A stretch of 40,236 bases of DNA. Origin: an uncultured Solirubrobacter sp. (lineage in GTDB: Bacteria > Actinomycetota > Thermoleophilia > Solirubrobacterales > Solirubrobacteraceae). Below, piece after piece: positions 1 to 40,236 of this stretch; position 1 is the first letter of the stretch, and the number at the start of each line of letters is the position of its first letter. Below the pieces are notes generated by a model, which saw only the letters and a program-made list of their open reading frames with translations, did not search any database and was not told where the DNA came from. The stretch is taken from positions 1-40,236 of the forward strand of contig CALMNS010000803.1 in NCBI GenBank assembly GCA_937871635.1. The letters are read 5' to 3'. A program made the translations under genes and the position numbers.

Positions 1-1116
1 TATGGGCCGACTCTTCAGGAACTCAGCTACATCCGTCCGGTTCGCCTTCTGAGCCCGAAATCAGTCGGTGCGAACGGGCGATACAAGGAGCCGATCGGCA
101 CAGGCGCGTGGAAGCTGCAATCCGCCGACCGGTCGGGCGCCCTGCTGGTGCGTAACGAACGCTACCGGGGTGAGCGGCCGCACCCTGACCGGCTCGAGCT
201 CAAGGTCACTCCTGACCCTCAGAGCCGTCTGTCGGCTCTGCGCGCGGGAGACATCGACACCATCGGCGGCGACTTCACGGCCCCCTTGACTCCGCGTGAT
301 GTGGCGACGCTCAAGCGTGCCGAGGACATCAACGTGCACGATGACGAGGGCACCGGCACCCTGCTGCTTGCCTTCAACGAGGACCGTCCTCCCTTCAACG
401 ACCCAGCAGTGCGTGAGGCGGTCAGCCTGGTGGTGGACCGGCCGGCGATCTCGAAGGCGCTGTTCCTCGGGCTGGCGAAGCCGGCCGGGAACCTCTTCCC
501 AGAGACCGTTCCCTTCAGCGGAACCCAGCAGCCCGCCGCCCCGCCCGATCCGGAGGCCGCCAAACGGGTCCTGGACGCTGCGGGCTGGACCGGCGGCGAT
601 GGCGTGCGTGCGAAGAACGGCAAGCAGCTCAGGCTCGTCCTGCTGACCTCGGAGGAGGCGATCCCCGGAGGGCGCGCGATCGGCGAGGTGATCCAGAGTC
701 AGCTCAAGGCGATCGGCGTCGAGGTCCAGGTCCGGCTCGTTGACCACGCCTCACGCCACAAGGAGATCCCGGAGCGGCACTACGACATGGCCTTCTTCCT
801 TACCCACGGCGCCCCTTACGATCCGTACAGCACCTTCGCCGACCTCTTCGACAGCCGGAAGAAGAGCGGCGTCGATGGGAAGATCTACACCGATCCTGTG
901 CTCGATAGCCAGATCGACGAGGCGTTCGCTGCGCAGTCCGATGAGGAGCGAACGCGGGTCTTCGGGGGTATGTACGAGTACCTCCGGACAAAGCACGCTC
1001 TGCTGCCGCTCGTCTTCACGCCGCGACTGTGGGCGTACACGGACCGCGTCCGGGACTTCACGTTGCCGCCGACCGAGTACGAGTTTCCCGTCTCGGGGAT
1101 CTCCGTGAGCGGCTGA
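1..1116 (+). CDS. ABC transporter substrate-binding protein, family 5 (peptide/nickel type), 5' truncated by window edge
   Basis: Frame 1 is open from base 1 through the 148..1116 ORF; SBP_bac_5-like text (NEDRPPFNDPAVREAVSLVVDRPAI, FNDPAVREA); followed by DppB/C/D/F-like genes. Confidence 0.9.
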   Translation, partial: YGPTLQELSYIRPVRLLSPKSVGANGRYKEPIGTGAWKLQSADRSGALLVRNERYRGERPHPDRLELKVTPDPQSRLSALRAGDIDTIGGDFTAPLTPRDVATLKRAEDINVHDDEGTGTLLLAFNEDRPPFNDPAVREAVSLVVDRPAISKALFLGLAKPAGNLFPETVPFSGTQQPAAPPDPEAAKRVLDAAGWTGGDGVRAKNGKQLRLVLLTSEEAIPGGRAIGEVIQSQLKAIGVEVQVRLVDHASRHKEIPERHYDMAFFLTHGAPYDPYSTFADLFDSRKKSGVDGKIYTDPVLDSQIDEAFAAQSDEERTRVFGGMYEYLRTKHALLPLVFTPRLWAYTDRVRDFTLPPTEYEFPVSGISVSG

Positions 1117-1128
1117 GGGGTCGACGGA

Positions 1129-2076
1129 ATGCGGCGTTTCATCATCCGACGGCTCGGCACCTCGCTCCTCGTCCTCGCCGTCTCATCGGTCGTGATCTTC
1201 CTGCTGGTGGCCTCGGCGCCGGGTGACCCGGCGCAGCTCGTGGCCGAGCGGCAGTCGTTCGGAGCGGACCGCGAAACGGTGGAACGGGTGCGAAAGGAGC
1301 TGGGGCTCGATCGCCCCCTGCCGGTCCAATACATCGACTGGATCGGCGATATCGCGGTCGGAGACCTGGGAACGTCGCTCAAGACACAGACGGACATCGG
1401 CTCGGACCTGGCGGAGCGGGTTCCGGTGACCGCTCGGCTGCTGATCGGTGCGGCGGTGTTCGCCTTGGTCGCCGGCTGCGGCCTCGCAGTCCTGGGGACC
1501 TTCTGGCCGGGAGGCTTCGTCGATCGCATGTCCAGGCCGCTCGCCCTGCTTTCGGTCTCGATTCCCAGCTTCTACCTCGCGGCGCTGCTGGTGCTGCTCT
1601 TCGCCGTGGGTCTGCGCTGGCTGCCGTCACAGGGGGACTCGGGCTTGCGGTCGTCGTTGCTCCCGTGGTTCACGTTGGGGCTTGCCCCGGCGGCGGTCAT
1701 GGCGCGGGTCGTGCGCGTCGCGCTTGCCGAATCCATGTCGCGACCGTACGTCACGACCGCCTTGAGCAAGGGACGCAAGCGGCGGGAGATCGTCATCCGC
1801 GACGCCGTGCCGAACATCGCCGTTCCCACGATGACGGCCTTCGCCGCCCAAGTGGGCCTCATGGTCACCGGCGCGATCGTCGTCGAGTCGATCTTCTCGT
1901 GGCAGGGAGCCAGCGCGTACTTCCTGGAAGCGGTGAGGTTCCGCGATTTCCCGGTCATGCAGGTCTGGCTGCTGCTGTTCGCGGCGGCGTTCATCGTGCT
2001 GAACACGTTCGTGGACATCGCGTCACGCGCGATCGATCCACGCCTGCGCCGCGCGATGGCGGAGGGGATGAGCTGA
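1129..2076 (+). CDS. dppB: ABC transporter permease, DppB type
   Basis: MRRFIIRRLGTSLLVLAVSSVVIFLL N-terminus and ELGLDRPLPVQYIDWI typical of DppB/OppB; multiple TM segments. Confidence 0.9.
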   Translation: MRRFIIRRLGTSLLVLAVSSVVIFLLVASAPGDPAQLVAERQSFGADRETVERVRKELGLDRPLPVQYIDWIGDIAVGDLGTSLKTQTDIGSDLAERVPVTARLLIGAAVFALVAGCGLAVLGTFWPGGFVDRMSRPLALLSVSIPSFYLAALLVLLFAVGLRWLPSQGDSGLRSSLLPWFTLGLAPAAVMARVVRVALAESMSRPYVTTALSKGRKRREIVIRDAVPNIAVPTMTAFAAQVGLMVTGAIVVESIFSWQGASAYFLEAVRFRDFPVMQVWLLLFAAAFIVLNTFVDIASRAIDPRLRRAMAEGMS

Positions 2077-3008
2077 TGGCGCGTGCGCGAAGTGTGCTGG
2101 TGGCGCTGCGGGCCGTCCCGAAGCTCTCTCTGGCGGTGATCGCAGCGTTCGTGCTCGTCGGCGCTCTCGCGCCGGTGATCGCGCCCGTCGATCCCAACGC
2201 GCAGGACCTCCTTCGCCCCCTCGAGGGCTCGAGCTCTGCGCATCTGCTGGGCACCGACGATCTCGGGCGCGACCAGCTCAGTCGCCTGATGCAGGGGGCA
2301 CGGACATCGCTGACCGCGGCGGCCCTGGTCCTCGGAGGCGCCCTCGTGATCGGGCTGCTCATCGGCGCGGTCGCCGCGATGCGCGGCGGCCTCGTCGACG
2401 AAGCGCTCATGCGACTCACCGACGTCGGCCTCTCGTTGCCGAGTCTCATCACCGCACTCGCGACGCTCGGCCTCCTCGGCCCCAGCTACTCCAACATGAT
2501 CCTTGCCCTGACCATCGTCTGGTGGCCTGCGTACGCACGCCTCACGAGAGCGTTGATCATCTCCATCAAGACCCGGCCCTACATCGAGGCCGTGCAGCTC
2601 ATGGGCGCGCGGCAGTCGTGGATCATGTTCCGCCATCTCCTGCCCGGCGCGATCGGCCCGGTTCTCGTCTACGCGACCGCGGATGCCGGCTTCATCGCGC
2701 TGTCGGTGGCCACGCTGAGCTTCCTCGGCCTCGGCGTCCAGCCGCCGAACGCGGAATGGGGACAGATGCTCGTGAGCGGGCTGCCGTTCCTCGAGACCAA
2801 CCCGGGTCTGGTCATCTATCCCGGCCTGGCGCTGACCCTCGTTGTCGTGGGGTTCAACCTCCTCGGCGAGGCCGTGGCGCTCGACAAGGTGCCGCGGCCG
2901 CTCTCCCGCCGGGCGGTACGGCGCCGGCGCGCTGACGCGCTCGATGCGTTGGCGGCGGCGGATGCGCCCCGTCTCGGTCGCACGACGGCGGGGGAGGTGA
3001 CGGCATGA
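2076..3008 (+). CDS. dppC: ABC transporter permease, DppC type
   Basis: ATGA overlap with dppB stop; HLLGTDDLGRDQLSRLMQGARTSL and FLGLGVQPPNAEWGQML motifs. Confidence 0.9.
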   Translation: MARARSVLVALRAVPKLSLAVIAAFVLVGALAPVIAPVDPNAQDLLRPLEGSSSAHLLGTDDLGRDQLSRLMQGARTSLTAAALVLGGALVIGLLIGAVAAMRGGLVDEALMRLTDVGLSLPSLITALATLGLLGPSYSNMILALTIVWWPAYARLTRALIISIKTRPYIEAVQLMGARQSWIMFRHLLPGAIGPVLVYATADAGFIALSVATLSFLGLGVQPPNAEWGQMLVSGLPFLETNPGLVIYPGLALTLVVVGFNLLGEAVALDKVPRPLSRRAVRRRRADALDALAAADAPRLGRTTAGEVTA

Positions 3009-4021
3009 GTGCTCCCGTGCTCGAGGCGGAGGATCTCGGTGTCCGCCTCTACCCCTCCGCCGGTGCGGTCCATGCCGTCAACGGCGTGTCGTGGTCACTG
3101 AGGCCCGGCCGGACGCTGGCGATCGTCGGCGAGAGCGGCTCCGGCAAGACGGTGATGTCGCTTGCGCCCCTCGGTCTCCTGCCGCCCGGCGTCTCGAGCG
3201 ACGTCACCGGCTCGCTGAAGTTCGAGGGCCGCGAGCTCGTCGGCACGCCGGACGAGGAGCGCGCGAGGGTTCGAGGCGCGGGAATCGGGTTCATCTTCCA
3301 GGACCCGCTGAGCTCCTTCAACCCGATGCGTCGCGTCGGGTCGCAGGTCGACGAGCCCGCGCTGATCCATGAAGGGCTCTCACGGCGGGCGGCGCGGGAG
3401 CGGGCGGTGGAGCTGCTCTCGATGGTCGGTCTCTCGGATGCCCGGCGGAGGATCGACATGTACCCGCACGAGCTCTCCGGCGGTATGCGCCAGCGCGCGA
3501 TGATCGCGATGGCGCTGGCAGCCAGTCCGAAGGTGATCATCGCCGACGAGCCCACCACGGCGCTCGACGCCACCGTGCAGGCGCAGATCCTCGAGCTGCT
3601 CATGGAGCTCCGGGAGCGGCTGGGCATGGCGCTCCTGCTCATCACCCACGACATCGGCGTGGTGGCGGGGATGGCCGATGACGTCGCGGTCATGTACGCG
3701 GGGAGGATCGTCGAGCACGGGCCCGCCCGGGCGGTGCTCAAGCACCCGGATCACCCGTACACCCGGGGCCTGCTGGCCTCCGTCCCACCGCCCGACGCCC
3801 TACCGGGGACGCGGTTCCGAGGGCTTCCGGGCACGCCACCCGACCTGATGGCCGTCACCGCCGGATGCCCCTTCCGCGAGCGCTGCGCCTACGCGATCGA
3901 GCCATGCGCGACCCGACGTCCGCCGCTTGAGCCCGTCACCGTCTCGCGTGACCAGCGATCGGCGTGTCACGTCCATCCGCTCGTGGTCGAGCACGATCAA
4001 CCAGCGGAGGTGGCGCCGTGA
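3005..4021 (+). CDS. dppD: Peptide ABC transporter ATP-binding protein, DppD type
   Basis: Walker A GESGSGKT, signature LSGGMRQR, Walker B IIADEPT, C-terminal oligopeptide-type CPFRERC motif. Confidence 0.92.
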   Translation: MSAPVLEAEDLGVRLYPSAGAVHAVNGVSWSLRPGRTLAIVGESGSGKTVMSLAPLGLLPPGVSSDVTGSLKFEGRELVGTPDEERARVRGAGIGFIFQDPLSSFNPMRRVGSQVDEPALIHEGLSRRAARERAVELLSMVGLSDARRRIDMYPHELSGGMRQRAMIAMALAASPKVIIADEPTTALDATVQAQILELLMELRERLGMALLLITHDIGVVAGMADDVAVMYAGRIVEHGPARAVLKHPDHPYTRGLLASVPPPDALPGTRFRGLPGTPPDLMAVTAGCPFRERCAYAIEPCATRRPPLEPVTVSRDQRSACHVHPLVVEHDQPAEVAP

Positions 4022-5010
4022 GCGCCGGGCACCTTGTCATCGAGTCCCTGACGGTCAAGTTCCCGGTCCAGGGCAAGGGGACCCTGACGGCAGTCGACGA
4101 CGTCTCGCTCGCTCTGGCACCGGGCGAGATACTCGGGCTCGTCGGCGAGTCCGGCTGTGGCAAGTCGACGCTCGCACGTGCGGTCGTCGGCCTGGAGCGA
4201 CCCGCGCAAGGTCGCATCCTGCTCGACGGCGACGACCTCACGCAGCTCAAGGGGTCTCGCCGTCGCCAGCTGCGACGTCGCGTGCAGCTCGTCTTCCAGG
4301 ACCCCGAGTCGTCGCTCAGCCCCCGACTCACGATCGGCCAGACGCTGCAGGAGCCGCTGCAGATCATGGGGATGTCGGACCGGGTGGCGCGCGCCGCGCG
4401 CGCCGCCGAGTTGCTCGAGATGGTGGGGCTGCCGAGTCACTTCGCGTCACGTTCGCCGGGGGCGCTCTCAGGCGGTCAGCGACAGCGGGTCGGCATCGCA
4501 AGGGCACTGGCCTCAGAACCCGATGTGCTGGTGTGCGACGAGCCCGTTTCCGCGCTGGACGTGTCCGTTCGGGCGCAGATCATGAACGTGCTCCTCGATC
4601 TGCGAGCCGATCTGGGGGTCGGGTGCCTGTTCATCGCCCACGATCTAGGTCTCGTGCATCAGGCGTGCGACCGGATCGCGGTGATGTACCTCGGCAGCAT
4701 CGTGGAGATCGGCCCCAGCGACGCGCTTTACCGTGCTCCGGAGCACCCGTACTCGACGGCGCTGCTCTCTGCGGTCCCCGTGGCCGATCCCGACCTCGAG
4801 CGAAGCCGCAGTCGTGTCATCCTGACCGGGGAGGTGGCCAGCCCCATCGACCTGCCGAGCGGCTGTCGATTCAGGACGCGATGCCCGATCGGCCAACAGC
4901 GATGTGCGGATGACGCTCCGAGCCTGCGGCCGGCGGGGGCAGGGAGCGCAGCGTGCCACTTCCCCGGGCAGATGCGGGTCGAGCTGGCGCAGCAGACGGC
5001 GACAGGATGA
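4018..5010 (+). CDS. dppF: Peptide ABC transporter ATP-binding protein, DppF type
   Basis: GTG start overlapping dppD stop (GTGA); Walker A GESGCGKST, signature LSGGQRQR, Walker B LVCDEPVSALD. Confidence 0.92.
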   Translation: MSAGHLVIESLTVKFPVQGKGTLTAVDDVSLALAPGEILGLVGESGCGKSTLARAVVGLERPAQGRILLDGDDLTQLKGSRRRQLRRRVQLVFQDPESSLSPRLTIGQTLQEPLQIMGMSDRVARAARAAELLEMVGLPSHFASRSPGALSGGQRQRVGIARALASEPDVLVCDEPVSALDVSVRAQIMNVLLDLRADLGVGCLFIAHDLGLVHQACDRIAVMYLGSIVEIGPSDALYRAPEHPYSTALLSAVPVADPDLERSRSRVILTGEVASPIDLPSGCRFRTRCPIGQQRCADDAPSLRPAGAGSAACHFPGQMRVELAQQTATG

Positions 5011-5013
5011 CTC

Positions 5014-5052
5014 CTCCGCGGTCCATCCCTGACCTGACCCCCGACCGCGGAG
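5014..5052. terminator. Inverted repeat between convergent dppF and hutH; candidate bidirectional terminator
   Basis: CTCCGCGGTC (5014-5023) pairs perfectly with GACCGCGGAG (5043-5052), 19-nt loop, in the convergent intergenic gap; no T tract. Confidence 0.55.
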
Positions 5053-5058
5053 TGAGAC

Positions 5059-6606
5059 TCAGCGTAGGGGACCGGTGACCGCTTCGGCGGCGGCCTGGAC
5101 GCGGCCACCGGCGACGAGATCGACGACGGCCTCGATGTCGGGGGCCATAAAGCGATCTGGCCCGGGGCCGGCGACTACCGTCCGGATCTCGCCGAGCACG
5201 GCGGACGTCGCCGCGGCAGGCTGCAGCGGCGCCCGCAACTCGAGCCCGCGCGCGGCGGTCAACACTTCGATCGCCAGGACCCGCGTGAGACCGTCGATCG
5301 ATCGCCGGAGCTTGCGGGCGGCCGACCACCCCATGGAGACGTGGTCCTCTTGCATCGCCGAACTCGGGATCGAATCAGCCGACGCCGGGACGGCAAGGCG
5401 CTTGAGCTCTGCGACGATCGCCGCCTGCGTGTACTGGACGATCATGTACCCCGAGTCGACCCCCGGGTCGTCGGCCAGGAAGGGGGGGAGGCCGTGACTG
5501 CGGGTGGCGTCGAGGAACCGGTCCGTCCTCCGTTCGGCGATGCTCGCCAGGTCGGCCACGACGATGGCCAGGAAGTCCAGCACGTAGGCGATGGGCGCGC
5601 CATGGAAATTGCCGTTGGAGGCGACGCGTCCGTCGGCGGTGACGACGGGGTTGTCGATGGCAGCTGCCAGCTCGCGCGCGGCGACGCGCCCGGCGTGCTC
5701 GACCGTGTCGCGTGCGCCGCCGGCAACGGCGGGTGCGCACCGCAGCGAGTAGGCGTCCTGAACTCGTCGGTCCTCTGGGCCACGGTGGTGCGCGACGATC
5801 GCGCTGCCGTGCAGCACGGCACGCAGGTTCGCCGCCGAGGCAGCCTGGCCGTCGTGCGGGCGCAGCGCCTGGAGGTCGGCGGCGAACACCGCGTCGGTGC
5901 CGAGCAGTCCCTCGACGCTCATCGCCGTGGCGATGTCGGCGGTCGCGAGCAGCATTCGGAGGTCCGCAACCGCCAGGATGAGCATGCCCAGCATCCCATC
6001 CGTCCCGTTGATCAGGGCGAGTCCCTCCTTCTCGACGAGTTCGACCGGTTCGGTGCCCGCCTGCTGGAGGGCCTCCGCCGCGGGCCGCAGGACGCCGGAG
6101 GCGTCTCTGACGGGTCCTTCGCCGCTGAGCGCGAGGGCGCAGTGTGCGAGCGGCGCGAGATCTCCGGAGCACCCGAGCGAGCCGTGCTCGTGGACCACGG
6201 GGGTTATCCCCGCCGAAAGCATCGCGGCGTAGGTAGTGGCGGTCGTGCGGCGCACGCCGGTGCGCCCGGTGGCGAGCGTCGAGAGGCGCAGAACCATGAG
6301 GGCGCGGACCACCTCACGCTCGACCTCCGGACCCGAGCCGGCCGCGTGGCTGCGGATCAGGCTGCGCTGCAGCTGGACGCGCCGACCGGGGGCGATGTGC
6401 TGTGTGGCCAGTGCTCCGAAACCGGTCGAGACGCCGTAGTGCGCGCGGTCGTCGCTGGTGAGCGCCTCGATGGTGGCGCGGCCCTCGTCAAGCGCGGTCA
6501 GCGCGGCGTCGGAGAGTACGACGGGATGGTCGTGACGGGCGACGGCGACCACGGCATCCGGGCTCAGGGCACTGACGTCGACGAGAATGGGCGCCCTGGG
6601 GGACAT
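5059..6606 (-). CDS. hutH: Histidine ammonia-lyase
   Basis: MIO lyase family text GSLGCSGDLAPLAH, NGTDGMLGM, QEDHVSMGWSAARKLR; neighbours are hutF/hutI/hutU. Confidence 0.93.
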   Translation of the reverse strand: MSPRAPILVDVSALSPDAVVAVARHDHPVVLSDAALTALDEGRATIEALTSDDRAHYGVSTGFGALATQHIAPGRRVQLQRSLIRSHAAGSGPEVEREVVRALMVLRLSTLATGRTGVRRTTATTYAAMLSAGITPVVHEHGSLGCSGDLAPLAHCALALSGEGPVRDASGVLRPAAEALQQAGTEPVELVEKEGLALINGTDGMLGMLILAVADLRMLLATADIATAMSVEGLLGTDAVFAADLQALRPHDGQAASAANLRAVLHGSAIVAHHRGPEDRRVQDAYSLRCAPAVAGGARDTVEHAGRVAARELAAAIDNPVVTADGRVASNGNFHGAPIAYVLDFLAIVVADLASIAERRTDRFLDATRSHGLPPFLADDPGVDSGYMIVQYTQAAIVAELKRLAVPASADSIPSSAMQEDHVSMGWSAARKLRRSIDGLTRVLAIEVLTAARGLELRAPLQPAAATSAVLGEIRTVVAGPGPDRFMAPDIEAVVDLVAGGRVQAAAEAVTGPLR

Positions 6607-6660
6607 GGCCGGATCTAAGCCGACCGTGACTGCGCTGTCATCCGTCCAGAACCGCTAGTG

Positions 6661-6674
6661 CTTCAGATCTGAGA
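6661..6674. promoter_or_regulatory. Candidate IclR operator palindrome CTTCAG-AT-CTGAGA
   Basis: Near-palindrome in the hutH/iclR divergent gap; same half-site as 11643-11656. Confidence 0.5.
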
Positions 6675-6676
6675 CT

Positions 6677-7438
6677 ATGCCGAACGTCCCGGCGGCGGCG
6701 CATGCGCTCGATGTCCTCGCCTTGCTGGGTCGGCGCGTCACGCCGATGCCAGCCTCAGCCATCGCCCGCGAGCTCGACCTTCCGCGCTCGAGCGTCTACC
6801 ACCTCCTCGCCGTCCTGCGGGAGCGCAACTTCGTCGTCCACCTGGTCGACCAACACCGCTACGGTCTGGGGACGGCTGCGTTCGAGCTCGGCTCGTCCTA
6901 TTCACGTCAGGAGCCGCTGCGGTGGATCGCACGGACCGTGCTGGCCCGACTTGTGAGTGAGACCACGCACAACGGCCACTTCGCGGTGCTCGACGGGCGC
7001 GACACCCTGTACCTGGTCGAGGAGCGCTCGCCGGGACGGCCGAGCCTGGTCACAGAAGTAGGCGTGCGGCTGCCTGCGACGCTGACAGCCAGCGGTCTCG
7101 CGATGCTTGCCGCGCTGCCCGCTCAGCAGATCCGCGCCCTTTGGCCGTCACGGCGCGATCTCGTGCGCCGTCACGAGGCCGGTCCGGCGTCGCTCACCGA
7201 GCTGCGCGCCCTGCTGGCCGACGTACGTGTGGCGGGCCACGCGCGGGAGGACGGGTCGGTGACCCCCGGCTTCGCGTCGGTCGCCGCAGTGGTTCCGGAC
7301 CACAACGGCCATCCACAGGGCGCGGTTGCGCTCACGTTTCCGACGGCAGAAGTCGATGCCGCGGCCTGCCAGGCCCTCACGGCCGCTGTGGTCGACGCCG
7401 CGCGTGCGGTCGGGCGACAGCTGCGCGGACGGTCTTAG
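6677..7438 (+). CDS. IclR family transcriptional regulator (probable hut regulator)
   Basis: N-terminal wHTH (ALDVLALLGRRVTPMPASAIARELDLPRSSVYHLLAVL) plus IclR effector domain; embedded in hut locus. Confidence 0.9.
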   Translation: MPNVPAAAHALDVLALLGRRVTPMPASAIARELDLPRSSVYHLLAVLRERNFVVHLVDQHRYGLGTAAFELGSSYSRQEPLRWIARTVLARLVSETTHNGHFAVLDGRDTLYLVEERSPGRPSLVTEVGVRLPATLTASGLAMLAALPAQQIRALWPSRRDLVRRHEAGPASLTELRALLADVRVAGHAREDGSVTPGFASVAAVVPDHNGHPQGAVALTFPTAEVDAAACQALTAAVVDAARAVGRQLRGRS

Positions 7439-8580
7439 GGACGCGGCGCGGGCGTGGCCACCACCGAGCGCGACGCACAGGTCGCGAGCGCACGAGCGAG
7501 ATCCTCGGACGCCACGCCCGCCAGTTGAGGATCGTCGCGGTCGACGCAGATCACCGGTCCTCCCGGGTCCAGGCCCAGGCTCTGTCGGCCGTTGGCGGCA
7601 AGCTCGGCCCATAGATCGCCGTCGGGCGCGCCGGCGAGCAGGCCGGCACGGAGCTCGCGCTCGCGGCGCGCGCCGGTCTCCAGCTCGCGGATCTCCTCGA
7701 ACGGGTCGATGCGCACCTGGGAGTCCGAGCCGATGGCCAAGCGCACGCCGGCGTGGCGGTAGACCATGGCGGGGAAGTGCCCGTCGCCGAGATTGCCTTC
7801 CGTCGTCGGACAGGAGACGACGATCGTGCCCGTGTCGGCCAGGTCGCGGACCTCGCTCGCGTCGACGTGCACGCCGTGGATGACCGTCGTGCGCGGGCCG
7901 AGGAACCCGGTGCGCCGGAGAAGTGCGATCGGTGAGCAGCCGTGTTCGGCCGCGCACTCGACCAACTCGCGACGCTGCTCGTGGGCGTGGACGTGGCGGG
8001 GGAGGCCGTGCGCGTCGGCGTACTCCGCGATCGCCGTCAGCCAGGCGGCCGGCACCGCGCGCACGCTGTGCGCGGCCACCGCGACATCGACACCGTTGCG
8101 GTGGGCGGCCCAGGCGCGGAGCGCGTCGACGCGCTCGAGGAAGTGGTCGACCTCCGGGTCGCAGAAGCGTCGCTGACCGGCGGCCGGCGGTCGGTCGCCA
8201 CCGTCCCACCCGTTGCGATGGTAGGCGGCTGGGATCAGGACGATCGCCAGGCCGGCGTCACCCGCGCCCTCGGCAACCGCATGGGCCATCGCGTTCGGCT
8301 CATCGAAGGAGGAGCCGTCGGACCGGTGGTGGACGTAGTGGAACTCGCCGACGACGCCGTACCCCGCCGCACGCATCTCACGGTAGACGCGGCCGGCGAC
8401 GTCGCGCATGGCGTCCGGGTCCAGCGCGTCGGCCGCGGAGAACATCGCCGTCCGCCAGCTCCAGAAGTCGTCTCGGGCGTGGGCCTGCGGGGCGGGACGT
8501 TCGGCGATGCCGCGCAGATCGCGCTGGAAGGCGTGAGAGTGGGCGTTGACCATCGCGGGAATGGCGTGCAGCTCGGTCAT
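7435..8580 (-). CDS. hutF: Formimidoylglutamate deiminase (HutF-type amidohydrolase), short N-terminus
   Basis: NAHSHAFQRDLRGIAE metal site; FHYVHH; HVHAHEQRRE; GSDSQVRIDPFEEIRELE; start ATG overlaps preceding small ORF stop. Confidence 0.87.
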   Translation of the reverse strand: MTELHAIPAMVNAHSHAFQRDLRGIAERPAPQAHARDDFWSWRTAMFSAADALDPDAMRDVAGRVYREMRAAGYGVVGEFHYVHHRSDGSSFDEPNAMAHAVAEGAGDAGLAIVLIPAAYHRNGWDGGDRPPAAGQRRFCDPEVDHFLERVDALRAWAAHRNGVDVAVAAHSVRAVPAAWLTAIAEYADAHGLPRHVHAHEQRRELVECAAEHGCSPIALLRRTGFLGPRTTVIHGVHVDASEVRDLADTGTIVVSCPTTEGNLGDGHFPAMVYRHAGVRLAIGSDSQVRIDPFEEIRELETGARRERELRAGLLAGAPDGDLWAELAANGRQSLGLDPGGPVICVDRDDPQLAGVASEDLARALATCASRSVVATPAPRP

Positions 8581-8675
8581 GTCAGCGCCTCCAGGCCTGC
8601 GGACCTCCGCGTCGCGCGGGCGTCTTGGAGGCGATCGGGGTCGATCCCGTCGGCGCGCATGGGGGCGGCCATCAT
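8577..8675 (-). CDS. Possible 32-aa translationally coupled small ORF between hutI and hutF ([32 protein letters not shown])
   Basis: ATG (8675-8673) overlaps hutI TGA (8674-8672); its TGA (8579-8577) overlaps hutF ATG (8580-8578); not in the supplied track (too short). Confidence 0.35.
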   Translation of the reverse strand: MMAAPMRADGIDPDRLQDARATRRSAGLEALT

Positions 8676-9924
8676 GCGCTGAGCCTCCAGGCGCAATCAG
8701 GCCGCTGCCAGGCGAGGCGGCCGGCGACGAAGGCGAAAGCGACGGGGTTGTGACCGAGCCGATAGGGCACCGATTCAATCGGTCCGTCGAGCACGAGCAC
8801 GTCTGCGCGCTTCCCGACTTCGAGTGAGCCGGTCTCGCGGGAGCGGCGCACGACCCAGGCCGCGTTCAGCGTCGTGGCGAGCAGCGCTTCGCGCACAGTC
8901 CACCCGTAGCGGCGCACGGCCAGGCCGATGATGAGGGGTAACGAGACGACGGGCGAAGTGCCCGGGTTGGCATCGGTGGCCAGGACGCCGATCGCGCCGG
9001 CGTCGACGAGGGCGCGCGCAGGGGCGACGGCCTCGTCGCCCAGGAACTCGGCGCCGGGTAGCAAGACCGCGGCGCACTCGGCGTCGGCCAGGGCCATGAC
9101 GTCGTCAGGGTGAACGCAGGCCAGGTGGTCGACCGAGCGCGCACCGGCCTCCAAGGCCATGGGAACTGAGCGATGTTGCGCGAACTGCTCGACGTGGGCG
9201 CGGAGGTCGAGGCCGTGCTCCGCGGCGAGCGCGCCGACCCGTTGCAGGTGATCGTTGGTGAAGGCCACCGACTCGACGTAGACGTCGAGCGCGCTGATGC
9301 GCCTCTCTTCGGTCATCTGGGGCAGCGCCCCGGCGATCGCGTGCAGCCAACCGTCTGCGTCGAAGCCGTCGGGTACAGCGTGCGCAACGAGGGCGGTGAT
9401 CGCGACGTCCTGGTCCGCCGTGCACGCCAGCTCGCCGGCGAGTCGCAGGGCGCGCAGCTCGGCGTCGATCGACAGCCCGTAGCCGCTCTTGGTCTCGAAC
9501 GTCGTGGTGCCGTGAACGAGCATCTCGGCCGCCAGGTGGCCGGCCTGGTCGAGCAGTGCCACGTCGGTGGCTTCGGCCAGTGCCCGTGCCGAGGACCGGA
9601 TGCCGCCGCCCGCGCGGGCGATGTCGGCGTAGGTGCGTCCGGCAACCTTCATCGCGTACTCCTCGGCCCGCCAGCCCGCGAACGGCAGGTGCGTGTGGCA
9701 GTCCACCAGACCCGGCACGACTGCGCACCCGGAGGCGTCGAGGTGCGCGGTCACGTCGTCGCTCCCCCAGGCCGCCACGTCCGTACCGATCGCGGCGATC
9801 CGCTCGCCGTCCAGCGCGATCGACCCCGGCTCGGCACCGAGTTCGCCGGCGCGGTCGTGGCGGAGGTAAGGGAGTCCGTCCGTGGGCGGGCGCAGGATCT
9901 GCGCCGCACCCTCGATCACCACCG

Positions 9925-9928
<4 letters not shown>
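8672..9928 (-). CDS. hutI: Imidazolonepropionase
   Basis: [62 protein letters not shown] start overlaps hutU stop (GTGA). Confidence 0.92.
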
Positions 9929-11586
<1,658 letters not shown>

Positions 11587-11642
11587 GGGCGCGATTCTGG
11601 GAGCCCGCCGTCGACGCCACAAGCACGAGCCCCACCATCTGT

Positions 11643-11656
11643 CTCAGCCCTGAGAA
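11643..11656. promoter_or_regulatory. Candidate operator palindrome TCTCAG-CC-CTGAGA upstream of hutU
   Basis: Perfect 6-bp arms with 2-bp centre; shares CTGAGA half-site with 6661-6674. Confidence 0.5.
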
Positions 11657-11692
11657 CGTCGCGCAACAGTCCGGGGCTGGCGACCCCCGGCG

Positions 11693-11998
11693 GTGCTCAT
11701 TCCCCGACGGAATCTCGTGCGCGGTCAGAGACTATTTTCGCGGGAGCCGGGCTTCGAGCATCATCCGCCGCTCGTGGGGCGGTCTGGACGAACATCGGGA
11801 ACGGACGCCGGAGACGCTGTCGGGCGGCCAGCGTCTCCAGCCGCCCGACGCGGGTCGGCCGTTCTTGCCCAGAGGATCGCCGCGACGTCGTCGGCGCTCC
11901 AGGTGCCGCTGTCGTCCGAGGAGGAGCCGCCGGCGGTCGAACTGCTCGCCGCCCTGGAGGCCGCTCGCGCGGCAGTGACCCGCGGCGCTGATGTCTGA
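11693..11998 (+). CDS. Small ORF upstream of and overlapping the amidase; tentative AtzG/DUF4089-like partner
   Basis: C-terminal text AQRIAATSSALQVPLSSEEEPPAVELLAALEAARAAV has the small helical AtzG-like pattern; stop lies 8 nt inside the amidase start; N-terminal half unconvincing. Confidence 0.3.
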   Translation: MLIPRRNLVRGQRLFSREPGFEHHPPLVGRSGRTSGTDAGDAVGRPASPAARRGSAVLAQRIAATSSALQVPLSSEEEPPAVELLAALEAARAAVTRGADV

Positions 11999-13331
11999 GG
12001 TCGTGGCCGCGCTCCGAGCGCGCGAGCTGTCGGCGACCGAAGCGGTCACGCGGGCCCTCCAGCGCCTTGACGTAGAGGGGCGGCGTCTCAATGCGGTGGT
12101 GTCGTTGCTGCAGGACCGCGCGCTCGAGCGTGCTCGCCGGGCCGACGCCCGACCGGAGGGCGCCGAGCGCCTGCCGCTGCTCGGCGTGCCGTTCGGCGCC
12201 AAGGACATCATTGCGGTCGCCGGCGCGCCGACGACGTGGGGTCTGCCGGGCTACGCCGACCGCGTCCTCGACCAGGACGCCGCCGTCGTGACGGCGCTCG
12301 AGCGCGCGGGCGCGATCTGCGTCGCGAAGCTCGCGACCGATGAGCTCGCCGGCGCGCTTGCGGCCGAGACCACCGACCAATCGCTCACGGGTCCGTGTCG
12401 CAATCCGTTCGATCTCGAGATGACCGCTGGGTCCTCGTCCGGCGGCCCGGCCGCCGCCGTGGCCGCCGGGATCCTCCCGTTCGCGATCGGCACCGAGACG
12501 ATCGGGTCGATCCTCGAGCCTGCCTCCTACTGTGGGATCACCGGGCTGCGGCCCTCACACCGCGCGGTGCCCACCGCCGGCGTGATGCCGGTAGCGCCGA
12601 GCCTCGATCGAGTCGGCCCGCTGGCGGAGAGCACGGCCGTCGCCGACCGCGTCTTCGGATGTCTGGCCGGGGCCGGTCCGGTCGCGCCCGTGGCGCGCAT
12701 CGGCGTGCCTGCAGACTGGGCCGCTGAGGTCGACCCTGCGGTGGCCGCTGCCTTCCGCGCGGCACTCGCAAGCGGCGGCGCGGAGCTCGTAGAGGTTGTG
12801 CTGCCGCCGTGGCCGACCGCCGAGGCGGCCTGGCTCGTGCTCGTCGAGGAGACCGTCCAGGCGCACCGAGTGCTCCTGCGGGACGCGGTCCCGAGCTTCT
12901 TCCGCGAGCGCGACAACCGCGCCCACGGCGCGGCGTACCTCGCCCTCGGCGACGGGGCCGCCCGGGACGCCCGCAAGCTGGTGCCGCTCGTGGTCGGCTG
13001 GTTCGCCGCCTGCTTTGCGGACGTCGACGCACTGGCGTACCCCACGACGCCGACCGGCGCGCCACCGGTGGACGCGGTCCAGGCTGCTTGGATCGCGCCG
13101 CACCGCGCGTCGTGGCTCCGGTCGGCCGGCGCGCTTGCCGGTTTGCCGGGCGTGACGGTGCCGGCAGGCGTCGATGGTCGTGGCCTCCCCTGCGGCCTGT
13201 GCCTCGTGGGACCCCACGGACACGAGCGTGGGCTGCTCGCGGCTGCAGACGCGATGCACGCTGGAACGGTTCCCACGCGGAATCGTGCGGTGACCTCGCG
13301 CATATTGGACGATGAGGGGCGCCGGGCCTAG
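11991..13331 (+). CDS. Amidase signature family protein (AtzE/GatA-like)
   Basis: Ser-cisSer-Lys triad contexts: GVPFGAKDI, TAGSSSGGPAAAVAAG, GTETIGSILEPASYCGITGLRPS. Confidence 0.88.
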   Translation: MSEVVAALRARELSATEAVTRALQRLDVEGRRLNAVVSLLQDRALERARRADARPEGAERLPLLGVPFGAKDIIAVAGAPTTWGLPGYADRVLDQDAAVVTALERAGAICVAKLATDELAGALAAETTDQSLTGPCRNPFDLEMTAGSSSGGPAAAVAAGILPFAIGTETIGSILEPASYCGITGLRPSHRAVPTAGVMPVAPSLDRVGPLAESTAVADRVFGCLAGAGPVAPVARIGVPADWAAEVDPAVAAAFRAALASGGAELVEVVLPPWPTAEAAWLVLVEETVQAHRVLLRDAVPSFFRERDNRAHGAAYLALGDGAARDARKLVPLVVGWFAACFADVDALAYPTTPTGAPPVDAVQAAWIAPHRASWLRSAGALAGLPGVTVPAGVDGRGLPCGLCLVGPHGHERGLLAAADAMHAGTVPTRNRAVTSRILDDEGRRA

Positions 13332-14544
13332 CGTCCACGCTGTGCCCCTGCTCGCAACCTCCGCGGCGACCGACGTCGTCTGCGTGCGCTCCGCCCATCC
13401 GCTCGACGACCCGCACAGGCCTTGCCCTGTCTGCCTGCGGGAGGGGTGGCACGTCAACGGCACCGTGGTCCACGATCTATCCGCGGTCGACCGCGAGGCG
13501 CCGCTGGCGTCCCTGCTCGCTGGGGCGCTGCTCCCGGTCGCTCTCCCGTCGGAGGCGCCGTCACCCGTGCGGCTGCTGCATCGGGACGTGAGCGGGCCGC
13601 GGGTGCGCCTCAAGGACGAGCGCTTTGGCCCGACCTGGTCCTACAAGGACCGCTTGGCGCGGGTCGCCGCCGCCGACGCCGCAGGACGCAACGCGGAGGT
13701 CGTCGTGGTCGCTTCCTCGGGCAATCACGGCGCGGCGGTGGCCGCGGCTTGCGCGGCGCAGGGCCTGTCCAGCGTCGTGCTTTGCACGCCGACGATCGCG
13801 CCGCCCATGCGCGCACTCGTCCTGGGTGTGGGCGGACACCTCGTGCCGGTGCCGACCGTAGAGGACCGCTGGCAAGTGATGGACGACGCCGTCCGCGAGC
13901 TCGGCTGGTACCCGGCAGGCAACTTCCACGTGCCGCCAATCGGCTCCCCGCCGCACGCTGTCGAGGGCTACAAGATGATCGCCTACGAGCTGGCGGCGCA
14001 AGGCCCGCTCCCGGATTGGATCGTCGTTCCAGTCGGGTACGGGGACGGGCTTACCGGCGTGGCGAAGGGCCTTCTGGAACTGGCGGCGCTTGGCATCGTC
14101 GAGCGCCCACCGAGGGTGTTGGCGGCCGTCACGGCCTCGTCTCTGCCCGACGCGCTCGAGGGCGACACACCGCCGGTGACCACTCCGGTGGTCGCGCCCG
14201 AGGCCTTGTCGATCGCCTGCCCGCAGGGCACGGTCCAGGCCGAGGTCGCCATCCGCGAAACGAGCGGGGCGGCCGTAGTGGTGGACAATGCGGCCGCGCA
14301 CGACGCGCGCGACGAGCTCAGCCGTCAGGGCATCTTCGTGGAGCTGTCGACCGCAGCCGGACTCGCCGCCGTCGACGTCGCCGCCGCTGACGGAATCATG
14401 CAAGAGGACGAGGAGGTCGTGTTGGTCCTGACCTCCACCGGATTGAAGGATCAGCTCTTCGAGCGCGATCAGGACGCGCTCGACCCCGTGGAGTCGTCGC
14501 TGGACGGCCTCCTCGCCGGGGCGGCGGCTCTCACCGTCCGCTAG
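13312..14544 (+). CDS. Threonine-synthase-like PLP-dependent (fold type II) enzyme
   Basis: RLKDERFGPTWSYKDRLA (PLP Lys), ASSGNHGAAVAAACAAQGL, N-terminal CPVC; overlaps amidase 3' end. Confidence 0.82.
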   Translation: MRGAGPSVHAVPLLATSAATDVVCVRSAHPLDDPHRPCPVCLREGWHVNGTVVHDLSAVDREAPLASLLAGALLPVALPSEAPSPVRLLHRDVSGPRVRLKDERFGPTWSYKDRLARVAAADAAGRNAEVVVVASSGNHGAAVAAACAAQGLSSVVLCTPTIAPPMRALVLGVGGHLVPVPTVEDRWQVMDDAVRELGWYPAGNFHVPPIGSPPHAVEGYKMIAYELAAQGPLPDWIVVPVGYGDGLTGVAKGLLELAALGIVERPPRVLAAVTASSLPDALEGDTPPVTTPVVAPEALSIACPQGTVQAEVAIRETSGAAVVVDNAAAHDARDELSRQGIFVELSTAAGLAAVDVAAADGIMQEDEEVVLVLTSTGLKDQLFERDQDALDPVESSLDGLLAGAAALTVR

Positions 14545-15692
14545 CCGGCGCCGATGCGCAGCAGCTCCGAGCTGGCGTGTCCTAGTCGCCGTGCGCCGTC
14601 GTCGGTGATCACGATCGCCTCCTCGATCTGCACGCCGCCGCGATGCAAGTCGTAGTGCGGCGTCTCGACGCAGAGCACGTGACCCGGTTGCAGGACGGTC
14701 GGGTCGGTGGGGCTGACGAGGAACCCCTCGTACACGCTGAGACCGATCCCGTGTCCGCAGTGAGTGCGGCTGAACTCCGGAAGCCCGGCAGCGCGAGTGG
14801 CGTCGACGGCGGCGGCGAAGAGATCCGCGACAGGGACGCCGGGCGCGGCGGCATGGATGGCGGCGCGCTCACCGGCGAGGACGGCAGCGTAGGCGCGCTC
14901 TGCCCAAGGGGCACTGCCGTAAACGGCCGTCCGGCTGATGTCCGCGTGCCAGCCGTCGATCATGCAGCCGATGTCTACGCGGACGATGTCGCCCGTGGCG
15001 AGCGCGCGATGGGACGGCCATGCCTCAGGCAGGGCGCTACGGGCGCCGAAGCCGACCACGTGGAGGGTTGGCCAGCCGCCGCCGGCAACGATGGACGACA
15101 CGATCCGGCGGGCGACGTCGCGTTCGGTGTCACCAGCGCGCGCGGCGACGAACGCGTCAAGGATCGCCGTCTCGGCCAAGACGTTGGCACGGGTGAGCGC
15201 GGCGACGGCGTCGGGATCCTTGCGCGCACGGGCGCGGTCGAACGACGTGCCGTCCACGGTGACGCGTATGCCGGCGGAGTCGAGCGCCAGCGCGTCGGCG
15301 GCCGTGAGTGCGGGGTCGGCGGTCACCGCAGCGTCAACGCCGAGCTCGCCGAGAACTCCGGCGAGGACCTCGGGCCGTGAGCGATCGCGAGCCAGCCGCG
15401 CGTCGGCGACACCGGACTCGTGGATGACAAACCGCCCGTAGGGCTCGACCCCGTCGAGTCCGGCCAGCGACGGCGCCTCCATCCCGGCGACGAGCACACG
15501 CATCGCCTCGTCGGTGATCACCGCCCAGCAAGGCGTGTCCCGGTAGATCGTCTCTGCCATCGAGCTCACGCCGGACGCGAAGCGAACGTTGGCCTGGTCG
15601 ACGGCCAGCAGCGCGCGCCCGGGCGGAACGCAGCGCTGCAGCTCTGCGAGTCGCGCAGCTCGGGCGGAGGAAGGTTCGGAGGTGAACGTCAT
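14541..15692 (-). CDS. M24 family metallopeptidase (Xaa-Pro peptidase/creatinase fold)
   Basis: DIGCMIDGWHADISRT, HCGHGIGLSVYE, VETPHYDL, VQIEEAIVIT metal ligands. Confidence 0.88.
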   Translation of the reverse strand: MTFTSEPSSARAARLAELQRCVPPGRALLAVDQANVRFASGVSSMAETIYRDTPCWAVITDEAMRVLVAGMEAPSLAGLDGVEPYGRFVIHESGVADARLARDRSRPEVLAGVLGELGVDAAVTADPALTAADALALDSAGIRVTVDGTSFDRARARKDPDAVAALTRANVLAETAILDAFVAARAGDTERDVARRIVSSIVAGGGWPTLHVVGFGARSALPEAWPSHRALATGDIVRVDIGCMIDGWHADISRTAVYGSAPWAERAYAAVLAGERAAIHAAAPGVPVADLFAAAVDATRAAGLPEFSRTHCGHGIGLSVYEGFLVSPTDPTVLQPGHVLCVETPHYDLHRGGVQIEEAIVITDDGARRLGHASSELLRIGAG

Positions 15693-15720
15693 CGGTGGGC
15701 GAGGCGCTGGTCGCCGCGCT

Positions 15721-16377
15721 TCATCCCGGACGCGCGGACGCGAGCTTTCTCGACCGGAGCCGGCCGCCGTCGAGCGCCAGTGTCCGGTCCGCTTGGGCGA
15801 TCGGTGCGCGCCCCGCGGAGAGCACCATCGTGCCACGGCGCCGGGCATCCTCGATCGCCGCGAGCCAGAGATCGTCGGGGCTGGCCCCTTCTCGGCGCCA
15901 TGGGTCGTCGAGCAGAAGGAGCTTGGGTGCGTCGGCGAGCGCCCGGGCGAGTGCAACGCCCCAACGTTCCCGCGGGCTCATTGTCGCGGGGAGCCGGTCC
16001 GCCGCACGATCAATGCCAAGCAGCTCGAGGAGATGGTCCGGGGCTAGCGCGGGGTCGGTGGAGCGCGACGCGAACGCAACGTTGCGCACGCCGGTCATCC
16101 ACGAGAACAGGTGAGGCTGCCACGCCATCAGCCCGCGGTCGTCGCCAGGCCCACCGACCAGCCGACCCCCGAGCTCGATCGTCCCGCTCGCCGGGAGCAG
16201 GACACCGGCGATCATCTCGAGGAGCGTTGACTTCCCGGAGACCGCCGGCGCGACGATGTGCGCCCACTCGCCACCGGTCATGGTGAGCTCGGCGTCGGTG
16301 AGCGGCGGATGACTCTGGTCAGGCGGTGCCTCGCGGCTCAGTCCCCGGAGCAGGAGCATCGACGGCACGCTAGGCAA
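15721..16377 (-). CDS. Degenerate ABC transporter ATP-binding protein (nitrate/taurine-like), no partner permease in view
   Basis: Recognisable fold (APAVSGKST, Q-loop AWQPHLFSWMTGVRNVAF, LLLLDDPW) but altered catalytic motifs. Confidence 0.7.
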   Translation of the reverse strand: MPSVPSMLLLRGLSREAPPDQSHPPLTDAELTMTGGEWAHIVAPAVSGKSTLLEMIAGVLLPASGTIELGGRLVGGPGDDRGLMAWQPHLFSWMTGVRNVAFASRSTDPALAPDHLLELLGIDRAADRLPATMSPRERWGVALARALADAPKLLLLDDPWRREGASPDDLWLAAIEDARRRGTMVLSAGRAPIAQADRTLALDGGRLRSRKLASARPG

Positions 16378-16468
16378 GGTTCGACAACCGGTCCAATCGT
16401 TATGGACACGGCGACGGATTGCGACTCGGCATGGCTCCCAGGCCGATTCGACCCGTCATGATCATGCC

Positions 16469-17392
16469 GTGGATGACCTGCTGCGCGAGCAGCGAATCGA
16501 GTTTCGGCATCTGCGTGCGTTCGTGACGCTAGCGGAGGAGCTGCACTTCGGCCGGGCTGCGTCCCGACTGCATCTCGCTCAGCCGGCGCTCACCAAGCAG
16601 ATCCAGCAGCTCGAGCGCTCGTTGTCGGTTCGACTGGTGGATCGGACCGCGCGCGGCGTGCTCCTCACCGATGTCGGGCGCACCTTCCTCGTAGAGGCCG
16701 AGCGCACCATCGAGCAGGCGCGGATCGCGTTCAACGCCGCTCAGCGTGCCGAGCGTGGGGAGCTCGGGACCATCCGGGTCGGGTTCGCCGCGGCGGCGCC
16801 CAATGGCGTCTTCCCTCACATCGTCAGCGCGTTCCGCTCGCATTGCCCGGAAGTGGAGGTTGAGCTTCACGAGCTGTGGTCCGGTCAGCAGCAGCAGGCG
16901 CTGCTCGCCGAGCGCATCGACGTCGGGTTCGGACAGAGGCCGGCGATCGAGTCCGAGCTGCTCCAGCTCGACGAGATCCAAGAGGATCCGGTCGTCGTCG
17001 CCGTCCGGGAGGACGACCCTCTGGCCTCCGCAGGGACCGTGCCCCTGTCAGCGCTTGCCGATCGCGGCTTTGTGATGTTCCCGCGCCGCCTCGCGCCGGC
17101 CTGGTACGACGAGCTCGTCTCCGCCTGCGTCGACGCCGGCTTCTCGCCCCGGGCCGTGCAACACGTGGCCAGCATCGACGCGACCCTCGGCCTCGTCGCC
17201 GCCGGTTTGGGCGTCGCGCTGCTCCCGGCATCCGTGCAGACGATCGGTCGGCTCGGCGTGTCGTACGCGCCGCTCGACGAGCCGACGCCCGTGCAGCGCA
17301 CGATGATCGCCCGGCGTAAGTCGGATAGCTCCCCCGTCGTCGCGCGATTCGTCGAGATCTCGCGGTCGATCGCGATCATCGGTGCGCGTTGA
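16469..17392 (+). CDS. LysR family transcriptional regulator
   Basis: FRHLRAFVTLAEELHFGRAASRLHLAQPALTKQIQQLERSLSVRLVDRTARGVLLTDVG; GTG start. Confidence 0.93.
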   Translation: MDDLLREQRIEFRHLRAFVTLAEELHFGRAASRLHLAQPALTKQIQQLERSLSVRLVDRTARGVLLTDVGRTFLVEAERTIEQARIAFNAAQRAERGELGTIRVGFAAAAPNGVFPHIVSAFRSHCPEVEVELHELWSGQQQQALLAERIDVGFGQRPAIESELLQLDEIQEDPVVVAVREDDPLASAGTVPLSALADRGFVMFPRRLAPAWYDELVSACVDAGFSPRAVQHVASIDATLGLVAAGLGVALLPASVQTIGRLGVSYAPLDEPTPVQRTMIARRKSDSSPVVARFVEISRSIAIIGAR

Positions 17393-17551
17393 ACACGAGC
17401 ACCCGCTCGCGTCGGCTGGCTCCATCGGCGTTGGTGGCGCGCTGCAGCGGTTGGCCAGCGGCGTTGACGCCGGAGAACAGGTCCGAGGACGCGAAGGTCG
17501 CGCTGGGGTAAGGGTCGACCTGTGACGGCGAAGCCGAGACCAAGGAGCCCC

Positions 17552-17926
17552 ATGCTGCACATCCCCGCTTCTGCCATCGACGCCCCGCCGCTCGAGTCGT
17601 TCGTGGAGGGCATCGCCCGCCCGCGCACGCTCGTCGACGGGAGCCTCAGCGCCGAGCTCCGCGTCCTGCTCGTGCGCTTCGAGGCCGGCGGCCGGAACCT
17701 CATGCACACCCACAGCTTCGATCAGGCGCTGTACATCACCGAGGGGAGCGGCCTTGTCGTCACCGACGCGGTCGAGCTCTCCGTCGGCGTTGGGGACTTC
17801 GTCCTGGTCCCAGCGGGCGAGCGGCATTGGCACGGTGCGGCGCCGGGCACCGACATGAGCCACCTCGCGTTCGGGATCCCGGGGACCTCGGACTTCGACG
17901 GTGTCCCCTTCGGCCAGACGGAATGA
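17552..17926 (+). CDS. Cupin domain protein
   Basis: MHTHSFDQALYITEGSG...GDFVLVPAGERHWHG; AAGGAG Shine-Dalgarno at 17542-17547. Confidence 0.85.
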   Translation: MLHIPASAIDAPPLESFVEGIARPRTLVDGSLSAELRVLLVRFEAGGRNLMHTHSFDQALYITEGSGLVVTDAVELSVGVGDFVLVPAGERHWHGAAPGTDMSHLAFGIPGTSDFDGVPFGQTE

Positions 17927-18373
17927 CCGGCGTGCTGGCGGACCAGCGACGGGGACCTCGACGTGCCTCAATCACCGACGGGCGGGAAACATGGGAGGCC
18001 CCCGCCGGGAACGTCACGATCGGCACTGGGTTGCCCGAGTAAAGCCAGTCGCTCTGAGCGCTGCCCGAATCTTCCGGGCTGGGGGCCGGGCCAGTTCGGA
18101 GTTGCGGCTATCGACAGCCACGGGCGTGGCAGGGCGATCGGAACGGTGGTACCGACCGACCGTGGCTTGCGCGCGGCGAGGCCCGACGAGTTCGGTTCCT
18201 CCGGAGCGCAAGGGGATTGCCGGTACGCCTGGCGGCGATCGGTATGTCACGGAACGAGCGGGTCGCCGCGTACTCCGCTTCCGGACCTCGCGCGAGTATG
18301 TCTCGTTGTCCCCACGCAGAGCTCAGATGGGCAGCGGGCTCCGCCTGAGACGGCGTTCCTCAGTTCGGTTGAG

Positions 18374-18598
18374 TGGAGTTCCCCCGGTTCGTGGACACCT
18401 GCCGACTGGCCGGTCTGGTCGGTCGGAGAGGATGTGTGTAGTGCCCAAGATCGCGCCGTATTCGGTGAAGTTCCGCCGGGAGTCCGTCGGCTGCTCAGGT
18501 CGAGTGGCCGGCCGGTTCCGCAGCTCGCCGCCGAGCTGGGCTGCTCGCCGCAGTCGCTCCGCGATTTGCTTCGTGAGCTTGCGACCCAGTGAGACGTC
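18374..18598 (+). pseudogene. 5' relic of an IS3-type insertion sequence: terminal sequence plus frameshifted orfA
   Basis: TGGAGTTCCCCCGGTTCG end, then VPKIAPYSVKFRRE (GTG 18441) and, in another frame, LLRSSGRPVPQLAAELGCSPQSLRDLLRELATQ. Confidence 0.65.
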
Positions 18599-18690
18599 GG
18601 AGTCAAGCGGAGGCCACGGCAGAAGCGGTGGTCGCTGATCGGACTGAGACGCATCCGGGCCCCGAGGGGACCCGGATGCTCTGGCGATGG

Positions 18691-19704
18691 TTAGCTACAG
18701 GGCTGGGCGAAGAAGCTCAGGATGCGGCGGGTGAGCTGCTCCGGTCGCTCCTCGGGGATCCAGTGTCCGGAGTCCTCGATGATGGCGCCCTGCACGTTGG
18801 TGGCGTAGCGGGGCCACTGATCGAGGACGGCCTGGCCGAGCCCGCTCTCGCCGCCGATGGCCAGCACAGGCATCTCGAGCTTGCGCTCGCGCAGGCGTTC
18901 GTTTACCCGGGCGTCGCGACGCCAGGCACGGTAAATCTCAAACCAACCCCTCAGGTGCGCCCGATCCAGGTACCTGGCGTAGAGGCGGAAGTCATCCCGG
19001 CTGAACGCCTGGCGCTGCTGGAGGAACTCGCTGATGAACGAACGTACGAACAGCTCCTGGTTGCCGAGGACCATGCGCTCGAACCACTTCTCCTGAAAGG
19101 CGCCGAAGTGCCACTGCGAGGGGCCACTCGGAGCGAGCGCCGGAAACCTGTACTGGCCTTCGTCCGGGATCGGCGCCTCGAGGACCGCCATCTGCCGCAC
19201 CTCCGCGCGATGTGCTGAGGCGTAGGCGTAGGCCACCTGCAGGCCGATGTCGTGGCCGACGATCCGCACCCCCCGCTCCAGATCCAGGCCACGGAGCAGA
19301 TCGTAGACGTCGTCCGCCATCGTCCGCTTGTCGTAGCCGGTGCGCGGCGCGCTGGTCTGGCCCGTCCCCCGGAGGTCCACGGCGATCACGGTGTGGCGCT
19401 CGGCCAGTGGCTTGAGCATGTCCTTCCACTCGTACCAGGATTGCGGGAACCCGTGCAGCAGGACGACTGGGTCACCCTTGCCGCCGCGGACGTAGTGCAT
19501 GCGGATGCCGTTGACGTCAGCGAACCGAGAAGAGAAGCCGATGGGGGGCTTGGGAGCGGCGGAACTCTGGCCGGCGCGGGCTGCGGCGTTCTCGCTGGCG
19601 GCGGCGGGGCTTACGCCGACGAGCGCGAGCGCGCTCAGAGCAACGACGAGGATCGTCACCCGGGGTCCTGACCTTCGGAGGGTCGAGCGGGTCGATCTTG
19701 GCAT
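18691..19704 (-). CDS. Secreted alpha/beta hydrolase, epoxide-hydrolase-like
   Basis: Signal peptide-like N-terminus; LLHGFPQSWYEW, VGHDIGLQVAYAYA (Asp nucleophile), SGHWIPEERPEQL. Confidence 0.85.
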   Translation of the reverse strand: MPRSTRSTLRRSGPRVTILVVALSALALVGVSPAAASENAAARAGQSSAAPKPPIGFSSRFADVNGIRMHYVRGGKGDPVVLLHGFPQSWYEWKDMLKPLAERHTVIAVDLRGTGQTSAPRTGYDKRTMADDVYDLLRGLDLERGVRIVGHDIGLQVAYAYASAHRAEVRQMAVLEAPIPDEGQYRFPALAPSGPSQWHFGAFQEKWFERMVLGNQELFVRSFISEFLQQRQAFSRDDFRLYARYLDRAHLRGWFEIYRAWRRDARVNERLRERKLEMPVLAIGGESGLGQAVLDQWPRYATNVQGAIIEDSGHWIPEERPEQLTRRILSFFAQPCS

Positions 19705-19891
19705 GGCGAGTCCCTTCTGGACTTGAGTGGTGATGACGCGATGAGCCGGCGGCGCTTCGCGGTCGGTGGCAAGCGGGTGCCGTCCCTGCGGACGGAGTTC
19801 TGGGCTGGCCGCTCCACAAGTAAAGTGATTTCGGTGAGGGTTGCAAGCACTTATGGAACATTTAGGCCGGAAGACGGCGACAGGGAGACGC

Positions 19892-20497
19892 ATGGTCCGT
19901 ACCGGAAGACCCCGTGAGTTCGATCCGGAGCAGGCGCTCGACGCTGCCGTCGGTCTCTTCTGGGAGCGGGGCTTCGATGCCACAACGCTGGCTCAGTTGC
20001 GCGCGGCCATGGGCATCTCCTCGGCCAGCTTCTACGCGACCTTCTCCTCCAAGAGCGAGCTGTTCGTCGCCGTCCTCGAGCGGTACTGCTCGACCTTCGG
20101 CCGTGTGACCGACGACCTTGCCGAACCCGGGCTCGAGCCACGTACGGTCGTCGAGCGGACCCTGCGGGCGTCAATCGACATGCAGACCGACGCCTCTCAC
20201 CCCCGCGGCTGCCTCACCGTGGTGTGCGGGGTCACCTGCTCGCAGGCGAACGAACAGGTCTGCGCCCTGCTCACCCAGCGCCGGGGGACAGTTCGGGACA
20301 ACCTGGTGGACTGCGTGCGGCGCGCGGTTGCCAGCGGCGAGCTGCCCCCGAGCACCGAACCGGTGGCGCTCGCCTCCATGTACAACGGCTTCCTGCTCGG
20401 TATCTCCGTTCAGGCGCGTGACGGCGTCACGCGCGGCGAGCTGCATGCGGCGGTCGATCACGTCATGCAGCTTTGGGACCTACTCGCCGTCGCCTGA
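19892..20497 (+). CDS. TetR family transcriptional regulator
   Basis: GRPREFDPEQALDAAVGLFWERGFDATTLAQLRAAMGISSASFYATFSSKSELF; divergent from hydrolase; AGGGAG upstream of ATG. Confidence 0.92.
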   Translation: MVRTGRPREFDPEQALDAAVGLFWERGFDATTLAQLRAAMGISSASFYATFSSKSELFVAVLERYCSTFGRVTDDLAEPGLEPRTVVERTLRASIDMQTDASHPRGCLTVVCGVTCSQANEQVCALLTQRRGTVRDNLVDCVRRAVASGELPPSTEPVALASMYNGFLLGISVQARDGVTRGELHAAVDHVMQLWDLLAVA

Positions 20498-20672
20498 CCA
20501 CGCTTGCTTGATCGTGAGTGGGTCCCGTCCCGGTGCGCTCCTGGCCGCCGACTGATTCCAGCCGGCCTTAGCTGACGTGCCCAGGGACGTTCTGAACGCG
20601 CGGTGAGTAGGTCCGGGCATGCCGAGAGGGTGTGGGTGTCGAAGCTCACGTCCTCGAGGAGGCCCGGAAGTG

Positions 20673-21229
20673 GCACACCATGAGGCTCGTCACACCCCGC
20701 TTGGGCGGTGGAGTTCGTGCGTCGCGTGGTTGAGGATGGCGAGACGTTCGCCCAGGCCGCGGCCGGGGCGAACGTCTCGCGCGCGACCGTCTGCCGGTGG
20801 GTCGACCGCTGGCGTGGGGCCGGCGTCGAGGATCGTGGGTCGCTGGCCTGCCTCCGAACCGTCCGAGCCGTCCCGCTGCTCCCCGGCGCAGGTCCCGGCC
20901 GAGGAGGCCGCCCGGATCTGCGAGTTGCGCGAGCGGACCGGGTGGAGCCCCCGCTGGCTCGCCGACGAGCCGGAGGTCACCCGGCCGCACTCCAAGGTCC
21001 ATCAGGTACTCCGGCGGGCGGGTGTCTCGCGCCGCCTGGTGCCTGAGCGCCCGGCGGTCGTCCGCTCTGAGTGGCCGTGCCCAGGTCGGTTGCTGCACAT
21101 GGACGTCAAAGAAGGTTCGGGAATCTCACCGAGCCTGGCCACCAGGCCATCGGCGACCGCACCCGGCGTTCGCGGCGGGTCGGGTGGGAGTACTGCCACT
21201 CGATCGTCGCCTAACGTCCGGAAGTTGAC
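20673..21229 (+). pseudogene. Frameshifted, truncated IS481-type transposase relic
   Basis: HEARHTPLGR / AVEFVRRVVEDGETFAQAAAGANVSRATVCRWVDRWRGAG / PAEEAARICELRERTGWSPRWLADEPEVTRPHSKVHQVLRRAGVSR / FGNLTEPGHQAIGDRTRRSRRVGWEYCHSIVA in successive frames. Confidence 0.75.
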
Positions 21230-21540
21230 CACCCCACTCACCGGGCGGGCCGAACATCCCGGCGCAACGGCCTCGAAGAAGACGAGGTAATCGGCGAGCG
21301 CCGGATCGCGGGCCGCGCCGTAGCGTCGCTCGGGCAGGTGGCGATCGAGCGACTCGGGCGACGGCCTTCGCCCTGCGGATGCGGGCCGACGGCCTTGCGG
21401 TCGGCCGCCGGTCGGGACCGCGTCCGTGCCGGCCAGATGATGAGAGGTTCGGCACGGATCTCGCACGGATCGTCGCGAGCTCTCTCGCGGCGAGCCAGCG
21501 TCAGTCCGGTTCGACGGCTTGTTGTTCATCTGCCACGCCG

Positions 21541-22017
21541 TCACGGACTCCGATGCGGTCCGACCGCCCTTGCTGCGCCTTCAGGAGCCGCCGCGGTGAG
21601 TACATCGACGGTCGCCGCCGTGTCCCAGTAGAACGGGCGGATGGACAGTATGCGTCCCTCACGAGTCTCGATCACCTGAGCGAGCGGATAGGTGTAAGCG
21701 CGCCCGGTGCGACGAGCCGTAGCCACCACCGTCGAGAGGACGATGACGAGGCGGCCGTGGACGACGAACTCCTGGTCGGTGAGTTCGAGGCTTTCCCACC
21801 ACTCGCGCATCTCGCGCATCCAGCGCTCGAAGCCGTCGTGTCCTCGCCATTCTCCGCCGTAGGGCAGCGAGTCGGCCTGATGCATCACGACCTCGGGGTC
21901 CAAGGTGTCCGCGATCGGCCCAAAGTCGCCGTCGCTGCCGGAAGACAGATAGCGGACCTCTGCCGAGTAGAAGCGGTGCAGGGCCTCGAGCACCTCAGGT
22001 TGATGCGACACGATCAC
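21541..22017 (-). CDS. SnoaL/NTF2-like protein
   Basis: PYGGEWRGHDGFERWMREMREWWESLELTDQEFVVHGRLVIVLSTVVATARRTGRAY pattern. Confidence 0.75.
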   Translation of the reverse strand: MIVSHQPEVLEALHRFYSAEVRYLSSGSDGDFGPIADTLDPEVVMHQADSLPYGGEWRGHDGFERWMREMREWWESLELTDQEFVVHGRLVIVLSTVVATARRTGRAYTYPLAQVIETREGRILSIRPFYWDTAATVDVLTAAAPEGAARAVGPHRSP

Positions 22018-22586
22018 CTCTCCGGCTCGTCAACTGGCTCCATCGCCGCGAGGAGCTCGGACGCCGCTCAGTATGACGAGGCGGGGCTTGAGGACCAGAA
22101 CGCAGCTGGGCGATCCAGTCTGGCGCTTACTGCCCTGGGGAGGCGCGAGCGCGATGGAGCGGACGGGGCGTCGGACGGAATCAGCCCCTAATACTGTCCA
22201 CAGGTTTAGTTCCTGTATGCTAAAGTTGTGCAAGTGGGGTGTCTCGTTTGGGATGTACCGGTGCTCTCACTCGGGCGTCTCCCCGTCCGGGCATCCCGCG
22301 CCGAAGCACTTCGTCGAGCGCGGCAGGGGGCCATCGAACTCCGCCACATCCGAGGTGCCTCCAGGAACGACTGGCGCACCAGGACGCCGTCAACTACCCG
22401 CGTCCGGCCACCACGCCGGTTGGCACGCCGACCCCGAGCCCTGCGCCGCACGATCGGGTGGCGGCGGGCGCCGCTCGATGAGGCGCTTCTTGCTTCGGTC
22501 AAGGCGGAGCCCGCGCCGGTCGAAGGGCTCAACTGGTCCCGCCGAGAGCGTGCGGAGCAGCGCCGCGCCGTGGAGGCACCGGGCGC

Positions 22587-23504
22587 GTGAGTCCGGCGCT
22601 CGACATAGAGGTGGCGGCGTCACCGTGCATGTGGGGTGTCGACTTCGCCGACGCACCCGAGAATCCACCGTGGCAGACGTTCCTCGACGAGGCCGTCGAA
22701 GCGGGTTACCCGCTCATCGAAGCCGGGCCAGTGGGATACCTGCCCGAGGATCCGCAGCGGTTGGCCAGGGAGCTCTCTCGTCGGGGACTCGGCATGGCCG
22801 GCGGCTTCATGTTCGCCTGGCTGTGGCGGCCGGACCGCCGGGAGGAGGATCTGGACGTGGCCCGGCGCACGGCCGCCGTGCTGGGCGGCGCCGGCGGCTC
22901 GCACGTGATCGTCGTCCCGGCGCTCGAGCCGGAGCGTACGGCGACCGCCGGAGACGCGGAGCTCGCTCGTCGTTTGGCGCCGAGGGACCTTCGGCGGCTG
23001 GTCGAGGGGCTGGAACAAGTCGCTCGGCTCGTGCGCGACGAGCACGGTCTGGGCACGCTCCTGCACCCGCACGCCGGGACCTTCGTCGAGCACGGCGACG
23101 AGATCGAGGCGGTCCTCGCCGCCGTCGATCCGGGGCTGGTCGGACTGTGCGCCGATCTTGGGCACCTGGCCTACGCAGGACTTGACCCGATCGCGACCTA
23201 TCGGCGGTACGCGGATCGGTGCGCCTACATCCATCTCAAAGACGTCGACGCCGCCATCCGAAGTCGTGTGATCGCGGAGGGGATCGGCTTCGAGGAGGCC
23301 GTCAGCCAGGACGTGTTCTGCCCGCTTGAGCGGGGCGTGACCGACTTCGAGGAACTACGCGACGCTCTGATCGAGACCCACTTCTCGGGCCGTCTGACCG
23401 TCGAGCAGGACCTCGACCCGACGCTCCGCGCGAGCGCAGCGGCTAACGCGCGCGCGAATCTGGCCTACCTGCGTTCCATCGGCCTGGTCGCCCCGGCCAA
23501 CTGA
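22587..23504 (+). CDS. IolE-like sugar phosphate isomerase/epimerase (TIM barrel)
   Basis: MWGVDFAD, LHPHAGTFVE, CADLGHLAYAGLDPI, YIHLKDVD, FCPLERGVTDF, TVEQDLDP. Confidence 0.82.
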   Translation: MSPALDIEVAASPCMWGVDFADAPENPPWQTFLDEAVEAGYPLIEAGPVGYLPEDPQRLARELSRRGLGMAGGFMFAWLWRPDRREEDLDVARRTAAVLGGAGGSHVIVVPALEPERTATAGDAELARRLAPRDLRRLVEGLEQVARLVRDEHGLGTLLHPHAGTFVEHGDEIEAVLAAVDPGLVGLCADLGHLAYAGLDPIATYRRYADRCAYIHLKDVDAAIRSRVIAEGIGFEEAVSQDVFCPLERGVTDFEELRDALIETHFSGRLTVEQDLDPTLRASAAANARANLAYLRSIGLVAPAN

Positions 23505-23520
23505 CCGCCGAAACGGTCAG
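23501..23520. terminator. Compact hairpin containing the stop codons of two convergent genes
   Basis: CTGACCG (23501-23507) and CGGTCAG (23514-23520) with a 6-nt loop; includes both stops. Confidence 0.45.
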
Positions 23521-24695
23521 GCGCCGGGCAGGATCAAGACCTTCGCGTCGTCGCGCTGGGCGGTCCGCTCGATCGCCTCGACGCCGCGTTCGAGCTCGAA
23601 CCGCCGAGTGACGATTGGCGACAGGTCCATCCGGCCGGCCGCGTGCAGGGCGATCGAGCTGCCGAAGCCCCCGCAGAGGTGTCCCATGCTGCCGAAGATC
23701 TGCGCGGCGGTCATCTGGTAGTCGAAGGTGCGCATCGGCACGGTGCCGGACTCGACCCCGAGCAGCACCACCTTCGCTCCGTAGTCCAGACAACGACTGA
23801 GCTGGGGCATCACCGCGGTGCCCGCCCCGCTGGCTTCGACCGCCATGGCGGCCAGTGGCCCGCCGGTGAGTGCCCGAAGCTCTGTGGCGGCATCCGCGCC
23901 CGCTGCGGCGAGATCCCGGGCGTCGCACGCGGCGTCGGCACCGACGCGGATCGCCAGCTCGAGCCGCTGCGGGGATGGGTCGAGGGCGAGGATCCGGGAC
24001 GCGCCGGCGGCTCGAGCAAGGGCGACGGCGGCCAGCCCGATCGGGCCGCAGCCGAACACGACGACCGGCTCCCCGGGCCGGAAACCGCCCGCCCGGACGA
24101 ACATGCCGTTGTAGGCGACGCTGGTCGGCTCCATCAGTGCACCGATCTCGTAGGCCCGCTGATCACCGAAGCGCTCCCGGATCTCGTTGAGCGACCAGCA
24201 GTGAGCCGCGGTCGTGCGCACGAGCTCGGCGGCGCCGCCATCGCGATCGAAGCCGTCATCTTGACCGGCGACACAGTGATTGAACATGCCCCGCTGGCAA
24301 GCGCGGCAGCTCCCGCAGTAGTGCATCGCCTCCACGGCCACCGCGTCGCCGATACGCACCGATTCGACCGCGCCGCCCACCGCCACCACCTCACCAGCGA
24401 ACTCGTGGCCGATCGCGATCGGCAGCTTCACGTGATAGGGCAGCAGCATCCAGCCCTCGTCGTCCGTCTGCACCATGTGCACGTCTGATCCACAGACCCC
24501 GCACGCACGCGGTGCCACGAGCACGTCCTGCGGGCCGGACAGGTCCGGCGTTGGGCGCTCGCCGACCGACAGGCGTGGGTTGCGCCAGATCGCACTCCCC
24601 TCGCGAGCGCGGCGCTCGGAGCGCTCATGTTCGGACGGCAGGTAACCCGGTCGCGGCTCCCAATCGGCATCCAGGACGAGCGCCTTCATCGTCAT
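23517..24695 (-). CDS. Zn-dependent dehydrogenase, resembling scyllo-inosose 3-dehydrogenase-type enzymes
   Basis: MKALVLDADWEPRPGY N-terminus, CGVCGSDVHM, GHEFAGEV, CGSCRACQRGMFNHC structural-Zn motif, GCGPIGLAAV. Confidence 0.85.
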   Translation of the reverse strand: MTMKALVLDADWEPRPGYLPSEHERSERRAREGSAIWRNPRLSVGERPTPDLSGPQDVLVAPRACGVCGSDVHMVQTDDEGWMLLPYHVKLPIAIGHEFAGEVVAVGGAVESVRIGDAVAVEAMHYCGSCRACQRGMFNHCVAGQDDGFDRDGGAAELVRTTAAHCWSLNEIRERFGDQRAYEIGALMEPTSVAYNGMFVRAGGFRPGEPVVVFGCGPIGLAAVALARAAGASRILALDPSPQRLELAIRVGADAACDARDLAAAGADAATELRALTGGPLAAMAVEASGAGTAVMPQLSRCLDYGAKVVLLGVESGTVPMRTFDYQMTAAQIFGSMGHLCGGFGSSIALHAAGRMDLSPIVTRRFELERGVEAIERTAQRDDAKVLILPGA

Positions 24696-24704
24696 CGCCG
24701 ACCC

Positions 24705-24953
24705 TTACTGCGCGGTGTAGCCGCCGGTGACGTCCGCGACCTTCGTGCGCACAACGCGCCCGGTGGCGGCGATCGTGGAGGCGGCTTCGTCGAGTCCTTC
24801 AGGGGATATGTCGATGAGAGCGAGGTCAGCGCCTGCCTCTGCGAGGGCCAGCGCGACTCCGCGGCCGATCCCGCCCGCAGCTCCCGTCACCAAGGCCCTG
24901 CGGCCGTCGAGGCGCATCGACCGAGCCGCTGCCGGCGTGTTGGCGACGGTCAC
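24705..24953 (-). pseudogene. Internally deleted short-chain dehydrogenase/reductase
   Basis: N-terminal Rossmann part RALVTGAAGGIGRGVALALAEAGADLALIDIS joined in frame to a typical SDR C-terminus GGYTAQ; only 82 codons. Confidence 0.75.
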
Positions 24954-25696
24954 CAGCGGAACTCCGCTGGGTCGGACTGCCCGATCAGCTCGTTCAGTAC
25001 CTCACGCAGCCGGTCCGGTTGATAGGTCGCGTCGACGAGTTCGATGACGCTGAACGGCGTCTGGCCGAGGTGCATCACCAGGCCCCGCGCGGCTGCATCG
25101 CCGTCGCCTCGCTTGATGGCGTCGAGGATGGCTCGATGCTCGACCACTCCACGCGTCCATGCGCCGCTCGCTTCCACGGTGTGGAGCCGGCGGTAGCGTT
25201 CAGCATGGTCGGAGAGCTGGTTGAGCATGCGGCTGAAGCGCTCCCCCGACCCTCCCGCGACGCCGCGGTGGAAGGCTCGGTGGGGGACCTCCCATCGCTC
25301 GTAGTCCTTTAGGTCAGCGAAGTGCGCCATCTGCGCGATGTTGCCCTCGAGTTGCGCGACCTCCTCCTGGGTGATCCGAGGGACGGTGAGCCGCACGGCA
25401 GTGTCTTCCAGCACCAGGCGAGCGCAGTAGAGCTCTTCGAGGTCGGGCATCGAGAACCCAGCCACGCGAACTCGCCGGTTGAACTCCGCGTCGACGAGCC
25501 CCTCGCGTTGAAGCATCCGCAGCGCCTCTCGCAGCGGCGTCCGGCTTACGCCGAGCTGGGCGGCGAGCTGGACCTGGGACATCGTCGAGCCCGGGCTCAA
25601 CCCGCCGCGCACGATCGCGTCCCGGAGGTGATCGTGGATCGCCTCGACGCTCTGTCCGTCCGCCGCCAGCGCGAGCGGCCGTGCCAACTCGGTCAT
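24950..25696 (-). CDS. GntR family regulator with FCD domain
   Basis: LRDAIVRGGLSPGSTMSQVQLAAQLGVSRTPLREALRMLQREGLV; C-terminal FCD-type helices. Confidence 0.93.
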   Translation of the reverse strand: MTELARPLALAADGQSVEAIHDHLRDAIVRGGLSPGSTMSQVQLAAQLGVSRTPLREALRMLQREGLVDAEFNRRVRVAGFSMPDLEELYCARLVLEDTAVRLTVPRITQEEVAQLEGNIAQMAHFADLKDYERWEVPHRAFHRGVAGGSGERFSRMLNQLSDHAERYRRLHTVEASGAWTRGVVEHRAILDAIKRGDGDAAARGLVMHLGQTPFSVIELVDATYQPDRLREVLNELIGQSDPAEFRW

Positions 25697-26595
25697 GGGA
25701 CGACGCCTTGGTCGACGGGCACCACGAGCGGATGCGCGCCGTCGACGAACTGCGCTGGCGGTGGCGGGTTGCCCCAGCGGTTGACCGTCAGCGGTTCGTC
25801 CGGCCAGACACGTGGCTCGTAGCGGGCTTCGTCCTCCACATGGAGGATGTTTGCGGAGTACTCGACGATCGCGCCGTCGTCATCGAGGAAGTAGCAGAAG
25901 TAGTTGTCGCCGATCCCGTGGTGCCCGGGTCCCCAGAGGAACCCGCGTCCATGGTGCATCAGGTGGTCGCCTGTGCGCCCGATGCTCGCCCACCCGTCCA
26001 CCTGGAAGGCGTAGTGGTTCAGAGCGTCCTCATCGGCGGCGACGACGCTGACGCCGTGGTGCTCGCTGCTGACGCGCAGCCAGCTGATGGCGTCCTCGGC
26101 GCGGTCGGAGACTCGGAGGCCGAGGACGTCGATCAGGAACGCCTCCATCGCTGGCTTGTCGGATGCCTTGATGGTCATGTGCTCGAACTTCACAGGACGG
26201 GCGCCGATGGTGTCGTAGTGAACGGGCTGGTTCTGGGCCATGCCGCAGAACAGCTCTACGACAAAGCCGCCGGGCGCGGTGAAGCTCAGGGCATCTTCGA
26301 CCCCGATTTCGACCTCACGCTGAACGAGCTCGAAGCCCGCCTCGGGGAGCAGCTCGCGGTACTGCGCGAGCACCGATGCGTCGGCCACCTCGAAGGCGAG
26401 ATGGTCGAGGCCGGCCTGATCGCCCTCGACGAGCACCAGCTCGTGATGGCGCGCGTTGCAGGTCAGGTACGCGGTCGAGCCCCGACGCTCGACCAGACGC
26501 AGACCGAGAATGTCCTGCGCGAAGGTGACCGAGCGCTGCAGGTCGGGGACCTGCAAGCCGACGTGGCCGACGCGCGTCGCCCGCGGCCACGTCAT
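25693..26595 (-). CDS. VOC-superfamily type I extradiol dioxygenase-like protein
   Basis: Two glyoxalase-fold repeats; FEHMTI / LNHYAFQV / AIVEYSAN supply the His-His-Glu facial triad. Confidence 0.85.
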   Translation of the reverse strand: MTWPRATRVGHVGLQVPDLQRSVTFAQDILGLRLVERRGSTAYLTCNARHHELVLVEGDQAGLDHLAFEVADASVLAQYRELLPEAGFELVQREVEIGVEDALSFTAPGGFVVELFCGMAQNQPVHYDTIGARPVKFEHMTIKASDKPAMEAFLIDVLGLRVSDRAEDAISWLRVSSEHHGVSVVAADEDALNHYAFQVDGWASIGRTGDHLMHHGRGFLWGPGHHGIGDNYFCYFLDDDGAIVEYSANILHVEDEARYEPRVWPDEPLTVNRWGNPPPPAQFVDGAHPLVVPVDQGVVP

Positions 26596-27524
26596 CGCAC
26601 GATCTCTCGATCGGCGGCCAGGGCCGTGTGCCGGACGGGACCGGCGACAACGGTGTTGGAGATGGATCCGATGCCCCCGACGGCGATGCCCACTGTGTCG
26701 CCTTCGCGGAGGAGCACCTGGGGATCCCGGCTGATCCCGACGCCGGCAGGGGTACCCGTCGCGATGATGTCGCCGGGCTCGAGGGTCATGAGCCGCGACA
26801 GGAAGGCCACCGTCTCGGCGACGGAGAAGATCATCTGGCTCGTATTCGAGTCCTGCACCAGCCGGTCGTTGACCCGGGCCGAGATGTCGAGGTCCTGCAG
26901 ATCGCCGAGCTCGTCGAGCAGGACGAGCGACGGCCCGCACGGAGCGAACGTGTCGATGGCCTTGCCGGCCGTCCACTGGCTGGTCTGGTGCTGAACGTCG
27001 CGCGCTGTGACGTCGTTGAGGACCATCGCTCCGGCGACATAGGCCAGGGCGTCTGGCTCCTCCACGTCCTTGCATCGGCTGCCGATGACGACGGCGAGCT
27101 CCGCTTCGTAGTCGATCTTCTCTCCCACCGGCGGAAGCACGATCGGGTCGTGCGGGCCGGCGAGCGAATTGCGGAACTTGGCGAACAGCATCGGTGCCTT
27201 CGGGAGGTCAAGCCCAGACTCTTCGGCGTGGTCTCGATAGTTGAGTCCCAGGCAGATGATCTTGTCGGGGTCCGTGACCGGTGGGCCCAGCGATACATCC
27301 GCGAAGGTCGCGACTGGTTCACCGGAATACCGTTCGGCCGCCTGCCGGATGTCCTCGAGAAGTCGGGGTCCGCCCTGCAGCACGGTCCGATTCGATGACC
27401 AGCGGGTGTCCTCGGGAGATCCGAGGCCTCCACTCGCGGCCACCGCTGCGGTGTCGAGGACCCCGTTGTCCACGACTAAGCCAGGCCGCCGGGCAAACGC
27501 CGGCCCGTAGGTCACCAACCGCAT
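26592..27524 (-). CDS. Fumarylacetoacetate hydrolase family protein
   Basis: PDKIICLGLNYRDHAEESGLDLPKAPMLFAKFRNSLAGP, DYEAELAVVIG, TARDVQ, GDIIATGTPAGVG; SD AAAGGA upstream of ATG. Confidence 0.92.
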   Translation of the reverse strand: MRLVTYGPAFARRPGLVVDNGVLDTAAVAASGGLGSPEDTRWSSNRTVLQGGPRLLEDIRQAAERYSGEPVATFADVSLGPPVTDPDKIICLGLNYRDHAEESGLDLPKAPMLFAKFRNSLAGPHDPIVLPPVGEKIDYEAELAVVIGSRCKDVEEPDALAYVAGAMVLNDVTARDVQHQTSQWTAGKAIDTFAPCGPSLVLLDELGDLQDLDISARVNDRLVQDSNTSQMIFSVAETVAFLSRLMTLEPGDIIATGTPAGVGISRDPQVLLREGDTVGIAVGGIGSISNTVVAGPVRHTALAADREIVR

Positions 27525-27612
27525 AGCGCTTCCTTTCCAATCGGACTCGGAGGCGCGACATCGTTCGCACCTTCCATTCGCTCCTGTCGAGTACTGGACG
27601 CAGACAGGATAG

Positions 27613-27641
27613 ATGTACACAGCCTAGTCGAAGTCGTCAAG
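27613..27641 (-). promoter_or_regulatory. Candidate promoter/operator for the FAH-VOC-GntR-SDR-ADH operon
   Basis: Reverse strand CTTGACGAC (-35 TTGACG) ... CTGTGTACAT; same arrangement as sites at 27665 and 37732. Confidence 0.55.
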
Positions 27642-27664
27642 TTCCGCGCCTGGGAAAGGGTCCT

Positions 27665-27728
27665 CTTGACGACAGTGCAGCAATCTACATACAGTATCCG
27701 ACCATGCGCTCAGTCGCTTCGGGCGCGG
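27665..27728 (+). promoter_or_regulatory. Promoter/operator module A for the sugar ABC operon: TTGACG-18-TACAGT with CTACATACAG and ATGCGCTCAG leader block
   Basis: Same spacing and sequence blocks as module B at 37732. Confidence 0.65.
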
Positions 27729-27836
27729 CAGTCGGGTCAACGCCAGCCGCTGAGCCCGGCCGCAGACGGCGTCCGAAGGGACGAATGAGCGGCGCCGCAC
27801 GGTTGCCGAGGAGCAGGAACCATGGGGAGGAGGGTC

Positions 27837-28976
27837 ATGTTCAGTCGCAAGTGGAGCAAGGGTCCCGGTGTGACGGGGTCGGTAAGGGTCGCGGTAGAGG
27901 TCCTCACGGCGGCGTGTCTCGGTCTTGGGGCGGCCGGCTGTGGGTCTGAACCGGCAGGCACAAGTGCGGGCTCCGGGGCGACGGCGACCAAGGACATCAG
28001 GCTCTACGCTGGCATTGGATCGGCTTCTGCCGAGTACTGGGCCTCCTTCACCGAGGGATCCCGGGCGGTCGCCGATTCAGAACGAGCGCCGTACCAGGCG
28101 CTCGCGAGCGAGTTCGAGGGCCAGAAGCACCTCGAGCAGTTTGGCGCGCTCTTCTCCCGCGGTTGCGAGCGCTGCGCCGTCACGATCGACCCGGCCTCGA
28201 CCGCCTACACCAAGGCGATCGTCAAGAGCGCCACCAAGGGCGGCGCCTCCGTCGTGACCGTCTGGAACAAGACGGACGGGGACCACCCCTGGGAAGGCGA
28301 GGACAACTGGGTCGCGCACACGACCTTTGACGGTGTCGACTCGGGCTACCGCAACACCAAGGCGCTCATCGAGGAGATGGGCGGCCGCGGCAACATCGTC
28401 GCGCTGCGCGGCGTCCCGGACAACCCTCCGGCCAGCGGCCGGCGAGCCGGGATGACGAAGGCGCTCAAGGAGCATCCGAACGTCAGATTGCTCGATGAGC
28501 AAGTCGGCAGCTGGGATCCGAACAAGGGGCAGCAGCTCACCGAGACCTGGCTGGCGAAGTACGGCGATGAGATCGACGGGATCTTCGCTCAGAACGACGC
28601 GATGGGCCTCGGCGCCATCGAGGCCCTGCGCGCCGAGGGGCTGGCCGGTGAGGTCCCCGTCACGGGCTCGGACGGTGGCAAGGACGCGCTCAACGCGGTC
28701 AAGAAGGGCGAGATGGTCTCGACCATGTTCGTCGATCCGGCGATCCAGGGCGCGGTCACCGCGGCGCTGGCCTACGCCGCCGCGCGGGGTGACGTCAAGC
28801 CCGCCGACCTTCCGAACGACAAGCGCGAGTTCTACCTCAAGCAGCAGATCGTGACCGCGAAGAACGTCGACGAGTTCCTCGCGCGGAAATTCGATCCGGC
28901 TCAGTACAGCTACGAGAGTCTCAAGAAGAACTTCTGGGCGCAGTCCGCGGGACCGATTCGCTACGGAGGCGCGTGA
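27837..28976 (+). CDS. Sugar ABC transporter substrate-binding lipoprotein (periplasmic-binding protein type 1)
   Basis: Lipobox LGAAGC; GSGATATKDIRLYAGIGS..., FAQNDAMGLGAIEALRAEGL, TGSDGGKDALNAVKKGEM; GGAGGAGG SD. Confidence 0.9.
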   Translation: MFSRKWSKGPGVTGSVRVAVEVLTAACLGLGAAGCGSEPAGTSAGSGATATKDIRLYAGIGSASAEYWASFTEGSRAVADSERAPYQALASEFEGQKHLEQFGALFSRGCERCAVTIDPASTAYTKAIVKSATKGGASVVTVWNKTDGDHPWEGEDNWVAHTTFDGVDSGYRNTKALIEEMGGRGNIVALRGVPDNPPASGRRAGMTKALKEHPNVRLLDEQVGSWDPNKGQQLTETWLAKYGDEIDGIFAQNDAMGLGAIEALRAEGLAGEVPVTGSDGGKDALNAVKKGEMVSTMFVDPAIQGAVTAALAYAAARGDVKPADLPNDKREFYLKQQIVTAKNVDEFLARKFDPAQYSYESLKKNFWAQSAGPIRYGGA

Positions 28977-30037
28977 GTGTGAGCCCGAACTCTGTCCCTA
29001 ACGCCGCCACCGCCACCGTCGCCGCGGAAGGCAGGACGCGGCAGCGGCGGGGAGCCGGCGACCGGGTGCGGTCGCTGACCCCCGGCCTGCGCCGGCTGCG
29101 GACCTGGGGTCCGCTTCTCATCCTCGCCGCGCTGTGCGTCATCTTCGCGGTCGCCAGCCCGCGCTTCCTGACGGTCGACAACCTCCAGACGATCGCCAAC
29201 CAGAGCGCGATCCCGATCGTTCTGGTCTGTGGCCTCACGTTCATCGTGATCATGGGCTCGATCGACCTGTCGCTCGAGGGCGCCATGGCTGTCACCAGCG
29301 TGGTCTCCGCGCTGCTGATCGCCAACGACGTCAACGGCAGCGACCTCGGGTACCTGGCCGTGCTGATCGGGGTGGGTCTCGGGCTGTTGTTCGGGCTCGT
29401 CAACGGCCTGCTCTACACGAAGCTGCGGCTGCCGTCCCTGCTGGTGACGGTCGGCACGTGGTTCGTCGGGCTCGGTATCGCTGCTTTGCTGTTCCCCGCC
29501 CGCCAACCGCGCATCTCCGACGGTTCCCTGCGGGCGTGGTCGCTCGACACGCTGCTCGGGGTCAGCCGACTGGTCTTCGTCGCTCTCGCCTGTGTCCTCG
29601 TCGCCTACCTCCTGCAGCGCTACACGAAGTTCGGCCGGTACTGCTTTGCCATCGGCGGCGGGGAGGACACGGCGCGGCTCTCCGGGCTGCCGCTCGACCG
29701 CGTGAAGGTCGCCGCGTTCGGGTTCGCCGGCCTGATGGCCGGCCTGGCCGGGGTGATGGCGACCACGCGGCTGGGGGTCGGCAGCGTCGAGGCGGGCGAA
29801 GGGCTGCTGTTCCCGACCATCTCGGCGATCGTCATCGGGGGCACCCTGCTCAGTGGAGGACGCGGCGGGATCCTCCACAGCCTGGTCGGAGTGCTCATCC
29901 TCGGCGTGCTGAGCAACGGGATGGTCCTCGTCGGAGTCGACGCCTACGTCCAGCAGGCGGTGCAGGGAGCGATCATCATCGTCGCGGTCGTCCTGACCAC
30001 GTGGCACGCACGTTCGCGGATGCGGGTGATCAAGTGA
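28973..30037 (+). CDS. Sugar ABC transporter permease (RbsC type)
   Basis: NQSAIPIVLVCGLTFIVIMGSIDLSLEGAM, GGTLLSGGRGGILHSLVGVLILGVLSNGM; GTG start overlaps SBP stop. Confidence 0.9.
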   Translation: MSVSPNSVPNAATATVAAEGRTRQRRGAGDRVRSLTPGLRRLRTWGPLLILAALCVIFAVASPRFLTVDNLQTIANQSAIPIVLVCGLTFIVIMGSIDLSLEGAMAVTSVVSALLIANDVNGSDLGYLAVLIGVGLGLLFGLVNGLLYTKLRLPSLLVTVGTWFVGLGIAALLFPARQPRISDGSLRAWSLDTLLGVSRLVFVALACVLVAYLLQRYTKFGRYCFAIGGGEDTARLSGLPLDRVKVAAFGFAGLMAGLAGVMATTRLGVGSVEAGEGLLFPTISAIVIGGTLLSGGRGGILHSLVGVLILGVLSNGMVLVGVDAYVQQAVQGAIIIVAVVLTTWHARSRMRVIK

Positions 30038-31554
30038 GTGCACCTGTCCTGCAGGTCAGCGGGCTCACCAAGCGGTTCCCCGGGGTGGTGGCGCTCGACG
30101 ACGTCAGCGTCGAGGTTCGCCGCGAGGAGGTCGTCGGGCTCATCGGCCAGAACGGCTCAGGCAAGTCCTCCCTGCTCAAGATCCTCGCCGGCGTCCAGTC
30201 GGCCGACGCCGGTGAGATCCGCCTGCGCGGCGAGGTCATCCGACCGCGGTCGGTGGCAGCCGCCAATCAGCTCGGGATTGGGATGGTGTTTCAAGAGCAG
30301 TCCTTGCTCCCGAACCTGACGGTGGCGGAGAACATCTTCCTCGGCAAGGACCACCCCGCGACCCGGCGCGGCTGGTATCGCTGGGGCGCCCTCCGCACAG
30401 CCGCGCGGGCCCAACTGCGTAAGATCGAGACCGACATCGATCCGGGCACCGTGGTCGGCGAACTGCCGTTCGGTCAGCGCCAGATGGTCGAGCTGGCGAA
30501 GGTGCTGGCGCTCGAGGAGCTGGTCGACGTCCCGCTCGTGATCCTCTTCGACGAGCCGACTTCGGTGCTCTCCGGCGCCGAGATCGAGATCCTGTTCCGG
30601 CAGATCCAGCGGCTTCGTGAGCGCTCCTCGGTCGTCTTCGTCTCGCATCGGATCGAGGAGGTGCTCGCCGTCTCCGAGCGTGTCTACGTCATGAGCGATG
30701 GTCGGCGCGTCGCGGAGGAGGCGGCGGGAGCGGCCGGCATGGAGGAGCTCTATCGCCTCATGGTGGGCGAGGACCGTGCTGAGGACTACTACCGCGAGGA
30801 GGCACGAGCCGCCGCGAACGTCGACGACTTGCGGCTCTCCGTCCGGGGCGTGTCGGCTGCGGACCGCGTCGCGGACGTCTCGTTCGACCTCCGGGCGGGG
30901 ACGGTGCTCGGCCTGGCTGGCGTGGGCGGCTCGGGCCGGGAAGAGCTGGTGCGCGCCCTGTTCGGCGCCGAACCACTGACGTCCGGCTCGATCGAGCTCG
31001 ACGGGCACCGCGCGAGCTTCCGGTCCCCGTCGCAGGCGGTCGAGGCCGGCATGGGATACGTACCGGCGGAGCGCAAGCTCGAGGGCATGCTGGCGGGCCG
31101 CGACCTGCACGAGAACCTGGTCGCGGCCTCCGGCACTCAGCTGCGACGTGGACCTTGGATCGATCGCCGACGCGAGCGGCCGGTCGTGGACGAGTGGCTG
31201 GCGCGGCTGAAGGTCAAGGCGCCGTCGCCGCGTGTGCGGATCGACCAGCTCAGCGGCGGCAACCAGCAGAAGGTCGTCCTGGGCAAGTGGCTCCTCTCGG
31301 ATCGCCTGCGGGTGCTGATCCTCGACCACCCGACGCGCGGCCTCGACCTAGGCGCGAAGGGCGACGTCTACGACCTCGTCCGGCAGCTGGCCGCGGGAGG
31401 CCTGGCGATCATCCTCCTCTCCGACACGCTGGAGGAGACGCTCGGGCTCTGCGACCAGGTCATCGCCATGCGCGACGGGACGATCACCGGCCGCTTCGAG
31501 GACTGCGTCAACGACAAGCCGGAGTCCGAGGATCTCATCCGGCTGATGGTCTGA
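30034..31554 (+). CDS. Sugar ABC transporter ATP-binding protein, tandem NBD (RbsA type)
   Basis: GQNGSGKSSLLKILAG, LFDEPTSVL, LSGGNQQKVVLGKWL, second Walker B LILDHPTRGLD; GTGA overlap. Confidence 0.93.
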   Translation: MSAPVLQVSGLTKRFPGVVALDDVSVEVRREEVVGLIGQNGSGKSSLLKILAGVQSADAGEIRLRGEVIRPRSVAAANQLGIGMVFQEQSLLPNLTVAENIFLGKDHPATRRGWYRWGALRTAARAQLRKIETDIDPGTVVGELPFGQRQMVELAKVLALEELVDVPLVILFDEPTSVLSGAEIEILFRQIQRLRERSSVVFVSHRIEEVLAVSERVYVMSDGRRVAEEAAGAAGMEELYRLMVGEDRAEDYYREEARAAANVDDLRLSVRGVSAADRVADVSFDLRAGTVLGLAGVGGSGREELVRALFGAEPLTSGSIELDGHRASFRSPSQAVEAGMGYVPAERKLEGMLAGRDLHENLVAASGTQLRRGPWIDRRRERPVVDEWLARLKVKAPSPRVRIDQLSGGNQQKVVLGKWLLSDRLRVLILDHPTRGLDLGAKGDVYDLVRQLAAGGLAIILLSDTLEETLGLCDQVIAMRDGTITGRFEDCVNDKPESEDLIRLMV

Positions 31555-31571
31555 CTGGAGGCATACACGAC

Positions 31572-32582
31572 ATGAGCACCTCCTCGTCCACCTCAAGTCC
31601 CCCGGCGCCGCAACTCCCATCGGCACTGCGTCGGCTCCGACTCAGAGCTGGCACCGAACTCGCTGGACTCATTCCGCTGGCTGTCCTCGTCGTCCTCGTC
31701 CTCGCCGTCTCGTTGGCGGAGCCCTCGTTCCTGGGCACGCAGTCGCTCAAGGCGACCGCGATCACCGCGGGCCCGATCCTCCTGCTCGCGTTCGGCAGCA
31801 CCTTGGTCATCCTCATCGGCGGCTTCGATCTCTCCGTAGCTGCGCTGACCACCTTCGGCTCAGTGCTGCTGGCCAAGTGGCTGCCAGGAACGGGTTCGCT
31901 GGTCGGTGTCCTGCTCGTCGTTTTGGCTGCCACCGGCCTCGGGGCACTGCAGGGTTGGGTCCACGGCGTGACGCAGATCCCGTCTTTCATCGTCACCCTC
32001 GGGGGCCTGGGCATCTTCACCGGCCTTGCACTGCTGGTGTCCGACGCGACGGCGATCCCGATCACGGAGAACACGGGCCTACTCGACACGATCGGGTTGG
32101 AGTTCGCCGGCATCCCGAACGCGGTCACCGTCGTCGTGGTCGTGCTCGTCCTGCTCGCCGCGGTCATGCGCTACACCCCGCTCGGGCGTGACGTCTACGC
32201 CCTCGGTGCGGCCGAACCGGCCGCCCGGATGTCGGGGACCCGAGCGTTGCGCGTCCGAGTCATCGTCTTCGCGACGTCGGGGATGTGCGCCGGGCTCGCG
32301 GCGGTGTTGCTCGCCGCTCAGACGTCCTTCGGATCGCCGACCCTGGCCAACAACCTGCTTCTGCCCACCGTCGCGGCCGTGGTGGTTGGCGGCACCGCCG
32401 TCTCCGGCGGGGTCGGCGGACTGGGACGCAGCCTCGTCGGCGGGCTCATCGTCACCACGGTCACGGCCGGCACGGTGGTCCTCGGCTTCGACCCCGCGCT
32501 GCAGAACGTCGCGTTCGGGATCGGGGTCCTGGTCGCGGTGGCGTTGACGACCGACCGCCGCAAGCTCGGCACCATCAAGTGA
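31572..32582 (+). CDS. Sugar ABC transporter permease (RbsC type), second
   Basis: LAFGSTLVILIGGFDLSVAALTTFGSVLLA; GGTAVSGGVGGLGRSLVGGLIV. Confidence 0.9.
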   Translation: MSTSSSTSSPPAPQLPSALRRLRLRAGTELAGLIPLAVLVVLVLAVSLAEPSFLGTQSLKATAITAGPILLLAFGSTLVILIGGFDLSVAALTTFGSVLLAKWLPGTGSLVGVLLVVLAATGLGALQGWVHGVTQIPSFIVTLGGLGIFTGLALLVSDATAIPITENTGLLDTIGLEFAGIPNAVTVVVVVLVLLAAVMRYTPLGRDVYALGAAEPAARMSGTRALRVRVIVFATSGMCAGLAAVLLAAQTSFGSPTLANNLLLPTVAAVVVGGTAVSGGVGGLGRSLVGGLIVTTVTAGTVVLGFDPALQNVAFGIGVLVAVALTTDRRKLGTIK

Positions 32583-33571
32583 GCCGCGAGCCGCAGCCAG
32601 TCGGTCACGCACGACTCGGCGCCACCGACCTCGAGGTGCCCCAACTCGCGTTCGGGGCCTCACCGCTCGGCAAGACGTTCCGGGACGTCTCGCTCGCGGA
32701 GGGCGGCATGGCACTCAGCGCGGCACTCGACCTCGGCGTGAACCTGATCGACGTGGCGCCCTTCTACGGCCTCGGACTGGCCGAGCGGCGTCTCGGCGAG
32801 CTCCTGCGAGACGTACCGCGAGAGCGCTTCCTGCTGTCCACCAAGGTCGGTCGATACGGCCCCGAGATCGCCGATTGCGACTACTCGGCAGCGCGCACGC
32901 GCGCGAGCGTCGAGGAGAGCCTGCGCCGCCTCCGGGTCGAGCACCTCGACCTCGCGCTCGTCCACGACGTTGAGTTCGCCGATCTGGAGCAGGTCCTTGC
33001 CGAGGCGCTTCCGGCGCTTGCGGCGCTCAAGGCCGAGGGCAAGGCTCGCTACATCGGGGTCACCGGGCTCCCACTCGCCCTGCTCGACCGGCTCGCGAGC
33101 GCCCATCCGATCGACGTGGTGCTGTCCTACTCGCACTACGCCCTGACGGACGACGCGCTGGCGGCGTACCTCCCCCGCTTCGAGGCGGGGGCCATCGGCG
33201 TGATCAACGCATCGCCGCTGGTTGCCGGTCACCTGACGCAGCGCGGGGCGCCGGACTGGCATCCGGCGCCGGCGCGCTTCCGCGACGCGTGCCGCGAGGC
33301 CGCCGCGCTTTGCCGGGACCGCGGCGCGAGCCTCGAGCGCCTCGCGGTGCAGTACGCCACCTCGCACGACGGGATCCCGACGACGCTCGTGGGCACCGCC
33401 AACGCGGAGAACCTCCGCGATCTCGTGCGCTGGCTCCTGGAGCCTCTCGACGAGGAGCTCCTGGAGGACGTCCTGGCCGTGCTGGCCCCGACACATAACC
33501 TCACCTGGCCGCAGGGACGCCCGGAGAACAACTTCGTCGATCCCGCGGTCGTGAGGGCCGAGCTGGCATGA
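32579..33571 (+). CDS. Aldo/keto reductase (D-threo-aldose/L-galactose/L-fucose dehydrogenase-like)
   Basis: FGASPLGKTF, NLIDVAPFYGLGLAERRLGELL, LALVHDVEF, NASPLVAGHL; GTGA overlap. Confidence 0.88.
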   Translation: MSREPQPVGHARLGATDLEVPQLAFGASPLGKTFRDVSLAEGGMALSAALDLGVNLIDVAPFYGLGLAERRLGELLRDVPRERFLLSTKVGRYGPEIADCDYSAARTRASVEESLRRLRVEHLDLALVHDVEFADLEQVLAEALPALAALKAEGKARYIGVTGLPLALLDRLASAHPIDVVLSYSHYALTDDALAAYLPRFEAGAIGVINASPLVAGHLTQRGAPDWHPAPARFRDACREAAALCRDRGASLERLAVQYATSHDGIPTTLVGTANAENLRDLVRWLLEPLDEELLEDVLAVLAPTHNLTWPQGRPENNFVDPAVVRAELA

Positions 33572-33700
33572 GGGCACTCGTCGTCGACGCCGATTCAAGT
33601 CCGCGTCCCGGGTCCTCGCTGACGGACGACGAGCTGGCTCGTCGCCGCGTTCGGGTGACGTCCGACCGAGTTGCACGGCCAACGATAGACGCGTGGCGTC
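33568..33700 (+). pseudogene. N-terminal relic of an ADH paralogous to the 23517..24695 enzyme
   Basis: MRALVVDADSSPRPGSSLTDDELARRRVRVTSDRVARPTIDAWRR matches MKALVLDADWEPRPGYLPSEHERSERRAREGSAIWRNPR in order; the remaining enzyme is absent. Confidence 0.6.
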
Positions 33701-33817
33701 GACGGCGCGTCGCCCGCCATGGAGCGCGCCGCCGAGCCGTGCGGCGCCGAGGTCCTCATCGTCCCGACCCGCACAGCGCCTGATCGGCGCCCGGCCCATC
33801 CCGAACACAGGAGAAAC

Positions 33818-34225
33818 GTGGACATCCGATCCGAAGCCACCGTCGAGCCGATCCTCGAGCACGAGACCGTCAAGGTTCACTCGCTGTTCCCGAAGTTCTC
33901 CTTCCGGGAGCAGACCGAAGGCTCGTACCTCGAGTTCGTCGACGTGTTCGAGATCCGCGCCGGTGCCCAGGCCGAACCGCACTACCACGACACGCACGAG
34001 TTCTACTTCCTGCTCGAAGGTGACGCCGTCGTCCAGATCGAGGATGAGGCCTCCCACGTCCGCCCAGGCGACCTCATCCACATTCCGCGCAACGCCAAGC
34101 ACTCCATCTGGCCCACGACGGACAGAGGGGTCAAGGCGTTCTGCTTCGCGGTGAGCTACCAGGAGCCGGAGCTCCCGGGCTACACACCCGCAGAGCTCCC
34201 GCCCGTCGAGCCGGCCGCCCAGTGA
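33818..34225 (+). CDS. Cupin domain protein
   Basis: AEPHYHDTHEFYFLLEGDAVVQIEDEASHVRPGDLIHIPRNAKHSIW; CAGGAG SD before GTG. Confidence 0.88.
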   Translation: MDIRSEATVEPILEHETVKVHSLFPKFSFREQTEGSYLEFVDVFEIRAGAQAEPHYHDTHEFYFLLEGDAVVQIEDEASHVRPGDLIHIPRNAKHSIWPTTDRGVKAFCFAVSYQEPELPGYTPAELPPVEPAAQ

Positions 34226-35331
34226 GTCGCGCCTTCCTGGTGGACCCGGTGCGGCGCCGCAGTGGCCTCGCCACGATCAGGGAGCCCGCGCGACGATGCG
34301 CCCACGACGTGATCCTCGACGTCCTCGAGGTCGGCATCTGCGGCACCGACCGCGAGATCGTTGAGTTCGCCTTCGGCGAGCCGCCGACGGGCGAGGACCG
34401 TCTCGTGCTGGGGCACGAGTGCCTCGCCCGGGTGGTTGGTCCGGCCCCGGACGGAACGGGCTTGCAGGACGAGCAGCTCGCCGTGCCGATCGTCCGGGAC
34501 CCCTGTGAGGCCGCCGACTGTGCGCCCTGCCGTCACGACGACCAGGACTTCTGCCTTACCGGCCAGTTCGCCGAGCACGGCATCCGCCGGGCGCACGGGT
34601 TCCTCGCCGAGCGGATCGTCATGCCGGCCGCGCGACTCGTAGCGGTCCCGGACGCGTTGCGCGCGACGGCGGTGCTGGCGGAGCCGCTCACGGTCGCCGA
34701 GAAGGTCCTGCGACAGCTGGCAGCCGTGGCGGGACGGGTGCCGTCCACCGGCGCGGCCCGGCCCGGGGCGGCGCTCGTCGTCGGCGCCGGCCCGATTGGG
34801 TTGCTCGCTGCCATGGCGCTGGTCCTGCGCGGCTGGACGGTGACGGTAGGGGCCCGTTCGGTGGCGCCGACGCCCAACGCCCGCTTCGCCGAGGCGCTCG
34901 GAGCACGGTATGTCTCCACCCATGAGCTGCCGTTAGGCGTCCTCGCCGCCGAGACGGGAGGCTTCGAGCTGGTGCTAGAAGCGGCCGGCGACGCAACGGT
35001 GGCGCTGGAGGCGACGGCCGGGCTGCGACCAAACGGCATCCTCGCACTGACCGGCCTGAGCCTGCCGGGACCCCCGCGCGCCGGCTTCGACCTCGGGGAG
35101 GTCATCCGCCGGGTGGTCCTCGGCAACCAGGTGTTGCTCGGCAGCGTGAACGCCGCCCGCGCCGACTTCGAGGCGGCCATCGCCGACCTGCTGCGTGCCG
35201 AGGAACGGTGGCCAGGGCTAGCGGAGCAGCTCATCACGAGCCGGTACCCGCTCGAGCGGTCCGCGGACGCGATCCACACCTCCGGTGGCATCAAGGCCGT
35301 CATCGAGGTCCAAGAGGCCCAAGCGGCGTGA
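34222..35331 (+). CDS. Zn-dependent alcohol/glucose dehydrogenase family protein
   Basis: EVGICGTDREIVEFAFGEPP, GHECLARV, AEPLTVAEK, GAGPIGLLAAMAL. Confidence 0.87.
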   Translation: MSRAFLVDPVRRRSGLATIREPARRCAHDVILDVLEVGICGTDREIVEFAFGEPPTGEDRLVLGHECLARVVGPAPDGTGLQDEQLAVPIVRDPCEAADCAPCRHDDQDFCLTGQFAEHGIRRAHGFLAERIVMPAARLVAVPDALRATAVLAEPLTVAEKVLRQLAAVAGRVPSTGAARPGAALVVGAGPIGLLAAMALVLRGWTVTVGARSVAPTPNARFAEALGARYVSTHELPLGVLAAETGGFELVLEAAGDATVALEATAGLRPNGILALTGLSLPGPPRAGFDLGEVIRRVVLGNQVLLGSVNAARADFEAAIADLLRAEERWPGLAEQLITSRYPLERSADAIHTSGGIKAVIEVQEAQAA

Positions 35332-36479
35332 CCCGCGGACAGGCCCTCGGCTTGGGCGTGGTCGGCGCCGGCAGCGTCTCCCTGAAGGGCATCCTGCCGC
35401 ACCTCACGCAGGCCGATCTGGCCGATCGGGCTCGCGTGGTCGCGGTGTGCGATCCGGTGGAGGGCAGGGCCGCCGCTGCCGCCCGACGTTTCAGCGTCGA
35501 GTGTGCCTACGAGACGCTCGACGCCCTGTTGGCGGATCCGGCGGTCGACGCGATCACCATCGCCTCGCCGATCGGCGTCCACTACGAGCAAGGCCGCCGC
35601 GCGCTGCTGGCCGGCAAACACGTGCACTTCAACAAGACCATGACCGTGACCACGGCGGAGGCGGACGACCTCATCGACCTAGCCGCGGACCGAGACCTGC
35701 GGATCGTCGCCTCACCCGGCGAGATGCTGCGCCCCTACAACCAGCGCATCAAGACCATGATCGCAGAGGGCCGGATCGGGCGGGTCTGCTGGGCGATCTG
35801 CGGCGCGGCCTTCGAGACCTACCACGAGTCCGAGGCCGTCCGGGGCGGCGACGACATCCTGTCCACCGTCGATCCCAGCTGGTACTTCAGCAAGCCGGGC
35901 GGCGGCCCGCTCTACGACATGACCGTCTACGCCCTGCATGCCCTCACCGGAATCCTTGGTCCGGTCCGGCGGGTCACCGGGCTCTCAGGGATCCGCATCC
36001 CCGAGCGCTCGTTTCACGGTCAGATCGTCCGCGGCGACGCCGACGACAACACGGTCGTCCTCCTCGACTTCGGTGAGGGGCTCTTCGCAGTCGCCTACGG
36101 CACCGCGGCCGGGAGCCTGACCAGCTGGGACGACTGGAGCGGGCGCTATTTCGGGACGGAGGGCCGTATCGATGGCCTCCTGCTGGACGGCGAGCCGTTC
36201 GAGTTCCCTGGCTGCGAACTCGCCCGCAGCCATCCCGACGGCGGCACCCGTCCGGGGCGCGGGGGCAACGAGTGGTTGCTCCCCCACGTCACCGGAGTGC
36301 ACCGCGACATCGATGAACAGCACGTCTTCGAGGACATCATGCAGCTCGTCGACTGGGTGCGGGACGACATCGCGTCACCCGTGACGGCCGAGCACGCCCG
36401 TCACGTCATCGACATCATCGAGGCGGCGTACCGTGCCGCCGCCACCGGGGCCGCTCAGCCGCTGAGCACCAGCTTCTGA
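35328..36479 (+). CDS. Gfo/Idh/MocA family oxidoreductase
   Basis: GLGVVGAGSVSLKGILPHL, AVDAITIASPIGVHYEQGRRALLAGKHVHFNKTMTVTTAEADDLIDLA; GTGA overlap. Confidence 0.9.
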   Translation: MTRGQALGLGVVGAGSVSLKGILPHLTQADLADRARVVAVCDPVEGRAAAAARRFSVECAYETLDALLADPAVDAITIASPIGVHYEQGRRALLAGKHVHFNKTMTVTTAEADDLIDLAADRDLRIVASPGEMLRPYNQRIKTMIAEGRIGRVCWAICGAAFETYHESEAVRGGDDILSTVDPSWYFSKPGGGPLYDMTVYALHALTGILGPVRRVTGLSGIRIPERSFHGQIVRGDADDNTVVLLDFGEGLFAVAYGTAAGSLTSWDDWSGRYFGTEGRIDGLLLDGEPFEFPGCELARSHPDGGTRPGRGGNEWLLPHVTGVHRDIDEQHVFEDIMQLVDWVRDDIASPVTAEHARHVIDIIEAAYRAAATGAAQPLSTSF

Positions 36480-36506
36480 TCGGCAGGATCAGCCAAGGAG
36501 GCAGTC

Positions 36507-37421
36507 ATGCGCATCGACCTCGCCAACTCCCCCGTCGCCTGGGGCGTCGACCACCTCGAGCGGAAAGGGCTCCCGCGTTGGGAGACTGTGTTCGACGAGA
36601 TCAAGCGGGCCGGCTACGACGCGGTCGAGCTCGGGCCGCTCGGCTACCTCCCGCTCGAGCGGGGTCGGGCAGCGGCCGAACTCCGGGCACGCGGGCTGCG
36701 CGTGGCGGGGTCGTTCATGCTCGAGCCCGTCCACGATCCCGACCGGCGCGACACGGTGCTCGACGGCGCTCGCCGGGCCGCGGAGTTCATCGCCGACGCC
36801 GGCGGCAAGTACCTCGTCATCGTCGATTGGGACGCCGACCAGCGGATCCCGACCGCCGGGCGCTGCGACGACGCTCCGCGAATGGACCCGGCCGCGTGGG
36901 AGCGTTACCTCGCCACCTACCTCGAGATATCCCGCATCGCGAGCAGCGACTATGGCCTGACCGCGCTAGCGCATCCGCACGCGGGGACATGGCTCGAATT
37001 CGAGGACGAGACCACGGCGCTGCTCGACTCGACCGATCTGCCGATCTGCATTGACACGGGCCACTTCGCCTACGCCGGAGCCGATCCGGTCGCCATCTAC
37101 GATCGCTATGCCGCCCGAGTCCCGCATCTGAACTTCAAGGACGTCGATGGCGCGGTCCGCGAGCGCGCGCTCGCCGACCACCTCGGCTTCTTCAAGGCCG
37201 TTGACGCCGGGATCTTCTGCCCGCTGGGGGAAGGCGTGGTCGACTTCCCCGGTCTGCGCGCGGCCCTCGAACGGCACGGCTACGAGGGTCCGGCGACAGT
37301 CGAGCAAGACCGCGATCCCCAGAGGGACAGCACGGCGCTTGAGGACGCGCGTCGCAGCCTCGAGTACCTCCGCTCGGTCGGACTGGCCGACGGGGGGACT
37401 CCGGTATCGGCGACCCCGTGA
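36507..37421 (+). CDS. IolE-like sugar phosphate isomerase/epimerase (TIM barrel), paralog of 22587..23504
   Basis: AWGVDHLE, AHPHAGTWLEFEDE, CIDTGHFAYAGADPVAIYDRY, LNFKDVDG, IFCPLGEGVVDF, ATVEQDRDP. Confidence 0.87.
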   Translation: MRIDLANSPVAWGVDHLERKGLPRWETVFDEIKRAGYDAVELGPLGYLPLERGRAAAELRARGLRVAGSFMLEPVHDPDRRDTVLDGARRAAEFIADAGGKYLVIVDWDADQRIPTAGRCDDAPRMDPAAWERYLATYLEISRIASSDYGLTALAHPHAGTWLEFEDETTALLDSTDLPICIDTGHFAYAGADPVAIYDRYAARVPHLNFKDVDGAVRERALADHLGFFKAVDAGIFCPLGEGVVDFPGLRAALERHGYEGPATVEQDRDPQRDSTALEDARRSLEYLRSVGLADGGTPVSATP

Positions 37422-37439
37422 CACAAGCATGATCCGATG

Positions 37440-37470
37440 AGCGCTTGCGCAGACGTGCCAGCAAAGCGCT
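37440..37470. terminator. Imperfect hairpin after the second IolE-like gene
   Basis: AGCGCTTGC (37440-37448) with GCAAAGCGCT (37461-37470), one-base bulge, 12-nt loop. Confidence 0.35.
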
Positions 37471-37532
37471 TGGGCGTCCTCCGGACCCGCTCCGACCCCG
37501 ACCGACACCCACTCGGTCGACCCACGCGCGGC

Positions 37533-37725
37533 TGGAGTTCCCCCGGTTCGGGGGAGATCTAACGGCCGGGCCACCTGGCCGGCCGGGCAAGGGTGCCTGT
37601 CATGCCCAAGACTCCGCCGTACTCCGATGACGGCCGTCGCGACGCCTGATCAGCGACGAGCGCGACGAGTTGCGGCGCTTGCGCCGAGAGCTCAGGTGGT
37701 CGCAGAACCAGGGACCGGATTCAGA
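37533..37725 (+). pseudogene. Second IS3-type relic (terminal sequence, orfA N-terminus, displaced orfA C-terminal piece)
   Basis: TGGAGTTCCCCCGGTTCG end shared with 18374; MPKTPPYSDD (37602) and, in another frame, LISDERDELRRLRRELR. Confidence 0.6.
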
Positions 37726-37731
37726 ACGCGG

Positions 37732-37796
37732 CTTGACGACAGGTCCTCATTCTGTATACAGTACTTTGGTATGCGCTCAGGTCGTTTCGGGCGCGA
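37732..37796 (+). promoter_or_regulatory. Promoter/operator module B for the HisD-like operon: TTGACG-18-TACAGT with CTGTATACAG and ATGCGCTCAG leader block
   Basis: Same spacing and sequence blocks as 27665; perfect 10-bp palindrome CTGTATACAG at 37752-37761. Confidence 0.7.
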
Positions 37797-37830
37797 GGCA
37801 AATACGGGTCCCAATGGGAGGGAGCAGACA

Positions 37831-39132
37831 GTGGCCGACTACTTGAAGTCCGCGCCGATGTACTCCGAGCAGGTCACCGAGGCGGTGCGCCGCACGGTGA
37901 CGGAGATGCTCGAGGGCATCGATCGCGAGGGCCTCGACGCCGTGCGCCACTACTCCGATCAGCTCGACGGCTGGAGCCCGGAAGCCTTCACCGTCGGACC
38001 CGAGACGATAGAGGCGGCCAGCGCATCGATCGACGACGAGCTCAAGGAGCACATCGCCTTCGCGCAGGACCAGGTGAGGGCCTTCGCGCAGGCCCAGCGC
38101 GCCACCCTGACCGACCTCGAGGTCGAGACGCTGCCCGGCGTGGTGCTCGGGCATCGCCACGTTCCCGTCGGCTCGGTCGGCGCCTACGTCCCCGGCGGGC
38201 GCTACCCGATGCTCGCCTCTGCGTTCATGACGGTCATCGTCCCCAAGGTGGCCGGGGTCGAGCGGGTCGTCGCGTGCGCCCCGCCGCAGCGCGACGGCGG
38301 GCCGCACGCCGCGATGGTCCACGCGATGGCGACGTCGGGCGCCGACCACATCCTCTGCCTCGGCGGGGTGCAGGCGCTGGCCGCCATGGCGCTCGGCGTC
38401 GAAGGGCTGCCGGCGGTAGACATGATCGTCGGCGCCGGCAACGCCTACGTCGCCGAGGCGAAGCGCCAGCTCTTCGGCAAGGTCGGCATCGACCTGTTGG
38501 CCGGTCCGACGGAGATCGTCGTCATCGCCGACGAGACCGCCGACGCCGAGCTCGTGGCCGCCGACCTCCTAGGTCAGGCGGAGCACGGGCCGACGTCCCC
38601 GGCCATCCTCATCACCACCTCCCAGTCGCTGGGCGAACGGGTGATCTCCGAGGTCGACCGCCTGCTCGAGACCTGGCCGACCGCCGAGGTGGCTGGACAG
38701 GCGTGGCGCGAGCACGGCTCGGTCGCAGTGGTCGAGGATCTAGCCGCGGCGGTCGCGCTCTCAGACGAGTACGCGGGCGAGCACCTCGAGGTGCAGGTCG
38801 ATCCGGACCACCTCGACGAGTACCTGGACCGCCTCACGGTCTATGGCTCGCTGTTCCTCGGCGATCAGGCCACCGTGGCGTACGGCGACAAGGGTGTCGG
38901 CACCAACCACGTGCTCCCGACGATGGGCGCCGCGCGCTACACGGGTGGGTTGTGGGTGGGCAAGTTCTTGCGCACCTGTACCTATCAGCGGCTCACCGAG
39001 GAGGGCACCCGCCGCGTTGCGCCCGCCATCGCGGCGATCTGCCACGCCGAGAACCTCGAGGGCCACGCACTGACCGCCGAGATGCGGCTCGTGCGTGCCG
39101 AGGCAGCCTTGAGCGGATCGGGTGGCCGGTGA
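37831..39132 (+). CDS. Histidinol dehydrogenase family protein, probably catabolic paralog (HpsN-like possibility)
   Basis: GSVGAYVPGGRYPMLASAFMT, AGPTEIVVIADETADAELVAADLLGQAEHGP, GEHLEV, GTNHVLPTMGAARYTGGL, EGHALTAEMR; GGGAGGGAG SD before GTG. Confidence 0.88.
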   Translation: MADYLKSAPMYSEQVTEAVRRTVTEMLEGIDREGLDAVRHYSDQLDGWSPEAFTVGPETIEAASASIDDELKEHIAFAQDQVRAFAQAQRATLTDLEVETLPGVVLGHRHVPVGSVGAYVPGGRYPMLASAFMTVIVPKVAGVERVVACAPPQRDGGPHAAMVHAMATSGADHILCLGGVQALAAMALGVEGLPAVDMIVGAGNAYVAEAKRQLFGKVGIDLLAGPTEIVVIADETADAELVAADLLGQAEHGPTSPAILITTSQSLGERVISEVDRLLETWPTAEVAGQAWREHGSVAVVEDLAAAVALSDEYAGEHLEVQVDPDHLDEYLDRLTVYGSLFLGDQATVAYGDKGVGTNHVLPTMGAARYTGGLWVGKFLRTCTYQRLTEEGTRRVAPAIAAICHAENLEGHALTAEMRLVRAEAALSGSGGR

Positions 39133-39464
39133 TGGCCGGCGCGCTGCCCGCCGTGGACGCCGCCGGCCTCGATCGCGAGCTCGCGGCTGAGGGTCCGGTA
39201 TTGGTGGACTTCTGGGCGCCCTGGTGTGGCAACTGCCGCATGCTTGCTCCGGCGCTCGAGCGCCTCGCCGAGGAGTTCGCAGGCCGCCTGCGCATCGTCA
39301 CCGTCGATGCGGACGCCGAGCCGGCGCTCGCTAAGCGCCTTGACGTCCAGGGCTTGCCCACTCTCATCGGCTTCCACTCCGGCGAGGAGCGGCTGCGCCG
39401 GAGCGGCCCTCAGAACCCGAACGCCCTGCGCGGCGAGCTCGAGACGCTCGCCGCAACCCATTGA
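39132..39464 (+). CDS. Thioredoxin
   Basis: VLVDFWAPWCGNCRMLAPALERLAEEFAGRLRIVTVDAD, GLPTLIGF. Confidence 0.93.
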   Translation: MAGALPAVDAAGLDRELAAEGPVLVDFWAPWCGNCRMLAPALERLAEEFAGRLRIVTVDADAEPALAKRLDVQGLPTLIGFHSGEERLRRSGPQNPNALRGELETLAATH

Positions 39465-39481
39465 CTCGACCGGAGGACACC

Positions 39482-39952
39482 ATGCCGAGACTGCCGCTCA
39501 CCGATCTGCACGACGACTCGTTCTACGCCGCGCTGGGCAACCGCCCGGAGATCCTCGAGGCGTGGGGCAGGCTCGACCTCGCCTTGCTCAACGACGAGAG
39601 CTCGACGCTGCCGACGAGCCTGAAGGAGGAGGTCCGTCGCTCGCTCTCCCAGCAAGTGGGATGTGAGTTCTGCGCGTCCATCGGCGGCCGACCCGCCAGC
39701 GAGCATCCCGATCCAAAGGAGTCGCTCGCGGTCGCCTTCGCTGATCAGGTTGTCCGCGACCACCGCTCGATCGATGACGCGACGTTCGACGTCCTGCGCG
39801 AGGAGTTCGACGACGAGCAGATTCTCGAGCTCCTCACCTGGATTTGCTTCAAGCTCGGCTCGAACGTACTCGGCTCGCTACTCAAGCTCGAGCCTGCCAG
39901 CGAGGCGCAGACCCGCGACTACGCCGTGCTGCTCCAGGGCGCGACGTCGTAG
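39482..39952 (+). CDS. Carboxymuconolactone decarboxylase/AhpD-like protein
   Basis: GCEFCASIGGRP CxxC motif in an AhpD-like helical context. Confidence 0.7.
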   Translation: MPRLPLTDLHDDSFYAALGNRPEILEAWGRLDLALLNDESSTLPTSLKEEVRRSLSQQVGCEFCASIGGRPASEHPDPKESLAVAFADQVVRDHRSIDDATFDVLREEFDDEQILELLTWICFKLGSNVLGSLLKLEPASEAQTRDYAVLLQGATS

Positions 39953-39979
39953 GCGAGCTGCGAGGACCGGGGGAGAGGG

Positions 39980-40236
39980 ATGAGCCAGATCACCGCCGCA
40001 CCACCGACTGAGCCGCCGGGCATCACCGCGATGGCGCCGACCGAGGACCTCGTCGATGCCAAGGGCCGGGCGCGCCGACAGGCCGTCGTCGACCGCTTTG
40101 CGCGGTTCGGGATCCAGGCCATCTTCTTCGTGGTACTGCTCGTGCTGCTGATCGCATCGCCCGAGTTCCGCGATCCGGACAACCTGCTCAACGTCCTTCA
40201 GCAGAGCTCCATCACGGGGATCCTCGCGTGCGGGAT
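39980..40236 (+). CDS. Sugar ABC transporter permease (RbsC type), 3' truncated by window edge
   Basis: MSQITAAPPTEPPG...IQAIFFVVLLVLLIASPEFRDPDNLLNVLQQSSITGILACG, typical RbsC N-terminus. Confidence 0.8.
   Translation, partial: MSQITAAPPTEPPGITAMAPTEDLVDAKGRARRQAVVDRFARFGIQAIFFVVLLVLLIASPEFRDPDNLLNVLQQSSITGILACG

Follow-up and report, generated by a model that had tools for sequence, protein, structure and literature searches.

The window analysed here, 40,236 nt of DNA from an uncultured Solirubrobacter sp., carries one promoter-like module twice on its plus strand, at 27665 and again at 37732, in front of two different operons. This arrangement raises the question of whether the two copies represent a generic repeat, the product of a recent duplication, or control elements read by a common regulator, and, in the last case, how such a regulator would read them. 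Based on sequence comparisons, we favour, with a probability of roughly 0.7, a reading in which the modules are sigma70-type promoters carrying operator arrays for the GntR/FCD regulator encoded at 24953-25696, the surrounding cluster being controlled as a local regulon.

Two copies of one promoter module

In an ungapped comparison, copy 1 (27665-27713) and copy 2 (37732-37780) are identical at 35 of 49 positions, as the first-pass annotation had counted, whereas the runner-up to either copy on both strands of the window reaches 27/49 (mean 12, sd 3). The distance of 38 nt between the outer blocks was likewise confirmed, and corresponds to twice 19. In the source MAG (3.84 Mb, 830 contigs, 78% complete), the full pattern was found at these two sites only, and a search of the whole MAG with the relaxed pattern TTGAC / ATACAGTA / ATGCGC, allowing up to three mismatches, again returned just both copies, indicating that the likeness is specific and not that of a generic repeat. 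Similarly, a 74-column model built from both copies gave strong scores for those two copies alone among 146 genomes of the family. Other matches to this model were treated as chance, one (L092, E 6e-5) lying inside a P450 gene and others, e.g. ATGCGCTCGCGCCGCTTCGGGCG at L095, resembling coding DNA.

The elements recognised in the two copies are as follows:

27666-27671, plus strand: copy 1, putative -35 TTGACG, separated by an 18-nt spacer from TACAGT
27690-27695, plus strand: copy 1, putative -10 TACAGT, overlapping operator core O1
27666-27675, plus strand: copy 1, weak core O0, TTGACGACAG (nTG-N4-CAG), overlapping the -35 and 19 bp upstream of O1
27685-27694, plus strand: copy 1, core O1, CTACATACAG, overlapping the -10; PWM rank 2 of 40,227 window positions
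27704-27713, plus strand: copy 1, putative core O2, ATGCGCTCAG (formerly the "leader block"), exactly 19 bp from O1
27714-27727, plus strand: conserved block TCGCTTCGGGCGCG of about 14 nt after O2; counterpart at 37781-37795 with a 1-nt insertion
37733-37742, plus strand: copy 2, O0, TTGACGACAG, as in copy 1, with the -35 TTGACG at 37733-37738
37752-37761, plus strand: copy 2, O1, the perfect palindrome CTGTATACAG, with the best PWM score in the window
37757-37762, plus strand: copy 2, -10 TACAGT, overlapping O1
37771-37780, plus strand: copy 2, putative O2, ATGCGCTCAG, 19 bp from O1 and containing an ATG in the frame of the HisD-like ORF

Both copies thus hold TTGACG and TACAGT 18 nt apart, which fits a sigma70-type promoter (TTGACN and TANNNT, 16-19 nt apart). 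The three identical blocks, TTGACGACAG, CTnnATACAG and ATGCGCTCAG, are each 10 bp long and all of the form nTG-N4-CAG, the middle block of copy 1 fitting it in its right half only. Their starts lie exactly 19 bp apart in both copies, leaving spacers of 9 bp, and differences between the copies are distributed very unevenly, with 28/30 identities in the cores and 6/18 in the spacers (Fisher 1.7e-5), the latter being close to the random level.

This contrast bears on the idea that a promoter piece of about 65 bp was recently copied, perhaps with mobile DNA, and has since been drifting without selection on the blocks. Such an event would account for the observation that, if a 1-nt gap is allowed, the similarity extends some 14 bases beyond the last core (TCGCTTCGGGCGCG / GTCGTTTCGGGCGCG) and then ends sharply. 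However, drift alone sits poorly with the uneven changes, no similarity was detected between the flanks of the two copies within the window, and no Pfam family matched a transposase-like remnant suspected ahead of copy 2. We therefore regard unselected duplication as improbable; whatever the origin of the blocks, the core/spacer contrast indicates that they are under selection.

The bases common to both copies beyond the third core, TCGYTTCGGGCGCG, do not constitute an operator core, and this 14-nt block is left unaccounted for by the operator-array model. An alternative in which the hairpin GCGCUC/GGGCGC forms a conserved 5' leader acting on RNA stability or attenuation draws on the finding that its six-base arms are the same in both copies, both differences falling in the loop. 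Nevertheless, the predicted folding of four segments was close to that of shuffled sequences (z 0.25, -1.22, -1.12 and -0.03), the block had no Rfam match at the gathering score, and the third promoter described below does not preserve the arms, so that an RNA element appears very unlikely, more so than the unselected duplication. Searching the 146 family genomes with the model did not recover the block at equivalent positions in relatives.

A probable FCD/GntR-type operator in the -10 region

Upstream of copy 1, on the opposite strand, the window encodes a candidate regulator together with two enzymes, preceded by a promoter that had been overlooked earlier:

24953-25696, minus strand: GntR-family regulator with an FCD domain, the proposed cognate repressor (PF00392 1.6e-16, PF07729 4.1e-25)
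25693-26589, minus strand: extradiol-dioxygenase/glyoxalase-fold enzyme (PF00903), in the same operon as the regulator
26592-27524, minus strand: fumarylacetoacetate hydrolase-family (FAH) enzyme, first gene of the divergent operon (PF01557 2.1e-73)
27594-27641, minus strand: third, divergent promoter, pointing at the FAH-dioxygenase-GntR operon
22194-22222, strand not assigned: weaker putative operator pair, CTGTCCACAG (22194) and CTGTATGCTA (22213), PWM ranks 5 and 10 in the window

With both Pfam domains above their cutoffs, the regulator belongs to the FCD group of the GntR superfamily (FadR/VanR type); its nearest NCBIfam model, phnR_burk, stays below cutoff, as do the HpaD/C23O-like assignments of the dioxygenase-fold enzyme.

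The window contains the string CTTGACGAC at exactly three places, two on the plus strand (27665 and 37732) and one on the minus strand (27633-27641), the last of which opens a third promoter back-to-back with copy 1. The layout there consists of CTTGACGAC (27641-27633), O1' CTGTGTACAT (27622-27613) and O2' CTGCGTCCAG (27603-27594), with O1' and O2' again spaced by 19 bp, a 17-nt promoter spacer and a poorer -10, TACATC. Since this operator-bearing promoter faces the operon that includes gntR, the regulator is probably autoregulated. The members of the weaker pair at 22194 and 22213 are also 19 bp apart and lie in apparently intergenic DNA before an IolE-like gene.

The palindrome type GT-N2-3-AC known from GntR operators (consensus in PMC4494728) is present in CTGTATACAG of copy 2 and in CTGTGTACAT of the divergent promoter, whereas O1 of copy 1 is degenerate relative to CTGTATACAG and retains one half-site only. 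A PWM derived from sites outside the window placed the two O1 cores first and second within it, with scores of 24.0 and 21.2, whereas shuffled sequence did not exceed 16.2, a ranking which is partly circular in that the source sites were picked for their likeness to CTGTATACAG. Less circular are the 19-bp tests presented below and a count over regulator loci. For the latter, homologues were gathered from the 146 family genomes and, in a wider scan, from 84,980 species genomes. Of 80 homologue loci in this wider set, which spans many phyla, 18 have TGTATACA within about 600 bp of the regulator, compared to at most 2 of 80 for each of 11 control palindromes of the same composition. This count replaced a narrower test over coding and intergenic DNA, in which CTGTATACAG had 6 matches (mean 0.9) within 1.5 kb of 26 family regulators and came only second among 60 permuted palindromes, probably owing to the frequency of GATC-type palindromes in coding sequence.

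Sites of this type recur in the nearest actinobacterial homologues, in which AAACTGTATACAGTTT-type sequences stand ahead of the regulator and of a divergent FAH operon. At the locus of a homologue from another genus (L065), the regulator gene is preceded by TTGACGAC-N10-CTGTGTACAGT, and a family member (L071) shows the order FAH, GTGTATACAG, dioxygenase, GntR, as in the window. The combined pattern TTGAC-N12-15-CTGTRTACAGT had 4 matches in 232 genomes of the order, and its reversed counterpart 0.

Taken together, these results bear out the earlier proposal that the -10/operator block is a control element: judged by its sequence, the shared block ATACAGTA is an FCD/GntR operator half laid over the sigma70-type -10 TACAGT, with the putative cognate regulator gene in the same cluster. 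The expected conservation in relatives holds in part: the regulator, the FAH partner and the type of operator are kept, whereas the module is missing ahead of HisD homologues and the block after the third core is not conserved.

Several related loci were noted in passing. The same MAG encodes two further FCD regulators, L088 (contig C258, about 4712-4817) and L089 (contig C134, 7386), which are 48% identical and are accompanied by CTGCATACAG / CTGTGTACAG / CTGGATACAG; given their similar operators, they could possibly also bind the sites of the window (cross-talk). In another family of the order, two loci (L084 and L085) have an operator-bearing promoter before an amidase-like gene (CTGTATACAGTTGCCACCTTG), with a leaderless-looking start codon 7 nt past the -10, and a further such promoter at a distance of about 3.2 kb; there, too, two units of one cluster carry the same type of operator. 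Near another FCD regulator (L090, at 6124), a long perfect inverted repeat surrounds GATCGAACTGTCTACAGTTCGATC, which may be a terminator or an operator.

A 19-bp period across the promoter

The first-pass annotation had described ATGCGCTCAG as a leader block. This is probably wrong, as the block, at a distance of exactly 19 bp from O1, fits an operator core of lower strength, and CTGCGTCCAG does likewise at the divergent promoter; a second operator core is the more likely identity on present sequence comparisons, and the -35 block may be a core promoter element that doubles as a third one.

Using a matrix whose source sites all lie outside the window, we scored partner sites at offsets of 11-60 on either side of the four best anchors. 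Among these 100 offset/direction choices the best by far was +19 (14.9; next -15.3) and -19 was the third best. At 19 bp the third-best pair sum amounted to 17.5; no other offset exceeded 7.7, and 100 shuffled windows yielded 11.1 at most. As the 19-bp offset had been seen by eye in the window before being tested there, the sole independent test is that of 29 outside anchors, for which 19 bp was again the top offset, with 6 matches compared to about 0.4 expected (Poisson 7e-6, or 1e-4 with one homologous pair counted once).

Allowing up to two mismatches, the O1+O2 pair occurs at 4 places in the whole MAG, all of them in these promoters, while the reversed control has 8 matches elsewhere, so that the location is informative and the counts alone are not. 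The exact operator pair had only two matches in 399 genomes of the class. Neither was retained: one has no relatives of the window genes nearby, and the other, spaced at 21 bp, precedes a different FCD regulator encoded in the source MAG.

A competing explanation accepts only O1 as a real operator, takes the -35 block as just a -35, and interprets ATGCGCTCAG either as an mRNA leader or as a leaderless start codon followed by a conserved 5' end of the coding region. An ATG lies 8 nt past the -10 in both copies, that of copy 2 is in frame with the HisD-like ORF, and in relatives (L082 and L071) start codons stand 6-8 nt past operator-containing -10s, consistent with leaderless mRNAs. In contrast, a 1-nt indel right after the block precludes a peptide common to both copies, the ATG of copy 1 does not share the frame of the binding-protein gene, and the third promoter has CTG at the equivalent place, which counts against a conserved start codon. 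Moreover, the 19-bp partner signal would then be due to chance. We consider this single-operator explanation unlikely, though less so than the duplication and the RNA element discussed above, and prefer the operator array.

All three cores recur at 19 bp in both copies, and the divergent promoter has two. However, the outer cores are weak, O0 and O2 ranging in the top 1.5% and 0.7% of window positions by PWM, and part of the O0 match is supplied by the -35 itself; together with the choice of matrix sites for their likeness to CTGTATACAG, this limits the operator-array claim. In distant homologues tandem sites favour 14 bp and not 19, which suggests, as far as sequence goes, that tandem spacing is lineage-specific. 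Examples are five loci of distant FCD regulators from Sulfuritalea and others (L136, L140, L151, L125 and L176), with a second site 14 bp from TGTATACA. It is only a tentative proposal, rated slightly below even odds, that the FCD/GntR regulator reads a three-element 19-bp array extending from the -35 across the -10 to the start of the transcript, core promoter elements doubling as weak operator cores, and that this spacing is heritable in an actinobacterial subfamily, with 14 bp in other FCD lineages.

A predicted local regulon and its precedents

The two plus-strand modules precede the following operons:

27837-37421, plus strand: operon 1, after copy 1, with the sugar-binding lipoprotein gene first
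37831-40236, plus strand: operon 2, after copy 2, encoding a HisD-like dehydrogenase, a thioredoxin, an AhpD-like protein and then more

Operon 1 encodes, in this order, a sugar-binding lipoprotein, a permease, an ABC ATPase, a permease, an aldo-keto reductase, a cupin, two dehydrogenases and an IolE-like protein; the ORF list starts its first gene at 27822, with 27837 being the likelier start by its Shine-Dalgarno sequence. Beyond the window end, operon 2 continues with a second Rbs-type importer and a short-chain dehydrogenase (SDR). The downstream genes had been called unrelated, which holds less than claimed: the first genes differ, yet both operons encode Rbs-type importers and sugar/cyclitol-type oxidoreductases. 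Together with the shared operator-type promoters and the regulator gene in the cluster, this supports the earlier suggestion that the Rbs-type transporter and HisD-trx-AhpD operons belong to one regulon, and the cluster is most likely turned on and off jointly.

The HisD-like dehydrogenase of operon 2 is a paralogue, the MAG holding four such genes. The module is absent from the upstream regions of HisD homologues at 65-75% identity, and operon 2 therefore seems to have been recruited to the regulon in this lineage. A tandem repeat of about 22 bp (TGCGTGAGCGACCACTGGTCCC) was observed upstream of one HisD homologue (L032). Further along, the minus-strand cluster encodes an enzyme above the cutoff for scyllo-inosose 3-dehydrogenase IolM, and our guess is that the substrate is an inositol-like compound or a sugar acid.

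In the proposed mechanism, the promoter TTGACG, 18 nt, TACAGT would be built into an operator array for the regulator, the strong O1 covering the -10 and the weaker O0 and O2 lying on the -35 and just past the expected start site, respectively. When inducer is absent, regulator dimers would occupy O1 and then, probably cooperatively, O2 and O0, thereby blocking RNA polymerase at both importer operons as well as the divergent FAH-dioxygenase-gntR operon, until a cluster metabolite (a pathway intermediate) releases the repressor. Which protein binds, that it represses and does not activate, that its binding is cooperative and what induces the system are points that we infer.

Such a scheme has known counterparts. 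Atu1419 of Agrobacterium fabrum is a VanR-type FCD regulator whose 10-bp palindrome ATGTATACAT overlaps the -10 (PMC7797058), and the window resembles this system in its FCD-domain GntR protein, -10-overlapping palindrome, divergent layout with the regulator gene and several promoters per catabolic cluster. The Atu1419 palindromes, however, are 109-190 bp apart and bridged by a tetramer with looping (PMC7797058), whereas the cores of the window are 19 bp apart inside one promoter and have C/G as outer bases. The nearest precedent for the operator array is E. coli NanR, also an FCD-type GntR repressor, three dimers of which bind a (GGTATA)3 operator cooperatively (PMC8012715); with it the window would share three tandem elements per promoter and an array repeated across the operons of the regulon. 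NanR differs in that its hexamer direct repeats sit downstream of the polymerase site (PMC8012715); in place of GGTATA repeats, the window holds 10-bp nTG-N4-CAG near-palindromes with a 19-bp period, spanning the -35 to about +10, which would probably be bound cooperatively. In the FadR subfamily, extra half-site boxes lie 7-12 nt from the site centre (PMC4494728). Thought to recruit further subunits, these boxes are akin to the weaker elements beside a strong GntR palindrome seen here, but the second core of the window is centred 19 bp away.

The predicted regulon is of a known type and the instance is new, the 19-bp array being the part beyond the ordinary. A likeness spotted by hand becomes a testable regulon of one regulator gene, three (perhaps four) promoters and two importers, which brings together enzymes of the inositol/sugar and ring-cleavage types within a single 40-kb cluster from an uncultured actinobacterium. 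An operator consensus with a defined spacing for this uncharacterised GntR/FCD subfamily would allow regulon prediction in related genomes, and, should the 19-bp array bind cooperatively, it would represent a second geometry beside the repeats of NanR.

Two further features of the gene neighbourhood were observed. Between gntR and the IolM-like gene (24705-24953, minus strand) lies an 82-aa N-terminal piece of a short-chain dehydrogenase, possibly a broken gene. Beside the sugar cluster, 5059-11622 forms a histidine-utilisation-type cluster with an aromatic amino acid (histidine ammonia-)lyase, a urocanase, two amidohydrolase genes and an IclR regulator.
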